Assembly: GCF_028994805.1 (NCBI RefSeq)
Contig: NZ_JAJQQP010000003.1
Location: 95,145-159,144 of the forward strand
Length of the DNA stretch: 64,000 nt
Reading direction: 5' to 3'
From: Promicromonospora iranensis
GTDB taxonomy: Bacteria > Actinomycetota > Actinomycetes > Actinomycetales > Cellulomonadaceae
The notes under the pieces were generated by a model that saw only the letters and a program-made list of their open reading frames with translations, searched no databases and was not told where the DNA came from. How positions within the stretch are numbered: position 1 is the stretch's first letter; each line of letters starts with the position of its first letter. Positions 1 through 64,000 of this stretch are shown piece by piece. The position numbers and the translations under genes are program-made.

Positions 1-5
1 GGCCC

Positions 6-25
6 GCCTCAGGCCCGCCTGAGGC
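6..25 (-). terminator. Hairpin downstream of the PH-domain gene
   Basis: A perfect 8-bp stem (GCCTCAGG/CCTGAGGC) with a 4-base loop lies 6 bases beyond the stop codon of the minus-strand PH-domain gene. No T-run is visible before the window edge, so it is a terminator-like hairpin and not a textbook intrinsic terminator. Confidence 0.4.
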
Positions 26-31
26 TCAGGT

Positions 32-958
32 TCAGCGGATCTTCGGGTCCTTGCCGCCCTCGATGAACGGCTCGGGCAGCACCTCGGACGGGCCCGGGAT
101 GGCGGTGGCCCCGCCGGGCACGTGCTCGCCGTGGTGGTGGCCGTCGCTCGTCCGTCCGGGGGAGGCGGCGCTGCCCGACGTCGCGGGCGCCGTCCCGCTA
201 CCCGTCGACGACCAGGTGGGTCCGGTGGGCTCCCCGCCCTCCCCGGCGTCGCTCTCGTCGGCGGTGCCGCCCGGCGCGCCGCCCCCACGGCCGGCCGGGA
301 GCTCGATGCGCTGCGTCGGCGGGTTGCTGCGGCGCCCGATCCGGGGCATGAGCGCGGGCGGCGGCGGACCGGAGGACGAGTCCGCCGGCGGCATCGCCTG
401 CGGCCGCATGTCCGGGTGAGCCTGGGCGGCGGCCTCGGCGTCGGCAGCGTCGGGGTGGAAGAGCGACGCGATGATGAGCCGGTACCGGGCATCGGGCCGA
501 GGTATCCAGGTGACCCGGTCGAGGGCCTGGTCCTGGCCCGCGGTCTCGAAGACGAAGGTGCCGTAGCCGAGCAGCTGGCCCAGGGGGGTGCGCTCGTACC
601 CGAGGTCGGTCACCTTCTCCGACGGCATCATCGCCACCCGGTGGACGAGGAAGCCGTCGAGCAGCAGCAGCCGGCGGTCGGTCATGACGAACCAGCGGGC
701 CCGCCATTCCAGCCACTTGTAGAACAGGCGCGCGCCCAGGACGAGGAACGGCAGCCAGACCCAGCCCATGTCGTCCCGGACGTTCGGGTCCACGGCGACA
801 TTCAGGGCCAGGGCCAGCACGAACGCACCGGCCGTGGTGAGGATCGGCTCCCAGAGCAGTCCCCAGTGCCGGTGCGTGGCGACGATGATCTTCTCGTCCG
901 CCAGGATGTACCGCTGCAGGGCGCGGTGAGGGACGATGAAGTCCGCTGGTGCGCTCAT
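32..958 (-). CDS. PH-domain (bPH2/DUF304-type) membrane protein
   Basis: 308 residues. Two hydrophobic segments lie at about residues 36-56 and 65-80, followed by a bacterial PH-like domain (about 85-165) that begins with the family-typical WFVMTDRRLLL stretch after the second membrane segment. From about 170 to the end the protein is low-complexity, rich in Pro, Gly, Ser and Ala, and probably a disordered cytoplasmic tail. The ATG start has a GGGGAG ribosome site 7-8 bases upstream. Proteins of this family are membrane-anchored with no established enzymatic role; I infer a membrane-associated function only. It lies near a small membrane protein gene on the same strand. Confidence 0.75.
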   Translation of the reverse strand: MSAPADFIVPHRALQRYILADEKIIVATHRHWGLLWEPILTTAGAFVLALALNVAVDPNVRDDMGWVWLPFLVLGARLFYKWLEWRARWFVMTDRRLLLLDGFLVHRVAMMPSEKVTDLGYERTPLGQLLGYGTFVFETAGQDQALDRVTWIPRPDARYRLIIASLFHPDAADAEAAAQAHPDMRPQAMPPADSSSGPPPPALMPRIGRRSNPPTQRIELPAGRGGGAPGGTADESDAGEGGEPTGPTWSSTGSGTAPATSGSAASPGRTSDGHHHGEHVPGGATAIPGPSEVLPEPFIEGGKDPKIR

Positions 959-1085
959 GCGGGTCTCCCCGGGGTGCGGTCGGTTGTGGTGCGGAGGCTC
1001 GGGCCGGGGGTTCCGCGGATCGATCCGACAGGTTCGATCCGGCGGCCCGGTCCGGTGGTCGAGTCTCGCCGCCGACCCTACGTGG

Positions 1086-1268
1086 TCAGCGGCCGATGGA
1101 CCCGGTGAAGAGCTCCTCGAAGAACGTGCCGATGGCCGCGATGGCGCCCCAGATGACGTCCCAGAGGGCCAGCACGATGTCGGCGGAGCGCTCGGGGTCG
1201 TTGATCACCGAGTAGAGCAGGAAGATCACGACCAGCCAGATGATGACGAGCTTCACCTTCGGCGGCAT
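1086..1268 (-). CDS. Small membrane protein, unknown function
   Basis: 60 residues starting MPPKVKLV. One clear transmembrane helix (about residues 4-19) is followed by a second amphipathic or hydrophobic stretch with two Trp/Ile-rich turns and an acidic segment. I chose the ATG at 1268 over an upstream one at 1310 because GAGGA lies 6 bases before it and the upstream extension is polar and unlike a signal. It is not a recognised family. It shares orientation with the PH-domain gene 127 bases downstream and could be cotranscribed with it. Confidence 0.55.
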   Translation of the reverse strand: MPPKVKLVIIWLVVIFLLYSVINDPERSADIVLALWDVIWGAIAAIGTFFEELFTGSIGR

Positions 1269-1493
1269 CTGAATCCTCACGACGTTGGCGCGTGCGCCCC
1301 TGGTGTGCACACGTCTCGCAAGAGCCTACTGATATGACCGGGACCTGGGGAATCACCTGGCTCGGCGTGGCGAGCCAACACTCACGGAGCGCTCACCGGG
1401 CGCACACCTCGTGCGCACCCCGCGCGCCGTCCGGCCCGGGCCTGGCGGGGCTCGCCACCCGCCCGGCCCGGGCTCGGTACGGAGCCGGTCCGG

Positions 1494-2213
1494 CTACTCG
1501 CCGGACCGGTGCAGCACCTCGGTGAGCTTGTTCGCGGCGGCGACCACGGCCGCCGAGTGCAGCCGGCCGGGCTGCCGGGAGAGGCGCTCCACGGGTCCGG
1601 ACACGCTGACGGCGGCCACGACGCGGCCCGACGGTCCGCGCACCGGCGCCGACACCGACGCCACACCGAGCTCGCGTTCCGAGACCGACTGGGCCCAGCC
1701 CCGGCGTCGGACGCCGGAGAGGATCGTGGCCGTGAAGGTCGCGTCGCGCAGGCCGCGGTGCAGCCGGTCCGGCTCCTCCCACGCGAGCAGGACGTGCGCC
1801 GCGGAGCCGGCGCTCATGCTGAGCGTGGCCCCCACGGGGATGGAGTCGCGCAGGCCGACCGGGCGCTCGGCGGCGGCGACGCACACGCGGTGATCGCCCT
1901 GCCTACGGTAAAGTTGGGCGCTTTCGCCCGTGTGGTCGCGCAACGCGATGAGCACGGGGTTCGCAGCCGCCAGGAGGCGGTCCTCACCGGCGGCCGTGGC
2001 CAGCTCGTTGAGGCGCGGACCCAGCACAAAACGGCCCTGCATGTCCCGGGCCACGAGGCGGTGGTGCTCGAGTGCAACGGCCAGGCGGTGCGCCGTCGGG
2101 CGAGCCAGACCGGTCGAGGAGACGAGCTGCGCCAGGGTGGCCGGTCCGGCCTCGAGTGCCCCGAGGACGGATGCCGCCTTGTCCAAGACGCCGACTCCGC
2201 TAGTATCGTCCAT
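1494..2213 (-). CDS. ndgR: IclR-family regulator of leuCD (NdgR/LtbR type)
   Basis: 239 residues from the ATG at 2213. The N-terminal winged HTH (about residues 8-65) has the family pattern of a helix-turn-helix with STGLARPTAHRL, and the rest is the IclR effector-binding domain (about 75-235). The gene is divergent from leuC. In actinobacteria this position is held by NdgR (Streptomyces) or LtbR (Corynebacterium), which control leuCD and other amino-acid genes; the assignment rests on that synteny plus the domain. An upstream ATG at 2261 would extend the protein through the probable operator and is unlikely. Confidence 0.85.
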   Translation of the reverse strand: MDDTSGVGVLDKAASVLGALEAGPATLAQLVSSTGLARPTAHRLAVALEHHRLVARDMQGRFVLGPRLNELATAAGEDRLLAAANPVLIALRDHTGESAQLYRRQGDHRVCVAAAERPVGLRDSIPVGATLSMSAGSAAHVLLAWEEPDRLHRGLRDATFTATILSGVRRRGWAQSVSERELGVASVSAPVRGPSGRVVAAVSVSGPVERLSRQPGRLHSAAVVAAANKLTEVLHRSGE

Positions 2214-2302
2214 ACCGCGATATTGCCGTCTCGGAACGTGAGATTGCAAGTCGAGGACCAAAGTAGTTTCTGACAGAGGTAGTTACAGGGAGGCGAACCG
2301 CA
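2214..2302. promoter_or_regulatory. Divergent control region between IclR gene and leuC
   Basis: An 89-base intergenic region. An interrupted inverted repeat, TCTC-N7-GAGA at 2229-2243, is a candidate IclR-type operator. A strong ribosome site (GGGAGG) precedes leuC. I could not fix a convincing -35/-10 pair with normal spacing. Confidence 0.45.
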
Positions 2303-3856
2303 ATGGCCGGCACGCTGGCGGAGAAGGTCTGGGAAGCACACCTCGTGCGTCGAGGCGAAGGCGGCTCGCCTGATCTTCTCTACATCGACCTGCACCTGGT
2401 GCACGAGGTCACGAGCCCGCAGGCGTTCGAGGGCCTGCGCCTCGCCGGACGGCAGGTGCGGCGCCCTGACCTCACCATCGCTACCGAGGACCACAACACC
2501 CCGACGCTCGACATCGACCGGCCCATCGCCGACGTGACGAGCCGTACACAGATAGAGACGCTGCGCGCCAACGCCAGGGAGTTCGGCGTCCGGCTGCACA
2601 GCCTCGGCGACGCGGACCAGGGCATCGTGCACCAGGTCGGCCCGCAGCTGGGGCTGACCATGCCCGGCCTCACCGTGGTGTGCGGCGACTCGCACACCTC
2701 GACGCACGGTGCGTTCGGCGCTCTCGCGTTCGGTATCGGCACGTCCGAGGTGGAGCACGTGCTCGCCACCCAGACGCTCCCGCTGGCGCCGTTCAAGACG
2801 ATGGCGATCACGGTGAACGGGACGCTGCCTGCCGGCACGACCTCCAAGGACATCATCCTGGCGATCATCGCCAAGATCGGCACCGGCGGCGGGCAGGGCT
2901 ACGTGCTCGAGTACCGCGGCGAGGCCATCCGGGCGCTGTCCATGGAAGCCCGCATGACCATCTGCAACATGTCGATCGAGGCGGGCGCCCGCGCGGGCAT
3001 GATCGCGCCGGACGAGACCACCTTCGAGTACCTCAAGGGCCGTCCCCACGCGCCGGAGGGCGAGGACTGGGACGCCGCGATCGAGTACTGGAAGACCCTG
3101 CGCACCGACGACGACGCCGAGTTCGACGCCGAGGTGGTCCTCGAGGCCGCCGACCTGGAGCCCTTCGTCACCTGGGGCACCAACCCGGGCCAGGGTCTGC
3201 CGCTGTCGGCGTCCGTGCCCGTCCCGGCGGACATCGCCGACGAGGGCGACCGCGAGACCGCGGCGAAGGCCCTGGAGTACATGGGCCTGGTGCCCGGCAC
3301 GCCGCTGCGCGACATCCCCGTGGACACGGTGTTCATCGGCTCCTGCACCAACGGGCGCATCGAGGATCTGCGGTCCGTCGCCAAGGTGATCAAGGGCCGC
3401 AAGAAGGCCGGCTCCGTGCGCGTCCTGGTGGTGCCGTCCTCGGCCCGGGTGCGGCTGCAGGCCGAGGCCGAGGGCCTCGACGTGATCTTCAAGGAGTTCG
3501 GCGCCGAGTGGCGCAACGCCGGGTGCTCCATGTGCCTGGGCATGAACCCGGACCAGCTCGCCCCGGGGGAGCGGTCGGCGTCGACGTCGAACCGCAACTT
3601 CGAGGGCCGGCAGGGCAAGGGCGGCCGGACCCACCTGGTCTCGCCGCTGGTCGCCGCCGCGACGGCGATCCGGGGCACCCTGTCGAGCGTCGCCGACCTC
3701 GACCTGCCGCACGAGATCGACATCACCACGTTCGACGGCACGCCGCTCGACGGTGTGGGCGCGTCCCCGCTGGGCGAGTCCGTCGTCGACCTGCCCATTC
3801 CCGTCGCGATCGGGTCCGCCCCGGGCGGGTCCGCCGGCCAGCCCGCGCTGCGCTGA
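2303..3856 (+). CDS. leuC: 3-isopropylmalate dehydratase large subunit
   Basis: 517 residues, full length. With LeuD it isomerises 2-isopropylmalate to 3-isopropylmalate in leucine biosynthesis in the cytoplasm. It is an aconitase-fold enzyme carrying a 4Fe-4S cluster; the three cluster cysteines are visible in SCTNGR (about residue 348) and GCSMCLG (about 408 and 411). The substrate and fold motifs [12 protein letters not shown] and [10 protein letters not shown] are intact. The ATG at 2303 has GGGAGG upstream. leuD follows after 14 bases, so the two are cotranscribed, with the IclR regulator divergent. Confidence 0.98.
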
Positions 3857-3870
3857 GAGGAGCACAGACC

Positions 3871-4506
3871 ATGGAGAAGATCCACACCCACACCGGTGTC
3901 GGCGTCCCGCTGCGGCGCAGCAACGTGGACACCGACCAGATCATCCCCGCCGTGTACCTCAAGCGGGTCACGCGCACCGGGTTCGAGGACGCGCTGTTCG
4001 CCGCCTGGCGGGGCGACCCGTCGTTCGTGCTGAACCAGGAGGCGTACTCCACCGGGTCCGTGCTCGTGGCCGGGCCGGACTTCGGCACCGGCTCCTCGCG
4101 AGAGCACGCCGTCTGGGCGCTCAAGGACTACGGCTTCCGGGTGGTGCTGTCCTCCCGGTTCGCGGACATCTTCCGCGGCAACTCGGGCAAGCAGGGCCTC
4201 GTCACCGGCATCGTCTCGCCCGAGGACATCGAGATCCTCTGGAAGATCCTCGAGACCAAGCCCGGTACCGAGGTCACGGTGGACCTGGAGGCGAAGACGG
4301 CGACCGCCGACGACGTCACCGTGCCGTTCCAGATCGACGACTACACGCGCTGGCGCCTCATGGAGGGGCTCGACGACATCGGGCTCACCCTGCAGCAGGA
4401 GGAGAAGATCACCGCGTTCGAGGAGACCCGGGCGTCGTGGCGCCCGAAGACCCTCCCGGCGCGGCACCTGCCGTCCGTGGAGATCGAGGCGGCCCGCCCG
4501 GTCTGA
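3871..4506 (+). CDS. leuD: 3-isopropylmalate dehydratase small subunit
   Basis: 211 residues. It supplies the swivelling domain that completes the leucine-pathway isomerase with LeuC. Visible family signatures are [14 protein letters not shown] near the N-terminus and [14 protein letters not shown], the loop that contacts substrate. The start ATG at 3871 follows AGAGGAGC. Length and composition are normal and it ends before a strong hairpin. Confidence 0.98.
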
Positions 4507-4521
4507 CGCACTGCTCCCTGG

Positions 4522-4585
4522 CCCGTGGCGGTCGAGACGGTCGAGACGGTCGAGAGCCGTTCTCGACGGGCTCGACCGCCACGGG
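4522..4585 (+). terminator. Terminator of leuCD
   Basis: A 15-bp perfect stem (4522-4536 with 4571-4585, CCCGTGGCGGTCGAG and its complement) followed by CTTTC. The loop contains three GTCGAGA units, the last of which forms a second 7-bp hairpin with TCTCGAC. It lies 15 bases after leuD and also faces the convergent acyltransferase gene, so it may work in both directions. Confidence 0.8.
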
Positions 4586-4588
4586 CTT

Positions 4589-4666
4589 TCAGGCTCCGGC
4601 CTGCCGCAGGAGAGGTGCGATGGCTTTCGCCAGATACGGGCTCAGCGTTCCCGCGAAGGGGCCGGT
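4589..4666 (-). pseudogene. Broken second copy of the acyltransferase 3' end
   Basis: Reading on from the TAG stop of the neighbouring acyltransferase, in the same frame, gives a short peptide containing PFAGTLSPYLAKAI and then LLRQAGA before a TGA. This matches the true C-terminus of that protein (TFAGTLAPYLADAM, then HIRQDGATR). It is therefore a diverged tandem copy of about 25 codons from the 3' end, left by partial duplication, recombination or replacement of the gene tail. Confidence 0.7.
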
Positions 4667-6859
4667 CTACCTCGTGGCGCCGTCCTGTCGTATGTGGCGA
4701 GCCATCGCGTCCGCCAGGTAGGGCGCAAGGGTGCCGGCAAAGGTGTCGGTCAGGTGGTCGTCGTCGCGGTAGACCGTGACGCCGCCGATCACCGGGAAGC
4801 ACTCGCGCTCGTCGCAGTAGACGTCGGTGAGGTCGATCAGCGCGACATCCTGCCGGTTCAGGCGCTCGACTGCCTTCAGCTGCGGGTCAAAGGTGCGTGT
4901 CGCATCGGTCCGGGGCGTTCGGCAGTCTGCCGCGAGGTCCACGTCGGGCGCGGTCAGGCACTCGATCACCGCCGGGTCCGGCTCGGGGACGTCGGCGATC
5001 GCGGCGACCGGGAGGCCGTTGTCGGCGAGCCGTGCCCACAGCGAGACCAGGCCGTCCTCGGCGTAGGCCTCCGGCGTCGTGCCCTCTGCCACGCCGTCCG
5101 GGGGCGTCCAGTCGACGCCGCGCACCTGTGAGGTGACCGCGAGGTCGTAGTCCCCGTCGAGGAGCAGCTCCTCGGCCCGGTCGACCCACCCGGTGCACGC
5201 CGTGGTGAGCATCTGGTCCTGGACCCGCATGACGTCGGAGAAGGGACAGCCCGCCTTGATGTAGATGTCCACCGCCCAGCCGTTGGCCTCGGCGGCCTCG
5301 ACGAAACCGCTCGAGTAGTGGGCGGCGTGCGAGTCCCCGACCAGAGCAATCCGGACGTCGCTGTCGCGATCGCCTCGTTCGCACGCCAGCGGTTCGGTGG
5401 CCTCACGGGCGATCCCGGCGCACTTGTCCTCGCCCGTCGAGTACGGCGCGGGCATGTCGTCGCCCGCCGCCTCTGGCGCGGGCACGGCCGTGCCCACCAG
5501 GTCCGGGTTGGTGCAGCCGGCGCCGTGCGGCGGGCGGGCGGCGGCACCGAAACACTCCGAGCCCGTCGCCTCGGCGGCGGCCGCGAGCTCGGTCTGCGCG
5601 TGCTCCCTGGCGGTCTGCACGCCGATGAGCGCCGCGCCGACGACGAGGGCGCCGACCACCGCGGCGCCGGTGAAGGTGGCCCAGGGCTTGAACCGGTGCC
5701 GGTGGCGCAGGACGGGTTGCTCGATCCAGTGGCGGGTAGCCCAGGCGAGCAGGATCGTGGCGGCGAGGATCGCGAGCTTGTCGAGCGTGCGCAGGTCGTG
5801 TCCGGTGGCGTAGGGGACCAGGACGATCAGGGGCCAGTGCCACAGGTAGACGGCGTAGGACACGTCGCCGAGGAACTGGACCGGTGCCAGGCCTGCCAGG
5901 CGGGTGGTGAACCGGTCGGGGGCCTGGGCCCAGATCACCAGGACGGTGCCGAGGACGGGTATGGCCGCGAAGGCACCGGGGAACGGTGTGGCGCTGGTGA
6001 ACACGATCGCGGAGACCGCGATCAGTGCGAGACCGGCCCAGGCGACCATCCCGGCCGACAGGTCGAGCGACGTCTCCGCGGGTGTGCGTGCGGTGGGTCG
6101 CCGGCCCAGCGCCGGTGCGAAGGAGAGGAGGGCCCCTGCCCCGAACTCCCACGCCCTCGTGGGGGTGATGAAGTATGCATACGCCTGATCGGTCTCCGTC
6201 CAGACCACGGACGTGACCAGCGACGCGACGACGACCAGGGCGAGCACTCCTGCCGCCACGGGTCGCCACGACGCCTGGCGGCCTGCCCGACCTGCCCTGA
6301 CCCGGCCGGGCGCGATGTGCCGGCCGTCGGCCTTGAGACGGGTCCATGGCGCCGAGCCGAGCCGCCCGACCAGGAGGGACAGCCCGATCAGGAGCGGCCA
6401 GACCAGGTAGAACTGCTCCTCGGCCGACAGCGACCAGTAGTGCTGGACCGGAGAGGCCACGTTCTCCGCAGCCAGGTAGTCCACCGCGTCACCGGCCAGG
6501 ATCCAGTTCTGCGCATACAGCCCCGACGCCGCGATCTCCCGGAACCATTGCTCCCAGTGCTGCAGGGGGGCAAGGACCCACACACCCACCGCGGTCACCG
6601 CCAGTACCAGCAGCGAGGCCGGCAGCAACCGCAGCATCCGCCGCGCCCAGAAAGTGGTCACCGAGAACCGGCCCGCCTCCACGTCCCGCACGATGTGCGA
6701 CGTGATCAGGAACCCCGAGATCACGAAGAACACGTCCACACCGACATACCCACCGGTCAACCGGTTCGGCCACAGGTGGAACAGCACGACCGCCAGCACG
6801 GCCACCGCCCGCAACGCCTGGATATCAGCCCGCAGGGCGGTCTTGCGGTCGTCCGTCAC
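4667..6859 (-). CDS. OafA/YrhL-type acyltransferase with SGNH domain
   Basis: 730 residues from a GTG start (GGAGAG upstream). The N-terminal half is the multi-pass acyltransferase-3 membrane domain, with the catalytic-type His28 in LFHLWP and the GGYVGVDVFFVISGF motif. The C-terminal third is an SGNH hydrolase-like domain with GDSHAAHY (about residue 507) and the DDDH pair near 699-702. Such two-domain proteins move acetyl groups across the membrane and onto cell-envelope polysaccharide or peptidoglycan. The substrate here is unknown. It stands alone, convergent with leuCD. Confidence 0.88.
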   Translation of the reverse strand: MTDDRKTALRADIQALRAVAVLAVVLFHLWPNRLTGGYVGVDVFFVISGFLITSHIVRDVEAGRFSVTTFWARRMLRLLPASLLVLAVTAVGVWVLAPLQHWEQWFREIAASGLYAQNWILAGDAVDYLAAENVASPVQHYWSLSAEEQFYLVWPLLIGLSLLVGRLGSAPWTRLKADGRHIAPGRVRAGRAGRQASWRPVAAGVLALVVVASLVTSVVWTETDQAYAYFITPTRAWEFGAGALLSFAPALGRRPTARTPAETSLDLSAGMVAWAGLALIAVSAIVFTSATPFPGAFAAIPVLGTVLVIWAQAPDRFTTRLAGLAPVQFLGDVSYAVYLWHWPLIVLVPYATGHDLRTLDKLAILAATILLAWATRHWIEQPVLRHRHRFKPWATFTGAAVVGALVVGAALIGVQTAREHAQTELAAAAEATGSECFGAAARPPHGAGCTNPDLVGTAVPAPEAAGDDMPAPYSTGEDKCAGIAREATEPLACERGDRDSDVRIALVGDSHAAHYSSGFVEAAEANGWAVDIYIKAGCPFSDVMRVQDQMLTTACTGWVDRAEELLLDGDYDLAVTSQVRGVDWTPPDGVAEGTTPEAYAEDGLVSLWARLADNGLPVAAIADVPEPDPAVIECLTAPDVDLAADCRTPRTDATRTFDPQLKAVERLNRQDVALIDLTDVYCDERECFPVIGGVTVYRDDDHLTDTFAGTLAPYLADAMARHIRQDGATR

Positions 6860-6972
6860 GTTGTCTCTCCGTCGGCGCCAGATGCCTCGCCGTCTGGTTC
6901 ACGACCTGAATCACGGGTGACGCGCGAGGCCGAAGCGGAAAGCGAAAGCGGTGCGGACGGAGATGCTACCGG

Positions 6973-7851
6973 CTACAGGCTCGGCGGCCCCTGGCGCACC
7001 TTTTCCAGCAGGGATTCTGCGGTGTCCTTGGCGGGATCCCACCAGGACTCGATCCACCAGGTGACGCCGGCGTCAGCCATGGCGCGTGCCTGCTCGGCGG
7101 CCTTGGCGGGGTCCGTCGAGAGCTTGCCCTGCAGGATGATCTCGAACGGCCGGTCGCCCCTTGTGTCCGTGGCGTTCGTCCCGGTCTCGTCGGACCGGTG
7201 CGCCGTGAGCCAGTCGACCAGCCCGGTGATCTGCTCCGTCGTCAGGTCGTCCGCCGTACCACGCAGCTGCGGGACGATCCCGTCCCAGCGCAGCGTGCGG
7301 CGCAGGTTCTTGGCGGGCGGTCGCTCCGCGTCCCAGACACCGACCGGCCACACCGGGATCCGGCCGTTCACCGGCTGCTCGGGAAAGCGGAACGGGCCGG
7401 TGCTGATGTGTTCCCCGTGGAACTCGAAGTCTTCCCCGGACCAGGACTGCTCGAGCCAGGCCAGGGTCTCGTCCAGCTGAGCTGCCCGCTCCTTCAGGCC
7501 CGTGGCCTGGCCGGGGACCGAGGTGAAGCCACGGTCGTCGGTCACGCCGACGCCCACGGGCAGCACCAGGCGCCCGCCGGACAGGCGATCCACGGTGAGC
7601 GCGCGCTGCGCGAGCTCCCACGGGCGGTGCCGAGGGATCGCGAACACCATCGCGCCGAGCGTGATGCGCTCGGTGACGGCGGCAGCGGCGGCGAGAACCG
7701 AGAACGGGTCGTAGACCGGCATGGCCCACTCGCCGTCCAGGTTGATCGCGTCCCACGTGAAGAAGCCGTCCCAGCCGTGCTCCTCGGTCTCGCGGGCGAG
7801 AGCGACGTGCTGGTCGATCGTGCCGAAGCTGCTGATGAATCCGAACTTCAT
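6973..7851 (-). CDS. Luciferase-like (LLM class) F420/flavin oxidoreductase
   Basis: 292 residues. It starts MKFGFISSFG with AGGA a few bases upstream, and has the bacterial luciferase-like monooxygenase pattern: an early WDGFFTWDAI strand, then TERITLGAMVFAIPRHRPWELAQ, then LSGGRLVLPVGVG. In actinobacteria most members bind F420 or FMN and reduce or oxidise small organic molecules. The substrate cannot be read from the sequence. It is divergent from the ribonuclease HI gene. An upstream-extended reading is a high-GC artefact. Confidence 0.85.
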   Translation of the reverse strand: MKFGFISSFGTIDQHVALARETEEHGWDGFFTWDAINLDGEWAMPVYDPFSVLAAAAAVTERITLGAMVFAIPRHRPWELAQRALTVDRLSGGRLVLPVGVGVTDDRGFTSVPGQATGLKERAAQLDETLAWLEQSWSGEDFEFHGEHISTGPFRFPEQPVNGRIPVWPVGVWDAERPPAKNLRRTLRWDGIVPQLRGTADDLTTEQITGLVDWLTAHRSDETGTNATDTRGDRPFEIILQGKLSTDPAKAAEQARAMADAGVTWWIESWWDPAKDTAESLLEKVRQGPPSL

Positions 7852-7935
7852 ACCGTTCCTCCGAGTGGCGCAGGGTGCTCGTCCGACATCGCTGACCACG
7901 CTACGCCGAGCCACTGACACCATTAGGGTGAGGCG

Positions 7936-8451
7936 GTGACCAGCGCCGTCGAGAGCACCACGACCGAGAGCACCAGCACCGTGGAGACCACCAGCACCGA
8001 GAGTGACGCAGCCCTGCAGAGCACTGTGGAGATGTGGACCGACGGCGCCTGCAAGGGGAACCCAGGCCTGGGCGGATGGGGCGCGCTGCTGCGCTTCGGC
8101 GAGCACGAGAAGGAGCTGTTCGGCGGTGAGAAGGTCACCACGAACAACCGCATGGAGCTCAAGGCCGTGGTCGAGGCGCTACGGGCGCTCAAGCGTCCCA
8201 GCACGGTCATCATCCACGTCGACTCGTCGTACGTGATGAACGGTATGAAGACCTGGATCAAGGGCTGGAAGCGCAACGGCTGGAAGACCGCGAGCAAGCA
8301 GCCGGTCAAGAACGTGGACCTGTGGCAGGAGCTCGACGCCGAGGTGGCCCAGCACCAGGTCAGCTGGGTCTGGGTGAAGGGCCACGCAGGCGACCCGGGC
8401 AACGAGCGGGCGGACGCCCTGGCGAACCTGGGCGTCGACAGCGTGCGCTGA
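7936..8451 (+). CDS. rnhA: Ribonuclease HI
   Basis: 171 residues from a GTG start. It cleaves the RNA strand of RNA-DNA hybrids. The metal-binding carboxylates are visible as Asp36 ([10 protein letters not shown]), Glu74 (NRMELKA), Asp96 (HVDSSYV) and Asp160 (NERADALAN), with the catalytic-loop His150 in VKGHAGD. The first 30 residues are an odd Ser/Thr/Glu-rich leader with repeats of TES/TET. If a later start were used the enzyme would still be complete, but no internal start codon is obvious before residue 33. Confidence 0.95.
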
Positions 8452-8461
8452 GGGCGCCGTA

Positions 8462-8479
8462 CGGGCCTGTTTCGGCCCG
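8462..8479 (+). terminator. Hairpin after rnhA
   Basis: A 6-bp GC stem (CGGGCC/GGCCCG) with a 6-base loop starts 11 bases after the rnhA stop. It lacks a clear T-run, so a terminator role is tentative. Confidence 0.35.
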
Positions 8480-8547
8480 GCCCGACCTCCTTGCGGGAGT
8501 TGTGGCGGTAACGAGACCGATGTCACGTCACCACGATTCGCGCACAC

Positions 8548-8562
8548 TAATACCCTTGTCCC
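8548..8562 (+). promoter_or_regulatory. Probable leaderless promoter of lpdA
   Basis: TAATAC at 8548-8553 fits an actinobacterial -10 box. Transcription would begin close to the A of the lpdA ATG at 8563, and no ribosome site precedes that ATG. Both facts suggest a leaderless mRNA. Confidence 0.5.
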
Positions 8563-9966
8563 ATGGCTTCCCACTACGACGTCGTACTCCTCGGTGCGGG
8601 CCCCGGCGGCTACGTCGCCGCGATCCGCGCTGCCCAGCTCGGTAAGTCCGTTGCGATCATCGAGGAGAAGTATTGGGGTGGTGTCTGCCTCAACGTGGGC
8701 TGCATCCCTTCCAAGGCTCTGCTCCGCAACGCTGAGCTGGCCCACATCTTCAACCACCAGAAGGACCTCTTCGGCATGACCGGAGACGTCACGTTCGACT
8801 TCGGCAAGGCGTTCGACCGCTCGCGCGACGTGGCCGGCGGCCGCGTCAAGGGCGTCCACTTCCTGATGAAGAAGAACAAGATCACGGAGCTCGACGGCCG
8901 CGGTACGTTCCGCGACGCGAACACCATCGAGGTGGCCCTGAACAAGGGCGGCAGCGAGACCGTGACCTTCGACAACGTCATCATCGCGACCGGCTCCGAG
9001 GTGCGTCTGCTGCCCGGCGTCGAGCTGTCCTCGAACGTCGTGACCTACGAGGAGCAGATCCTCACGCGTGAGCTGCCCAAGTCGATCGCCATCGTCGGCG
9101 CCGGCGCCATCGGCATGGAGTTCGGCTACGTCCTGAAGAACTACGGCGTGGACGTCACGATCATCGAGTTCCTCGACCGTGCGCTGCCGAACGAGGACGC
9201 CGACGTCTCCAAGGAGATCGCCAAGCAGTACAAGAAGCTCGGCATCAAGCTCCTGACCTCGACCGCCGTCCAGACCGTCAAGGACGACGGCTCGTCGGTC
9301 ACCGTCTCCTACAAGGGCGTCAAGGACGAGAAGCCGGGCGAGCTCGTGGTCGACAAGGTCCTCATGGCCGTCGGCTTCGCGCCCAACGTCAGCGGGTTCG
9401 GCCTCGAGAACACGGGCGTGGAGCTCACCGACCGCGGTGCCATCGCCATCGACGAGCACATGCGCACGAACGTGCCGCACATCTACGCCATCGGTGACGT
9501 CACCGCCAAGCTCATGCTGGCGCACGTCGCGGAGGCGCAGGGCGTCGTCGCGTCCGAGACCATCGCGGGTGCCGAGACGCAGCCGCTCGGCGACTACCGG
9601 ATGATGCCGCGCGCCACGTTCTGCTCCCCGCAGGTCGCGTCCTTCGGCCTCACCGAGCAGCAGGCTCGCGACGAGGGCTACGACGTCAAGGTGTCGTCCT
9701 TCCCGACGATGGCCAACGGCAAGGCGCACGGCCTCGGCGACACCACGGGCTTCGTCAAGCTCGTCGCCGACGCCAAGTACAACGAGATCCTGGGCGCCCA
9801 CATGATCGGCCCGGACGTCTCCGAGCTGCTGCCCGAGCTGACGCTCGCGCAGAAGTGGGACCTGACGGCCGACGAGGTGGCGCGCAACGTGCACACCCAC
9901 CCGACGCTGTCGGAGTCGGTGCAGGAGACGGTGCACGGTATTGCTGGGCACATGATCAACTTCTAG
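8563..9966 (+). CDS. lpdA: Dihydrolipoyl dehydrogenase
   Basis: 467 residues. It is the FAD-dependent E3 component of 2-oxoacid dehydrogenase complexes and reoxidises lipoamide with NAD. Visible features: the N-terminal FAD motif [10 protein letters not shown], the redox disulfide in [12 protein letters not shown] (Cys42 and Cys47), a second [10 protein letters not shown] dinucleotide motif, YAIGDVT, and the C-terminal His446-Glu451 pair in HPTLSE. All catalytic residues are present and the length is normal. It stands alone, with a palindromic element after its stop. Confidence 0.97.
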
Positions 9967-10325
9967 TTGGTCGCTCGGCCGCCTTTGGGTGGTCGGCCTG
10001 GTCAGAGGCCCGGATCCGCGGAATTCCGCGGGTTCGGGCCTCTCCGCGTCCTGGGGTGTCGTGGACACCTATGGGCGTGAACGGTCCGGGATCGCCGCCA
10101 CTTATGGCACGGGGCGCGACGACGAATACGAGACAGACAGCTTCGCGCCGGACGGTGCGCGTTCACCGGTAAGCAACGTCGTTCTCATACGGATGGCGCG
10201 ATGAGCCCGTTGCAGTTCGAGCGACCAGGTCGCGGAACTTTCATTGCCGGCCGACGCTTCATTGCCTACCGTTCGCCATGTCGCGGAGAAATTTTGCATG
10301 TCGGGCACATGGGGAGGGGTCCTTG
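9967..10325. other. 359-base intergenic region with palindromic repeat
   Basis: No gene is supported. It contains a nested palindrome at 10004-10043 and a ribosome site (GGGGAGGGG at about 10310-10317) for the toxin gene that follows. The sequence after the palindrome resembles that after the copy at 58777 over a short GTGGACACC-like stretch. Confidence 0.6.
10004..10043. repeat. Palindromic repeat copy 1 (possible lpdA terminator)
   Basis: A 9-bp outer stem AGAGGCCCG/CGGGCCTCT encloses a perfect CCGCGG-AATT-CCGCGG palindrome. A second, related copy is at 58777-58813. It lies 37 bases after lpdA and could terminate it, although no T-run follows. Confidence 0.6.
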
Positions 10326-12020
10326 ATGAGGCCGTCTGATTGGTCGCCGGTGGGGTTGGACTCGGATCCGACGCCGGGTGACCCGGTGCTGGTGCTCTCG
10401 GGTGGGCAGGAGTACTTGGAGGTCGCGTCGTCGATCGACAACGCCGCGAGTGCGATGGGTCGCCTGGATGTCGAGGGCACCGTCTCGCAGGCGGTGGATG
10501 CGTTGATGGAGCGCAAGGAAGACACCATCGGCGAGATCCGCAAGGCCCACGGCCGGTACGTCGCGGCGGGTGAGGCCCTGGTCGGGTACGCCTCCTCGTT
10601 GGAGCGTGTCCAGTCGGAGACGTTGACCGCGTTGGACCAGGCGCGGGATGCGCAGGATCAGGTCCAGGCCGCGTCGGGGTCGAAGGACCGGTGGCAGGAC
10701 CTTGCCGACAGTGCGAAGGACGAGACGGAGAAGGCGGAGTACGAGCAGAAGGCCCGTCAGGCTGATGGTGAGGCCGACCAGGCCGCCGGTGTGATCAGCT
10801 CGGCGAAGTCGACCATCGACTCCGCGGTCTCGGACCGGAACCGCGCGGCGGAGCATGCGATCGACCGCATCGAGGAGATCACGTCCTCCGACGACCTGAA
10901 TGACGGGTGGTGGGACAACTGGGGGTCCAAGCTCGTCGCCGCGATCGCGGACATCGCGGACATGATCTCCACCATCGCGGGCATCCTGGCGATCATCGTC
11001 GCCTTCATCCCGGTCGTCGGCACCGCCCTCGCCGGAGTGCTCATCGTCATCGCCGCCGTCGCAGCGATAGTTTCCGCGGTCGCGAACATCACCCTCGCCG
11101 CGACGGGTGAACGGTCCTGGGCCGAAGCCGGGCTCGCGATCGCCGGTGCCGCGCTCTCCCTCGTTGGCCTGGGTGCTGCGGCCAAGGCCGCGACCGGGCT
11201 GGCCAAGGGCATTAGTAAGACCGCGGTCAAGCAGGGCATGAAGAACGGGTGGTGCAAGTTCGGGTTCGGGGCCTGCTTCGTGGCCGGGACCCTCGTTCGC
11301 ACCGTGGATGGCGACAAGCCGATCGAAGACATCCGCGCTGGGGACAAGGTCTGGGCTCGCGACCTGGCCACAGGCCTGGACGAGTTGCGTCTGGTGGAGG
11401 AGACGTTCGTTCGAGAGACGGCAGCCCTGTACCACCTGATGGTCGATGGCGAGCGGATCTCCACGACCTCGGAGCACCCGTTCATGGTCCACGGGATGGG
11501 CTGGATCGAGGCCCAGGATCTGAAGCGGGGTTACCTGCTTGCCACTGAGACGGGCACGGCCGCGTTGGACGACGTCGTCGTCGAGCACCTGGACCCGGAG
11601 GCTGTACCCGGTGCCGGCGGGCCTGTGGTGGTGTACAACTTCCACGTCCAGTCGCACCACAACTACTACGTGTTGGCTGGCGATCAGCCCGTTCTCGTCC
11701 ACAACACCGGCGCCAATCACGGCAAGGCGGCGTCGAAGCTGATCGGCAAAAATGGGACGAGGACGGACGGCAGTGTCACCGTGTGGAAGACCAAGAGCGA
11801 CAAGTACCGGATCGATGTCGAGAACCCGCCCAACCGGGACGGGCAGATGCACCTCCAGGAGAAGATCCCCGGCAAGAAATCCTCCGAGGCGCCGAAGTAC
11901 CAGTGGGACTTCGAGAAGGGTGAGTTCAAGGATGTTCCCAAGTCGACCCAGAAGGAGCTCGACAAGACCGATTATGAAAAAGGCGTGGCGAAGGGCTTGA
12001 AGTATCTAGGTGAGGACTGA
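10326..12020 (+). CDS. Polymorphic toxin: T7SS signal, membrane segment, Hint, C-terminal toxin
   Basis: 564 residues. The start RPSDWSPVGLDSDPTPGDP is the actinobacterial T7SS-signal domain of polymorphic toxins (about 1-60), followed by a long helical, coiled-coil region (60-190). Two hydrophobic stretches lie at about 205-255 and 266-285. A Hint autoprocessing domain follows: nucleophile Cys317 in CFVAGT, the TSEHP block at 381-385 and the terminal His459-Asn460 in VLVHN. The toxin is residues 461-564, a charged domain of no family I recognise. ESX-type export, release by Hint and killing of neighbours are inferred from the architecture. The next gene, 6 bases on, is the probable immunity gene. 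Confidence 0.85.
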   Translation: MRPSDWSPVGLDSDPTPGDPVLVLSGGQEYLEVASSIDNAASAMGRLDVEGTVSQAVDALMERKEDTIGEIRKAHGRYVAAGEALVGYASSLERVQSETLTALDQARDAQDQVQAASGSKDRWQDLADSAKDETEKAEYEQKARQADGEADQAAGVISSAKSTIDSAVSDRNRAAEHAIDRIEEITSSDDLNDGWWDNWGSKLVAAIADIADMISTIAGILAIIVAFIPVVGTALAGVLIVIAAVAAIVSAVANITLAATGERSWAEAGLAIAGAALSLVGLGAAAKAATGLAKGISKTAVKQGMKNGWCKFGFGACFVAGTLVRTVDGDKPIEDIRAGDKVWARDLATGLDELRLVEETFVRETAALYHLMVDGERISTTSEHPFMVHGMGWIEAQDLKRGYLLATETGTAALDDVVVEHLDPEAVPGAGGPVVVYNFHVQSHHNYYVLAGDQPVLVHNTGANHGKAASKLIGKNGTRTDGSVTVWKTKSDKYRIDVENPPNRDGQMHLQEKIPGKKSSEAPKYQWDFEKGEFKDVPKSTQKELDKTDYEKGVAKGLKYLGED

Positions 12021-12026
12021 TCCAGC

Positions 12027-12551
12027 ATGCGCGAAATGACATACGAGTCCAGCCGGGTCTTGACGGAGATCACAGGGATCAGCGATCCGAGTGCGCCACT
12101 GGATGTCGAGCTGCCACTGCTTTATAGCGCGACGGTCGACGCTGGGTGGATCGAGGACGATGGGGCCTGGTTCCTGAAGAAGTTCTACGAGTCGTACCAC
12201 GGCGTCGAGTCACAGTTCCGGGACCTGACCGGCCTTGAAGCGGCGGCAAATGGTCGCGCGATCCCGGATGACGACCTGCCACCATCTGGAAGCACCGGAC
12301 GGAACCTCGCAGAACGAGCACTGCATTTTGCTCGCAGTGCGCTCGAGGCGTTACCAGAGGAGGCCCCTCCGGTGACCGCCTTCATCACGATCGGGCCGGC
12401 GGTGTACGACGAGACGGTCATCGAGGGGAGCGTGACCTTCTGTGCGGATCACACGGGCGAATCGCCCTACATCGAAGAATTCGCGGACTCCGCGAGGGGT
12501 GTCATAGCGGTTCGATCGGAGCGGAAGGCTGCGGTCACCGACGCCGGATGA
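12027..12551 (+). CDS. Probable immunity protein for the Hint toxin
   Basis: 174 residues, acidic and cytosolic-looking, with no signal or membrane segment. It begins 6 bases after the toxin gene, the usual place for the cognate immunity gene. No family is recognised from sequence. The assignment is by position and size only; a protein of unrelated function is possible. Confidence 0.6.
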   Translation: MREMTYESSRVLTEITGISDPSAPLDVELPLLYSATVDAGWIEDDGAWFLKKFYESYHGVESQFRDLTGLEAAANGRAIPDDDLPPSGSTGRNLAERALHFARSALEALPEEAPPVTAFITIGPAVYDETVIEGSVTFCADHTGESPYIEEFADSARGVIAVRSERKAAVTDAG

Positions 12552-12657
12552 CCGACCGGTCCCGACACCGCCCCAGGACGAGCCGCCGGCTCAGAGGGAG
12601 CCGCAGTTGGTGGCCACGGGCTGATCCCGGCAACAGAGTGCAGGCCGGGCCCGTCAA

Positions 12658-12673
12658 TGCAGGCCGGCCTGCA
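12658..12673. repeat. 16-bp perfect palindrome
   Basis: TGCAGGCCGGCCTGCA, preceded by a partial copy (GTGCAGGCCGGGCCC at about 12639). It lies about 107 bases after the immunity gene and may be a terminator or a binding site. Confidence 0.5.
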
Positions 12674-12833
12674 CCGTTTCGGGACCAGACAGGCCTGACG
12701 GCGGCGATGTGTCGCACCTGAACCGGTTGGGTCACGCACCGCACGCCGAACTCATCGTGTCCGCCGACTGGCTCGCACCTGGCGGTCGCAATGATCATGA
12801 CTGCCGCCGCAGAAGCCTGAAAGGATGCGCGAC

Positions 12834-13175
12834 ATGGAGACGGTGACGTTGTGGCGGCCGACGGGCCCGAAGGAGCTGGCCCTGGTCGAGGCCTCGGGGC
12901 GGCAGGCGTGGCCTCCCCGCCTGAGCGACCAGCCGATCTTCTACCCGGTGCTGAACGAGGACTACGCGACGCAGATCGCCCGGGACTGGAATGTCAAGCA
13001 CTCCGGCGCCGGGTTCGTGACGCGGTTCGAGGTGCGCAAGGAGTTCCTGGACCGGTACGAGGTCCAGCAGGTCGGCGGGTCGACGATCCTGGAGTACTGG
13101 ATTCCGGCCGAGGACCTCGACGGGCTCAACGCGAACATCGTCGGAACTATCGACGTCGTCGCGGAGTACCGATGA
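12834..13175 (+). CDS. Conserved small protein, possibly immunity or ADP-ribosylation-related
   Basis: 113 residues from the ATG at 12834, chosen over one at 12825 because AAAGG lies 7 bases before the former and directly touches the latter. The sequence (TLWRPTGPKELALVEASG at the start, PIFYPVLNEDYATQIARDWNV in the middle) matches a widespread family of about 110 residues that, from memory, is often labelled ADP-ribosylation/crystallin J1. I cannot support that activity from residues. Its stop overlaps the next start in ATGA, so the two are translationally coupled. Confidence 0.6.
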   Translation: METVTLWRPTGPKELALVEASGRQAWPPRLSDQPIFYPVLNEDYATQIARDWNVKHSGAGFVTRFEVRKEFLDRYEVQQVGGSTILEYWIPAEDLDGLNANIVGTIDVVAEYR

Positions 13176-13561
13176 GTGCCCGGTTTCCCTGCTCTTGCTG
13201 TGGGCACCTGGTGTTCGACGAACCGCCGGGGTCGTACGCGATCTGCGGGATCTGCTTCTGGGAGGACGACCCCATCCAGCTGCGCTGGCCCGACTGGACG
13301 GGCGGGGCGAACGGCCCGTCTCTGATCGGAGCGCAGCAGCTTTACGCGGAGCTCGGCGCGATGGAGCCCCGGTTCACCCGTTTGGTGCACGAGCCGACCG
13401 ACGACGAACCGCTCGATGCGGACTGGCGCGTGATCGATCTGACGATCGACTCATTCGAGCCCAGAGAGGTCATCGAGCGTCCGTGGCCGAGGGACCGCAC
13501 CACCCTGTACTGGTGGCGTCCCACGTTCTGGCGCCGTGAGCCGGTCGACGAGAACTCCTGA
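13172..13561 (+). CDS. CPCC-family cysteine-rich protein
   Basis: 129 residues. The N-terminus has CSCCGHLVF and, 20 residues on, CGICFWEDD, the paired-cysteine pattern of the CPCC family, which probably binds zinc. The rest is a Trp- and acid-rich domain. CPCC proteins often sit in toxin/immunity gene arrays and some are proposed immunity proteins. It is coupled to the preceding gene by a 4-base overlap. Confidence 0.7.
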   Translation: MSARFPCSCCGHLVFDEPPGSYAICGICFWEDDPIQLRWPDWTGGANGPSLIGAQQLYAELGAMEPRFTRLVHEPTDDEPLDADWRVIDLTIDSFEPREVIERPWPRDRTTLYWWRPTFWRREPVDENS

Positions 13562-13572
13562 GCGCGCTTGCG

Positions 13573-14166
13573 CTAACCGCGCAGTGCGTGGACCTCGTCG
13601 GGCGTCATGTTCGGTCGGAGGGAGACGACGTCGTCCGCCCAGTGCACGACGACGATCCCGCCATCGGGGAATGTCGCGTGCTGGGTCAAGAGAGAGATGA
13701 ACTCGGCTGCGAGCTCGACATCGCCCTCAATTCCGATGCCCTGGTTGTCGGCGTGGAAGTTCGCGAGGAGGACGCGCTGGCCATCATTGAGCTGGAGCTG
13801 TTTGGTCAGTACCCGAGCCAGGTCAGCCAGTTCAGGACCGGTGATGTCGACATCTTCGGCGGCGAACGGCCACTGCCGCACAGCAGCCGTGGCGATCCTG
13901 TCAGGATCGAACCTGTGCTCGCCCGGGGTGAACTCGGCGGCCTCCATGCTGTTGGTCGTCAGTTCGACGACGCCGTCACCATTCATCACTTCATCGCCGG
14001 CCCTCTGCATCCTGAGCAAGGTCTCGTCCATCTCGTTCACCGCGCGCTCGCGAAGGAACTCCGGGAGCGTGTCGGGAACGCAGGAACTGCTCGTCGTGCT
14101 CACGTGTTTGGCGTCTCCGACAGCACCGTACTGAGAGGTGAAGCCGTCTGGGTGGGCATGAACCAT
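13573..14166 (-). CDS. Unrecognised protein downstream of the SUKH immunity gene
   Basis: 197 residues from the ATG at 14166. No family is recognised. The C-terminal half (LQLNDGQRVLLANFHADNQG, then AAEFISLLTQH) looks like a compact alpha/beta domain. Reading further upstream would overlap the SUKH gene and become low-complexity, so 14166 is preferred although its ribosome site is weak. It lies 73 bases after the SUKH gene on the same strand and is probably part of the same toxin/immunity operon, perhaps as a second immunity gene. Confidence 0.5.
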   Translation of the reverse strand: MVHAHPDGFTSQYGAVGDAKHVSTTSSSCVPDTLPEFLRERAVNEMDETLLRMQRAGDEVMNGDGVVELTTNSMEAAEFTPGEHRFDPDRIATAAVRQWPFAAEDVDITGPELADLARVLTKQLQLNDGQRVLLANFHADNQGIGIEGDVELAAEFISLLTQHATFPDGGIVVVHWADDVVSLRPNMTPDEVHALRG

Positions 14167-14239
14167 CTTGCCGTCGCAGTCGTGGAAGCATACGAGTCGT
14201 GTCGGGCGGCGGCCACGGCTTCGTTCGTCTGCTTGGCTG

Positions 14240-14770
14240 TCACGGTTGCTGGGTGTACGGGCGGAACACCTGTTCTGTATCCATGAAGAGGTCCGAGAAC
14301 AGTTGGCTGCTGACCGTCCCGTGCAGGATGCCGAGCAGGAGATCAGTGGTGGACAGGTCGAACCTCTCCCATCGTGCGCCGTCACCGTCCTCAACATAGA
14401 TCGGGTACACACCCGTCTTGTTGTCGGCATCGACGCGCCAGAAGAGCGTCTCACCGTGACCGGTGGTAGCCCAGGCAATCAGCCGTGCGTCCTCGGGTAG
14501 GTCCGCCGGGCGGAGCTCCGGGGCGTCCTCCCAGAAAAGCAAGAGATCTTCGAAGACGCCGTTCGAGTCCAGTAAGTCATGACTCCGCAGGGGATCACCG
14601 GGCGAATACAGCCGTAGGTCGTTGAACCAGACGCCCGCTCCGCCCGCAGAAACGAGTTGGCGGTAGTCCGCCGGCAGCTGCATATCGAGTTGCTGCTCGA
14701 CGTACGTCCAGTCCACCGGTTGTACGGGGGGCGTGAGGTGGGCAGCGTCGATCAAACTTTGTGTGCTCAT
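14240..14770 (-). CDS. SMI1/KNR4 (SUKH) immunity protein
   Basis: 176 residues. The family pattern is clear: EQQLDMQLPADYRQLVSAGGAG followed by NDLRLYSP, then RLIAWATTGHGETLFWRVD with the Trp-containing strand. SUKH proteins neutralise nuclease and other polymorphic toxins by direct binding. Its start overlaps the stop of the PrsW-nuclease gene (4 bases, ATGA), the classical toxin-immunity arrangement, which supports a nuclease activity for the neighbour. Confidence 0.85.
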   Translation of the reverse strand: MSTQSLIDAAHLTPPVQPVDWTYVEQQLDMQLPADYRQLVSAGGAGVWFNDLRLYSPGDPLRSHDLLDSNGVFEDLLLFWEDAPELRPADLPEDARLIAWATTGHGETLFWRVDADNKTGVYPIYVEDGDGARWERFDLSTTDLLLGILHGTVSSQLFSDLFMDTEQVFRPYTQQP

Positions 14771-17481
14771 GCTCGGTTCCTTGTGCCGAAGCGGAAGCCG
14801 TGCTCGTTCCTAGGCAGATTTCCGGCCTTGACCTCGGCCGAGTAGAGGGGGAGGTCCTTGTTCGGGAGAGTGTAGTCAAGCCGGTACCCGTTCGAACCTT
14901 CGGCCTGAATGCGGATCGTAGAGGGGACGACAGCGCCGCCGTCGTACCTCGGGGTCACCTTGTAGGCGACATCCTCACCTGCCTTGACCACGTTCGATAC
15001 TTCCCGTTCGATCATGCGCTGCCATGGGTTGTTTGCTCGTTCGTACTGTGCGACGAAGTTCGCGGCGTGATCGTTCGGCCCGCCGAGCAGAGCACCATGG
15101 AGGTGGCCGGAATGCAGTCCGTCTGCGGCACCGAGGGGAGTGACCTTCGGATCGGTCGCGCCGCCGATCGTGTCCTTGGTCAGCTTCGTCTCGATCCCGG
15201 CTGGTCGGCCGAGATCGTCGACGTGGTAGAGCGCTCCGTCCAGGTCGTAGGTGTGGCTCTTGATCAGGTCGGCAGGGTTCCGTGGATGCCGTTTGAGGAG
15301 GAGCGCAGGGTTGATCGCGCCGGTCTCGTCAGCCCAGTCGAAGGCGTCGCGGCGTGTGGCCCACCACAAGCGGGGGTCGGCGACCAGGTCGTCTGCTGTG
15401 TTGCGCAGGACGCGGCCCGTTGCGGCGCCCGCGAAGTTGCCGGGTGCGAACGTCAGGGCGACGCCGAGAGTGTCGGCGGCAAGCTGGGTCGGGGTGGCGG
15501 TGGCGATGTAGTCGCGGGTGGCCTGCCGCGGGTCGCGGACGAAGGTCGCGATGCCTGCTGACTTGTCCAGACCCCAGGTCAGGACGCCGGAGATGCCCAG
15601 GGCAAGTCCGAGCGACCCGCCGGACAGCACGATCAGCGCGGCGATGCCGGCGCCGATCGCGAGCTGGGCAAGCAGCGGTTGGTCGTGCCACCAGTCGGCG
15701 AGCGCATCGAGTACTCCGGCCAGCCACTGGTCGGGGCTGCCCGCGGAGCCCGGGGTGGTGTCGGACGGCAGGCTCGGGAACTCGAAGTCCGGGTCCAGGG
15801 ACGGGAAGTCGTCCGGGGCGAACGTGGGCAGGTCGCTCGGCGCGACGGTCGGGATGTCGGTGGGCGGAACCGTCGGCAGGCCGGTGGGCATCTGCGTGGG
15901 CAGTTCGGGCAGATCCGTCGGTAACCCGGATGGAGGCCCGGTCGGGAGTCCAGTAGGTGCGTCGGTGGGGTTCAGCCCTGGGAGCTGGTACTGGTCGTTG
16001 GTGGAGGTCCCGATCTCGCGGGCCGTGGCCGGCGCGGCGGCGAAGACCAGCCAGCCGAGTCCGGCCAGGACCGCGACGGCCGCCAGGCGTCGCGCCCATG
16101 GGTGGATGGGCGCCGAGGCGTGCTCGTAGGCCAGTTCTCGCAGCGTCCGTTGCCCGGAGATCAGGGTCGCACCACGTGCGGCTGCGACCCTCCGGGGCTC
16201 GACGGGCTCGTCGTCGTCCGGCGGGCGTCGTGCGTGCCCGGCGAGCGCCTGAGCCAGATCGCGTACGACGACCCAGACCAGGCTGGTGATCGCACCAGCG
16301 ACGGTGTTCACCATGGCCGGGGCACCGAGGGCGGGGCGCGTGACCCATGTAGGTGCGGGACGCCCGGTGAGGTTGGCAGCCGGGCGGGCCGCGAGCCGGG
16401 CTGCATCGACCAGGAGACACACCAGGACCAGGAGCAGGAACACCGTGATGCGTCCGTGCCCGTGGCCCAGGAACGACCAGGGGACGCGCAGCCACCAGGG
16501 GATGGTTGTGGAGTCCGGGTCGAGCCAGGCGGGGGTGTCGCCGTCGCCGGGCAGGGCGCTGAACAGCTCCAGGCCGGCGTTGTACATCGCGTGGTCGGCG
16601 ATCGTGGACCACAGCACCACCAGAGACAGTGCGGTCAGGGCGAGCGCGGTCAGCCGACGTCGTGCCTGCCAGGCTGCGACAGCCAGCCCGACCACACCGG
16701 TGACCAGAGCGGTCATGATCGCGTGCCCGCCGAACTCTCCGGCCGTTGTCGGCGCCAGCAGCGCCCCTTCGGCACTCATCGGGCTCGGGATCGGCGTCAG
16801 CCCGAACTGGACGTATCCCGGCGGCAGGACGGCGTCGGGCGTCATGCCGAACAGGGAACCAAGGCCTGCGTTGCCGGTCGCCAGAGCGGTGCGTCGCACC
16901 GATTCCTCCACGGCGAGGAACGCCGTACCGGACGCCAGGCCCAGCAGGAGCCAGTCGACTGTTGCGAACCGGGCGGCCCGCCGTGGCGCGAGTAGGACCA
17001 GGACCGCGACGGGAACGAGCTTGGCGGCCTCTTCCACGATGCCGGCGATGGCGACCTGAGCACCGGTCTCCGTGACGGCGAACAGGTCGAACTGTGCGAC
17101 CTCGCCCGCCATGACCGTCGTGACCAGGCCGATGCCGATCGACCACGGGACGCACAACGCGAAGAAGCCCAGGTACCCGGACCAGGTCAGCGTCTTGGTC
17201 CGCGCGAGGGCGAACCACGCGACCACGACCCACAGGCAGCCGAGGTAGGCGCGCATCCCCAGACGCAGCTCGGGGAGGAACAGCCACAGCCCGAGCAGCC
17301 AGAGCAGCGACCCGGCCAGCACGACGGTCCGGGCCACCATCCACACCCGGGCGGCACGCGGGTGCGAGCCGAGCCAGCGGGAGCGCCATACGGCCAGGTG
17401 CTGCCACCATTCCCGCGGTGCAGGGCGGGAGCTTGTGATCGGCGCAGAGGCGGATGCGCGCCCGAGCGGTGTCGTGGTCAT
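14767..17481 (-). CDS. PrsW-like membrane protease fused to a C-terminal nuclease toxin
   Basis: 904 residues. The N-terminal 360 residues are multi-pass with PrsW-type intramembrane protease signatures: EEAAK at 150-154, VEES at 191-194, His253 (GGHAIM) and His297 (DHAMYN). Another membrane helix lies at about 465-485, then a Pro/Thr/Asp-rich extracytoplasmic linker of LPT-like repeats (about 505-570) and hydrophobic stretches near 603-637. The C-terminus (about 770-904) resembles DNA/RNA non-specific endonucleases: HSGHLHGALLGG, NFVAQYERANN and IEREV. The next gene is a coupled SUKH immunity gene. A membrane-held toxin released by proteolysis is inference. Confidence 0.75.
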   Translation of the reverse strand: MTTTPLGRASASAPITSSRPAPREWWQHLAVWRSRWLGSHPRAARVWMVARTVVLAGSLLWLLGLWLFLPELRLGMRAYLGCLWVVVAWFALARTKTLTWSGYLGFFALCVPWSIGIGLVTTVMAGEVAQFDLFAVTETGAQVAIAGIVEEAAKLVPVAVLVLLAPRRAARFATVDWLLLGLASGTAFLAVEESVRRTALATGNAGLGSLFGMTPDAVLPPGYVQFGLTPIPSPMSAEGALLAPTTAGEFGGHAIMTALVTGVVGLAVAAWQARRRLTALALTALSLVVLWSTIADHAMYNAGLELFSALPGDGDTPAWLDPDSTTIPWWLRVPWSFLGHGHGRITVFLLLVLVCLLVDAARLAARPAANLTGRPAPTWVTRPALGAPAMVNTVAGAITSLVWVVVRDLAQALAGHARRPPDDDEPVEPRRVAAARGATLISGQRTLRELAYEHASAPIHPWARRLAAVAVLAGLGWLVFAAAPATAREIGTSTNDQYQLPGLNPTDAPTGLPTGPPSGLPTDLPELPTQMPTGLPTVPPTDIPTVAPSDLPTFAPDDFPSLDPDFEFPSLPSDTTPGSAGSPDQWLAGVLDALADWWHDQPLLAQLAIGAGIAALIVLSGGSLGLALGISGVLTWGLDKSAGIATFVRDPRQATRDYIATATPTQLAADTLGVALTFAPGNFAGAATGRVLRNTADDLVADPRLWWATRRDAFDWADETGAINPALLLKRHPRNPADLIKSHTYDLDGALYHVDDLGRPAGIETKLTKDTIGGATDPKVTPLGAADGLHSGHLHGALLGGPNDHAANFVAQYERANNPWQRMIEREVSNVVKAGEDVAYKVTPRYDGGAVVPSTIRIQAEGSNGYRLDYTLPNKDLPLYSAEVKAGNLPRNEHGFRFGTRNRA

Positions 17482-17741
17482 CCTCAGCTCCCTGCCGTGA
17501 GAATCCGGGCAAACCGTACGGGGGTGCAGACGTTGGGGGCAAGGAAGATGGCATGACCCATCCGTGAGCCCGTGGCGCGCGGCAGCAGGGAACGGGCAGC
17601 AACTCTCGCGGTGTGTCCGTGTGCCGGCCGGCCGCTGGACCAGGTGGTTCGTCCAGGAGCGTCAACCGGGTGGCTTGCGATTCACGTGGACGGGCGGCAT
17701 GCGTAGCCTGGAAGCTTGTCTGCACGCGAGGGGGGTCGCTG

Positions 17742-17888
17742 ATGGCTGGTCTGTGGGGTCGGAAGTCTCGTGCGAAGAGTTGGAAACGCGGCCTGTGGGG
17801 AAGCACGACGAAGGGCCGTAGCAAGAACCTGGCCAAGCGCCTGTGGGGGAGCAGCAGCAAGCGCCGTAAGGGCGGCGGCCTGTGGTGA
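17742..17888 (+). CDS. 48-residue Trp/Lys/Arg-rich repeat peptide
   Basis: The ATG at 17742 has GAGGGGG upstream and the ORF closes after 48 codons. The peptide is built from diverged units that each begin with LWG (residues 4-6, 18-20, 34-36) and end in a basic cluster; a final LW closes it. By count it has 8 Lys, 7 Arg, 5 Trp and no acidic residue. No signal peptide is visible. It is not a family I recognise. The composition would suit a membrane-active or nucleic-acid-binding peptide; coding status is supported by the repeat structure and ribosome site only. Confidence 0.55.
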   Translation: MAGLWGRKSRAKSWKRGLWGSTTKGRSKNLAKRLWGSSSKRRKGGGLW

Positions 17889-18133
17889 ACGGGTGCCGCG
17901 AAGAGGTCGGTTCAAGCGACCGGTAGCGAGCTAAGTGTCGCGATGGCCGCGGGACGGTCTGAAACAGGGCCGTGGGGGAGCCCTGCATCGCGAGTTCGGA
18001 CGACCTGCGTGCCGCGTGAGCTGACACATGCAGTAGTCACTCTCGTGTCCCGGCGCTCGCGGGCCCGGGGACGGCCGTCCTGGCGCCGAGACCGATATGG
18101 GACCATTCGCTCACGAGGATGAGGGGTGGCGCC

Positions 18134-18793
18134 GTGCATGGTCCCGCAAGCGGACACAGTTCCATCGGAAGCAGCCCTATCGGGCGTGCGCTCGCCATGC
18201 TTACTGCGACGCTCATCCTCCTGACCGGATGTTCGTCGACGGCGGACTCGAGCGAGTTTCTCAAGGGCCTTGCCTCGGTTCGGTCGAAGCTCGTCGCCGC
18301 GGGATTCGACGACGCGGGGGTGCACGCAGGGCGCAAGGAGTACCTCGAACACCCCGAGGAATCGGTCGACGTCGTGACGATCGTGCTGCTGCACGACTCC
18401 ATGGAGGGTGACGTCGCGCGGAAGACGGCTGCCACTGTGGTGTGGAACGAGCTGCCGATGAGGTTCGACATCCTCGCGATCGAGTATCAGGGTGAGGTCC
18501 GGGAGGTCGAGTACGACTGGCTGGAAAACGAGCTCGGGCCGCGTCCTGTTGGCCTCGACGACAAGAGCGTCGGAGACCACGTGGCCGGCGTGGGGAACGT
18601 ACTGATGGTCGTCGGAGCGATCGCCTTCGTGGTTCTCCTGATCGTGGCTGTTCCCGTTGTCGTGCTGATCCGAAGGAACCGCAGGAAGAGGGCGCGGCTG
18701 CCCGCGCCAGGGCACGATCGACACCAAGGTGAGCACTCCGGTGCTGACCACGGTCCAGGTCCCGATCGAGAGCGGTTCGCCGAACCCTCGTGA
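18134..18793 (+). CDS. Putative lipoprotein with C-terminal membrane anchor
   Basis: 219 residues from GTG 18134, which has GAGGGG at the right distance; an in-frame ATG at 18119 is the alternative. The N-terminus is a lipoprotein signal with lipobox LTGCSS. The extracytoplasmic domain (about 35-150) has no family match, and a transmembrane helix (GAIAFVVLLIVAVPVVVLI) near residue 165 is followed by a basic, Pro-rich cytoplasmic tail. Having both a lipobox and a C-terminal helix is unusual. Function unknown. Confidence 0.6.
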   Translation: MHGPASGHSSIGSSPIGRALAMLTATLILLTGCSSTADSSEFLKGLASVRSKLVAAGFDDAGVHAGRKEYLEHPEESVDVVTIVLLHDSMEGDVARKTAATVVWNELPMRFDILAIEYQGEVREVEYDWLENELGPRPVGLDDKSVGDHVAGVGNVLMVVGAIAFVVLLIVAVPVVVLIRRNRRKRARLPAPGHDRHQGEHSGADHGPGPDRERFAEPS

Positions 18794-18965
18794 GGCGGTC
18801 GGGTGCAGACGGTTGTTCACCCGGGCGAACTCCCGAGCCTGCATCTGCAGGCCCGACGCCTTGCATCACTGCCGTGCGGATGAAATCGGCCTCCCGTGCT
18901 GGCGCGAGCTACGCGTGGTGCCGCATCATGCGGACGGAGATTTCGGACGAGGACGGCAGGTGGGG

Positions 18966-20177
18966 ATGATCGGGAGCCCGGGGGCACGTGCTGCCTCTGC
19001 GAGGCTCGTCCTCGGCGGCTACACCGGCCGTGGGTACTTCGTGACGTTGGTTTGCGCGCTCATGCTCGTGCTTGGTGGCGTCGGGATCGCTTTCGCGACC
19101 TGGTCCCAGGACCGTTATGTCGTGGCACACGACCTGTACCAGAGCGGTGCGGAGGCTCAGGCGCACGACGCGGAGGTGTACTACCGGTCGTGCAGGGGAT
19201 GCGAGTCGGAGCTCCGGGCGGTCGTCGAGTATCCCGACGGTCCGCGGACCCTGCCTGACCTGCCGTCGATCAGCTTCGACAGGGATGGTCTGCCGAAGGG
19301 CCGATGGGTCGTGGCGCCGCCCCCGTACGACGGTACGTTCCAGGTGCTCTACGATCCCGACGACCCGACCGACCCGGGCACGATCATGACGGTGGACGAC
19401 GTCGAGGACGAGGTCTACCAGGACGGCCCGCTCGTGACGTGGGTGGTTGTCGGAGCCCTGTTGACGTTCGGCCTCGTGCTGATGCGGCCGACGGTGCGGT
19501 CGGCCGTCGAAGCACATCACCGTTTCGGGGCCGCGCGACGCACCATTGATGCCCACCTGGACCTGCTGCACGGGTCAGCCGATGACGACGACGTCCTACG
19601 CATGCAGGTGCGCGATGCTGTCGACGGGGCCACCGACCGCAGCCAGGCTCGGCTGCGCCGCGAGCGGATCCGTGACCTGGTGATGGCGGTGGGAATCGTG
19701 CTGGTAGCCGTGAGCGTGCTCATGTGGGCGACCAGCGGACGAGAGGCCGTGATCGCCTATCACCTGCAGGACGCTGGTGTGGAGACCAAGGCCTTCGACG
19801 CGCTGGTCACCATCGACACCCGGGACGACCGCACCGTGTCCACCAAGGTGTTCGCGGAGGTCCGGGACACCGGCGTCACGGCCGAGTACCACGACGTCGA
19901 GCTCGTCGTGCCGGAACGGTACATCGACGAGCAGCTCGAACCCGGCTGGTACTCGAACGTAGAGCCTTACCGGGACGGTTTCGTCGTTGTCCAGGATCCT
20001 GAGCAACCCGAGTGGGCAGTGCCGCTGGGAGATCTCGACCACCTCGCCCAGCCGGGCGCGATCGTCTTGCCATCGGCGGTCGGCGTCGTGGGTATCGCGT
20101 CGTGCGTCGGGGTACTCGTGTGGCCGGCTCGGCGTCTCAGGCCCGAGTCGGGCGTGCTCTACCGGCGGAGCCAGTGA
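18966..20177 (+). CDS. Membrane protein with internally duplicated domain
   Basis: 403 residues from the ATG at 18966 (GTGGGG just upstream). Two copies of the same module are visible: transmembrane helix, an extracytoplasmic domain of about 100 residues, transmembrane helix. Copy 1 has ASWSQ-like TM exit, YVVAHDLYQSGAEAQAHDA and a closing YDGTFQVLYDPDDP. Copy 2 has AVIAYHLQDAGVETKAFDA and YRDGFVVVQDPEQP. The layout resembles DUF3592-like proteins. A charged cytoplasmic linker of about 80 residues separates the copies. Function unknown. Confidence 0.65.
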   Translation: MIGSPGARAASARLVLGGYTGRGYFVTLVCALMLVLGGVGIAFATWSQDRYVVAHDLYQSGAEAQAHDAEVYYRSCRGCESELRAVVEYPDGPRTLPDLPSISFDRDGLPKGRWVVAPPPYDGTFQVLYDPDDPTDPGTIMTVDDVEDEVYQDGPLVTWVVVGALLTFGLVLMRPTVRSAVEAHHRFGAARRTIDAHLDLLHGSADDDDVLRMQVRDAVDGATDRSQARLRRERIRDLVMAVGIVLVAVSVLMWATSGREAVIAYHLQDAGVETKAFDALVTIDTRDDRTVSTKVFAEVRDTGVTAEYHDVELVVPERYIDEQLEPGWYSNVEPYRDGFVVVQDPEQPEWAVPLGDLDHLAQPGAIVLPSAVGVVGIASCVGVLVWPARRLRPESGVLYRRSQ

Positions 20178-20346
20178 GATAGAGACTGTGCGCCCGTCCG
20201 AAGCCGACGACACGACACGTGAGCTGCGAGCCTCCCGGGCGCTGGCCGCGTGAGCAGGCCACTAGCGTGGGGGCGTTACTGTCGCCCGCACCTGCTCGAC
20301 GGGACTTCGTGCCGGTCGTGACCTGCCACGCCGTACTCTGAGCCCC

Positions 20347-21315
20347 ATGTCGGACGACGGGCATCAGTTCCAGGCCGAGCTGAGCGCCGCCCACAAGGCT
20401 GTTGGTGAGCACCGACGACTCAGCGAACGCCTCGGTGTGGTCCAGTCAACGCTCGCCGAGGCCCGGGACGAGTTCGCGCAGGCAACGGAAGTGCTCGTCG
20501 CTGAGACTGCCGAGGTCCGGAAGCTCGAGAGCCTGAGCCTCACCCGGATCTGGGCAGCCCTGCGCGGCAAGCGTGCCGACCAGCTCACCGCCAGACGGTC
20601 TGAGCAGGATGCCGCCAAAGCTCGAGTAGCGGCGGCGCGCGCCGTGGTCGACACCTGGGAGAGGGAACTCTCGGCAGCGCGTGCAGGCCTCGAAGGCCTT
20701 GGCGACGTCGACACCTGGCACGCCGCCGCGCTCGCGGCCAAGGAAACCTGGGCGATTCAGGTCGGAGCGCACGGCGCCGGGGAACTGCGGCAGCTCTCGA
20801 AGCAGACCGACGCACTCCGTCTGGAGCTGACGGAGCTTCGTGAGGTAGCCGGCGCTATCGACCACGCACGCACGGCACTGACCGCCGCGCTGCACCATCT
20901 CGACCGCTCCGGGTCGTTGGCCGTGGATGAACGTCGGGCACGGGCCTGGCCCCACAGCAACTCGTTCATCCTCTCTGACGGGCGCAAGGCCGACGAGATG
21001 GACCAGGCTGTCGGGCTGATGCGGAAGGCTGGCGCGTCTCTCCACGTGCTCTCGCGGCAGATGGACGGCCTGGGATACGAGCGCTTCGAGCAGCTGATGG
21101 CTCACGAATTCATCGGGACGTTCGATTTCTTGTTCGACAACCGTTTCAACAACGAGCTCTTCATGAATCGTCTCGAAGATACCCTCGACCGAGTGCATGG
21201 GGCTCTGGGTGCCGTCGAACAGGCGCACCAGAGCACCGATTTGCGGATCGTCGAGCTCGGTGCGCTGCTCGCAGATCTCGATCAGCGGCGGGAGCGACTG
21301 CTGATGAGCATGTGA
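20347..21315 (+). CDS. Coiled-coil protein, unknown function
   Basis: 322 residues, almost wholly helical. Ala-, Glu-, Arg- and Leu-rich heptads run through residues 1-190; the more conserved-looking C-terminal part has FILSDGRKADEMDQAVGLMRKAG and GTFDFLFDNRFNNELF. No signal or membrane segment. No family is recognised. It stands alone in the accessory zone. Confidence 0.6.
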   Translation: MSDDGHQFQAELSAAHKAVGEHRRLSERLGVVQSTLAEARDEFAQATEVLVAETAEVRKLESLSLTRIWAALRGKRADQLTARRSEQDAAKARVAAARAVVDTWERELSAARAGLEGLGDVDTWHAAALAAKETWAIQVGAHGAGELRQLSKQTDALRLELTELREVAGAIDHARTALTAALHHLDRSGSLAVDERRARAWPHSNSFILSDGRKADEMDQAVGLMRKAGASLHVLSRQMDGLGYERFEQLMAHEFIGTFDFLFDNRFNNELFMNRLEDTLDRVHGALGAVEQAHQSTDLRIVELGALLADLDQRRERLLMSM

Positions 21316-21372
21316 TCGGCGGAGTCAGGAAAAGCTTCACTTCCGGAGCTTCTCAGGTGGCATCGTGAGCCG

Positions 21373-21640
21373 ATGAGCGAGCCCCAGGTGCGACCCGCGG
21401 TCTTGGACGACGCCGAGGCGATCGCCGTCGTGCACCACACCTCCTGGGTGCAGACCTACTCCGGCCTGCTCCCGGCCGAGCACTGGGAGAGCGACACCGT
21501 CGAGCGACGCGCGCGGCGGTGGCACGAGCGACTGTCCGACGACGGCCTGGGGGACCTCGCGGTGGCCGTCGTCGACGAGCAGGTGGTGGGCTTCGCCAAG
21601 GCTGGCCCCACGCGGAGGAAGAAGAGCGTCCCGTTGCCGG
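21373..21640 (+). pseudogene. Truncated GNAT acetyltransferase
   Basis: The first 78 codons read as a GNAT N-terminus (RPAVLDDAEAIAVVHHTSWVQTYSGLLP, then VAVVDEQVVGFAKAG) and then degrade into Arg/Pro/Ser-rich frame-shifted sequence. The acetyl-CoA-binding motif of the family is missing. The open frame runs on to 21735 and overlaps the end of the convergent DUF4253 gene, so a deletion probably removed the 3' half. Confidence 0.65.
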
Positions 21641-21706
21641 TCCGGATGAGCTCGTTGCGGTCGCCCAACCGACCTGGAGCATGCGGCGGCCGTCCACGCG
21701 CGGTGC

Positions 21707-22537
21707 TCAGTCCCACCAGAACACCCAGGCATTGATCCCGATGAGAGCGGCCGCGTACTGATCGATCGTGTCGTAACCGCCTTGCCACAGGTTGTCCGGA
21801 CAGAAGGCGAAGTGCTCGAGTGACACGGCCAGAGCGTGCGCCAGATCCTGGGGCGGGTGGGCGACTGACAGCCAGAGCTTGTCGGTCCCAAGCCCGACCA
21901 CGTGTGCCCCGAAGCGGTCGCCCCAGGACGTCAGTGCGGCGGAGATCAGCTCCGTGTCGTTGGTGTGGTTGCACGGGCCGTCCCAGCCGGCGAGTGTCAA
22001 TGCACTGGCACCGTCTCGAGCGGGGATCAGGCCGAGACGCCACCGACGTGGTCGACCGTGGAAGTCCACGTCGTCCTGGAGATGCGCAGCGTACTGGTCA
22101 GCCATGGCGAGAGGGCTGCCGTCGCCCGTGCCTGGTGATGCGAGCCCCGGCCATGGGCCGGACGGCCACTCGTCCTCCGGTATCTCTTCATCGTCATCTT
22201 CTTCGGGTTCGCGATCGGCCTGAAGCTGGTCCCATAGCGTGCGCAGGGCCGTCTCGGGATCCGTGGCGTCCAGCACATCGATGGTCTCCGGGAAGGACCA
22301 CCGGTCATCCCAGGCACGGTCGTCATCGTGCTCGAGCAGCACCGGGTACAGGCCTGACTGCTCATGTTCCTGCCGCAGCCGGGTCCACGCCTCGCCGGCG
22401 TCATCGACGGGCGCGTCGGACATCCACAGCAACGCTTTGCCGCGAGGCGCGGTGCGGTTCTGGCCGTGATCGGCTGCCCGGAGGAGCTGACCGGGCGGGA
22501 GCCTGTCGGGCAGTGCTGGGAAGTCAGTGTGGGTCAC
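21707..22537 (-). CDS. DUF4253-domain protein
   Basis: 276 residues from GTG 22537, chosen because the upstream extension is Arg-rich and non-homologous-looking. The C-terminal DUF4253 pattern is strong: WRLGLIPARDGASAL, NDTELISAALTSWGDRFGAHVVG, AVSLEHFAFCPDNLWQ and a final NAWVFWWD. An acidic linker sits in the middle. Function unknown; the domain is common in actinobacterial accessory regions and sometimes beside toxin genes. Confidence 0.75.
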   Translation of the reverse strand: MTHTDFPALPDRLPPGQLLRAADHGQNRTAPRGKALLWMSDAPVDDAGEAWTRLRQEHEQSGLYPVLLEHDDDRAWDDRWSFPETIDVLDATDPETALRTLWDQLQADREPEEDDDEEIPEDEWPSGPWPGLASPGTGDGSPLAMADQYAAHLQDDVDFHGRPRRWRLGLIPARDGASALTLAGWDGPCNHTNDTELISAALTSWGDRFGAHVVGLGTDKLWLSVAHPPQDLAHALAVSLEHFAFCPDNLWQGGYDTIDQYAAALIGINAWVFWWD

Positions 22538-22823
22538 GGCCTGAACCGTAGTCGGCACCTCTGACGTTGACGTGCGGCAGCTGCGGCGTCGGCCGGCTCC
22601 ACGCTGAACGCCTGCGACGCGATGCCTACGAGTGTGCTCGCCGCGGCCAGGCAACGCGGGAGTCACTGCGTTGAGGTGCTGGCCAGTCAGCGGGCTCCAG
22701 GCCGAGGAGCGTCAGCACATGCAGGTCGTGGCGGGCACTATCGTCAGGGCCAAAGATGAATTGGTTGTCATCCAACTGCTGTCACCCGTGCCCCTCGCTG
22801 GACATCGTTCTAAGGAGCCCTTC

Positions 22824-23111
22824 ATGAGTGCATACGTCGTGTTCTTCAAAGAGAGCACTCACGACCAGGCTGAGGTTGACGCCTATCTGGCGAGTGTCGG
22901 AGAGACATTTGAGGGGCATCCAGCGAAGATCCTCGCCGCCTATGGCGAACAGCAGGTGCTTGAAGGCGCTGCACCCGAGGGCGTGGTGGTGATCGAGTTC
23001 CCGACCGCAGCCGACGCGCGAAAGTGGTACGACAGCCCTGCGTACCAAGCCGCGGCCGAGCATCGCTTCAAGGGCGCAACCTTCCGCGTCGTTCTCGTGG
23101 AAGGGGCCTGA
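22824..23111 (+). CDS. DUF1330 family protein
   Basis: 95 residues, ferredoxin-like fold family. It begins MSAYVVFFKES with AGGAG upstream and has EGVVVIEFPTAADARKWYDSPAYQ, the typical DUF1330 core. No catalytic role is established. It stands alone. Confidence 0.85.
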   Translation: MSAYVVFFKESTHDQAEVDAYLASVGETFEGHPAKILAAYGEQQVLEGAAPEGVVVIEFPTAADARKWYDSPAYQAAAEHRFKGATFRVVLVEGA

Positions 23112-23275
23112 AAGCAGGTCGGTGAGCATCGTTCGCTGCTTCAGGCGCCGACATGCCCGAACGCGACGAGGTCACCATTCGGCGTCCCTCCCGAAACGTG
23201 CATGGAATCGTGCCAGCGTCTGAGAGTCTGAACGCTCCAGATGGATCTGCGAGAACTACTGAAATCGGAGTGCAC

Positions 23276-23449
23276 GTGCAGGACGTTCTGTTGATGGTTG
23301 GCATACTGCTGCTGATCGGGGGCGTTGCCACGATGCTCCGCATCCGGTCATCGGATCGAGCAGCGCAGAGCTCGGGGATCCTGAGGTGGATACCCGTGGC
23401 GCTGTTCGCGTCCGCGGCAGCCGCGGTCGCGGTCGCAGCGTTTCTCTAG
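23276..23449 (+). CDS. Small two-helix membrane protein
   Basis: 57 residues from GTG 23276, which has GGAG six bases before it. Two hydrophobic helices (about residues 3-20 and 36-57) are joined by a short charged loop. No family. A longer frame from 23153 is open but has no good ribosome site. Confidence 0.4.
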   Translation: MQDVLLMVGILLLIGGVATMLRIRSSDRAAQSSGILRWIPVALFASAAAAVAVAAFL

Positions 23450-23666
23450 TCCGCGCCGGACGCGGGTCCCGGCCGCCGGCGATGACCAGGTCGGCGTGTG
23501 ACGTCATCAGCAGTTTCAAGTGATCGGATACACAGTCAGCCTGGAACCTGTGGTCTCAAGCTCTCTGTCGTCTCAAGCTCGCGGCCACCAGCCGTGCACA
23601 GGGGCTCGAAATGGCGCACCAGTGGGAACGCGGCAATGGCACCCTGGGGTGCCCGGTCGCGTGGGT

Positions 23667-24344
23667 CTACCGGTGGTCGGCGCAGTACTCGACGTGGAGC
23701 TCGCCCCAGGCGTTGCGGCGGTTCTTGTCCGACGAGGCAGAGGGCGTTGCACCGATCCCGATCTCGGCGCAGCAATGGGTGCCGGGGCTGGCTGCCATGT
23801 GGGCGGGACAGTCCTCGACCAGGCCGCGCAGTTGGTCCGCCTGCAGCTCGAACGCCGTACGGCTGCCGATCAGGAAGAGCGTGTCGGCGGCGGTCGCGAA
23901 CCGCAGGTGGTCATGTTTCTCCCGCCAGCGCGATTCCTCGTAGTCGGCCTCGCTGAGGTCCGGGAACGGGCGCTCGGGCAGGACGGCGGTGTGCGGGCGG
24001 GGCTGGCGGACCTGTGCCCGGGCCTGTTTCCATGCCGCGACGGGAAGGCCGAGGCTGTGATGCATCAGCACCAGATCGAGCCGCCGGCCGTAGCAGCTGC
24101 CGCACGACGTCGCCGTCTGGCGTAGCGGCAACCACACGACCGTCCGCGGGGACCGGGCGGCGAGCCACCAGGCCGCTGCGAGATCGATGGCCGACGGCTT
24201 GTCGACGAGCATCTGGTGGGACCGGTAGCCCGTCGACAGCGGCGCGTGCTTCGGCGGCTGAGCCGGGCGCACCACACGGAACTTCCGCCCGCCCACGGCG
24301 ACGTCGGCCGTGAGCGTGCGCCAGGCAATTCCGGGCAGCTTCAT
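23667..24344 (-). CDS. Conserved hypothetical protein paired with DUF4291 gene
   Basis: 225 residues. Unrecognised family with several aromatic and cysteine landmarks: SCGSCYGRRLDLVLMHH, SEADYEESRWREKHDHLRF and a C-terminal WGELHVEYC. The ATG at 24344 shares its first base with the last base of the upstream stop (TGATG), so translation is coupled to the DUF4291 gene. The pair probably works together; role unknown. Confidence 0.6.
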   Translation of the reverse strand: MKLPGIAWRTLTADVAVGGRKFRVVRPAQPPKHAPLSTGYRSHQMLVDKPSAIDLAAAWWLAARSPRTVVWLPLRQTATSCGSCYGRRLDLVLMHHSLGLPVAAWKQARAQVRQPRPHTAVLPERPFPDLSEADYEESRWREKHDHLRFATAADTLFLIGSRTAFELQADQLRGLVEDCPAHMAASPGTHCCAEIGIGATPSASSDKNRRNAWGELHVEYCADHR

Positions 24345-24958
24345 CAGGCCGCAACCGGCGTGGGTGTTGCGCCGATGACCTGGGCGACATCGTCGGGAAG
24401 GGGGTAGGGGCTCTCCGGCGGAAGCACGGCGGGGACAGCGTCCGGATCGGAGCGCAGCAGGCCGTGCAGGTGGTGCACCTGCTCGGTGACGTCGTCGATC
24501 CCGACGATCCACTCGTCGACGTACGCGCTGACAGCGCTACCGCCGAGCCCGACCTGTAGTGACCGGTGCGGCAAGGGGCTGCCGGACGATGTCCGCTCGG
24601 GGTCCCACTGCACGCGCACCTCGGACTGGCGCTTGCGTGCGGTCCAGGCCGCGGCGTCGTGGTACACCGACCGGTCGAAGTGCGACAGGCATGAGGCCGC
24701 CAGCGCTTCCTCGAACCCGGCGCGGGTGATCCGGACTGCCAAGACGCGCTCCTGGCCGGGTTTGGTCGCCCAGCCGGAGCGATACATCATCCATAGGAAC
24801 GACGGTTTGATCCAGGTCATCCGCTCGCGCTTGAACGGTGGCACGAACATCCCGGCCGCCAGGGCGGCGTCAGCGATCGCGGGTGGGTAGGCCTGGTAGA
24901 CGACGACCGCGCCGTCGTCGAACACGGCACGTACCTGCCGTTGTGGGATCTCGAGCAT
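24344..24958 (-). CDS. DUF4291 family protein
   Basis: 204 residues. The family core is unmistakable: RQVRAVFDDGAVVVYQAYPPAIADAAL followed by MTWIKPSFLWMMYRSGWATKPGQERVLAV. The domain is widespread in bacteria and fungi without a known activity. It is the first gene of a two-gene unit with the protein downstream. TACGGT 10 bases before the ATG and the lack of a ribosome site would fit a leaderless start. Confidence 0.85.
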   Translation of the reverse strand: MLEIPQRQVRAVFDDGAVVVYQAYPPAIADAALAAGMFVPPFKRERMTWIKPSFLWMMYRSGWATKPGQERVLAVRITRAGFEEALAASCLSHFDRSVYHDAAAWTARKRQSEVRVQWDPERTSSGSPLPHRSLQVGLGGSAVSAYVDEWIVGIDDVTEQVHHLHGLLRSDPDAVPAVLPPESPYPLPDDVAQVIGATPTPVAA

Positions 24959-25437
24959 GGGCGCGACCGTATCGACGGTCTTACGTGGGACGCCACGGCT
25001 TTCTCTGGGCTACGGCTCAGTTCCAGGTCATCCCAACGGACCCGCAGTCCGAAGCATTCTCGTCAGCGCGGATGGCAGCGGTGTTGTTGGCGAGGACTTC
25101 GAGGTAGACGCAAAGCAGCACGGTGACGTGGACGGCCCAGTCAAGAACCAAAGGTCGTGAAGCGAAGCCACCTCATGCTGGCGGTCCGGGGTGATAGCTG
25201 CGGCAGCGGAACCGGACACGCGGTCGCATACGTATAGAGATGGACCGAGCGGTCGCTAGGTTCGTGCACTTCTGCATCGAGGCCGATACAGACGCCGCAG
25301 TTCACGGTGCCATGAAGACCGCAGGCCGCGGCTCTGAAAGGATGCCGACAGCGAGTGTGGCGAGCCTCGGACAGATGACGTCGATAATGGTTCGAACTCG
25401 CTTTATTCGCTCCCGTAAGCGGATCTGGAGACAACAC
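24959..25437. other. 479-base region between DUF4291 and CysRS genes
   Basis: A divergent intergenic region. The open frame reaching upstream of the CysRS start to 25240 is not homologous to the enzyme. A TATAGA box at 25233-25238 and GGAG before 25438 are the only signals seen. No T-box or other riboswitch structure was recognised. Confidence 0.5.
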
Positions 25438-26823
25438 ATGGCGATCGCTCTGTACAACACTCTGACGAGGCGCGTCGAGCCGCTTGAGCCGATGACGCCG
25501 GGTGTCGTGCGGATGTTCGTCTGTGGGCCCACCGTGTACGACCTCGCGCATGTCGGGCATGCGAAGACGTACACCCAGTTCGACTTCCTCGCCCGCTACC
25601 TTCGGGCTCGCGGCTTCGAGGTGACGTATGCGCAGAACATCACCGACATCGACGACAAGATCATCCGACGGGCCGCCGAGTCGGGCCGCGATCCGCGTGA
25701 TCTTGCGGCTGAGTTCGAGAACGCTTACCGGCAGGACATGGACGCGCTCGGGAACACGAGCGTGGACGTCTACGCACGCGCCCTTGATCACATCGATGAG
25801 ATCGTCGCCCAGGTCCAAGCGCTCATCGAGCGCGGGCACGCCTATCAACTGGACGATGGGTGGTACTTCGACCTGTCGACATACTCCGGTTACGGAAAGC
25901 TGTCTGGACGGACCGAGGTCGCCGAGGAAGACTCCGTCGCCCGGATCGACGAGAACGACGCCAAGCGCAACCGTGGGGACTTCGCGCTCTGGAAGGCGCG
26001 CAAGCCAGGCGAGCCCTTCTGGGACACGCCGCTTGGCCCAGGTCGCCCCGGCTGGCATATCGAAGACACCGCGATCACCGAAGCCTTGTTCGGTCCTCAG
26101 TACGATCTGCACGGCGGTGCGGTCGACCTGATCTTCCCGCACCACGAGGCGGAGATCGCTCAGATGGAAGCGGCCTCGGGCAAGGAACCACTCGTACGCC
26201 ACTGGGTACACACAGGCCTGCTTCGGGTCGACGGCGCGAAGATGTCCAAGAGCTCGGGCAACTTCCTCACGATCCGTGACGCACTTGCCATGGGGGACTA
26301 CCGGACGCTGCGGTACGCATTCCTGTCCCAGCACTACCGCTCGTCAATGGAGCTCTCGGCGACCGTCCTGGAGCAGGCACGCGGCGCACGCCGCAGGGTG
26401 GAGAACCTGGCCCGTCAGATCGACCGTTCCATCGATGAGCCGACCGCGACGGTCGACGTCGCGGAGACCACCTGGGCGACGATGATCGAACGTCTTGACG
26501 GCGACCTCGACACACCGGCGGCCCTGGCCGCGCTCTTCGAGTACGTCCGTGAGCAGAACCGCAGTTCCCATCGGCCGGGACCGTCTGCCGAGCGGCTTCT
26601 TCAACGGGTCAACGACGTGTTCGACACCTTCGACCTGGCGACACGCACCGTCGACGACTCCGAGATCGAGGCCGCGCTCGCGCGTCGCACAGAGCTCCGA
26701 AAGGCACGTGACTTCGCTGGTGCCGACCAGATCCGCGACGCACTGACGGGCAAGGGAATCGTGATCGAAGACACCACCAGCGGCACCCGCTGGTGGCTGG
26801 CCGACGCCGTCTCCGGGGGCTAA
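25438..26823 (+). CDS. Cysteinyl-tRNA synthetase, atypical
   Basis: 461 residues, full length. Class I signatures are present: HVGH at 38-41 in CGPTVYDLAHVGHAKTY, and KMSKSSGNF near residue 267. Zinc ligand Cys29 and the HGGAVDLIFPHHEAEIAQ block are present, but the position that is Cys in E. coli-type enzymes (WHIECSA) is Asp here (WHIEDTA). That and the overall motif wording mark a lineage other than the usual bacterial CysRS, so this may be a second, acquired copy. MshC is unlikely, as its motifs differ. The start is set by GGAG upstream of 25438. It is convergent with tyrS. Confidence 0.88.
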   Translation: MAIALYNTLTRRVEPLEPMTPGVVRMFVCGPTVYDLAHVGHAKTYTQFDFLARYLRARGFEVTYAQNITDIDDKIIRRAAESGRDPRDLAAEFENAYRQDMDALGNTSVDVYARALDHIDEIVAQVQALIERGHAYQLDDGWYFDLSTYSGYGKLSGRTEVAEEDSVARIDENDAKRNRGDFALWKARKPGEPFWDTPLGPGRPGWHIEDTAITEALFGPQYDLHGGAVDLIFPHHEAEIAQMEAASGKEPLVRHWVHTGLLRVDGAKMSKSSGNFLTIRDALAMGDYRTLRYAFLSQHYRSSMELSATVLEQARGARRRVENLARQIDRSIDEPTATVDVAETTWATMIERLDGDLDTPAALAALFEYVREQNRSSHRPGPSAERLLQRVNDVFDTFDLATRTVDDSEIEAALARRTELRKARDFAGADQIRDALTGKGIVIEDTTSGTRWWLADAVSGG

Positions 26824-26824
26824 C

Positions 26825-27031
26825 TCAACCGGCTCGATGTCGTGCCCGATCCAGGTCTCTGCCGAGCCAGGCGGAGACCCTCGCGATTGCGGATTGTGCG
26901 CCCGGTCGCTCGGCGGCAGCCGCGAGAACGGCTGCCGCCGAGGAACGGTCGGCGGCGGTCGGCGCTGCGACCAGAGTTCCGAAAAGGTCGAAGACGACGG
27001 CCCGGAACTTCCCTTCGGCACCGCCGACCAT
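26825..27031 (-). pseudogene. Truncated HAD-family hydrolase
   Basis: 68 codons beginning 4 bases after the tyrS stop. It has HAD motif I (AVVFDLFGTLV) but nothing of motifs II-IV, and ends where the convergent CysRS gene ends. Complete HADs of this type exceed 200 residues. Probably a gene cut off by the rearrangement that put the CysRS gene here. Confidence 0.7.
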
Positions 27032-27035
27032 GGAA

Positions 27036-28424
27036 CTAGCCGGCGATCTTGGCTAGCTTGCGTCCGACCTTGAGGAAGACCTCGCCAGCCGTCGTGTCGA
27101 TCCCCGCGAGCACCGTCGCCAGGCTCTTGCGGGCGTCGTCCAGCGTCAGCGTCGTCTGCTCCTGCCCGTCATCGGCCTCGACGACGATCCGCAGACCGTT
27201 CTGCTCTGCGACGCGACGCACGTCGCCGTTCGACTTCGCGAAACCGAGACTCTTCACGGCCTCGATGACCGGGAGGTCAAGGTCAGCCACGACCGGGAGA
27301 TCGGAGACGTCGCTGAAGGAGCGCTTCGAGAACCGGGCGGCGAACTCCTCACGGGCCTTCATCGCGGCGTCGACGCCGTGGATCGCAGCGGTGACCTCGC
27401 CTGCGAGGATCTTCTTCAGGTCCATCGGATGCAGTGTCCCGGCCTCGAACCGCTGGGTGATGACCGTGAGCTCGGAGTCGGTCCATTCCGACAGTGCGCG
27501 GAAGTAGGGCTCGACCAACCGGTCCGGCACCGACATGAGCTTGCCGAAGATCTCGCCGGCAGGGGCTGCGACCGGCACGTAGTTGCCCTGGGACTTGGAC
27601 ATCTTCGCACCCGTGCCGTCGGTGCCTTCGATGAGCGAGGTCGCCACGACGATCTCGGGGGTCTGGCCGCTGATCTCCATGACCTTGCGGCCCATCTGCA
27701 TGTTGAGGAACTGGTCGATCCCGCCGATCTCCAGGTCGCAGTCGATCTCGACCGAGTCCAAGGCCATGACAACGGAGTAGATCAGCTCGGCCACCGACAG
27801 TCCCTGGCCAGCCTCGAGCCGCTTGCGGAAGTCCTCGCGCTGCAGCGGCATCGAGACCGGGATCTTCGCGAGGATCTCGATAATCTGTGGAAGCTTCACG
27901 TCGCGCAGCCAGTCGCCGTTGTAGCGGAACTGGGCGTGAGAGAAGTCGAAGAACGGGGTGACCTGATCCTTGTAGGTCGTCAGGTTCCGGGCGATGTCCT
28001 CGTCGGTCAGCGCAGGACGCTCGTCGGATCGCCCTGAGGGGTCGCCTATCTTCGCGGTGACGTCGCCGACGATGAAGACGACCTGGTGCCCCATCCGCTG
28101 GAAGCGGGACAGCAGCATCATCGGCACGGCGTGGCCGAGATGGACCTCGGAGCCAGTCGGGTCGATGCCGAACTTCGCGATGAACTTCCGGTCCTCGGCA
28201 GCCGCCTTGGCGAGGCGCTCGGCGAGCGCGGCCGTGGTCGGCTGGAGCTGCTGGGTGCGGACCGCGATCAACTCGGCCTGCTCGGTCGGCGAGAGGTCCG
28301 ACAGGTCCATCGTGCGGCGGGCCGTGGTCTCGGTGAGCAGGTCGGTGACCGCCTGATAGTCGGCCAGGTCCGCTCCGCGCAGTAGCGTGGTGGCGGTCTG
28401 GACGGACTGGGCGAGGCGGGTCAT
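27036..28424 (-). CDS. Tyrosyl-tRNA synthetase, TyrZ-like
   Basis: 462 residues. Class I motifs are HLGH at 95-98 (FGIDPTGSEVHLGHA) and KMSKS in GAKMSKSQGNY. The catalytic core is complete, with DPSGRSDERP and an S4-like C-terminus (FAKSNGDVRRVAEQNGL). The wording is that of the TyrZ branch and not of the CGFDPTA..LHAGH housekeeping type common in actinobacteria, so it may be a second copy. The N-terminus is about 38 residues longer than usual; the start at 28424 has AGGAG 12 bases away, and an internal ATG at residue 39 is the alternative. Confidence 0.85.
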   Translation of the reverse strand: MTRLAQSVQTATTLLRGADLADYQAVTDLLTETTARRTMDLSDLSPTEQAELIAVRTQQLQPTTAALAERLAKAAAEDRKFIAKFGIDPTGSEVHLGHAVPMMLLSRFQRMGHQVVFIVGDVTAKIGDPSGRSDERPALTDEDIARNLTTYKDQVTPFFDFSHAQFRYNGDWLRDVKLPQIIEILAKIPVSMPLQREDFRKRLEAGQGLSVAELIYSVVMALDSVEIDCDLEIGGIDQFLNMQMGRKVMEISGQTPEIVVATSLIEGTDGTGAKMSKSQGNYVPVAAPAGEIFGKLMSVPDRLVEPYFRALSEWTDSELTVITQRFEAGTLHPMDLKKILAGEVTAAIHGVDAAMKAREEFAARFSKRSFSDVSDLPVVADLDLPVIEAVKSLGFAKSNGDVRRVAEQNGLRIVVEADDGQEQTTLTLDDARKSLATVLAGIDTTAGEVFLKVGRKLAKIAG

Positions 28425-28616
28425 GGTCGTCTGCTGCTCCTGAGGTCGGTGGTGAGTTCGTGCTGGTGGAGCCTATCGGCGGGGTGGCCCGGCCGACGTT
28501 TGAGATCGATCATGGGGAGCCTTGCCGCCGTGTGCCGTCTTCGAGGAGTATCCGCGCAGCATCGCGAGCTGAGAATGCACGCGTGATGGCCATCCGCCCG
28601 CGGACGACTCGGCGCG

Positions 28617-29165
28617 TCACTGGTGCCCTGCCTCGGGCCAGTTGATCGTGAGCGTGCCGTGTGAGCGTGGCAGGACCGCCACTGACGATGAGACATCGTC
28701 GTCTGGCTCGGTACCGACGGGCCACCACTTGAAGAGCGGATCAGCGCCGCGGTGGTGGGCTCCGTAGCGGGCGATCGTGTCCGCGAGCCGTCGGGTGAGT
28801 AGGGCCGCGTCGGGGCCCTTCCCGATCGCGCCGACCTCGAGTGTGGTCTCTGTGGCGGGGCGGCGGTGCAGGGCAGCGAACGATGCCCCGTTGACGAGAG
28901 CCGGGTAGAACGACATGTCCGAGCCGCGGTCTGCGGGGTCCTCGGCTTCCATCGCACAGGCGCCAGGCTGGACCAGGAGGTAGGTGAGCAGGTCGAGCCA
29001 GATGGTGCGGTTCTTGTAGATCACTCCGGACCATGCCTCGACCGGGTCGGAGGCCAGGACACGGTCCGATACCCCGAACGACTTGGGGATCTCGTCGGTG
29101 AACTTAAACGTGACCGGCTTGCCAAGTCTGCAGTCGGAGCATCCCGCCGCATGTAGAGAGGCAAC
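28617..29165 (-). pseudogene. 3' half of the HAD gene, out of frame
   Basis: A reading frame continuing from the HAD protein but shifted: it resumes with GKPVTFKFTDEIPKSFGVSDR and runs through a 170-residue domain (TIWLDLLTYLLVQPGACAMEAED, ADPLFKWWPVG) to the stop at 28617. The two frames cross between about 29100 and 29170. Either one original gene of about 540 codons has suffered an indel, or the read contains an error. The C-terminal domain is not recognised. Confidence 0.55.
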
Positions 29166-30277
29166 TCGAACCCGGTCCGGCCTCGGCCGTCGTGCACGCT
29201 GCGCCAGTGCGCACGACGGCGGCCGACGTCGCCGCATGGATAGGCGAGACCGGCTTCGCCGGCGGCGAGCTCGATCGCGCGCATGGTCGCCCCGGTGCCA
29301 GACGGGATCGGGCTGTGCCGTACCCAGACGCCGTCACGAAGGACCCAGGTGTCGCAACGCGAGATCTCTGAGCGGTCCTCGTGCCAGACCCGCAGAGCCA
29401 TGGGGCCCGATGCGGTGTGAGCAGCGACCGAGAGCTGCCCCGCGAGCGGTGAGAGCGCATCTGTCCGGATGTCGTCGGGAAGCAGAGAACGGAGGACCGC
29501 GATGGCCCCGTGCTGGTCGATGGTGCCGGTGACTTCGTCCGCCGCCTGTCGCACCTCTTCGGAGGCCTGACCCATCGCGACACCGCGGCCGGCCCAGGCA
29601 AGCATGCCCAAGTCGTTGTGCCCGTCGCCGACCGCAACCGTTGCGGCGGGCCCGATGCCGAGCTGGGTGCGGAGGCGCTCCAGGGCGGGTGCTTTTCCGG
29701 TGCCAGGCGCCGTCAGGTCCAGCCAGTCCTGTCCGCCAGGGATCACCGTCACTCCGGTAGCGGCCAGGGCCTCGACGTGCCGGCTGATGCCCGGCGCGTG
29801 CAGTGCGATCCGCGTTGCCGGCATCGCGCACAGGTCCACGACTGGGACGTGCTTCTGCTCGCCGTTCAGCAACTCAGGGTCGAACGGTTCGGACACCTGC
29901 CACCCCCATCCGACGTCCTCGACGCCGATCCGGGCCCCGGGCGCAAGGTCGAGAGCACGGCGAACGACAGGTGCAGGGTCGAACCGCTGAGCATGCTGGA
30001 TCACGTAGCCAGAGGCGACAGCTCGGTCCAGACTCACCGTGAGAGCGCCGTTCGAACACACCGCAAACCCGTCGATCAGGCCGAGCTGCGTGGCGACCGG
30101 ACTCAGCCCTACGAGAGACCGACCCGTCGCCAGCACCACTTCGTGCCCGGCCGCGCGGGCCAGGTCCAGTGCCGCGACCGTTCCGATCGGCACTCTTCCG
30201 TCACGCCCAAGGAGTGTTCCGTCGATGTCCAGGGCGACGAACCGTCTCGGGGTCGTCCGGCTCTGAGTAGTTGCCAC
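29021..30277 (-). CDS. Cof-type HAD hydrolase, frameshifted near the 3' end
   Basis: The open frame has 418 codons from GTG 30277 (GGAG 8 bases upstream). Motif I is FVALDIDGTLLG, motif II VLATGRSLVG, motif III/IV GTGKAPALERL and VAVGDGHNDLGMLAWAG, so the first 260 residues are a complete Cof-like phosphatase acting on an unknown phosphate ester. A C-terminal extension continues to about residue 375, after which the frame turns into Ser/Arg/Pro-rich noise; the true continuation is in the adjacent frame (28617-29165). It is divergent from the HTH gene at 30420. Confidence 0.7.
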   Translation of the reverse strand: MATTQSRTTPRRFVALDIDGTLLGRDGRVPIGTVAALDLARAAGHEVVLATGRSLVGLSPVATQLGLIDGFAVCSNGALTVSLDRAVASGYVIQHAQRFDPAPVVRRALDLAPGARIGVEDVGWGWQVSEPFDPELLNGEQKHVPVVDLCAMPATRIALHAPGISRHVEALAATGVTVIPGGQDWLDLTAPGTGKAPALERLRTQLGIGPAATVAVGDGHNDLGMLAWAGRGVAMGQASEEVRQAADEVTGTIDQHGAIAVLRSLLPDDIRTDALSPLAGQLSVAAHTASGPMALRVWHEDRSEISRCDTWVLRDGVWVRHSPIPSGTGATMRAIELAAGEAGLAYPCGDVGRRRAHWRSVHDGRGRTGFELPLYMRRDAPTADLASRSRLSSPTRSPSRSGYRTVSWPPTRSRHGPE

Positions 30278-30419
30278 TGATCCGTCTCCTGGAGGCTTGT
30301 GGAAGTGCGGGAGAAGCTGGTTCTGGCTTGCCCATGACCACAGTTCCTTCCGGATGAATCGGGGACTAGATACCCGGTGTCGCCCTGTCTGTAGGCCATG
30401 TGTAGGCCAGAATGACGGG

Positions 30420-31076
30420 ATGGGGATTGGCGATCAGATTCGTATGCGCAGGGCGGAGCTCGGCTGGAGCCAGAGCAGACTGGCCGCGGAGACGTGTCGT
30501 ACTGCAGGCGTCGATATCGGCACCTTGGGGCGCCAGGAGATCTACCGGTGGGAGAAGGGCAAGCGGACTCCACGTGAGTGGCTTCCCTTCATTGCAAAGG
30601 CCGTGGGCCTGACACAGGACGAGCTGACGGCACCGGACGCTCCGGTGGCAGACGGAATCGCCCTGGGGGGCATCTGGCACAGCCGCTACGCGTACGAGAG
30701 CACCGGGCGAGGAGCGATCACTCGTCACCACTACGTGGTCATTCGGCAAGATGGCAACAGGCTCTCCGTGGAGAGCCTGCCGGGCTCCAACGACTCTCCC
30801 GTGTCGCTGTCGTTCACGGTGCGCGGGCCAATTGCAACCGGTACTTGGACCGAGCACACGGCAGTTGACGGCTATTACCAGGGGGCTGTCTATCACGGCG
30901 CGTTGCAGGTCATCGTGGACCCCACGGGACGCAGCATGGCGGGCAGATGGGTCGGGTTCGACAAGGAGTTCCGCGTGGACTCCGGGCCGTGGACACTGAA
31001 CCTCGTGGATACCGCCACAGATGAGGTGACACGTCAGCGGTACGGCAAGAGCCCCGCGGAACCCGAGGTCAACTGA
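30420..31076 (+). CDS. XRE-type HTH regulator with C-terminal beta-rich sensor domain
   Basis: 218 residues from the ATG at 30420. Residues 4-69 are an HTH_3 domain (IRMRRAELGWSQSRLA, then IYRWEKGKRTPREWL). Residues 83-198 form a beta-rich domain that is clearly homologous to the next gene's product: LGGIWHSRYAY, YYQGAVYHGALQVIVDPTGRSM and GRWVGFDKEF. No ligand is known. The pair looks like a regulator and a stand-alone copy of its sensor. The promoter region faces the HAD gene. Confidence 0.75.
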   Translation: MGIGDQIRMRRAELGWSQSRLAAETCRTAGVDIGTLGRQEIYRWEKGKRTPREWLPFIAKAVGLTQDELTAPDAPVADGIALGGIWHSRYAYESTGRGAITRHHYVVIRQDGNRLSVESLPGSNDSPVSLSFTVRGPIATGTWTEHTAVDGYYQGAVYHGALQVIVDPTGRSMAGRWVGFDKEFRVDSGPWTLNLVDTATDEVTRQRYGKSPAEPEVN

Positions 31077-31192
31077 GGACCAGAGAAGGCAACATGTAGG
31101 CCAGACGGACACCGAGAGCTCCCGGTGAAGGTAGTACGTTCGGGGAACGCGCACTCCGTCAGGCGGGACACTCAGCAGTGAAGGAGCCGGAA

Positions 31193-31597
31193 ATGGCAGT
31201 AGGTGCGGCTGAACCTAGCCTCGAAGGCATCTGGCTCTCGCAATACAAGTACCGCAGCTCCAGTCGATCCGCGGATCTGGTCGACGAGCACTACCTCGTC
31301 GTTCATCATCAAGGTGAGCGGCTGGTCGCCCAGAGCCTGCCACTCGTCTCCGGCTCGCGGGTAAGTCTCGAGCTTGCCCTTGAACCGCCGATCGCGAGCG
31401 GAACCTGGCGCGAGACCACGGCTCCGAACGGGCATTACCAGGGGATGACCTACCACGGCGTGCTCCAACTGATCATCGACCCCAGCGAGCGCAGCATGCA
31501 CGGAATGTGGCTCGGGTTCGGCAGGCGGCTCACGATGAACACGGGCGAGTGGACTCTGACGTGGCAGGAAGCGTCCACCAGCGCCGCTGCTCAGTGA
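31193..31597 (+). CDS. Stand-alone copy of the regulator's sensor domain
   Basis: 134 residues from the ATG at 31193 (AAGGAG 6 bases before; GTG 31178 is less well placed). The whole protein aligns with residues 83-198 of the HTH regulator upstream: LEGIWLSQYKY, HYQGMTYHGVLQLIIDPSERSM and GMWLGFGRRL. It has no HTH. It could compete for the regulator's ligand or bind the regulator. The two genes are 116 bases apart in the same direction. Confidence 0.7.
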   Translation: MAVGAAEPSLEGIWLSQYKYRSSSRSADLVDEHYLVVHHQGERLVAQSLPLVSGSRVSLELALEPPIASGTWRETTAPNGHYQGMTYHGVLQLIIDPSERSMHGMWLGFGRRLTMNTGEWTLTWQEASTSAAAQ

Positions 31598-31691
31598 GGC
31601 TCGACGGCGGTTGTCCATCTGCGTTTCCTCGACGCATCTCGGGTCGCTCCATACTCTTCCGGGAACAGGTCTCCACCGGAGGTCGCGTGCC

Positions 31692-32140
31692 ATGCACAAC
31701 CAACGCGGTCGCGAGCCGGCTCAGAGGTGGTTGCTCGCGATTGAAATTCTCTGTGGATTCGCGGTCTGGTTCGGCGTCTTCGTTCTCTTCGGCAACCGCG
31801 TCGAAGCCATTGGGTTCATCGTCCCCGTAAGAGAGGGACCCCACCCCGACACCATCTCGGTGTACCGCATCTGGGCACCGGTGACGGGGCGGCGCTGATC
31901 GTGATGGTCGTTGCAGCGTTCCGACGCCACGCCCGCTCGCTCTTCCTCGGCCATGCGATCACCACCGTCGTCGCGATCGCCACAATGCTCCTGTTCGCCG
32001 TGCCCTCGATCGACTTCCGCTCATTGAACGCCCGGCACCCGTCGAACAGTCTTACGGTCCTGGCTACGAGCCGTGCTACTCCGGCTCGGGCGACTGCCCA
32101 GGCGGCTGAGATACCCGACGCTGTCGAGCGTGAGCCATGA
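31692..32140 (+). pseudogene. Small membrane protein split by a frameshift
   Basis: The first frame (start ATG 31692 with GGAGG upstream) gives a transmembrane helix (AIEILCGFAVWFGVFVLFG) and stops at 31898 after YRIWAPVTG. The second frame, from about 31885, immediately reads ALIVMVVAAFRRHAR and then a further helix (AITTVVAIATMLLFAVPS), ending at 32140. Joined by one indel they make a normal three-helix protein. Unknown family. Confidence 0.5.
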
Positions 32141-32314
32141 GCGGAGCGGCTCGGTCCGCGCGCCGAGTTCATCGACGGGGAGCGTAGTTCCGGTGGCCTG
32201 TTGACGTTCGTGGCCCTGCTCGATAGATCACCCACGGCTCACCTCGACCAGGCTGCGGCAGGCGAGGTTCCGGCTGCCAGACTGGCGGCTTCGCTGACGC
32301 CCCAAGGAGGCACC

Positions 32315-33184
32315 GTGCCTGCCACATTCCTGACCTGGAATCCTGCTCGTTCGACGCTGATGGAGCAGGAGTGGACGCAGAGCGCGGCTCTGACGCGGGC
32401 GGGTGAACCGGTCAAGTGGTGGTGGTCGGTGGGCAGGCACGTCCACATTCCTCGTGGGCGCCGGGTGTTCCTGCTCCGGCAGGGCTCTGGCCCACGCGGC
32501 ATCGTCGCCGCCGGCATCACGACGAGCGTCCCGTACCTCGGCGAGCGGGTCGATGGCGAGGAGAAGGCAACCAACCGTGTGGACGTGTCCTGGGATGCGA
32601 TGATCGTGGACCCACGCGAGCCGCTCTCGGTCCAATACCTTCTCGCCGAGGCCCCTGGAATCCCCTGGAACAACATTCAGGGATCGGGTACCTCGACGGC
32701 GGACGACGGCGCCGTCGTCCGGATCGAAGACCTCTGGGCCCGGCGGCTCGCCGACGAGGAGCATCCGGTGGCGCTGCGACGTACCCGTCCCGCAGGTCAG
32801 GGTTGGGAGTCCGACAGCGCGGTTCGTCGGGCGATCGAGGACTACGCCCAGGACCTCTTGACGGCGCATTTCGTCGCCGACGGCTGGTCTGTCCAGGACA
32901 CTCGGGTGGCTCGTCCCTACGACGCCGTCGCCACGCGTGATGACGAGGTCCTGTACCTGGAAGCGAAGGGCACTCGATCAGACGGGACGTCGGTGCTGGT
33001 GACGGCGGGTGAGGTGCGCTGGGCCGCGGCGCACAAGGGCCAGTGCCGGATCGGGATCGTCTCGCACATCAAGGTCAGGGACGGTCGAGTGGTTCCCGGT
33101 TCGGGGGACCTCGTCGTCCGTGAGTGGAGGCCGAAGTCGAAGGAGCTCAGCCCGACGGCGTACCGGTGGACTCCGCGTACGTAG
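32315..33184 (+). CDS. EVE-domain protein with DUF3883 (PD-ExK) nuclease domain
   Basis: 289 residues from GTG 32315 (AAGGAGG at ideal spacing). Residues 1-115 look like an EVE/PUA-fold domain (FLTWNP, VKWWWSVGRHVHIPRGRRVFLLRQG), the fold that reads modified cytosine. Residues 168-270 are DUF3883, with Asp203 (PYDAVA) and Glu216-x-Lys218 (YLEAKG) matching the PD-(D/E)xK nuclease core. EVE-nuclease fusions act as modification-dependent (type IV) restriction enzymes, so defence against phages with modified DNA is the likely role. It leads a three-gene run. Confidence 0.75.
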   Translation: MPATFLTWNPARSTLMEQEWTQSAALTRAGEPVKWWWSVGRHVHIPRGRRVFLLRQGSGPRGIVAAGITTSVPYLGERVDGEEKATNRVDVSWDAMIVDPREPLSVQYLLAEAPGIPWNNIQGSGTSTADDGAVVRIEDLWARRLADEEHPVALRRTRPAGQGWESDSAVRRAIEDYAQDLLTAHFVADGWSVQDTRVARPYDAVATRDDEVLYLEAKGTRSDGTSVLVTAGEVRWAAAHKGQCRIGIVSHIKVRDGRVVPGSGDLVVREWRPKSKELSPTAYRWTPRT

Positions 33185-33208
33185 CTGATCATTACCGAGG
33201 GAGTTGCT

Positions 33209-34327
33209 GTGGTGTCCCCTGCTGACTTCGGCACGGAGTGCATTCTTGCCGCACGCCTGGTCGCACTGCTCGCGTGGGAGGCGGATCGCGTCGCCTCCAA
33301 GACCAAGCGAGTCGCGAAGGGGCAGGTGATCGGTGAAGAGATCGCCGCTCAACGTGAGTGGTTCGCGACGGACCAGTCTCTGGACGTCCGCGGTCTGCTC
33401 GACCCGAGCCTGACCCGGACCGCCTACTTCGAGACCGCTCGTGAGACGCTCGTCCGCCTCGGAGGCCAGTTCAGCGACGGGCAGCGCAACGCGGTTCTGG
33501 TGGAGGTGGCGACGTCGATTCGTTTTCCAAGGAACGGTATCTCATGGGAGGTGGGTCCAGAGGAGGCGATCGCCGAGCAGTTGATGCTGCTCGACGAACG
33601 TATGGCGGTCGGACCGGTCCAGATCGTCGCGCGGGCGCACAAGCAGACCGTTGGCCGATTGCGGCGACAATCGCTCAGCAGGGGCACCGGTATTGCGTTC
33701 AAGTTCGGCACTGTCGGTATCAGCGCGGCGAGTTTCTTCATCGGGGGGATCCCCGGGGTCGGCGAGGCTATAGGAACGCTGGTGCTGGGCCTGCATGGGG
33801 CTGCCGCGACGAGCGCAGGGCTGGCGCTGCTCGGTGGAGGCTCCCTCGCCGCGGGAGGCTTCGGCATGGCAGGAGGGATCCTTGTGCTTGACGTTTCGGG
33901 GCACGCAGCCAAGGCCGCATGGGTTGGCGCTACTCACCTTGGTACCCATATCGCGGCGAACTCGCGTGCCCTGTTCCTCCACGAGCTGGCCAAGCTCGAT
34001 GTCCTGGTCCGGCTCACCGGTAACAGCGCCCTGCAGACGCGGCTCCACCACTCGCTGAGTTCCATGCTGAGCGAGATGGAGGAGGCAGCACGCCCTGTCA
34101 GCGAGGCGAGAAAGGACGCGCAGCAGAACTGGCTGCGCGCTCCGGTGTCACCACGGTCGGGCGCGGATGCCGTGACGAGGGTCAAGGAAGCGTCCAATCT
34201 TGAGGGGTCTGTCCGAGCGTTGCGAGCCGAGATCGAGCACCTCGATGCGCGCGTCCACGGGCCGGACCTGGACCGGTGGGTTCCGTGGCGTACCAACTTT
34301 GATCTGACCGACGCGCTCAAGGTGTAG
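33209..34327 (+). CDS. Glycine-rich hydrophobic protein, possible membrane effector
   Basis: 372 residues from GTG 33209 (GAGGGAG upstream), 24 bases after the EVE-nuclease gene. The ends are soluble, charged helices. The centre (about 160-240) is a long Gly/Ala-rich hydrophobic stretch with repeated small-x3-small spacing (GTVGISAASFFIGGIPGVGE, ALLGGGSLAAGGFGMAGGIL), able to insert in membrane as a hairpin or pore. No family recognised. Position in a defence run suggests an effector that damages the membrane, but that is inference. Confidence 0.6.
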   Translation: MVSPADFGTECILAARLVALLAWEADRVASKTKRVAKGQVIGEEIAAQREWFATDQSLDVRGLLDPSLTRTAYFETARETLVRLGGQFSDGQRNAVLVEVATSIRFPRNGISWEVGPEEAIAEQLMLLDERMAVGPVQIVARAHKQTVGRLRRQSLSRGTGIAFKFGTVGISAASFFIGGIPGVGEAIGTLVLGLHGAAATSAGLALLGGGSLAAGGFGMAGGILVLDVSGHAAKAAWVGATHLGTHIAANSRALFLHELAKLDVLVRLTGNSALQTRLHHSLSSMLSEMEEAARPVSEARKDAQQNWLRAPVSPRSGADAVTRVKEASNLEGSVRALRAEIEHLDARVHGPDLDRWVPWRTNFDLTDALKV

Positions 34328-34403
34328 CACCGCACTGAGGTGAACTACGGATTGCCGTCGCAGAGCCTGGTCGAGACGGGGCCGAACCCCGAATAATGGT
34401 GGG

Positions 34404-34952
34404 ATGACGCTGCCGGAGTCCGTGCCGTACGACATCGACCTCGATTCCCTCTTCCGAGTTCCGAAGGGGAAGATGCTGCACGCAAGGGAATGCCAGCACC
34501 TGACCGAGAAGTCGCTCGCCGTGCTGGAGCCAGCCACGGAGCTCGATGTGGCCAAGTTCCCGATCTGCTCGTCGTGCCGGGACGCATTGTCGACCGGCGG
34601 TCGCGAGCTGTTCTCGTCCTTCGATGTGGCCTTGGAAGCGTTGCCTGTGCCGGTCGAGCACCGGCCAAGGATGCGCAAGATCGTCTCGGGACTGCACCGG
34701 GTCCGGATCTGGATCCCAGCGTCGCGCTCGTACATCGCAGTGTCACCCGGAGCTGGAGTATCGGCCTCGGCCTACTTCAATAAGGGCTTCGTCGACGTGC
34801 ATCAGGAGGACGGCGGCTACAAGCGCGAGTGGATGCCGGGGCACGCCTCGTCGGGAACGAGCTCGAAGGTGTCGCAGGCACCGGAGCCGCTGGTGTGCCC
34901 CATCCATTCCGTTCAGCTTCCGGCGACCGGGATCTGCGACGACTGCGAGTGA
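34404..34952 (+). CDS. Putative zinc-binding protein, unknown function
   Basis: 182 residues. Cys/His pairs suggest two metal sites: HARECQHL near residue 26 with PICSSC near 54, and CPIHSVQL with CDDC at the extreme C-terminus. The middle has HRVRIWIPASRSYIAVSPGAG. No family recognised. It follows the hydrophobic gene by 76 bases on the same strand and may belong to the same operon. Confidence 0.55.
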   Translation: MTLPESVPYDIDLDSLFRVPKGKMLHARECQHLTEKSLAVLEPATELDVAKFPICSSCRDALSTGGRELFSSFDVALEALPVPVEHRPRMRKIVSGLHRVRIWIPASRSYIAVSPGAGVSASAYFNKGFVDVHQEDGGYKREWMPGHASSGTSSKVSQAPEPLVCPIHSVQLPATGICDDCE

Positions 34953-34976
34953 CCCTGGCCAAGTGACCGTCGTCGG

Positions 34977-35142
34977 TGTCACGTGCAGCGCGGGACACGT
35001 CGACTTCAAGCCGTACCAGCTCCGTCCGGTACTCAAGCTGGTCCAGGCCGCTGTCCTCGAATCCTCGTTTCTGATCAGTGCGGGTAAGACGACTGAGGCG
35101 TGCCTCGGCCCAAAGGCCTGCAGGCTCGCAAGCGCGCGATGA
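34977..35142 (+). pseudogene. Fossil fragment of a SNF2-type helicase
   Basis: The frame reads DFKPYQLRPVLKLVQ and, after a short gap, SAGKTTEACL. This matches the Q-motif and Walker A region of the intact helicase at 51943-55272 (TTFRPYQFKPVLKLLQ, then IADEVGLGKTIEAGL), with the residues in between damaged. It has no start or remaining motifs. It fills most of the 316-base space between the zinc-protein gene and the next CDS. Confidence 0.65.
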
Positions 35143-35268
35143 TCTGCTCGAAGCCACCGGTGATCGACGACATGTGAGGCGACGAGCTAAAACGGCTCGA
35201 CGAAGATTCGCGCACTTGGACAACTTCGCCCAGGTATCGCAGCCCGTTGAACGAGTCTCAATGGCACC

Positions 35269-36522
35269 ATGAGCAGCGTGACTGCCGACGACAACGACTC
35301 TGCCTTGGAGCCCATGACGGGCCACGTCGAGCTGGTCAGCGACGGCGACAACATCATCGTCACTGGGAGCCCGATGGCGGTTGAGCGTTTCCTCCACGCG
35401 TACGGACTGTTGTCGTCAGCAGAAGCTCTCGGACCGCAGGTACTCGGCAGACTCGCTCGCTTGGGATCCGTTGCCGCCGGGGTCGGCTCCTCGATCGCTG
35501 CCGAATCGGGCCGGTGGCTCAAACTGACCGAAGAGTCCGCCGCAGAGCTCGCGGAGATCGGACTCATGGAGACTGATGTGCCAGGCATCAGCTATGCGAT
35601 GCTCGGCGATCCAGGATCTATTGCGGGATGGCTCAAGGTCGAGTCAGGTCTGGGATCTCTTGTGACCAACCCAGCCGTTCTTGCTGGTGCCGCGGGGATC
35701 ATGGCTCAGTTCGCCGCTCAGCAAGAGATGAGGGAACTCAAGGCCTACCTTGCCTCTATCGACCGAAAGCTCGACGACGTCCGGCATGCGCAGAAGAACG
35801 CTGAGCCGGGCAAACTTATCGGAGCGCGGATAGAGATCGAGCGCGAGCTTGGCGTCCGTGACGTGACGGGACAGGTCGACGAGACCGCATGGTCCGCGGT
35901 GCAAGCCCGGGGCCACACTCTCACGGACCTCATTGGCTGGGCGCTGCTCGAACTTGACAGGCTCGCGGGGAAGTTGGAGGACATCTCCCGTGTCGGCGAA
36001 CTCGCCAAAGCTGCCGAGTCGGCAGAACTCGAAGTCCAGGAACTACTCACTGTCATCGCTGAGTGCCTTGAGCTGCAGGACGCGCTCGACGTCCTGCGGC
36101 TCGACCGGGTCCTGGAGGCCTCGCCAGAAGCGCTCGATGGACAACGCCTCGTGCTGCGCACGAATCGCCAGCACCTCCGGGAACGTATTGCCGAGACGAC
36201 CACTGGCTTCTTGGTGCGCCTGGACGCCGCTGCTGGTATCGCCGAGTCGAACGTGGTGCTGCATCGTGGCCACTCACAGGCCGTCGTCCATTCGACGAAC
36301 CGGTCGGTGGAAGCCATCGATGCCTTCCACCGACCGCTGAGCATCGAGTCCCTGCGTCAACTGCGGGAACTGGCACGATGGCGCGACGCCGTTCGAGATC
36401 CGCAGCAGTTGAAGAACGCCGCTGCGGAGGTTCGGCCGATCGCCCTTAAGGTCGGGGCCGGTCTGGCGGTCGCGTCAGTTGTGGCTCTCGCGGCCAAGCA
36501 GGTGCCGAAGGAGGCCGAGTAG
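35269..36522 (+). CDS. Coiled-coil protein with C-terminal membrane helix
   Basis: 417 residues. After a soluble N-terminal part there are an Ala/Gly-rich hydrophobic segment (LVTNPAVLAGAAGIMAQFA, about 125-145), a helical region with LRELKAYLASIDRKLDD-like heptads, and a final helix (KVGAGLAVASVVALAA). No family recognised. It lies between the fossil helicase and the IS3 remnant in the defence island, so a defence role is possible but unsupported. Confidence 0.55.
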   Translation: MSSVTADDNDSALEPMTGHVELVSDGDNIIVTGSPMAVERFLHAYGLLSSAEALGPQVLGRLARLGSVAAGVGSSIAAESGRWLKLTEESAAELAEIGLMETDVPGISYAMLGDPGSIAGWLKVESGLGSLVTNPAVLAGAAGIMAQFAAQQEMRELKAYLASIDRKLDDVRHAQKNAEPGKLIGARIEIERELGVRDVTGQVDETAWSAVQARGHTLTDLIGWALLELDRLAGKLEDISRVGELAKAAESAELEVQELLTVIAECLELQDALDVLRLDRVLEASPEALDGQRLVLRTNRQHLRERIAETTTGFLVRLDAAAGIAESNVVLHRGHSQAVVHSTNRSVEAIDAFHRPLSIESLRQLRELARWRDAVRDPQQLKNAAAEVRPIALKVGAGLAVASVVALAAKQVPKEAE

Positions 36523-36544
36523 GCGTGATGCGGTCACCCAGTTG

Positions 36545-37170
36545 TGCCATCTGAGCCGGAGAGAACGTGGCAGGTTCGCTGGTGAGCGGCGGTGGCTTCC
36601 ATGTGGTCGGGATCGTGGGGGTAACCGCCGCTTTTCCGCCCGAACGACACCCTCAGGGCCCGCATCGCCCGTTCGACCGCACCACGGGACGTGCCTGCCA
36701 GGCCGTGTGCAGGCGGCGGAGCTTCCGCCGCCCGCACGGGCCCTCCGGAGTCATCTGGCCTGCGCCCGGTGAACTCGTTGAACGTCCACGCCAGATCGCG
36801 GACCTTGTCCTCGACGTCGGCGTCGGTGATCTTCCGGTCCGCGATACGAGCCGGACGCTTCCACGTCCGGTAGGTCCTCCCTGCGACCTCCCTGCCCTGC
36901 TGGCGCAGGACCCGGAGGATACGCACGACTGCGTAGCCCTGACTCCTCAACTCGTCGATGAACGCGCAGATCAGCGGTTTCGGGGGCCGGGCTGCCCCGG
37001 GAAGAAAATCGAGGCCTTCCGCAGGATCTCGTTGTCTTCCCGCAACTGCTTGAACTCGGCCTTCAAGCGTGGACCTCGGCGGACTCCTCACGGGTGACAC
37101 CGGGCCGGGTTCCGTCGTCGACGTCGGCCTGAGCCAGCCAACGCCGCACCGGCTCCTTCGATGCACCTTA
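36545..37170 (-). mobile_element. IS3-family insertion sequence remnant
   Basis: On the minus strand, in broken frames, it reads the end of an OrfA (PVRRWLAQADVDDGTRPGVT, then FKQLREDNEILRKASIFFP) followed by the start of an OrfB (CAFIDELRSQGYAVVRILRVL, RTYRTWKRPAR, DKVRDLAWTFNEF, AGTSRGAVERAMRAL). At least two frameshifts are present and the DDE catalytic domain is missing. Both ends are gone, and no inverted repeats were identified. It marks the border of the helicase/restriction block. Confidence 0.8.
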
Positions 37171-37379
37171 CGAGGCCGGCACAGGGCTGGACGTGGACGG
37201 ACGCGAGGAACTGGTCGTCGGGAAGCGGTGACCACATCGGGGTAGCCACTGCTTCCGCGGTCGAAATGGGCGCGGTAATAGCCGCCAGAGGCAGGTTTGC
37301 CCGATACGATCGGCCCAGATTGTTCGCCTTGCGCCAGTTGATCACCCAACTCAGAGCCGCACCTCCAGGGGGAGTCCAC

Positions 37380-38501
37380 TTGTCGTTCGTGCCCCGCGAA
37401 TCCGTCCGTTTCGGTCTCGATCATCTCGCCATCCGTCTCGACCCGATCATCGGCCAAGGTCTCGCGGCCGACCTGAACGGGCTCCCGTGGACTGTCGTCC
37501 TAACCGAGCTCGATCGTTCGCGAGGCAAGCAGCCGCGCGACTACAACGCGAAGGACGTCCAGTGCCAGTTGCGGATGCTGAGTGAGAGGCTCGGGAACCT
37601 CGGCTATCCGTTCGACAACCACGCCCGCCTGGTCAGCACCCTTGCGAACGAGTTGCGCATCGTCCGCAACGCGGAGAAGCACTACGACGAACTCACGACC
37701 ATGGACGCTTGGCGTGCGCATGACACCTGCGTTCGTCTCCTGACCCACTTCGAGGACGTTCCCGGTGCTGAGGTCGCCGCCTCCTTTCGTGACGAGGCAA
37801 TCGCAGCGGTCGTCGCTGAATCAGGGACCCCTGTTAGCCCGGTGGCCCACAACGACGCGCTCGGAGCTGTGAAGGTCGAAGAGGTTCTCCCCGAACCGAT
37901 CGACGGCGCGAATGTCGACGACGAGTATGTTGCGCCATCGGAGGACGTCCTCACCCGAGCAGATGGCAATGACACCCCGACGATCGGCACTGAGCGCTCG
38001 ATGTTTGAGCCGTGGGTCCCGGTAGTGGTCGGCGAAGTCGGCATGCTGGACAACGTGGCGCGCAAGGTAAACAAGGATCGGGTGCGTGCTGTCGCAACCG
38101 AGATTGCTGAGTTCGAGGGGCCGATTCACATCGACCGCCTCATCACTCTGGTAGCTGCGTCCTTCGAGGTTCCCCGCTTGACGACAAAGCGTCGTCAGAA
38201 GGTCGACCGTCAGGTACGCCAGCTCGACCTTTATCTCGACGCTGACCTGTTCCTCTGGCCCAGCAGTATCGACCGTGACTCCTGGACGGAGTTCCGGCCG
38301 AACATCAGTACGACGAACCGCGAGTTCCTCCACATCAGCCCAGTCGAGATCGCCAACGCCTCCCGCTTCATCGAGAAGCGGTCGCCTGCCATCACGTCCG
38401 ACGAGCTCGATGTGGACACTCTTCGTACCTTCGGACGCAAGAGGCGTACCAAGGCTGTCGCTACACACCTCGAATCGGCTCGAATGCTGGCAGAATCCTG
38501 A
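37380..38501 (+). CDS. Swt1-type HEPN ribonuclease with DUF3320-like C-terminus
   Basis: 373 residues if TTG 37380 is the start: AGGGGGAG lies 5 bases before it, and the longer open frame upstream (to 37161) is low-complexity and abuts the IS remnant. Residues about 20-125 match the Swt1-type HEPN domain (WTVVLTELDRSRGK, QCQLRMLSERLGNLGYPF) with the Rx4H nuclease motif at Arg96-His101. Around 235-300 a DUF3320-like winged helix follows (VATEIAEFEGPIHIDRLITLV). HEPN proteins cut RNA, often tRNA or mRNA, in toxin and phage-defence systems. It is convergent with the restriction operon, 17 bases apart. Confidence 0.75.
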   Translation: MSFVPRESVRFGLDHLAIRLDPIIGQGLAADLNGLPWTVVLTELDRSRGKQPRDYNAKDVQCQLRMLSERLGNLGYPFDNHARLVSTLANELRIVRNAEKHYDELTTMDAWRAHDTCVRLLTHFEDVPGAEVAASFRDEAIAAVVAESGTPVSPVAHNDALGAVKVEEVLPEPIDGANVDDEYVAPSEDVLTRADGNDTPTIGTERSMFEPWVPVVVGEVGMLDNVARKVNKDRVRAVATEIAEFEGPIHIDRLITLVAASFEVPRLTTKRRQKVDRQVRQLDLYLDADLFLWPSSIDRDSWTEFRPNISTTNREFLHISPVEIANASRFIEKRSPAITSDELDVDTLRTFGRKRRTKAVATHLESARMLAES

Positions 38502-38518
38502 CCGTCGAGTGACTGGAT

Positions 38519-40621
38519 TCAGTCGGTGCCGAGCTGAAACTCGTACGCCTGGCGCACAAGTCCCATGATGTACATGAAGTCGGAGCCCTCGTCGAGCGTC
38601 ACCTCGGTCGGCCCGTTTCCCCAGTGACCCTTTCCGCTGACGTCGTAGGCGAGCTCCCGGTCGTCGTGGAGCGCCTCGATGGGCAAGTTCAGACTCAGTC
38701 GGAGCCGGCCAACCTGAGGCACGACATCGACGAAGTTCGTCTCCGACTTGAATGCGACATACAGCTTGAGGAACGTCCGAGTGACCCCAGGATCGAGCGC
38801 AAATACCTCGGTGGTGAACCGGTCGAAGAGCTGTCGCCGCTGTGGCGGTAGCAGGTTTGGGTGGTCTTCGATGGTGAACCCAGTGGCTGACTTCGGTGGT
38901 GCGAAGGAGGCAGCCAGACCAGCGTCGAGCGTGGGTCTCGCCCAGATGGCGACGGCACGGTCAGCGAGTAGATCTGCACGTGCCTCGATCTGCTCCGGTC
39001 CCCACGTCTCGAGTTGGCCGAGGCCTCTGTTGAGCCGGAGTGGAGAGTCTTTGAACCCGCCCTCCATGTCACGCTTCTTCTCGAACGGGTGATCCGAGTA
39101 CTCAGAGTTGTATCCCGTGAGCGTGAGGTTGCCGAGCGTGTGCAGGTACTTCGCCTGTGTCTCCTGCCAGTTCTCACCTAGCGCAGCTCGCCATGCGGCC
39201 GAGAGGTTCTCGTTCTGCGGCAGGATGTGTTCGATCGTGTAGTCCTCGATCGAGACGTGTTCTTTGCGCCCGTGGTTCTCGAGAACTCTGAGGAAGTATG
39301 ACCTGCGCTGGAAATGGTAAAGGTCGGTCGTCCGAAGGGCATCGGTGAACTCGGCGTCACTCGGGAGAGTTCGGTAGCTCTTCATGCCGAGGAAATGCGC
39401 CTTGACGCTGTCGACGTACCGGTCCTTACGAATCGACTTGCTGAATGTGGCAAACGTCGTGTTCAGCGAGTTCGTCGGGATTCGGCACACAGCACGCCGG
39501 AAGATGTACGCGGTGACCATCTCGACGATTTCAAGGAGCTCAGCCTCTGAGAGGATACCGAGCTCGTGGTCCGTGTACGCCTCTAGCAGGAACGGATAGA
39601 CGACATCAGCCTTGATCTGGTCTAGGTCCTTGAACGCGGTCCGAAGCACGGGCCGTTCCTCCTGGCCGAGGGCGATGGCACAGTATCGCCGGGAGTACTC
39701 CCGAAGCCGCACGACGAGGTCACTCACCGACTCCCCAGCCATCGCCACGTCCCGGGCGTAGTCCTTGAACGCCTCGTAGATGTCGCCGACACGCGGGATA
39801 CTACCGGTTGTCACGGTCAGGAAGTGGCGTACGAATTGGTCAAACTGGACCTCGTACGCGCCCGCGCCGAAGTCGATCTCCATCGGTCGCCAGTACCGGG
39901 TGTACAACTTCTCCTGCGCGCTGGGCTTCAGATCCATCAGAACGAAGTTGCGGATCAAGTCGGCCTGCGAGAGCTTCTTGCCAGTCGAGTTCATTGCTTC
40001 GAAGACGAGCTGTGGGTTGTCGACTCCTCGCTCGAGGTGAACGTCGACAACGACTAGCTTGGCGAGACCACGGCAGATGACCGCGAGGTCGGCAACAGGC
40101 GCGGTGAGGAAACGACGGATGAGCTCGTAGTTCTCTACGACCCGGCTCGACGCGTGATCCTCCAAGCCAGCCTGGTCGATCACAGCGAACAGCGCGGTGC
40201 GGTCGCCCTGCGACAAGACGAGCTTGTATCGGCGGTCGTCCTCCTCGTCGTCGTTGAGCAGGTACCGGTTCCGGATCTTCCTCGGCGAGAACCCGTCCAC
40301 GGGTTCTCGCTGGTCCTCAGGCAGGCCCGCAAGATGCGCTGTGAGCGCCGCCAAAATCAGCGTTACCGTGGTGACGCGCTGCTGGCCGTCGATGATGAGG
40401 TTCGGCTCGATATCAGTGATGGCGCCTTGTGCCTTCTCGACGTAAACGACCGATCCTGTGAAGTGTGCACCGAGCGAGTCGTTCGACCCCGCTCGCAGGA
40501 TGTCGGACCAGAGCTGCTCGACCTCGCTCCGGGTCCACGCATACGCCCGCTGGTAGATCGGGACGACGAACTGGTTGCTCTTCTTTAGCAGCGTGAGTAG
40601 CTGCGTGTCGACAGCCTTCAT
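38519..40621 (-). CDS. DUF262-DUF1524 (GmrSD-like) HNH nuclease
   Basis: 700 residues. The N-terminal DUF262 has the ParB-like DGQQR motif (78-82), linked to NTP use in GmrS. The HNH-type DUF1524 domain has EHILPQN (464-470), His494 and GNLTLTGYN (497-505). A C-terminal DUF5655-like domain follows (about 600-700). GmrSD enzymes restrict DNA with modified cytosines in an NTP-dependent way. Here it is the last gene of the restriction operon, joined to res by a 4-base ATGA overlap, so it may act as a second nuclease of that system and not as a free-standing type IV enzyme. Confidence 0.88.
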   Translation of the reverse strand: MKAVDTQLLTLLKKSNQFVVPIYQRAYAWTRSEVEQLWSDILRAGSNDSLGAHFTGSVVYVEKAQGAITDIEPNLIIDGQQRVTTVTLILAALTAHLAGLPEDQREPVDGFSPRKIRNRYLLNDDEEDDRRYKLVLSQGDRTALFAVIDQAGLEDHASSRVVENYELIRRFLTAPVADLAVICRGLAKLVVVDVHLERGVDNPQLVFEAMNSTGKKLSQADLIRNFVLMDLKPSAQEKLYTRYWRPMEIDFGAGAYEVQFDQFVRHFLTVTTGSIPRVGDIYEAFKDYARDVAMAGESVSDLVVRLREYSRRYCAIALGQEERPVLRTAFKDLDQIKADVVYPFLLEAYTDHELGILSEAELLEIVEMVTAYIFRRAVCRIPTNSLNTTFATFSKSIRKDRYVDSVKAHFLGMKSYRTLPSDAEFTDALRTTDLYHFQRRSYFLRVLENHGRKEHVSIEDYTIEHILPQNENLSAAWRAALGENWQETQAKYLHTLGNLTLTGYNSEYSDHPFEKKRDMEGGFKDSPLRLNRGLGQLETWGPEQIEARADLLADRAVAIWARPTLDAGLAASFAPPKSATGFTIEDHPNLLPPQRRQLFDRFTTEVFALDPGVTRTFLKLYVAFKSETNFVDVVPQVGRLRLSLNLPIEALHDDRELAYDVSGKGHWGNGPTEVTLDEGSDFMYIMGLVRQAYEFQLGTD

Positions 40622-43600
40622 GCCCGTCCTGCCTGGTCCATGACACCGTCGGCGTCGTCCATTGTCGAAACCACCGCGTACGAGAGATCCGGTAGGCCAA
40701 GGCGCTCGGCGACAGTCGTGAAGTGCAGCTTGCCAGCGATCGTCTTGGGCTCCTGGAAGTCGGCGAGAAGCGTCGTGTTCGTGGTGCCCTTCGTCTCGAA
40801 GACGATGTAGCGACTGCCGTCAGGCAGCTCGACCATGACGGCCCAGTCAGGGTTGTAGCTCCCGAACGGGGTCGGTACGAGGAACCTAGACGGGAGCTTG
40901 ACGAAGGCCTTGACATCCTCGCGGCGGAGCAGGTTCAGTGCGAACTCCTTCTCCACGGTGGAGTCGACGACGACGTGCGCGTAGGGCGACTTGGCGCCGA
41001 AGTCGATCGCCTTCCCTTCCTGATCGGAGATGACGTTCCCCCCGTTGCCGACGTATCCGTGCAGGTCTTCGGTAGCCAGCAGCGTCTGTGGGTACCAGCG
41101 TTCGTGGTCGGGCCGGCTATCGGCAACCAGGTCGTACTGGAGCCCCTTGACGAGGAACTGTTCCTTGGTCTCGTTGAGCATCCGCGACACCCGGTCCACG
41201 TAGGCCTGCGGATTGTCACGGAATTGCTGGAGCGTGCCCGAGTCGGTCAGGACGTGCGCGATGGTCGTCCGGGTGAGCTGAGTCCGGTCGGCGAGAACCG
41301 AGAGGATGTCGGGCAGGTCCTCGCTATCCGCGTAGGTGACGTCCGCCCGCCGAACCTTGGCGAGTTCGGCGCTCAGTCCGCTCTGGTCTATCTTCTCGAC
41401 ACGGGACGTCTGCCACTCACCCTTGCGCTTCGGCACAGGGTTGTCGCGGAGTGACGTCTTGAGGCGCTGGACGAGCGTGCCGCGCAGTTCGTCCTCGTCC
41501 ACTTGGACGCGGTACTCGGTGCGGTGTCGAACGCGGTCCCACAGCGCCTGGAACTCGGGGCTGTCCAGCCGGTCCTGGGCGACAGGGATGAGAACACGCT
41601 CGGCCGCCTTCTTGATATCGATCGGCTTCGCGAGACGCTTGATCAGGCCGAGCAGCGCAACCTGACCTGCCTCCTGCGGCACGACGGCGGATACGAGCGC
41701 CCGCAGTTCTTCGTCGTCCTCCTGGACGGCCTTACGCAATGCCTCCTGGACACCGCCGGCCGGGTCGATGTAGCCGCCCATGACAAGGCTGGTGAAGAAG
41801 CTCTGAGCGGCGGCGTTGCCGACTGGGACAGTGACACCTCCCGCGGACGGGTCCTTGAACGTCAGGCGCGAAAACCCATCGACCGTGACCTTGCCGAACT
41901 CGATACCAAGATCGTCGGCCAGCTCGTGCTGGAGGCGATCGGCAAACTCTTCGTACGACTCGTTCGCTATCACCGTGAGCCGGTTGACGCCGAATCCGCG
42001 CAGGCGGTTGCCGTTTCCGTCGACGCAGAGCCGCAGGCCGCGGCCGATGCTCTGCCGCCGCCACCGCTCGGAGCCCATGTTCCGCAGCACGCAGATCTGG
42101 AAGACGTTCGGGTTGTCCCAGCCCTCCTGAAGCGCGGAGTGGCTGAAGATGAACCGGATCGGGGTTCCTGGGGTGGTGAGCCAGGCCTTGCGCTTCATGA
42201 TCTGCTCGTAGGCAAGCTCTGCCTGCTGCCGACCGGATGCGGAACGCTCCGAAGTTTCGACGAACCGCTCCGCGCCGGTTTTCTTGTTCCGGTCTACCGA
42301 GAAATAGCCCTGGTGAGCCTCAGCGGCGATGGCGTCCGCGGCACGGTCGTCGAGGAGCGTCGTGAACTCCGGCAGCTTCGCGATGCGCGCGTATTCTTCT
42401 TCGAAGATCCGCGCGTACTCCCCTCTTTGCGCAATGCCATCCTCGTCGTAGACGCGGTACTTCGACACCGAGTCGACGAAGAACAGGCTGAGCACCTTGA
42501 TCGGCAAGCCGCTGAGATGGAACTCCTGCTCCTTGCGCAGGTGCTGTTGAATGGTCTGGACAATCATCTGCCGGGCACGTTCGCCGGAGTTCACCTCGGA
42601 GCCAATCGGGTCGCCGGGGTGTAGAGGTTGCGCCACGGTATCGAACCGGATCCGTTCCGGGGCGACACTCAGTTCGGTGACCGTCAGATCCTTGTACAGG
42701 TCTCGACCGGTGACGTACTGGAGGTTGTCCCCGTCGCGAACCGTCACTACCTTGCGGACGATCTTCCCGCCCTGCTCCACGTCGACCTCGACGCGGGCGC
42801 TAAATTGTCCCGCGCTGCGCTTCACACTCTTCAGCTGGACATAGGGTTGCGTACCGCTCGACTCCGTCACGAGCGAGTCGACCTCGATCTGCTTGACCAG
42901 CTGCTGCTCGTAGGCGGCGATCGCGTCGAGCCGGTAGATGAGGTTGCCCTTGTCGAACTTCGGGTGGGTCGCCGAGTAGCGCAGTACGGCCAGCGGGTCG
43001 AACTTTTCGATCGCAAGGCGGCCGGCGCCCTTCTTCTTGCGGGGATTCCCGTCGTCGCCGTAGACGCTTTGTGGCTCGTCCACGATCACGATGGGCCGGG
43101 TGGCGCTGATCAGATCGATCGGCTTCTCGTCGTCAAGGTCCTCGGACGGCTTGTGGATCGTATTTGACGCCTTGTTGATCGCGGCCACGGTCACGACCAT
43201 GATCTCGATCCCCGATGACGTGGCGAACGACCGGACACGCGACGGGTTGTTGCCGTCGTACTGGAAGTACTGCATCGGCTGGTTGCCGTAGAGGCCGCCG
43301 AAGTGCTCCTTGAGCATTGCGAGGGAAGCGAGTACGCCCTCCTTGATCGCGACGGACGGCACCAAGACCACGAACTTGGTGAACCCGTAGAGCTTGTTCA
43401 GTTCGTAGATTGTCCGCAGGTAGACGTAGGTCTTGCCTGTGCCCGTCTCCATCTCGATCGTGAAATTCATCGAGTCGAGCGACGGTTCCGGTGCCAGTCC
43501 GGTGGCGTCCTGCACCCTCCTGAGGTTCTCGTGGATCGTGTCTGGGTCCAGCACGAGCCGGTTCGCGATGCCCGCGTCGGCCAGCCCCTGGAAGCCCGCG

Positions 43601-43725
43601 TGGAGCGACGGGTGGGCGTACACGTCGAAGGCGCCAGTCATGGCGTCCTGCCCGCGGAACAGGCCCGTCACCGCGTCGATGGCATGCCGCTGGTAGTCGA
43701 GGTTGGCCTCGAAGGAGAACTTCAT
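40618..43725 (-). CDS. Type III restriction enzyme Res subunit
   Basis: 1035 residues. A superfamily 2 helicase with Walker A METGTGKT (92-99) and an unusual motif II, DEPQ (216-219), typical of Res subunits. The C-terminus carries the PD-ExK nuclease: Asp960 in YNPDWAV and Glu977-Thr-Lys979 in VFETKG. With Mod it cleaves DNA at pairs of unmethylated asymmetric sites using ATP. Its ATG directly abuts the Mod stop codon and its stop overlaps the DUF262 gene start, so the three are cotranslated. All catalytic motifs are intact. Confidence 0.93.
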   Translation of the reverse strand: MKFSFEANLDYQRHAIDAVTGLFRGQDAMTGAFDVYAHPSLHAGFQGLADAGIANRLVLDPDTIHENLRRVQDATGLAPEPSLDSMNFTIEMETGTGKTYVYLRTIYELNKLYGFTKFVVLVPSVAIKEGVLASLAMLKEHFGGLYGNQPMQYFQYDGNNPSRVRSFATSSGIEIMVVTVAAINKASNTIHKPSEDLDDEKPIDLISATRPIVIVDEPQSVYGDDGNPRKKKGAGRLAIEKFDPLAVLRYSATHPKFDKGNLIYRLDAIAAYEQQLVKQIEVDSLVTESSGTQPYVQLKSVKRSAGQFSARVEVDVEQGGKIVRKVVTVRDGDNLQYVTGRDLYKDLTVTELSVAPERIRFDTVAQPLHPGDPIGSEVNSGERARQMIVQTIQQHLRKEQEFHLSGLPIKVLSLFFVDSVSKYRVYDEDGIAQRGEYARIFEEEYARIAKLPEFTTLLDDRAADAIAAEAHQGYFSVDRNKKTGAERFVETSERSASGRQQAELAYEQIMKRKAWLTTPGTPIRFIFSHSALQEGWDNPNVFQICVLRNMGSERWRRQSIGRGLRLCVDGNGNRLRGFGVNRLTVIANESYEEFADRLQHELADDLGIEFGKVTVDGFSRLTFKDPSAGGVTVPVGNAAAQSFFTSLVMGGYIDPAGGVQEALRKAVQEDDEELRALVSAVVPQEAGQVALLGLIKRLAKPIDIKKAAERVLIPVAQDRLDSPEFQALWDRVRHRTEYRVQVDEDELRGTLVQRLKTSLRDNPVPKRKGEWQTSRVEKIDQSGLSAELAKVRRADVTYADSEDLPDILSVLADRTQLTRTTIAHVLTDSGTLQQFRDNPQAYVDRVSRMLNETKEQFLVKGLQYDLVADSRPDHERWYPQTLLATEDLHGYVGNGGNVISDQEGKAIDFGAKSPYAHVVVDSTVEKEFALNLLRREDVKAFVKLPSRFLVPTPFGSYNPDWAVMVELPDGSRYIVFETKGTTNTTLLADFQEPKTIAGKLHFTTVAERLGLPDLSYAVVSTMDDADGVMDQAGRA

Positions 43726-45738
43726 TCAGATGCTCCGGAAGGTCGTGAAGCCGGCTTGCTTGACGGCGGCGTCGAGGTTGAGTTTCGCTGACGAGTCAGC
43801 AAAGCCCGTGTCGCGGACGACGATGGTTATGTCGGACTCGACCGGGTTCTCGTCCCGCCACTCCACGAGCGCGCGGGCGACCTCATTTGACTCCTCCGTG
43901 GTGACGTTCTCTCCGAAGAATGCGTACAACGTGCCGTGGCCGAGGCAGTACAGATTGCTGCCCGCCACGGGGCGGGTGTCGACGGGCGTCGTCAGGTCGA
44001 TACCGAGGCGCAGCATCGTCTCAACCAGCAGGTCGTCGGTGGTGCGGCCCTCGACGAGGTTGTCGACTGCCTCGATCAGGCTCAGTTCGCCTGTGCCGTC
44101 CCACGGGCGGATGTTCGACGGCGCGAGCCGGTAGGACCGGAAGCCGAGGTCAATCTCCGCTGACTCCAGGGTGAGGCCCTCCGCGATCCTCTTGCTGGCG
44201 CGGCGCAGGCGCTCGCGTGTGATGTCCGCGATCGACTTGTAGCCGTCCTTGTTCACCGGCTCATCGAGCTGGACCAGGACGTATCGGCGATTGCCGCCAT
44301 CAGTAGCATTGAGGTCCATGACCGCATGGCCCGTAGAGCCGGAGCCAGCGAAGAAGTCGAGGACGAGGGCGTCCTTGCTTGATCGGGTCACCAGGTCGAT
44401 CCAGCGAGCTAGGACTTCGGTGTCCTTGGGGAACTCGAATGGTGCGTCGCCGTTGAAAAGCTCCTTGAGTCGACGACCTGCATGGGTCCGCTGTCGTTCG
44501 AACACCGACATCACAACCTGCCCCGTGACATCCTCCAGGCGCTTCTTCAGCGAGATTGGTTTTGTGTGGTCGTCGCGGAAAATTACCTGACCCGCGGTGA
44601 TGGCCTCCTGCATGCGCTCTGGTGTCGCATACAGCCAGCCCCGCTCAGGTACAGGAACTGGGTAGCCCGTCTTTGGGTGCAGGACGTCGTACTTCGGGCC
44701 CTTTCCACCGGGCCATGTGATGTTGTCGTCGCGGGCCAGTCCGCCATCCGGCAAGAAGTAGGTGTACCGAGCCATGGCCTGAATGGGTGAGTCTTCTCCC
44801 TGAGACTTGAACCACCCCTGCATGATCTTGCGAGCGCGAACCTCGTCGCCATCGGCTTCGATCCACGCGTTTCGGCCAGCGTCAAGGACTTCGTGCACCC
44901 CGGGCTTCGTCTCGCGCCAGCGGATATCAGCTTGGCGCAGAGCACCTTCGCTCTTGGCGTACACAAGCATGTAATCGTGGCCCACGGATATGTACCGCGA
45001 GTCGTTTTTTCGCCCCCCCTGCCAGACGGCGCTCGCGATGAAATTCTCTGCCCCGAATACCCGGTCAAGTAGCAGCTTCAGCCGCGCGTGCTCTGTGTCG
45101 TCGATTGCCGCGATGAGAACACCCGTCTCCTTGAGGAGTGAGTGCGCGACTAGAAGCCGTGGGTACATCATTGACAACCACTTGGCGTGAAGATTAGCGG
45201 ACTGGCGCCGTTCCTCTGCGCGGTCGGAACCCTCGCCCGTCTGAGTGGCGCCCTCGTTGTCGCGTAGGCCGGCATCTGCCTCGTGCTCAGCGACGGTCGA
45301 ACTCCGCTTGTCCTCGTACACGAAGTCACTGCCGGTGTTGTACGGCGGGTCGATGTAGATCACGTCGACCTTGCTCGTGTACCCGCGGCGCAGGAGTCGC
45401 AGCACCTCAAGGTTGTCGCCCTCGATGACGATGTTCTTCGTGCTGTCCCACTCCACGGACTCGTCGGGCCGGGGGAGGAGCGTGCTCGTGGCAGGCACGG
45501 TGGACAGCCGGCGTGCTTCGGCTATCCCGACCCACCGCAGGCCCGATGTTTCGGTCCCGGACGCCTCGGCCTGCTCACCCAGGAGGTCGCGGAGAACGTC
45601 GAGGCTGACGCGCCCGTCCACGACCGCGTCGGGGAAGAGCTCGGCGAGCACGGCGACATTGCTGCGTGCCTCACCTGGGCCGGTCAGCTCCTTGATGGGC
45701 GTGTAGTCGATGTCCTCGAGATCGTGGTGCGTGGTCAC
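43726..45738 (-). CDS. Type III Mod DNA methyltransferase (N6-adenine, beta class)
   Basis: 670 residues from GTG 45738 (GCAGGAGG 6-7 bases upstream, GTGA overlap with the DUF4391 gene). The catalytic motif DPPYNT is at 130-135, and the AdoMet-binding motif FAGSGSTGHAV (463 onwards) comes after it, the beta-class order of type III Mod. The region between them (about 240-440) is the likely target-recognition domain. The final 130 residues are extra. It would methylate adenine in one strand of the recognition site. The site cannot be read from sequence. Confidence 0.93.
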   Translation of the reverse strand: MTTHHDLEDIDYTPIKELTGPGEARSNVAVLAELFPDAVVDGRVSLDVLRDLLGEQAEASGTETSGLRWVGIAEARRLSTVPATSTLLPRPDESVEWDSTKNIVIEGDNLEVLRLLRRGYTSKVDVIYIDPPYNTGSDFVYEDKRSSTVAEHEADAGLRDNEGATQTGEGSDRAEERRQSANLHAKWLSMMYPRLLVAHSLLKETGVLIAAIDDTEHARLKLLLDRVFGAENFIASAVWQGGRKNDSRYISVGHDYMLVYAKSEGALRQADIRWRETKPGVHEVLDAGRNAWIEADGDEVRARKIMQGWFKSQGEDSPIQAMARYTYFLPDGGLARDDNITWPGGKGPKYDVLHPKTGYPVPVPERGWLYATPERMQEAITAGQVIFRDDHTKPISLKKRLEDVTGQVVMSVFERQRTHAGRRLKELFNGDAPFEFPKDTEVLARWIDLVTRSSKDALVLDFFAGSGSTGHAVMDLNATDGGNRRYVLVQLDEPVNKDGYKSIADITRERLRRASKRIAEGLTLESAEIDLGFRSYRLAPSNIRPWDGTGELSLIEAVDNLVEGRTTDDLLVETMLRLGIDLTTPVDTRPVAGSNLYCLGHGTLYAFFGENVTTEESNEVARALVEWRDENPVESDITIVVRDTGFADSSAKLNLDAAVKQAGFTTFRSI

Positions 45739-46499
45739 TGCTGTGCCTCCTGCTTCGGGGTGCTCGCCGCGTACAGCGAGCCTCGGACGCTGTCGATCTC
45801 GGTGCGCAGGCTCTTGGCTCGCGTGTTGAGGTCGATCCTTCGTTGCATGTTCTTCTCTCGGCCGGCGTCGCGCACGACGGCCACAAGCTCGGCGTCGAGT
45901 GCCGCGAGCCGCTGCCGGAGCGCGACAGCTTCGGCCGCCGTCAGCGCGACGGAGGCTGGTTTGCCGTTCGCCGCGACGGTCCGGACTAGGTCGCGGTGGA
46001 GTGCGGCGAGGTCGGTCTGTGCCAACCGCCCGACACGCACCGTTTCTGGTGCGAGATCCTCGATCGGCACCGTGATCGAAACCTCGATCACTGACCTGCC
46101 CTCCTCGGTCTTGCTGAGGCGGGTGAGCGCCAGGGAGAGGTGCGTGCCGCCGTCTGGTACGACCAAGCCGATGATCGCCGGACGCGGCATGGACCGGTGC
46201 AGAAGCTCGGCGGCGCGGATGCGATCGGGCTGCTTGGCTCGCTCCACGAGCTGCACCTCGAGTACAGGGATCATGTCGACGCGGTGGTCGTCGTCCGCGA
46301 AGCCCCGGACCCCGATTGTCTGAGGGCTCAGGACGCCGACGATTGTCGCTTGAGCGATCACCTTCGTGAGTAGCCGGGCATCCGCCGGGGACTCGTCCCA
46401 CTGCGCAGCGATGTCCTTCTTGGTCAGACGATGAGTCTGGCGCGTCGCGGCGACAGGCAGAGCCAGAAGGCCAGGCAAGTCGATCAGTTCAGCGGTCAC
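45735..46499 (-). CDS. DUF4391-domain protein
   Basis: 254 residues from a GTG that overlaps the stop of the helicase gene (GTGA). The family is known by this pattern: LPVAATRQTHRLTKKDI, DDHRVDMIPVLEVQL, and a predicted coiled-coil C-terminus (LRQRLAALDAELVAVV). Its biochemical role is unknown. From memory, DUF4391 genes are often found between SNF2-like helicase and Mod genes in type III-like loci. Both ends overlap neighbours, so it is made in fixed proportion with them. Confidence 0.8.
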   Translation of the reverse strand: MTAELIDLPGLLALPVAATRQTHRLTKKDIAAQWDESPADARLLTKVIAQATIVGVLSPQTIGVRGFADDDHRVDMIPVLEVQLVERAKQPDRIRAAELLHRSMPRPAIIGLVVPDGGTHLSLALTRLSKTEEGRSVIEVSITVPIEDLAPETVRVGRLAQTDLAALHRDLVRTVAANGKPASVALTAAEAVALRQRLAALDAELVAVVRDAGREKNMQRRIDLNTRAKSLRTEIDSVRGSLYAASTPKQEAQQ

Positions 46500-49400
46500 G
46501 GGATTACCGCCACCCAGGCGACAACGTCGACAGACTCCAAACCTGGCACCGATGCGTCCGTCCCAAGGAGGGAAGGACCCGATGCGAAGATCGACGCTGC
46601 GAGCTTCTGCTCCGCCTGTCCGGACGCCGCCCGGACAGCCGCGTCGAGGAGGCCCTGGTAGTGCTTCATGCTGCGGCCCTGCCGCGTCGCCCTCTCGAAA
46701 TCGGCGATAACTTCGGCACCAGGTTCGGTGCCGTCCAGGCAGTGGCGACGGAGCACGTCAAGTGCGCGCTTCGGCTCCTCGACCGGATGAGCGAGGCTGC
46801 CGTTGTCGGACACGTATGCGAGGACGTACGGAGCGAGAGGGTACGCCGCGGAGAACGCGAAGGCGTCGTCGCGGACGTGCAGGAGGAAGACGGCGCCTGG
46901 CGCCAAGTTGTCGCTCGTGAGCCCCTGATCAAAGCGGGTCACGCCGAACAGCGCCTGAGGCCACTGCTTGAGGCGCGCCAGCTCACCGCGTGGCCGCGAG
47001 GCGGCATCCATCCGAAAGTCCGAGAGGGTCAGGTCTGTAATCGACAACCCTCCCGCAAGGTCCTCCATCGTGGGGGCTGAGGTTTGGAGCTGCTGGAGCT
47101 GCTTGCGACGGTAGTCCAGGTCATTCATCTCGGAGTCGTCCAGGACGTTTTCCTCACCCGTCGCGGAGACATCGAGAAGCTTCATGCGGCTGGAGACACG
47201 GCCCTCGAGGTTGATGTACGAGTCGAGGTCGGGCGTCGGCCAGAAGTTGACCAGCTGGACCGACTCGTTCGTGGTCCCGAGACGGTCCACGCGGCCGAAC
47301 CGCTGGACGATGCGCACGGGGTTCCAGTGGATGTCGTAGTTGACGACGGTGTCGCAGTCCTGGAGGTTCTGGCCCTCGGAGATCGTGTCCGTCGCGATGA
47401 CGAAGTCGATCTGAGGCCCGTCGAGGTCTCCCCCCTTGGAGCGCGGCGAGAAGGCAGTGAGCACCGTGTGCATCTCGTGGCGTACCGGGGCAGTGGTCCT
47501 GGTCTTGCTGCCCGTGATGAGGGCGGTGTGCACGCCCAGCTCGCGGGCCGCCCAGTCAGCGATGTGGTCGTAGAGGTACTCGGCGGTGTCGGAGAAAGCG
47601 GTGAAGACGAGAGCCTTGCGGTTGCCGTCATTCGTCGGTTTCTCGGCCTTCTCCTGGAGGAACTCCTTGAGCTTGGCGAGCTTGGCATCGCGGTCGGCGT
47701 CTACCTGGCTTACTTCGTCGAGCAGCCCGGCGATTGTGGCACGGTCCTCTTGGAGGTCCTGTCGCCACCGGCGACGGTCGAGATCTTGGACGAAGACCTT
47801 GACGTTTCCACCGACAGTATCCTCCAGCTCTGGGTCGTCCAGACCGAGGCTGAGTGCGGCGCTGTCGTCGCCGATCGACGCTCCCGGAGCGGAGCGCGTG
47901 TCGAATTCGTCGATCCGCTGGATGGCCGCGTCGATCGTCGTCAGGATCTTGGTCAGCGTCATGCCGAGGGACTGCACGGACGACTCGAGGCGCTTGAGCA
48001 GACCGACGCGGAGCAGGTGAACCACGTTGTTCTCACGGTCCGTCTGGACCCACTTGCGCTTTCCGCCGGTGCGGAGGGCCTGGTCGTAGAGCGAAGCGTA
48101 CTTCTCATGATGGACCGGGAGCACATAGGACGTGGGCTTGTAGGCGGCGAGTGTGAGCCGGAGGATCGCGCGGTTGATCTGCTCGAGCGAGATCATCGCG
48201 TCGGCCAGGTCGATCCCTGGGGTCAGGTTCCTTGGGGCCTTCCGTACGGGGAACTTGCCCGTGTCCTCAGTGCCGTAGTACTTCTCGATGTGCTTGCGCG
48301 AGCGGGCGATGGTTACCAGGTCGAGCAGGCGGATGTAGTCCATGCCGAGAGTGCCCACGAGGGATTTCGCCGTTCGCTGTGACTCGGGCATCTTCTGCCA
48401 GGCGTTGAACCGTGTCTGCGCCTGACGCAGGGTCACGGCGATGTCCTTGATGCCCTCCGAGCCGAGCGCCTTGTCGTCGCCCTCCGTCGCAAAGAGAACC
48501 TGATTGCGTAGATCCGCAAGGCGGGTGTTGACCGGGGTGGCGCTCAGCATGAGGACCTTGGTCTTCACACCTGCCTTGATGACCGCCTCCATGAGTCGTT
48601 CGTAGCGAGTGGTGCGATCGGCAACCTGAGGGTTGTTGCGGAAGTTGTGCGATTCATCGACCACTACCAGGTCGTAGTTGCCCCACGCGATGTTCGCCAG
48701 GTCGATGTCCCCAGACTTGCCGCGCGTGCGCGACAGATCAGTGTGGTTCAAGACATCGAAACTGAACCGGTCCGTGACCAGCGGATTGCGGGAGTCGTTT
48801 GCGCGGTAGAGGGTCCAGTTCTCCCGGAGGCGTTTTGGCGCCAGGACGAGGACGCGGTCGTTGCGCAGCTCGTAGTACTTGATGACTGCGAGGGCCTCGA
48901 AGGTCTTACCGAGGCCGACACTGTCGGCGATGATGCATCCGTTGTGCCGCTCTAGCTTCTCGATCGCGCCGAGGACGCCGTCGCGCTGGAACTTGTAGAG
49001 CTTCTTCCAGACTGCGGTGTCGTAGAAGCCGGTCAGGCCGCGCGCCTCGGTTTCCTCGCCCGACTCCTCAACGAAGTCCTTGAAGAGCGAGATGAGAATG
49101 CGCAGGTAGACGGACTCTGGCGCGTTGTCGCGGAACAGAGCGCGGGCTGCTCCGAGGAATTCCTCCTGTGCGCTCTTCGTGGCGGTCGCGTCGTGCCATA
49201 GCCGGTCGAACTGGAGCGCCACCTGCTTCACTTGGTTCACGTCCGTGAGCTCCTGCGGGAAGTGCAGGTCCGGTGAGGTGACTAGGCCGAGGCTCTCCGC
49301 CTCAAGGCCGGCGCCCTTGACCGCGTAGGGAAAGGGCCCTTCGACTGCGGTCCACGCCTCACGCGTGCGGCGGTTGAGCGTCCGTACCTGCATCGTCCGC

Positions 49401-49660
49401 TCGGCCCATGTCACAAATTCGCGCGCAACACGGTGCTGATCCAGGCGGGAGCGGAACAGATTCTCCTCGCTCAAGCCGTTCAACCGGTGGGTCTCGAGGC
49501 TGTTCTCCCAAAGGATCAACCGCAGTTCGTCATCCGCGAGCTCGTCCTTCAGCTCGTCGTAGACGTAGATCGAGAATGACTCGGACAGTGCGTCCAGACG
49601 CGCGGCGCCCGTGAGGTGCTTGCGCAGGCGGTCGATCGGACGCCCGGCGTCATCGGTCAT
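46496..49660 (-). CDS. SNF2-like helicase of the restriction operon
   Basis: 1054 residues from the ATG at 49660 (GGAGG 9 bases upstream). Superfamily 2, SNF2 group: ADSVGLGKTFEAL (near residue 237), VVVDESHNFRN, MLSATPVN, and in the C-terminal lobe ATDTISEGQNLQD with RFGRVDRLG. An extra N-terminal region of about 200 residues (SFSIYVYDELKDELADDELRLI) resembles that of helicases carrying a degenerate PLD-like module, but no HKD motif is seen. It begins the five-gene operon and could be the translocase that senses or remodels DNA for Mod/Res. Confidence 0.85.
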   Translation of the reverse strand: MTDDAGRPIDRLRKHLTGAARLDALSESFSIYVYDELKDELADDELRLILWENSLETHRLNGLSEENLFRSRLDQHRVAREFVTWAERTMQVRTLNRRTREAWTAVEGPFPYAVKGAGLEAESLGLVTSPDLHFPQELTDVNQVKQVALQFDRLWHDATATKSAQEEFLGAARALFRDNAPESVYLRILISLFKDFVEESGEETEARGLTGFYDTAVWKKLYKFQRDGVLGAIEKLERHNGCIIADSVGLGKTFEALAVIKYYELRNDRVLVLAPKRLRENWTLYRANDSRNPLVTDRFSFDVLNHTDLSRTRGKSGDIDLANIAWGNYDLVVVDESHNFRNNPQVADRTTRYERLMEAVIKAGVKTKVLMLSATPVNTRLADLRNQVLFATEGDDKALGSEGIKDIAVTLRQAQTRFNAWQKMPESQRTAKSLVGTLGMDYIRLLDLVTIARSRKHIEKYYGTEDTGKFPVRKAPRNLTPGIDLADAMISLEQINRAILRLTLAAYKPTSYVLPVHHEKYASLYDQALRTGGKRKWVQTDRENNVVHLLRVGLLKRLESSVQSLGMTLTKILTTIDAAIQRIDEFDTRSAPGASIGDDSAALSLGLDDPELEDTVGGNVKVFVQDLDRRRWRQDLQEDRATIAGLLDEVSQVDADRDAKLAKLKEFLQEKAEKPTNDGNRKALVFTAFSDTAEYLYDHIADWAARELGVHTALITGSKTRTTAPVRHEMHTVLTAFSPRSKGGDLDGPQIDFVIATDTISEGQNLQDCDTVVNYDIHWNPVRIVQRFGRVDRLGTTNESVQLVNFWPTPDLDSYINLEGRVSSRMKLLDVSATGEENVLDDSEMNDLDYRRKQLQQLQTSAPTMEDLAGGLSITDLTLSDFRMDAASRPRGELARLKQWPQALFGVTRFDQGLTSDNLAPGAVFLLHVRDDAFAFSAAYPLAPYVLAYVSDNGSLAHPVEEPKRALDVLRRHCLDGTEPGAEVIADFERATRQGRSMKHYQGLLDAAVRAASGQAEQKLAASIFASGPSLLGTDASVPGLESVDVVAWVAVIP

Positions 49661-49927
49661 GGAAGGCTGCCTCCGTGCAGGTCTGATGGCCAAAGGCCCG
49701 CATCGGAAGCGAGCCGAGCAGAATATCGGCAAATCGATCATATGGGAACTGGGCGCGGGGTACCGGGGCCAATCGGGTGAAACGGCGGGTGGTTGTCGCG
49801 GAGGCCCGCATCATCGCCGAAGGTCAGCAGGCACAACGACCCGCACGAATTATTCCAGGAGGGGATGTGGAGAGCAGGCCGTGCCAGCACTCTGGACAGC
49901 CTTGATCGAGCTAGCTTCGATCGGCGG
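49661..49927. other. 267-base gap between the two minus-strand defence operons
   Basis: No gene. It holds the candidate promoter for the restriction operon (49720-49748). A small inverted repeat, GATCGA-7-TCGATC at 49904-49922, lies just beyond the HelD-like stop codon and could act as a terminator for the upstream operon. Confidence 0.45.
49720..49748 (-). promoter_or_regulatory. Candidate promoter of the five-gene restriction operon
   Basis: On the minus strand TTCCCA (rc of 49743-49748) and TATTCT (rc of 49720-49725) are separated by exactly 17 bases, each matching 4 of 6 consensus positions. Transcription would start about 50 bases before the helicase ATG at 49660. Confidence 0.4.
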
Positions 49928-51901
49928 CTACCGTTTCCGCGGACGCAGCTCCTCCGGGAGCGGCTTGCTATGCACGACGGCCAGCTCCCTGTTGGGACGC
50001 GTCAGTGATGTGTACAGGGGCCCCCGGCGACCGAAGTTCTCCGGGAAATCGGCCGGTTCGCTGACTACGACGCCGTCGAACTCAAGTCCACGTGCCTCGT
50101 CGGGCTGCAGGACGACGACCTGTCGGTCGGCTCTGTCCCAGAAACGCTGGTCACCCCGCCGCGCCTGCCAGCCTTCATTACGAAACAGCGATCGGATACG
50201 GGAGGGATCGACGTCGATCACGGCGACCGTGCCCTTCGGATAGGTGCTCAGCAGCCGGTCGACCTCACTGCGCACCGTGATGGCAAGCTCCTCCCGCCCA
50301 GCACGAGTGATCACTGGAGCTGGTCCGTCCTTCTGGAATGCGAGGAGTGCGCGTTCCTCCTTGCGCAGGAGCCGGTTCGCGTACTCCAGGATTGGGAGAG
50401 TCGACCGATAGCCCCGCTCGAGCCGCTCGAGCCGGAGATCGACGTCGGGGTACTCGATGACTGCGGCCACGTGCTTCCAGGAAGCAAGAGTATGGTCCGA
50501 TCGGCGTTGGTTGAGATCGCCGAGGATCGTCCACGCATCTGCTTCGTTCAGCGCGGCGAGCAGCATCCACTCCAGAGCGGTGGCGTCCTGAGCCTCGTCG
50601 ACCATGACATGTTCGATGCCCTGCAGCTCCCGTGCCGGTGCCACCGTCCAGCGGATGAAGGCGAGCAGCGGAATGTGCGCGCGCAGCGTGAGCGCGAGGT
50701 CGTACGCCGGAAGCTTCCGTAGGTATGTCGCCCATTCGACGTCTGGTGCCACGAGCCCTAGCCGGAGTGCTTCGTACGCGCGTTGCGTGGTCGGTGTGAT
50801 GCCCTTGCGCTGGCGCTCGGCGAAGATGACCTTGAGCGCGATCTTCCCCAGTTCTTCGTCGACGTCGCGCCACGTCCGGGACGCCGGGCCCTTTGGCTCC
50901 AACTTGAGTTCCAGAACACGGGCCATGAGGGAGGGCAGAGATCTCACGATGACCCGGTCCGAGCCACCGGACAGCGTGTCCACGACGCCCCGCACGTGAT
51001 CGCTGTACGCGTCAGTAGGCCCGACAAGGAGCACGTTCTTGTCGAGAGAGTTCTCCAGCGGGGTGTCGTCGTTGATCATGTAGGCGGCCCTGTGCGACGC
51101 GACGATCGTCTTCCCCGTACCGGGCTGCCCTTCGATCACGACGCTCTCCATAGCGGGGAGCGTGACCAGGGTGTATTGGTCTGGTTGGAGAGTCGAGAGG
51201 ACGGGCGCGAGGCTCTTGGTGCGTGGGGCCGCCAGGCGAGACCGCAGCAATGACTCGGCTCGAAGCGCAGGCGCCTGGCGCCTTCCTCGTTCACCAGCGG
51301 GAGCGCTGGTCGTTACTGTTGCGTGGCTCGCCGCCGCGATGGCCTCGTCTTCAGTTGCCGTGCCTGGAGGCTGCGCGGCCTTCTGGGCGTCTCCGGGCCT
51401 ACGCAAACCACCTGGCCGCGCGCGTCCAGCGGCTGGCGGGGCGGGGACTGAGAGCCCTCGTCGTCGGAAAGGCTCGCCGGTGACATCCGTTCGTAGGACG
51501 TCGTCTGCGATGTCGTTGATGCCCTTGCTCCCGTGCGCGAAGCTACGGACGACCGCGACCTCTTCGCAGAACTCATGATGGTCGAAACCGCGGAAGTAGG
51601 TGCAGGCAACAGGCGCAGCCCAGCTAAAGACCTCCTGGCCGTCGAGATTCAGATGGCGCTCGCCGATGTAGAAGTCGCTCGCGCCGCCGAGCTCCTCGCG
51701 TGGACCGACCAGCGAAACCCGGCCGACCAAGAAGCCGAGGGGAACTTCGGGAAGCGTGGGGAGACCATCACCAGTCCATATCGTGTTCCGTGCGCCCTGA
51801 AAGTAAACAGGTTGTCGGGCCCGCGAGCTGAGCATCTGGACGTAGCGCTTCTCGGCTGCGCGTTCGTTCTCGATCTCGAGTGTCTTCGTCTGGGGATCCA
51901 T
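49928..51901 (-). CDS. HelD/HelR-like UvrD-family ATPase, short form
   Basis: 657 residues from the ATG at 51901 (GAGGATGAG upstream). The N-terminus matches the HelD/HelR family (ERAAEKRYVQML; FYIGERHLNLDGQEVFSWAAPVA), followed by Walker A EGQPGTGKT (about 261), motif II VMVDEAQDA, GDLNQRRSDHT and a C-terminal LEFDGVVVSEP. HelD/HelR proteins free stalled RNA polymerase; here the region between residues 150 and 225 is a Pro/Ala-rich replacement of the usual sequence and the protein is shorter than typical. It follows the SNF2 helicase gene by 41 bases, so it may have been recruited as a nucleic-acid motor in defence. Confidence 0.75.
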   Translation of the reverse strand: MDPQTKTLEIENERAAEKRYVQMLSSRARQPVYFQGARNTIWTGDGLPTLPEVPLGFLVGRVSLVGPREELGGASDFYIGERHLNLDGQEVFSWAAPVACTYFRGFDHHEFCEEVAVVRSFAHGSKGINDIADDVLRTDVTGEPFRRRGLSVPAPPAAGRARPGGLRRPGDAQKAAQPPGTATEDEAIAAASHATVTTSAPAGERGRRQAPALRAESLLRSRLAAPRTKSLAPVLSTLQPDQYTLVTLPAMESVVIEGQPGTGKTIVASHRAAYMINDDTPLENSLDKNVLLVGPTDAYSDHVRGVVDTLSGGSDRVIVRSLPSLMARVLELKLEPKGPASRTWRDVDEELGKIALKVIFAERQRKGITPTTQRAYEALRLGLVAPDVEWATYLRKLPAYDLALTLRAHIPLLAFIRWTVAPARELQGIEHVMVDEAQDATALEWMLLAALNEADAWTILGDLNQRRSDHTLASWKHVAAVIEYPDVDLRLERLERGYRSTLPILEYANRLLRKEERALLAFQKDGPAPVITRAGREELAITVRSEVDRLLSTYPKGTVAVIDVDPSRIRSLFRNEGWQARRGDQRFWDRADRQVVVLQPDEARGLEFDGVVVSEPADFPENFGRRGPLYTSLTRPNRELAVVHSKPLPEELRPRKR

Positions 51902-51942
51902 CTCATCCTCGGGGTGGTTCCAAAATCTGGTGGACAACGTGC

Positions 51943-54900
51943 TCAGGCGATCTCGACGACACAGACCGCGAGGTGCTCCAGGTGTAGCGACTGGGGTGCT
52001 GCATTCCGCAGCTCTGCGGAGAGCCGCTCGAAGTTGTCGCGTGCTCGACGCTTCTGTGCGTCGAACAGACCGACCATCCGGCCCCCGCGTCCTCGGGCGA
52101 CCAAGGTGTGGATGCGCCGGTCAAGCGTGGCGATCTTCCTGTGATGCTGCTGCTCAAGCGTGAGGAGGCGGGCCTGACGCAGTGCCTCGAACTCCTGGTC
52201 GCGCCGCGCCTGCTCGGTCTGGTGCCGACGCTCCAAGGTGAGCACGGCGCGCCCGGCCATCTGCGGCAACCGTTCGATCGTGGGAAGCGGCATGTCCTCG
52301 AACTGTCCCTCGGCCAGCGCAGCGAGCAGGGCGTTGACCGGTGCGTCGTCGCTGCGGCGTCCACCGATATCGACTGCCGCGCCCCAGATCTCGTCGCCGC
52401 CGCGAGAGCCTGTGATCGCTTTCGCTAGGACGACGATAAACAGACCTCGTGTGGTCTCTCCGTATCGTCCTGGCACGCGAAGTGATGCGAACCTCGCCTG
52501 CCTGTGCCCAGGGACCGAGACTGCGGCCATCACCAGCGGGCTTGTTGCGGACAGGAGAGTCCCGCCGTTCGTGCGAGCTAGTTCCTGGTCGAGGACCAGC
52601 GACACCGGTAACTCGCTGCGCAGGCCGGAGGCGAGGGCCTGGGTCTCTGCGCGGGTTCGTAGCTGCTTCTGAACGAGGGCGTCGACACGGGCGGCCATCG
52701 CGGGATTGCCTCGCAGCTCGGCGGTCATCCCATCGGAGGCAAATGCCACCGGAGTGCCGCCGTCGGTGAGCGCCCAGTCGTCGAGAAGGAGTGCCAGCTC
52801 GCGCTGACCCACGTAGCGACCGGTACGCAGTAGGTCGTCCTCCAAGCCGGCGACATCCACGTCATTGCTGACCAGCAGCGTGCTCGACGCGTCGCTGACA
52901 TCTTGGAGACCGCGACGCTGCTCCTCGAGCGCAGTGAGCGCCTCGTGCACCTTCTGTCGGCGCTGTCCATCGGTCAGTGTGAAGTCGAACCCAACCTTGA
53001 GCAGCTGGGGTGCAGCCTGGCTGATGATGGGCTCCAGCGCACCGATCGAGCTCTCGAAGATCTCGATGCGTTCGAGCAGGCGGGACAGGATCCGTTCGTC
53101 GATGGTCTGCTCGTTCACGAAGTTGACGACGAGGATGGTCTCCTCCCGCTGGCCGATGCGGTCGATCCGACCGATCCGTTGCTCGACTTCCATGGGGTTC
53201 CAGGGCAGGTCGTAGTTGATGACCGCCGAGCAGAACTCGAAGTCGAGTCCTTCACTTGCGACGCGGTTGGCCAGCACGAAGTCGAAGGCACCGGCGCGGA
53301 ACTCGGCCATGATCGTTCGGCGCTTTTCTCGTGGGACGCCGCCGTGCATGACCGCAACACGGAAATCCCGACCGAGGCGATCTGCGAGGTAGGCGAGGGT
53401 CGGTCGAGAGTGAGTGAACAGGAGTGCCTGCCGCCCTTGACCGTGGAGTCGGTGGAGTACTCGTGCCAGTGCATCGAACTTGGTGTCCACACCGTCCGGG
53501 AGTGCGCGTGCCGCCTTGACCAGCGCAGCGTGCGGCGCCAGCCGGAAGGCGGAGGAGTCCGCGCTGTCCGCGTCTCGCAGGTCCCCGAACCCTTCAGGGT
53601 CGAGGACCGCGCGGCGTGCCATCGGCAGGCATGCGCTCGCGAGCCGGAGCGGCATCTGCATAGCGAAGTAGAGCGGGCTGCCCATCTCGCGTGCGCGATC
53701 TTCGCACCAGGAGACGTACTCGTCGTAGAAGTTGACCTCTTCGGGTGTCCACACGACGTCCTGCCGGTCTTCGGAACGTTTGGCCTTGCGGTCGTCGACC
53801 TCAACCTTCTTGGTTCGGGTGATCACCGTGGAGAGGGTGTTGAAGTCGGCCAGGTACCGCTTGGCGTCGACGACGTCGCGCGGCGACAGATTGTCTTTCG
53901 ACAGGAGCGCGACCAGCAAGGGGTAGTCAGGCCGATTCATCACCAGCGCCCCGAGCGGGGTCTCTCGCAGGCGTTCCAAGTCTCCGAGCAGCCGGGCCCC
54001 GCTGGCGCCCTTTTGGCCGAGACCCGCCGTCACCGCATTGATGATCCGGTTCGGCTCGAGTCGGAACTCAAGATCCGCGGGGTCGCCGTAGTCTTCAGGC
54101 GCGATGAGCTCGAGCAGGTTGAGCAGGTCCGTCTGGCGCAGGTTAATCGGTGTCGCCGACAGGAAGACGAGGTTGTCCGCCCACTCTGCGAGCTCGCTAC
54201 CCAGGGCGTAACTGCGGGTGTCGGAGTTCCGCATAGCGTGGGCCTCGTCCACGATCGCCAGGTCGAACGACGGGGGGTGCTTTCCGAGCTCTTCCAGGCC
54301 TGACCAGGACCTTAGCTTCTCCAGGCTCGCGATATAGGCGTGACGGCGTGGTAGTCGGTTGCTCTGGTGGCGTTCGAGGAACTGCGCGAGGTTGGCGTTG
54401 TCCAGGACGGTGAGCTCGAACTCGAAGCGATCGGCCATCTCGTCGCGCCACTTCTCGACGAGGCCCGACGGGCACACGATGAGGACGCGGTCGGCCTCGC
54501 CCCGTGCTTCCAGCTCCGTCCAGATGAGGCCGGCCTCGATTGTCTTACCCAGGCCGACCTCGTCCGCAATCAGCAGCCGTGCCTTACCGGTCTGCAGCAG
54601 CTTCAGGACGGGCTTGAACTGGTACGGCCGGAACGTCGTCCGCGTTGCGCGGAACGAGAACAGCGTGTCGGCAAATTTCCCACGGAGCTTTGCCCTGGTG
54701 AGAGTGGCTCCGAAACGTCCCGCAGGGGTCGGAGCTCCCTGCACCCAGGACCGAGGGTCGTCGTCATGTTCCTGTGGCGCGAGCCGGGACTCGAGCACCT
54801 TCTCGGTACGCCCGTCGACGACCACCGAGTAGGACCATTCAGTGCCTGGGTAGTTCCGTGCTCGGACAACGGTGTCGTGACCTCCCGGCTGGGTGATCAC

Positions 54901-55272
54901 GGGATCGTGGAGGCGGAATCGCGGGGCGGGAACCTCTTTGGCTACTTCCCACAGCGCCTCAGCCCAGTTCCACGCGGCGAGCAACGGGTCAGTGTCTGGC
55001 AGATCGTCGATCGCTCGGATCGCGGCGTCACCTGGCCACGCACCATGGCCAACCTGCATCAGCAGGTCGCCGCCGTCGAGGCCCTGGAACCAGTACAGCC
55101 CTTCGGGCAGCTCGACCTCGGGTTCCCACAGGATTCGGCACGACCCAACCGACTCGAAGATGCGCTCGACGGCGAGACCTACGACCAACGCCCGCGGGAA
55201 CTTGCCGCGGTCGAGCGCGGCAGTCAAGCTCTCGAAGTCCGGGTGATACCCGAACGTCTGGTCACTGATCAT
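51943..55272 (-). CDS. Large SNF2 helicase (DrmD/RapA-like)
   Basis: 1109 residues from the ATG at 55272, which overlaps a short upstream ORF in ATGA. Motifs: FRPYQFKPVL, ADEVGLGKTIEA (about 242), AIVDEAHAMRN, LSATPINL, then NRVASEGLDFEFCSAVINYD and RIGRIDRIGQ. The first 210 residues are an acidic, Trp-rich domain specific to this branch, and the C-terminus is a long coiled coil (LERRHQTEQARRDQEFE). Similarity is to the SNF2 helicases of RapA and the DrmD component of DISARM. No DISARM partners (drmA, drmB, drmC) are present. Motor of an uncharacterised defence unit is inferred from context. Confidence 0.82.
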   Translation of the reverse strand: MISDQTFGYHPDFESLTAALDRGKFPRALVVGLAVERIFESVGSCRILWEPEVELPEGLYWFQGLDGGDLLMQVGHGAWPGDAAIRAIDDLPDTDPLLAAWNWAEALWEVAKEVPAPRFRLHDPVITQPGGHDTVVRARNYPGTEWSYSVVVDGRTEKVLESRLAPQEHDDDPRSWVQGAPTPAGRFGATLTRAKLRGKFADTLFSFRATRTTFRPYQFKPVLKLLQTGKARLLIADEVGLGKTIEAGLIWTELEARGEADRVLIVCPSGLVEKWRDEMADRFEFELTVLDNANLAQFLERHQSNRLPRRHAYIASLEKLRSWSGLEELGKHPPSFDLAIVDEAHAMRNSDTRSYALGSELAEWADNLVFLSATPINLRQTDLLNLLELIAPEDYGDPADLEFRLEPNRIINAVTAGLGQKGASGARLLGDLERLRETPLGALVMNRPDYPLLVALLSKDNLSPRDVVDAKRYLADFNTLSTVITRTKKVEVDDRKAKRSEDRQDVVWTPEEVNFYDEYVSWCEDRAREMGSPLYFAMQMPLRLASACLPMARRAVLDPEGFGDLRDADSADSSAFRLAPHAALVKAARALPDGVDTKFDALARVLHRLHGQGRQALLFTHSRPTLAYLADRLGRDFRVAVMHGGVPREKRRTIMAEFRAGAFDFVLANRVASEGLDFEFCSAVINYDLPWNPMEVEQRIGRIDRIGQREETILVVNFVNEQTIDERILSRLLERIEIFESSIGALEPIISQAAPQLLKVGFDFTLTDGQRRQKVHEALTALEEQRRGLQDVSDASSTLLVSNDVDVAGLEDDLLRTGRYVGQRELALLLDDWALTDGGTPVAFASDGMTAELRGNPAMAARVDALVQKQLRTRAETQALASGLRSELPVSLVLDQELARTNGGTLLSATSPLVMAAVSVPGHRQARFASLRVPGRYGETTRGLFIVVLAKAITGSRGGDEIWGAAVDIGGRRSDDAPVNALLAALAEGQFEDMPLPTIERLPQMAGRAVLTLERRHQTEQARRDQEFEALRQARLLTLEQQHHRKIATLDRRIHTLVARGRGGRMVGLFDAQKRRARDNFERLSAELRNAAPQSLHLEHLAVCVVEIA

Positions 55273-55355
55273 TGGGCCGGTGCTCCGGCCAGCACGCACT
55301 CGTACTCGGTCTCGAACCTTTGAGGGGCGATCGAGTGGTGGACGACGGGGTTCAT
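55269..55355 (-). CDS. 28-codon ORF translationally coupled to the SNF2 helicase
   Basis: ATG 55355 is preceded at 6 bases by a perfect GGAGG, the best ribosome site in this operon. The ORF encodes 28 residues (starting MNPVVHHSIAPQRF) and its TGA overlaps the helicase ATG (ATGA, 55269-55272). The helicase ATG itself lacks a good ribosome site, so its translation probably depends on reading this ORF. It may be only a coupling leader, or a small functional partner. No family. Confidence 0.5.
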   Translation of the reverse strand: MNPVVHHSIAPQRFETEYECVLAGAPAQ

Positions 55356-55927
55356 GGGGGCCTGCCTCCTGGGCGAGCGACATGGTCAAGGCCCACACCA
55401 GTGGCGAGCCGATCAGGATAGCGCCAACCAGATCGTATTGGTAGAGGTCACCGCCACGAACGTCCCGCCGGGTGGATCACCGGGTGAGGTCCTGGACTGT
55501 GCTGCTCGTTGCAACGTCGCCCACGCAAGAGCGCGCAGCCGACGGTGGGGCGCAGCGGCATAATCTGGACATTCGAACACGGAGGAGTGCTCATGTCTCG
55601 TGGCCGCGTTCGGGTGGTAAGCGGCGCTATTGCGCCTGGAAGCACGTACGCGCCCAGGGCGGACTAAGAGAAGCGCGCGAAGCAGGAGGCGGCAGAGCCG
55701 AGCGGCGAGACGTGTGCTCGACCATGCAAGGGCGCCTTGGCAGCGGACATCCGCCACTGCCCTTGCCTTGTCGCTGTGACTCGGGCTAATGTCCCGGGTC
55801 AGGTCAAGAGTGACCAGCGATACGCCCTCCGCGTGCTGGTCCGGCAACCGCGCTCTGCGCGCACGGTGCCTCAGGAGGAAGACCCGCTCGTCGCGATCAG
55901 CGACGAGAAGCGCGACGAGAGAGAACA
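55356..55927. other. 572-base region upstream of the helicase operon
   Basis: No gene is convincingly coding. A frame beginning 55737 (+) and several minus-strand frames are open but overlap one another and match nothing known. A TATCCT box on the minus strand (rc of 55416-55421) might be the -10 of the helicase operon. Confidence 0.4.
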
Positions 55928-56209
55928 TTGGCGATCGACGAGCACCTGGCAACCCTCTTTCCGCGGGAAGTGGTGCCCAGGCACGAGAACCACGACTTCA
56001 AGGCACTGCTGCATCTCGAGGCACGGCGCCGCAGCGGCGAAACTCTCACCCCAGACGACGCTCAGCGGCTCGAGCGCTGGCTCCACGAGGTCCACTCGCT
56101 GAACGCCGTCGTGCACTACGACCCGGAAACCCTCAGCGGCTTCTTCCTCCTGCCGCGCCTCGCCGGGGACGATGACCTCATCCATCGCCCAGAGCGGACT
56201 GCACCATGA
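55928..56209 (+). CDS. Unrecognised small acidic protein
   Basis: 93 residues from TTG 55928, with only a weak GAGAGA upstream. Predominantly helical (HDFKALLHLEARRRSGETL; QRLERWLHEVHSL). No membrane segment or motif. Its stop overlaps the start of the next gene (ATGA at 56206-56209), which argues that both are real and cotranslated. Confidence 0.5.
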   Translation: MAIDEHLATLFPREVVPRHENHDFKALLHLEARRRSGETLTPDDAQRLERWLHEVHSLNAVVHYDPETLSGFFLLPRLAGDDDLIHRPERTAP

Positions 56210-57096
56210 GCCCTGAGCGTGCCAGCAGCGCGACGCCCGACATCGCCCAGATCAGCGGGATTTTGGGGGTGCGAAAGACCGAGCTGCTCGCGGCAATGGA
56301 GGGTGTCGACATCTGCGAGCCGCTCTCGGTGCGGAGCGCGAGTGCCTGGGCTCGGGACCCTGGCTCAGCTCCCACGTGGGTCCGCGGAGCCCAGGCAGTC
56401 GCCGCCGAGCGTCACAGTCGCAAGCGCCGGGGCACGCTGCACGCCTCAAATGAACCTTTTCGGACTGCGCTGGTCGCCAAAGAACTCACTGTGGAGGCAG
56501 CACGCCTGCCGGCCCCGCCGCGGTCCGTACTGACCCCGGAGCAGCGCCGCCTGGCCGCCCTTGGGGTGCATGCGCCAGGGCTGTCGCTCGCGCTTCAGCC
56601 GCCGGTACAGGTGGTGTCCACGCGGAACTGGGACCGGGATGGAGAGCCACGAGAGAACCCTGCAGTGCTCAGGTCACGTCCTATCGCAGGGGCGTCGACG
56701 GCCGCAGATCCCCGAGGACAGACTGCGCGGCGTAAGTCGAGGCCGACTATGCACCAGAGTGGGGCCCGTCGGAGGTGTCCAGACTGTCGCCGCAAAATTG
56801 GGGTCGTCGACTACCCGCAGAGGATCGCCGATCACCACGTCAAAGGCACCGGTCGTGGGTGCGCAGGCTCGGGCGTGCTTGTGACCGACCTGCCAGCTGA
56901 ACCCGCTCCCACGCCATACGTCCCGTGGAGTGCCCGCAACCAGTTGGCCCGCAGCGACCTGTACCAGGCAGAGGTGCGTGCCCTCGTGCACACAGGCGAC
57001 GTGACTGATGCCGCCCGCGACGATGCTCCCGACGCCAGTCAGGTGTCGGTGAATTCGGTGCCGGGCGGGCTGCCCACCCTCGGACGCAGGAGGTGA
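56206..57096 (+). CDS. Unrecognised protein with HTH-like start and zinc-like cluster
   Basis: 296 residues. The first 35 residues (IAQISGILGVRKTELLAAMEG) resemble a short helix-turn-helix. Residues about 185-225 hold a Cys/His set (RRCPDCRRKIGVVDY, then HHVKGTGRGCAGSG) of the kind found in small actinobacterial zinc-ribbon proteins on mobile elements. The rest is Arg/Pro/Ala-rich. Coupled to the preceding gene. No function can be assigned. Confidence 0.5.
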   Translation: MSPERASSATPDIAQISGILGVRKTELLAAMEGVDICEPLSVRSASAWARDPGSAPTWVRGAQAVAAERHSRKRRGTLHASNEPFRTALVAKELTVEAARLPAPPRSVLTPEQRRLAALGVHAPGLSLALQPPVQVVSTRNWDRDGEPRENPAVLRSRPIAGASTAADPRGQTARRKSRPTMHQSGARRRCPDCRRKIGVVDYPQRIADHHVKGTGRGCAGSGVLVTDLPAEPAPTPYVPWSARNQLARSDLYQAEVRALVHTGDVTDAARDDAPDASQVSVNSVPGGLPTLGRRR

Positions 57097-57499
57097 GGCC
57101 TGACCGGCCGCCCCTCGAGGCGGATACACGCTGGACCGGCCACCTGGGTCGACCGGGCCCGATCGCCCACAGCTCTGCGGGCGCGAGCCGGACGGTGTGT
57201 ACGCCACTGACCAGCCCTGCCGAACTGATCGTTCCGACCGTGTGACGCGACGTTTCACCCGATACCTCGTTGTCCCGTTGCCAAGGGCAGCAGGTCCACG
57301 CTGTGAATCGGAGCAGGCGAATCGGAGCAGGCCGAGGTCGCAGTGGGCGGAACGTGCAAGCGGCCCAGATCTGCGGCCGATTCAGCAGCTCTCGCGCCAC
57401 TCACTTCACCCACGTGGCGGGTCGCTCCATTCTTCAGGAGGCGAATATGCTCGCGACGCGCCTGGGCATCGAGCCCGCTTCGTAAGACGAGGGGAGTCT
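57097..57499. other. 403-base region with a tandem repeat
   Basis: No gene supported. A 14-bp unit (GAATCGGAGCAGGC) is repeated exactly twice in tandem at 57305-57332. A ribosome site (GAGGGGAG) closes the region before the DUF4839 gene. Confidence 0.55.
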
Positions 57500-58255
57500 A
57501 TGACCGACGACGATGTGCGGTATGAGCTCAAGACCGTACGGGTGATCCGTGGCGTAGAAGCCGGCTCGATCGCGAAGTGGCAGAGATCTGGGTGGGAACT
57601 CGTCAGTCAGGAACCCGGGACCTTGCGGACAGCGCTGAGCTTCCGTCGTCCGAAATCAAAATTCCCCTGGATCTCAGTCGCCGCTGCAGGGGGCGTCCTC
57701 GCGCTGGTTGCGATCGCCGTTGGCGTCGGCACCGCGGTGGAGGGGGGAGATGACGGTGACGTGCCAGCGTCCACCAGGCGCGTAGGTGAAACGACGGCCG
57801 TGGCAAGTGAGCCGCCTCCCACGTCGCCAGGACCAACGCCGTCTACGTCGGACCTGCCCGACGCCAACATGGAGCTGACTGTCGCAAACAGCGAGGAGCT
57901 CGCGGCACTGCTGGCTGTTGGTGACTACTGCGACGAGTCGATCGAACGATTTGCGAACCGGTACACGGGCAGGACGATCGCCTTCGACGGGTCCATCGCG
58001 AACATGGCCACTCGCGCGGATTACGACACTCGGTACGACATCCTTCTTGGCGCAGGCGATGACGGCGCAAAGACAGGTCTTGGGCCAGCCTTCAGGTTCG
58101 AGGACGTCAACGTGTTGGAGCTGAACCTCATAGGGGCGAACATGCCCGATCGCGTGGGTGTGGGAGACAAGTTCCGCTTCATCGTCGAGGTTGATGAGTT
58201 CGACTCGGATTCATGCATCTTCGTAGTCGAACCCGTGTCAACAGAAGGTCGATAG
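57500..58255 (+). CDS. DUF4839-domain membrane protein
   Basis: 251 residues from the ATG at 57500. An N-terminal cytoplasmic module (YELKTVRVIRGVEAGSIAKWQRSGWELVSQ) is followed by one transmembrane helix (about 58-78), a Thr/Pro-rich linker and an extracytoplasmic DUF4839 domain (about 123-250) with VANSEELAALLAVGDYCD, RTIAFDGSIA and a final IFVVEPVSTEGR. All typical of DUF4839 proteins, whose role is unknown. Stands alone. Confidence 0.8.
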   Translation: MTDDDVRYELKTVRVIRGVEAGSIAKWQRSGWELVSQEPGTLRTALSFRRPKSKFPWISVAAAGGVLALVAIAVGVGTAVEGGDDGDVPASTRRVGETTAVASEPPPTSPGPTPSTSDLPDANMELTVANSEELAALLAVGDYCDESIERFANRYTGRTIAFDGSIANMATRADYDTRYDILLGAGDDGAKTGLGPAFRFEDVNVLELNLIGANMPDRVGVGDKFRFIVEVDEFDSDSCIFVVEPVSTEGR

Positions 58256-59028
58256 GGCCGTCTACCTGACCACACGAGTACGAAATCCGTGTTCCCGCTC
58301 ACGGCGTCGCTGTCGTGCAGAAAGCCTGACCATCCCGGCGTTGGCCCAACTCGACCACGCTCCCGACGTCGTCGTTATCCTGAGAGCGTGCGCGGCGCCT
58401 GCCGCGCGCACCGGCGAGCAGCCCTCTCGGGCCCTCACTGCGTCGACCGTCCTCGGTCGGCGACTTCGAGAACCCGCTCCGGTTCCAAGTCCCAGTAGAG
58501 TCCAGCCGCTCGCGGCGGGAACTAAAACACCAGCTCAGGACCGGTATACACAGTTCAACGTCTGAACCGCGCGCTACTGTCAGAATCCGAGGCCAGTGCC
58601 GAGTGCCAGTCATGCCTCATGAGGGCCAGCCGACGCACGGTCCGGAGTGGCACGCAGCAGGCACGCCCCGCCTCGGCTAGCCTAGAAACCGCAGAATTCC
58701 AACGATCCACCCCGCCAGAACCACATGACCAACGTCTGATCGATCACCCGGGCTGTCTGAGGTCGGTTACTTTGGCAGAGGCCCGGATCCGCAGGAATCG
58801 CGGAGCCGGGCCTCCTTGCATTCCGAGGCATCTGGACACCCATCGAAAGCGCCGTCGCCCGGCCTGAGGCCGAAGCTCCCGGCCTTCGCAGCTCACTTCC
58901 CGGGCCCGACCTACGGCGACTTCGCCGACGATCTTGCAACCTTGGCAACGATGAGGGGACGAAGACGCAGGCCGAGTGGCTGGAGCGGATCGACGAGCTG
59001 GACAGTGATTCAACGCTCTTGGTCGGCG
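58256..59028. other. 773-base region, mostly non-coding
   Basis: No intact gene. It holds the second copy of the palindromic repeat (58777-58813). Near 58890-59020 two overlapping plus-strand frames can be joined by one indel into a peptide (FADDLATLGNDEGTKTQAEW, then LERIDELDSD) that looks like a gene remnant, but it is too short to name. Confidence 0.45.
58777..58813. repeat. Palindromic repeat copy 2
   Basis: A 9-bp stem GAGGCCCGG/CCGGGCCTC. The left arm and its flank (CAGAGGCCCGGATCCGC) are identical to the element after lpdA at 10003; the inner palindrome is degenerate here. A TGGACACC motif follows both copies at similar distance. Confidence 0.6.
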
Positions 59029-59910
59029 CTACGCCCCTTGCTCCACCAGCTCCTGCCGGCGCTGTGTAACCAGCCACGACCGAACGTCACTGACCTCGGC
59101 CACCAGCGACCGTGACTGCGCCAGGTCGGCCCGATACGAAGACCCTTCGGCAAACCACCGGAACATCGCCTTGAGATCCTCGTCGTCGCCGAGGTACTCG
59201 AGCGGGATGCTCTCGAATCGCGCCGGCACCCCGAACACCTCGCCGGCCCGGGCGGCCACCAGGTCGAGAGAAAGCTCGTCACCCGCGAGCTCAACGGCGT
59301 CGCCGTCGATCGCCCCAGGCTCGACCAGGAGCCGCGCAGCCGCCCGCCCGATGTCCCGCACGGCGACCATCTGTACCGGCACGTCGCCCGGCATCGGCAT
59401 GCGGATGACGATCTCGCCGTCCTCGTTGGGCGTGAGCTGCGCGGTCAGGTTCTCCATGAAGAAGACCGGTCGCAGGATCGTGGCGGGCACGAGGTCGCGG
59501 AGCCGCTTCTCGACGTCGAACTTGCTCTCGAAGTGGGGGATGCCGGTTCCGCGCTCGGCGCCGCCGACCGAGGAATACACGACGTGCGGGACCTTCGCTC
59601 GGTCTGCGGCGTCGGCGACGGCGTGCCCGCGTCGCACCTCGCCTGTCGGACCTTGCGGGCCTTCGAAGGTCGTCATGTAGAACAGGGCCGCGACGTCGGT
59701 GAGGCCGTCAGTAAGCGACTGGCCGTCCTCCTGGTCCGCCTGTACTACTTCGGCGCCGGCCGCACGCAGCGCCTGTGCCGCAGAAGAATCAGGGTTGCGA
59801 ACGAGTGCGCGGACCGGGACATCGGCGTCGTGCAGCGCGTCGACAACGCTGCGGCCCTGCTGGCCGGTTGCGCCGATGACGGCGACGGAGGACTGGTGCG
59901 TAGAGGTCAT
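59029..59910 (-). CDS. NmrA-like NAD(P)-binding protein
   Basis: 293 residues from the ATG at 59910 (GAAGGGA upstream). The N-terminal Rossmann motif is AVIGATGQQGRSVVDAL, followed by the family pattern LRAAGAEVVQADQED, HVVYSSVGGAERG and LRPVFFMENL. Atypical short-chain reductase; many members sense the NADP state or reduce quinones. It lies 114 bases beyond the hydrolase stop in the same orientation and may be part of the same MarR-controlled group. Confidence 0.88.
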   Translation of the reverse strand: MTSTHQSSVAVIGATGQQGRSVVDALHDADVPVRALVRNPDSSAAQALRAAGAEVVQADQEDGQSLTDGLTDVAALFYMTTFEGPQGPTGEVRRGHAVADAADRAKVPHVVYSSVGGAERGTGIPHFESKFDVEKRLRDLVPATILRPVFFMENLTAQLTPNEDGEIVIRMPMPGDVPVQMVAVRDIGRAAARLLVEPGAIDGDAVELAGDELSLDLVAARAGEVFGVPARFESIPLEYLGDDEDLKAMFRWFAEGSSYRADLAQSRSLVAEVSDVRSWLVTQRRQELVEQGA

Positions 59911-60024
59911 GTCATTTCCCTTCCAGGGTTGTGATGCACCCACGAGCGTGATCGGTGAGTGGTGAAGCTGTGGTGCCGGAGGCGAACGCGCTCGCACCCC
60001 GGGTGCGAGCGCGTTCGCCCAAAC

Positions 60025-60975
60025 TCAGAGCGCCTTCAACGCCCGAACCCGGTCCGCGATCGCACGCCGTGCCACCCCCGACTCGGGAGCGATCGAGTCA
60101 AACTCGTGGGGGACACCCGGCCGCAGGTGGAACTCCACCTCCACCCCGGCGCGGCTCAGCGTTGTGGCGTACGCGAGGTCCTCGTCCCGGAACACGTCGA
60201 GCTGACCCACCTCGATGTACGCCGGCGGCAGACCCGCCGCGTCCGACAACCGAGCGGGAGCCGCCGTGGCAGGAACCTGGTCTCCTCCGGCGGCGTCACC
60301 GAGCAGCGCCGGCCACGCCGTCCGACTGTCGTCGTACGACCAGATCAGGAACGGCTCGATCAGCGGGTCGGGCGTGGTGGTGCGGTCGTCGAGCATGGGC
60401 ATCAGCAGGATCTGACGCGCGATCTTCGGACCGCCCCGCTCGCGCGTCAGAATCGTGAGCGCCGCCGCCATGCCACCGCCCGCGCTGTCGCCCATCACCC
60501 CGATGCGGTCGGGGTCGACGCTGAGCTCCGCGGCGTGGTCGTGGAGCCAGCGCAGCGCCGCGTACGCGTCCTCGACGGGCGTCGGGTACGGGTGCTCGGG
60601 AGCGCGGCGGTACTCGACCGACAGCATGGGCACGCCGCTGGCCGACACGTACCGGGAGACGGGACCGTCGAACTGGTCGATGTGCCCGAAGATGTAGCCG
60701 CCACCGTGGAAGAACAGCGCGGCCGGCCCTGCCGGGGCGCCGTCCTTCACGTACCAGCGCGCCGTGATCGTCGCGCCGTCGTCGGTGAGGATCTCGACGT
60801 CCCTGGTGGTCACGTCGGCGGGGAGGGGGAGCGCCGCGCTCGCGGCGGCGAGGATGGGCTCCCACATCGCGCGGCGTCCGGCGATGTCGCCGACCGCGGG
60901 TGGGGTGGTTGCCGCCATGGCCTCGCCCATCGGGGCGAGGGCCGCGGCGACCTCAGGATCGAGAGTGAACGTCAT
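60025..60975 (-). CDS. Alpha/beta hydrolase of the HSL (hormone-sensitive lipase) family
   Basis: 316 residues. Oxyanion motif HGGG at 90-93, nucleophile Ser164 in GDSAGG, then Asp260 (GQLDVFRDE) and His290 (PGVPHEFD) complete the triad. It should hydrolyse short esters or a degradation intermediate. It follows the quinone-oxidoreductase gene by 36 bases in the same direction and is probably in its operon. Confidence 0.92.
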   Translation of the reverse strand: MTFTLDPEVAAALAPMGEAMAATTPPAVGDIAGRRAMWEPILAAASAALPLPADVTTRDVEILTDDGATITARWYVKDGAPAGPAALFFHGGGYIFGHIDQFDGPVSRYVSASGVPMLSVEYRRAPEHPYPTPVEDAYAALRWLHDHAAELSVDPDRIGVMGDSAGGGMAAALTILTRERGGPKIARQILLMPMLDDRTTTPDPLIEPFLIWSYDDSRTAWPALLGDAAGGDQVPATAAPARLSDAAGLPPAYIEVGQLDVFRDEDLAYATTLSRAGVEVEFHLRPGVPHEFDSIAPESGVARRAIADRVRALKAL

Positions 60976-61011
60976 GTCGCACTTCTTCTCTTGGGGAGCA
61001 GTGGAGGAGGA

Positions 61012-61950
61012 TCAGCGGGCGTCGGGGACGGCCACGACCTTGCCGCGCAGCTCGCCGGCGGCTGACTGTGCGTGGATCGCGGGCAGCTCGCTCAGCGGGA
61101 CGCGCCGCGCGACGTCGACACGCAGCTCGCCGCTGTCGACCAGGGCAACAAGCTGGGCCAGTTGGTCGACGTCGGCGCGGACGAAGATTCCGGCGGCCCG
61201 CACACCGCGCTCGTCGTCGCTGGGCGTGGGCATCCACGCCGTCGTCGAGGCCACGACACCGCCGTCGCGGACCAGTGCGACCAGAGCCGTGAAATCGTCA
61301 GGGCTGATCGGCGCCAGGTTGAGCAGGACGTCGACGGGCTCGCTCACCGACCCGAGGACGGTGGACGCCGTGTGGTCGATGACCTCGTCAGCCCCGGCAC
61401 CAACGACCGCGTCCCGGCTGCGCGGGCTCGCGGTGGCGATGACGTGGGCACCGGCTCGCTGGGCGAGCTGGACCGCGTAGCCACCCACCGATCCGCCGGC
61501 GCCGGTGATCAGCACGCGCTGACCCTTCTTGAGGCCTGCCGCGTCGAAGAGCGACTGCCAGGCGGTGAGCGCCACCGACGGCAGCGCGGCGGCGTCGGCG
61601 AGGTCGATGCTGGTCGGGGCCTTGACGAGGACGTCGGCGGGGGCGACCACGTACTCCGCGGCGGAGCCGTCCTCCGTCATCGGCAGGAAGCCGACAACCG
61701 CGTCGCCGACCTGGAAGCCGCTCACGTCGTCGCCGACCGTCTCGATGGTGCCGGAGACGTCGTAGCCGGGCACGTGCGGCAGCGTCACCGGGATCGGCAG
61801 GAGGCCGCCGCGGATGCCGTTGTCGGCCGGGTTGAACGCGGAGCCTGCGACGCGGACGAGCACCTGGCCCGCACCGGCGGCGGGCCGGTCGGTGTCCTCG
61901 TAGCGCAGGACCTCGGGGGAGCCGATCTCGTGGAAGCGAACGGTCTTCAT
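61012..61950 (-). CDS. NADP-dependent quinone oxidoreductase-like enzyme (zinc-free MDR)
   Basis: 312 residues. Medium-chain dehydrogenase/reductase with SAFNPADNGIRGG, HVPGYDVSGTIETVGDDVSG and the nucleotide motif ITGAGGSVGGYAVQLA; the structural zinc cysteines are absent, as in quinone oxidoreductases. It is divergent from a MarR regulator, the common layout for a MarR-controlled reductase responding to electrophiles or quinones. Confidence 0.9.
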   Translation of the reverse strand: MKTVRFHEIGSPEVLRYEDTDRPAAGAGQVLVRVAGSAFNPADNGIRGGLLPIPVTLPHVPGYDVSGTIETVGDDVSGFQVGDAVVGFLPMTEDGSAAEYVVAPADVLVKAPTSIDLADAAALPSVALTAWQSLFDAAGLKKGQRVLITGAGGSVGGYAVQLAQRAGAHVIATASPRSRDAVVGAGADEVIDHTASTVLGSVSEPVDVLLNLAPISPDDFTALVALVRDGGVVASTTAWMPTPSDDERGVRAAGIFVRADVDQLAQLVALVDSGELRVDVARRVPLSELPAIHAQSAAGELRGKVVAVPDAR

Positions 61951-62061
61951 GATGGCCTTCTCTCAGTTTGTTGCTTCGGATTCGAAGCATCTGTGAGGAC
62001 CGTAGCACTGCTTCAAGTTCGTAGCAAGTACTTCGAGTTCGCAGCAAGGTAGACTGCGGGC
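61951..62061. promoter_or_regulatory. Divergent MarR operator region
   Basis: Contains the perfect inverted repeat TGCTTCG-GATT-CGAAGCA (61972-61989) and two direct 18-base repeats, CTTCAAGTTCGTAGCAAG (62011-62028) and CTTCGAGTTCGCAGCAAG (62031-62048), with 16 identities and 20-base period. TAGACT at 62050-62055 fits a -10 box whose transcript would start at the marR ATG (62062), a leaderless arrangement. The repeats are probable MarR binding sites controlling both genes. Confidence 0.75.
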
Positions 62062-62562
62062 ATGGCCGATACCCCTCGTTCCTTCGACCCCACCGAGCTG
62101 GGTGCCTACTTCGCACTCATCGAGGTCAGCAGCCTCTTGCGGCACACGGTCGAGCAGCAGCTGCGGGAGGCCGGCGACCTCAGCTACGTGCAGTTCCAGC
62201 TCCTGGCCCGCCTGGGCAACTCGCCCGACGGGAGCTACCGCATGACCGACCTCGCCGACGGCGTCGTCTACAGCCGCAGCGGCCTCACCTATCAGGCCCA
62301 GTCGCTCGAGCAGCGCGGGCTCGTCACGCGCGCACCGTCCCCCGACGACGAGCGCAGCACCACGGTAGCGATCACCGAGCAGGGCAGGGACGTCCTCGCG
62401 AAGGTCTTCCCCGGCCACATCGCGGTGCTCGACGAGCTGCTGTTCGAGCCCCTGGAGCGTGCGGACGTCGAGGCCCTGTTCGACGTGCTGGGCAGGCTCC
62501 GTGACCACATGCGCGCGGCACCCCCGCGTTCCGCGGCGCCGCGCCGACGCAAGACGAGCTGA
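62062..62562 (+). CDS. MarR-family transcriptional regulator
   Basis: 166 residues. The winged HTH is clear: YVQFQLLARLGNSPDGSYRMTDLADGVVYSRSGLTYQAQSLEQRGLVTR, then DDERSTTVAITEQG for the wing. The C-terminus ends in an Arg/Lys-rich tail. No ribosome site precedes the ATG. It is expected to repress itself and the divergent oxidoreductase, releasing DNA when a small ligand or oxidant binds. Confidence 0.9.
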   Translation: MADTPRSFDPTELGAYFALIEVSSLLRHTVEQQLREAGDLSYVQFQLLARLGNSPDGSYRMTDLADGVVYSRSGLTYQAQSLEQRGLVTRAPSPDDERSTTVAITEQGRDVLAKVFPGHIAVLDELLFEPLERADVEALFDVLGRLRDHMRAAPPRSAAPRRRKTS

Positions 62563-62649
62563 GCCGGCGTCCTGCGGCGATGGCCGAGCACGTCGGTGGT
62601 TCCCGCTACCGTGTGCTCCGTTGCCGAAGGCCGAGAGGAAGCGCCACGC

Positions 62650-62700
62650 ATGAGCTGGGACGTCAGTCTGTTCAAGAGCGTTCGGCCGGAGCATCGGTGA
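62650..62700 (+). CDS. 16-codon leader or truncated ORF before the SUKH-like gene
   Basis: ATG 62650 has AGGAAG upstream and opens 16 codons (MSWDVSLFKSVRPEHR). Its TGA overlaps the GTG of the next gene (GTGA). MSWDVSLF is a common N-terminus of other actinobacterial proteins, so this may be what is left of a deleted gene, or a coupling leader. Confidence 0.35.
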   Translation: MSWDVSLFKSVRPEHR

Positions 62701-63431
62701 CCGCTGATCGCTTCGACCTCGCAGCCGAGCTCGTCGCAGCGGCATCGGACCGCTCGTCGGCGTGGCGGTTCGTGGAACGGTTCGCCGAGTACTGGCTCGG
62801 CAAACCGCTGGACGCTGCATCCGGTGTGCCCGCCGAACAGATCGACGCGTGCGAGGCAGACCTGGGCATCCGGCTGCCACCGGCGCTGCGTGAGTTCTAC
62901 GGGCTCTTTGGGCGACGCCGCGATCTGTTCAGCATCCAGGACACGCTGCTCTCCGTCGTCCAGCGAGGGATGTACATCGACGAAGGCGCACTGATCGTTC
63001 GGCACGAGAACCAGGTCGTCTGTCGGTGGGGCATCCTGCTGGAGCATCTGGACCAGGCCGACCCGCCCGTCGTCGTACTGGTCGACCGCGCGGACGAGCG
63101 CCAGGAGCGCTGGGTGCCCTGGACCGAGACTTTCTCCGCCGCGGTGGTCCAGTGGCTGGTCTACGAGTCGTGCATGCGCTCGGGTACCGGTGACCTCGCC
63201 ACGGAGTTCGACAGCCCCGCCGACCTGGTCGAGGTCGCTGCGCGAGCCAGGCCGCTCGCCGTCGCTCCGTTCGCCGTCGGTCATTGGAGCGTGCAGACGG
63301 AGGCGCGTTGGTCTCTCGTCGACGACGTGATCCTGCTGGCCGACGACACGACGATCCTGATGAGCGCACGGTCCAGCCAGGCCGCCGACGCGTTCCGTGA
63401 TCGTTACCCGGCTGACTGGCTTCACGAATAG
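62697..63431 (+). CDS. SMI1/KNR4-like (SUKH) protein
   Basis: 244 residues from GTG 62697. The SUKH-type pattern is present: IDACEADLGIRLPPALREFYGLFGR, SIQDTLLS, then VCRWGILLEH and VPWTETFSAAVVQWLVYES. Members act as immunity or nucleic-acid-regulating proteins. No toxin gene is adjacent, so it may be an orphan immunity gene, or may protect against toxins of neighbours. Confidence 0.65.
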   Translation: MTADRFDLAAELVAAASDRSSAWRFVERFAEYWLGKPLDAASGVPAEQIDACEADLGIRLPPALREFYGLFGRRRDLFSIQDTLLSVVQRGMYIDEGALIVRHENQVVCRWGILLEHLDQADPPVVVLVDRADERQERWVPWTETFSAAVVQWLVYESCMRSGTGDLATEFDSPADLVEVAARARPLAVAPFAVGHWSVQTEARWSLVDDVILLADDTTILMSARSSQAADAFRDRYPADWLHE

Positions 63432-63476
63432 GCGCCCGCCCGTGCGAGGTCCCGCCGGTCGACACAGACTGAAGGC

Positions 63477-63692
63477 ATGGGTGAAAAAGAGTTCCGCGAG
63501 GGCGACGAGGTCACCTGGTCCAGCCACGGGCAGACGGTGCACGGCGAGGTTGTCGAGGAGATCACCGAGGACACCGAGGCCGCTGGTCGGACGGTCCGGG
63601 CCTCGAAGGACGACCCGCAGTACCGCGTACGCAGCGACAAGAGCGGCAAGGACGCCGTCCACAAGCCCTCCGCGCTGGAGGACGACGCATGA
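63477..63692 (+). CDS. DUF2945 (hypervirulence-associated TUDOR-like) protein
   Basis: 71 residues: FREGDEVTWSSHGQTVHGEVVEE and DPQYRVRSDKSGKDAVHKPSAL are the DUF2945 hallmarks, a small SH3/Tudor-like fold. GAAGG precedes the ATG. Its stop overlaps the next start (ATGA), so it is translated with the DUF3140 gene, a pairing I recall as common in actinobacteria. Confidence 0.9.
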   Translation: MGEKEFREGDEVTWSSHGQTVHGEVVEEITEDTEAAGRTVRASKDDPQYRVRSDKSGKDAVHKPSALEDDA

Positions 63693-63997
63693 GCGACGAG
63701 TTCGACGAGGCCGTGAACATGACGGCGAGCGAGCTGGAGCGGTGGCTGCGCAGCGACGAGTCGAAGTCGGTGGGCCAGTCGGACGGCGGCGAGTCGGTCG
63801 GTCACGAGTCCGGCCGTCGCATCGTGCAGCTCCTGCGCACGAAGAAAGGCGACCTGACGGAGGGCGACGAGGCGCACATGCGCAAGGTCGTCGGGTACGT
63901 CCACCGGCACCTCGCTCAGCGCCCGGACGGGGACGTGGAGCACACGCGGTGGCGCTACTCCCTGATGAACTGGGGACACGACCCCCTCAAGGACTGA
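63689..63997 (+). CDS. DUF3140 protein
   Basis: 102 residues: NMTASELERWLRSDESKSVG, GHESGRRIVQLLRTKKGDLTE and WRYSLMNWGHDP match DUF3140, a small helical protein of unknown, probably DNA-related, role. Coupled to the DUF2945 gene by a 4-base overlap. Confidence 0.9.
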   Translation: MSDEFDEAVNMTASELERWLRSDESKSVGQSDGGESVGHESGRRIVQLLRTKKGDLTEGDEAHMRKVVGYVHRHLAQRPDGDVEHTRWRYSLMNWGHDPLKD

Positions 63998-64000
63998 CTC

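What the first reader, a model, noticed from the sequence alone, without database searches (positions are those of the whole stretch)
38519..49660. Five-gene expanded type III restriction operon with two different nucleases
Seen: SNF2-like helicase, DUF4391, Mod, Res and DUF262-DUF1524 genes are joined end to end (GTGA, GTGA, zero spacing, ATGA), with intact catalytic motifs in every enzyme. Known: classical type III systems have only Mod and Res; GmrSD-like DUF262-DUF1524 enzymes are normally separate type IV nucleases, and DUF4391 has no known role. Inference: this is one machine in which the SNF2 motor and DUF4391 protein modify type III restriction, and a GmrSD-like HNH enzyme is added to cut DNA that escapes by modification, or acts as a last-resort nuclease.
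Basis: partly seen in the sequence, partly recalled or inferred. Interest (0 to 1): 0.82.

Follow-up and report, generated by a model that had tools for sequence, protein, structure and literature searches.

The report
Four-gene type III restriction system, plus nuclease
This is a widespread but apparently undescribed four-gene form of a classic bacterial DNA-cutting defence, to which this bacterium has added a fifth, separately acquired enzyme of the kind that cuts chemically modified viral DNA.

Summary
In detail: five tightly joined genes with intact motifs at 38519-49660. Comparison splits them in two.

SNF2-DUF4391-Mod-Res is a stable four-gene unit. In 80 loci found through SNF2, DUF4391 follows in 66 of 66 with 1.5 kb or more downstream; with 3 kb or more, Mod follows in 62 of 62 and Res in 61 of 62, always in this order. 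Key catalytic residues are invariant in the full-length rows aligned. DUF4391 has a confident predicted fold without a solved or viral match at E<=0.001.

GmrSD is not part of that unit. In the nearest relative found, DNA homology stops at the end of Res. DUF262 genes occur in 9 of 105 rows, in four slots, needing nine changes on the tree. Other slot genes include RhuM, DUF1016, Schlafen and Fic. Of GmrSD's close kin examined, most stand alone.

So: an extended type III system carrying a swappable type IV passenger, like tgvAB in a type I operon (PMC11411939). A helicase-Mod-Res group is in print (PMC8259958); my searches found no DUF4391 form.

The parts
46496..49660 (-). SNF2-family ATPase, 1054 aa; N-terminal ~200 residues resemble a phospholipase-D domain that has lost its HxK motif
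   Evidence: Pfam SNF2-rel_dom and Helicase_C; best PADLOC model 'HKD+Snf2'; Walker-A G, G, K, T, the D, E, H of DESH and the Q, R, G, R of QRFGR invariant in 105 aligned rows; fold search hits RapA and other SNF2 motors by E-value, with low whole-chain TM-scores (model pLDDT 73)
45735..46499 (-). DUF4391 protein, 254 aa: mixed alpha/beta core plus C-terminal helical hairpin; function unknown
   Evidence: Pfam PF14335 E 8e-24; AlphaFold2 pLDDT 93, pTM 0.88; no PDB or BFVD match at E<=0.001
43726..45738 (-). Mod: type III beta-class amino-methyltransferase, 670 aa, start GTG overlapping the DUF4391 stop (GTGA)
   Evidence: N6_N4_Mtase; EcoP15I Mod 4zcf E 8e-75 over residues 28-658; DPPY in 82 of 82 aligned rows
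44373..44906 (-). probable target-recognition part of Mod: the one internal stretch of the four-gene part where DNA similarity to nearest relative L039 is lost, suggesting a different recognition site
   Evidence: blastn gap between two flanking matches; assignment to the recognition domain is inference from EcoP15I
40618..43725 (-). Res: type III restriction subunit, SF2 motor plus C-terminal PD-(D/E)XK nuclease, 1035 aa
   Evidence: ResIII and RE_endonuc; EcoP15I Res 4zcf E 2e-49; PD...ExK in 78 of 78 aligned rows
38519..40621 (-). GmrSD-family type IV enzyme, DUF262-DUF1524-DUF5655, 700 aa; accessory gene, start overlaps the Res stop (ATGA)
   Evidence: PDB sequence matches to a solved DUF262 protein and SspE; absent from nearest relative; lowest GC of the five genes, 60.8% against 63.3-67.1%, though GC3 hardly differs (79.3% against 80.0-85.2%)

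Best explanation
Two layers of defence in one transcript. Layer 1 is a four-gene extended type III restriction-modification system. Mod methylates one strand of a short asymmetric site; Mod-Res cuts DNA that lacks the mark (established for EcoP15I, inferred here from homology and intact motifs). SNF2 and DUF4391 are near-obligate partners. My reading is that DUF4391 is an adaptor that brings the SNF2 DNA motor to Mod-Res, adding translocation to restriction, as SNF2 motors are thought to do in DISARM and BREX (inferred, untested; about 0.4 on its own). Layer 2 is a GmrSD-family type IV nuclease that was added after Res. It is expected to use its NTP-binding DUF262 domain to license its HNH domain on DNA carrying modified bases, and to act independently of layer 1 (inferred from TgvAB and BrxU). 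The operon is a dock that swaps such passengers.
For: Unit: DUF4391 66/66, Mod 62/62, Res 61/62 in SNF2-anchored loci with 1.5, 3 and 3 kb downstream, order never broken; SNF2 18/19, Mod 18/18, Res 17/18 from the DUF4391 side; the 80 loci lie in 19 named phyla; same order in named plasmids (with genes inserted). Activity kept: invariant catalytic residues in full-length rows. Passenger: nearest relative has the same four genes but homology ends at 40636, at the end of Res; DUF262 in 9 of 105 rows, 9 changes on the tree, 8 forced by well-supported branches, four slots; 6 of 85 inserted frames match DUF262 against 23 matches in about 130 Mb of 31 of the 80 host genomes; other passengers include RhuM, DUF1016/YhcG, Schlafen, Fic, AAA_13. 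Independence: closest homologue 68% identical and alone; 0 of 11 actinobacterial GmrSD loci with usable flanks have any core gene. Precedent: TgvAB inside a type I operon acts on modified phages (PMC11411939, abstract and section 10); BrxU acts apart from BREX (PMC12707154, passages).
Against: No experiment here shows restriction, methylation or any interaction. Murray et al. saw no peptide of the extra helicase in partly purified Eco86II that still gave partial cutting, so in the three-gene cousins the motor may not be needed for cleavage (PMC8259958, passages and section 17). One SNF2 locus, the archaeal L113, shows no Res in 9.3 kb and Mod in pieces; Mod is in two or more frames in 8 of the 62. 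In most DUF4391 members some polar residues are kept (E76 in 53 and K126 in 52 of 67 rows; both lost in the window), so catalysis by other members is not excluded. GmrSD's start overlaps the Res stop, so the two are probably co-translated, which could mean closer coupling than I propose. Passenger enrichment also reflects the general clustering of defence genes. GC3 of GmrSD is not clearly foreign.
Confidence: 0.68

Rival explanations
1. One five-part machine: GmrSD is an integral effector that Mod-Res-SNF2 activates or aims.
For: ATGA overlap of Res and GmrSD; a GmrSD of the same three-domain type (50% identical) sits between SNF2 and Mod in an E. coli type III operon, and others sit inside related operons.
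Against: Full GmrSD in 4 of 105 rows, one of them split; absent from the nearest relative; position varies; closest homologue alone.
Confidence: 0.1
2. GmrSD is a guard of PrrC type: silent while Mod-Res works, and released when a phage inhibits Mod-Res, killing the cell or the phage.
For: The same slots hold AAA_13 ATPases (a family that covers PrrC and RloC, recalled), Fic, RhuM and SIR2 genes, and PrrC inside a type IC locus is activated by an anti-restriction peptide (PMC12707154, passages).
Against: Close GmrSD kin live without an R-M partner next to them (plasmid gene tables are incomplete, but one search also found no core gene there), and characterised GmrSD enzymes sense modified DNA directly (PMC10952713, PMC12707154, passages).
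Confidence: 0.12
3. SNF2-DUF4391 is a control or protection arm, not an attack arm: it strips Mod-Res from the host's own DNA or delays restriction while a newly arrived system is being established.
For: The unit travels on plasmids (93 plasmid records match the SNF2 protein over at least 80% of its length); Eco86II gave partial cutting with no helicase peptide seen (PMC8259958); SNF2 proteins such as Mot1 or RapA remove bound proteins, and RapA is the top fold hit (function recalled).
Against: Classical type III systems are also mobile without such an arm (recalled); no direct evidence.
Confidence: 0.2

Closest known systems
Classical type III R-M (EcoP15I, StyLTI)
   Same: Mod and Res are homologous, motifs intact
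   Different: Two extra linked genes, SNF2 and DUF4391, upstream; the NCBIfam type III Res model PRK15483 is hit but below its cut-off
Three-gene m4C type III systems with a helicase 5' of mod (Eco86II, BspHIV; PMC8259958)
   Same: Helicase-like ATPase gene before mod and res, of unknown role, consistently close in more than 500 genomes according to the paper
   Different: No DUF4391 is mentioned between helicase and mod in the parts read. The SNF2-Mod-Res loci that I found without DUF4391 (L188, L189, L192, L197) carry another SNF2 subfamily: the L197 protein is 42-57% identical to the other three but only about 29% over short stretches to the window's. That these are Murray's group is inference.
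TgvAB embedded in the VPI-2 type I R-M operon (PMC11411939)
   Same: GmrSD-family type IV enzyme inside a methylation-based R-M operon, complementary targets
   Different: Host is type I, enzyme is two proteins; here type III with SNF2-DUF4391 and a single fused protein plus DUF5655
BrxU (GmrSD beside BREX) and RloF (GmrSD between hsdS and hsdR)
   Same: GmrSD enzyme carried with another defence system (PMC12707154, PMC4619093, passages)
   Different: Different host system
DISARM DrmD, BREX BrxHI/BrxHII, DpdE
   Same: SNF2 motor teamed with a DNA-modification system; the window SNF2 matches NCBIfam DrmD and DpdE far below cut-off and PADLOC DrmD, BrxH and DpdE far more weakly than 'HKD+Snf2'
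   Different: Partner is a type III Mod-Res; none of the five proteins has a DrmA/B/C, PglZ or BrxC model as its best match

Membership tests
Type III restriction-modification | Mod homologous to EcoP15I Mod with beta-class methylase motifs | tested here: met
   4zcf_A E 8e-75, DPPY and FFAGSG
Type III restriction-modification | Res with SF2 motor and C-terminal PD-(D/E)XK nuclease | tested here: met
   4zcf_C E 2e-49; RE_endonuc Pfam; PD...ExK in 78 of 78 aligned rows
Type III restriction-modification | asymmetric site methylated on one strand; cleavage about 25 bp away needing two inverted sites | not testable with these tools
   needs methylome and cleavage assay
Type III restriction-modification | only Mod and Res needed | not tested
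   four genes are linked (61 of 62 loci with 3 kb downstream hold all four); need for SNF2/DUF4391 unknown
GmrSD type IV enzymes | DUF262 with DGQQR and DUF1524 with EHxxP in one protein or pair | tested here: met
   PF03235 E 1e-31, PF07510 E 3e-27; DGQQR at 78, EHILP at 464
GmrSD type IV enzymes | cleaves modified-cytosine DNA | not testable with these tools
   no assay; DUF5655 may change the target
DISARM | drmA, drmB, drmC with a methylase | tested here: not met
   none of the five proteins has a drmA, drmB or drmC model as its best match; SNF2 matches DrmD models and one DrmA model weakly (PADLOC tables show the best 25 models). A stronger DrmD-like gene lies outside the operon at 51943-55398.
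Three-gene helicase-Mod-Res type III (Murray 2021) | helicase gene directly 5' of mod, no gene between | tested here: not met
   DUF4391 lies between SNF2 and Mod in the window and in each of the 68 SNF2-anchored loci that show both DUF4391 and Mod

The most novel reading that the evidence does not exclude
SNF2-DUF4391-Mod-Res is a separate, undescribed subtype of type III restriction in which a DNA motor with a dead phospholipase-D domain and a new-fold adaptor are essential, changing how restriction works (for example cutting at single or wrongly oriented sites), and whose operon is a general docking site for second-line anti-phage genes.
Probability: 0.35. Interest if true: 0.75.

Novelty: new variant of a known kind. 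Interest (0 to 1): 0.56.

Why it matters
Type III restriction has been taken to need two proteins. Here a four-gene form, kept in the same order in bacteria of many phyla and on an archaeal plasmid, carries a motor and a protein of unknown fold and role. That gives DUF4391, which had one incidental mention in the held literature, a concrete function to test. The operon also shows that the passenger habit known for type I loci (PrrC, RloF, RhuM, tgvAB) extends to type III, so its slots can be searched for new defence genes.

Tried and rejected
Rejected: GmrSD as a conserved fifth subunit. Rejected: pure chance neighbour (6 of 85 inserted frames match DUF262; E. coli parallel). Rejected: the operon is DISARM, BREX or Dpd. 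Led nowhere: PDB and viral fold searches with DUF4391 (no match at E<=0.001); profile search of PDB sequences with DUF4391 (two mitochondrial complex I sequences at E 0.013-0.014, taken as chance); the window's DUF4391 against plasmids by tblastn (no match, although the gene is annotated on plasmids, so it is too divergent for that search). A small helix-turn-helix gene before SNF2 was looked for as a further part: it matched in 11 of 99 loci and not in the window.

Cautions on the counts. In one search the label 'DrmDlike' marks the same SNF2 genes, because that home-made model drifted; I merged the labels. My first threshold for Res (9.5 kb, 51 of 51) happened to leave out the archaeal locus L113, which has 9.3 kb and no Res match; the recount at 3 kb is 61 of 62. 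L089 has no DUF4391 before its contig ends 1.4 kb after SNF2 and falls below the 1.5 kb threshold. Of the 80 loci, 61 show all four genes; 18 of the other 19 have under 3 kb downstream. L025 lacks SNF2 and L024 lacks Res in the stretch fetched. L032/L121 and L038/L050 are probably the same contigs (equal contig lengths; the tree counts 104 different rows of 106), so 105 rows are about 103 loci. L062 was added by hand to the post-Res set because my overlap filter had missed it (22 by filter plus 1). The 85 inserted frames are longest open frames of 120 aa or more, not annotated genes. Two of the 23 background DUF262 matches are themselves in the operon (L075, L094). L148 and the window were ascertained through GmrSD, so DUF262 in the rest is 7 of 103 rows, a lower bound because some contigs end early. 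Of the 22 other genomes with a Res match, G173, G383 and G387 were not fetched.
Full report
Observation. Five minus-strand genes lie at 38519-49660: SNF2 (46496-49660), DUF4391 (45735-46499), Mod (43726-45738), Res (40618-43725) and GmrSD (38519-40621). The junctions are GTGA, GTGA, stop next to start, and ATGA. Pfam supports each name. Mod matches EcoP15I over most of its length; Res matches EcoP15I over its motor part, with a weak stretch over the nuclease. Window motifs are intact. Two details were missed: GmrSD ends in a DUF5655 domain, and the SNF2 protein begins with a domain that aligns with the phospholipase-D domain of a PLD-SNF2 protein (L146, Pfam PLDc_2) while relatives of the window protein lack its HxK residues and keep a GSxxFTxxGLG-like stretch. 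The latter is my reading of one alignment, with indirect support from the PADLOC model name 'HKD+Snf2'.

The four-gene core. Home-made profiles were run on all ORFs. DUF4391 follows SNF2 in 66 of 66 loci with at least 1.5 kb downstream; with at least 3 kb, Mod follows in 62 of 62 (in two or more frames in 8) and Res in 61 of 62. The one without Res is the archaeal locus L113, with 9.3 kb downstream and Mod in pieces. L089, whose contig ends 1.4 kb after SNF2, shows a DUF262 gene there and no DUF4391. The order is never broken: DUF4391 after SNF2 in 75, Mod after DUF4391 in 68, Res after Mod in 61. The 80 loci fall in 19 named phyla (two loci without one), one of them archaeal.

Because that sample was drawn by SNF2, I also drew one by DUF4391: 12 other genomes of 395 in the phylum and 7 of 149 in the family have it. 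Of these 19 loci, 18 have SNF2; Mod is in 18 of 18 and Res in 17 of 18 with enough sequence. Named plasmids show the same order in E. coli, Mycolicibacterium, Weissella, Shewanella, Methylotuvimicrobium, Aeromonas and Acinetobacter indicus, and with inserted genes in Acinetobacter gerneri, the archaeon Methanomethylovorans and Sulfitobacter. Desulforapulum and Acetobacter have it with Res broken up. From the Res side, 22 other genomes of the phylum sample match; 11 of the 22 also have DUF4391, though in G346 the two lie far apart. Stretches fetched from 8 of the other 11 and from G346 have no DUF4391; three of these nine have a different SNF2 before Mod. So roughly half of the related type III systems in that sample are of the four-gene form.

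Catalytic residues do not vary in the full-length rows aligned: Res Walker G, G, K, T, then DEP and PD...E.K in 78 of 78; Mod DPPY in 82 of 82; SNF2 Walker G, G, K, T, then D, E, H and the motif VI arginines in 105 of 105 (fragments were left out by length). So the nuclease, methylase and motor appear to be under selection. DUF4391 has 16 columns in which one residue is kept in at least three quarters of 67 sequences, such as P15, K27, P105, P107 and R127, and the window departs from the majority at six of them, E76 and K126 included. I take this to suit a structural rather than catalytic role, but catalysis by other members is not excluded. Its model is confident (pLDDT 93, pTM 0.88), ends in a long helical hairpin, and has no match at E<=0.001 among PDB chains or viral models. 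That no fold match was found is not proof of a new fold; a library of cellular models was not available.

GmrSD is a passenger. The nearest relative found (L039, another genus of the same family) is 74, 54, 65 and 77% identical in SNF2, DUF4391, Mod and Res. Its DNA similarity to the window stops at window 40636, just inside the end of Res, and it has no GmrSD there. The one internal break, 44373-44906, lies in Mod where the recognition domain is expected. GmrSD has the lowest GC of the five genes (60.8%), but its third-position GC is close to theirs. On a FastTree of SNF2, DUF262 genes mark 9 of 105 rows and need 9 changes, 8 forced by well-supported branches; shuffled labels need 8.8 on average, so the label is not clustered at all. 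They occupy four places: between SNF2 and DUF4391, between DUF4391 and Mod, between Mod and Res, and after Res. A full DUF262+DUF1524 protein occurs in the window, L062, L148 and, split into two frames, L040; the others have DUF262 alone (for L148 the profile and BLAST matches cover both parts, but Pfam was not run on it).

What else sits in the slots. Among 62 frames inserted between core genes, Pfam finds RhuM 4, DUF1016 4, GmrSD_N 4, Schlafen AlbA_2 4, Fic 3, Bro-N 3. Among 23 frames right after Res it finds SMC_N 4, AAA_21 4, AAA_13 2, GmrSD_N 2, SIR2_2 2 (several families can mark the same protein). AAA_13 covers PrrC/RloC-like proteins (recalled). In 31 of the 80 host genomes, about 130 Mb, 23 DUF262 matches pass the cut-off, so 6 of 85 is a strong excess over random genes, though not necessarily over defence islands in general. 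RhuM, Fic and PrrC genes in R-M operons are in print (PMC3710099, passages), as is GmrSD beside type I and ResIII genes (PMC4619093, passages).

Where this GmrSD type lives otherwise. Its closest homologue found, 68% identical over all 700 residues, stands alone on an Arthrobacter plasmid. Others: inside a type I operon in Ruegeria; alone, with a type I system nearby, in Sulfitobacter; alone in Planktothrix, Aminobacter, Picosynechococcus and two Deinococcus plasmids; alone beside hsd genes in E. coli; one record without annotation, where no core gene was found. Plasmid gene tables are incomplete, but the core-gene profiles found nothing near these either, apart from distant SNF2 genes in Picosynechococcus and Deinococcus. 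In the actinobacterial sample 14 of 396 genomes match, the window's own included; of the 13 others, 11 have usable flanks and none of the 11 has a core gene nearby. One parallel stands out: an E. coli chromosome has HTH, SNF2, GmrSD, Mod and Res in a row; that GmrSD is 50% identical to the window's and has the same three domains, but the SNF2 is of another subfamily and there is no DUF4391.

Mechanism. Shown: gene linkage, homology, intact residues, repeated gain (or loss) of DUF262 genes. Inferred from EcoP15I: Mod marks and Mod-Res cuts unmarked DNA. Inferred, with about 0.4 belief: SNF2 and DUF4391 add translocation to restriction; 0.2: they protect or regulate. Inferred from TgvAB and BrxU: GmrSD cuts modified DNA on its own.

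Comparison with print. Murray et al. 2021 (PMC8259958; passages and section 17 read) describe a helicase-like gene directly 5' of mod, close to mod and res in more than 500 genomes, whose product was not seen in partly purified Eco86II that still gave partial cutting. My three-gene loci probably belong there (inference). DUF4391 occurs in one held paper, as a table entry unrelated to restriction. Searches for type III with SNF2, DUF262, accessory or additional genes gave no description of the four-gene form in the listings seen and the papers opened; one search listed 15 of 17 papers and one search listed 10 of 42. Subscription papers and REBASE were not available.

Verdict. A real, widespread, apparently undescribed variant of type III restriction, with a swappable type IV passenger.

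Noticed in passing
window 49928-55398 (-): A HelD-like UvrD-type helicase and a DrmD-like SNF2 protein lie 5 bp apart just upstream of the operon, on the same strand; the NCBIfam DrmD model matches below cut-off. They look like a separate defence pair.
   Followed up: partly
window 37161-38501 (+): HEPN_Swt1 plus DUF3320 protein facing GmrSD, 17 bp between the two stops; its end resembles the C-terminus of antiphage ProA, below cut-off.
   Followed up: no
window 32201-33184 (+): Protein with a NOV_C (NO VEIN C-terminal) domain in the same island.
   Followed up: no
window 10278-12020 (+): Protein with T7SS-signal-like and pretoxin HINT domains, polymorphic-toxin-like.
   Followed up: no
L023, L033: Two Mod genes in tandem inside the four-gene operon, perhaps giving two specificities.
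   Followed up: no
L106 13235-14658: Two DUF4391 frames in tandem, one weakly scoring.
   Followed up: no
L113 9938-20247: Archaeal (Methanobrevibacter curvatus) locus with SNF2 and DUF4391, Mod in three pieces and no Res in 9.3 kb: a decayed or altered form.
   Followed up: partly
L038 12879-17381 (probably the same contig as L050): A 1501-aa protein 5 bp after Res with a sub-threshold HATPase_c_3 match; MORC-like proteins near R-M genes are in print (PMC2292703, passages).
   Followed up: partly
L041 10768-10965, L045 10555-10740 and nine other loci: Small helix-turn-helix gene just before SNF2 in 11 of 99 loci tested, a possible operon regulator.
   Followed up: partly
L188 2335-8268: Two different SNF2-like helicase genes in a row before Mod-Res, without DUF4391.
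   Followed up: partly
L197 6052-15961: E. coli STEC309 chromosome: SNF2-GmrSD-Mod-Res operon beside yicC, near-identical DNA in 2 of 5,426 E. coli genomes.
   Followed up: yes
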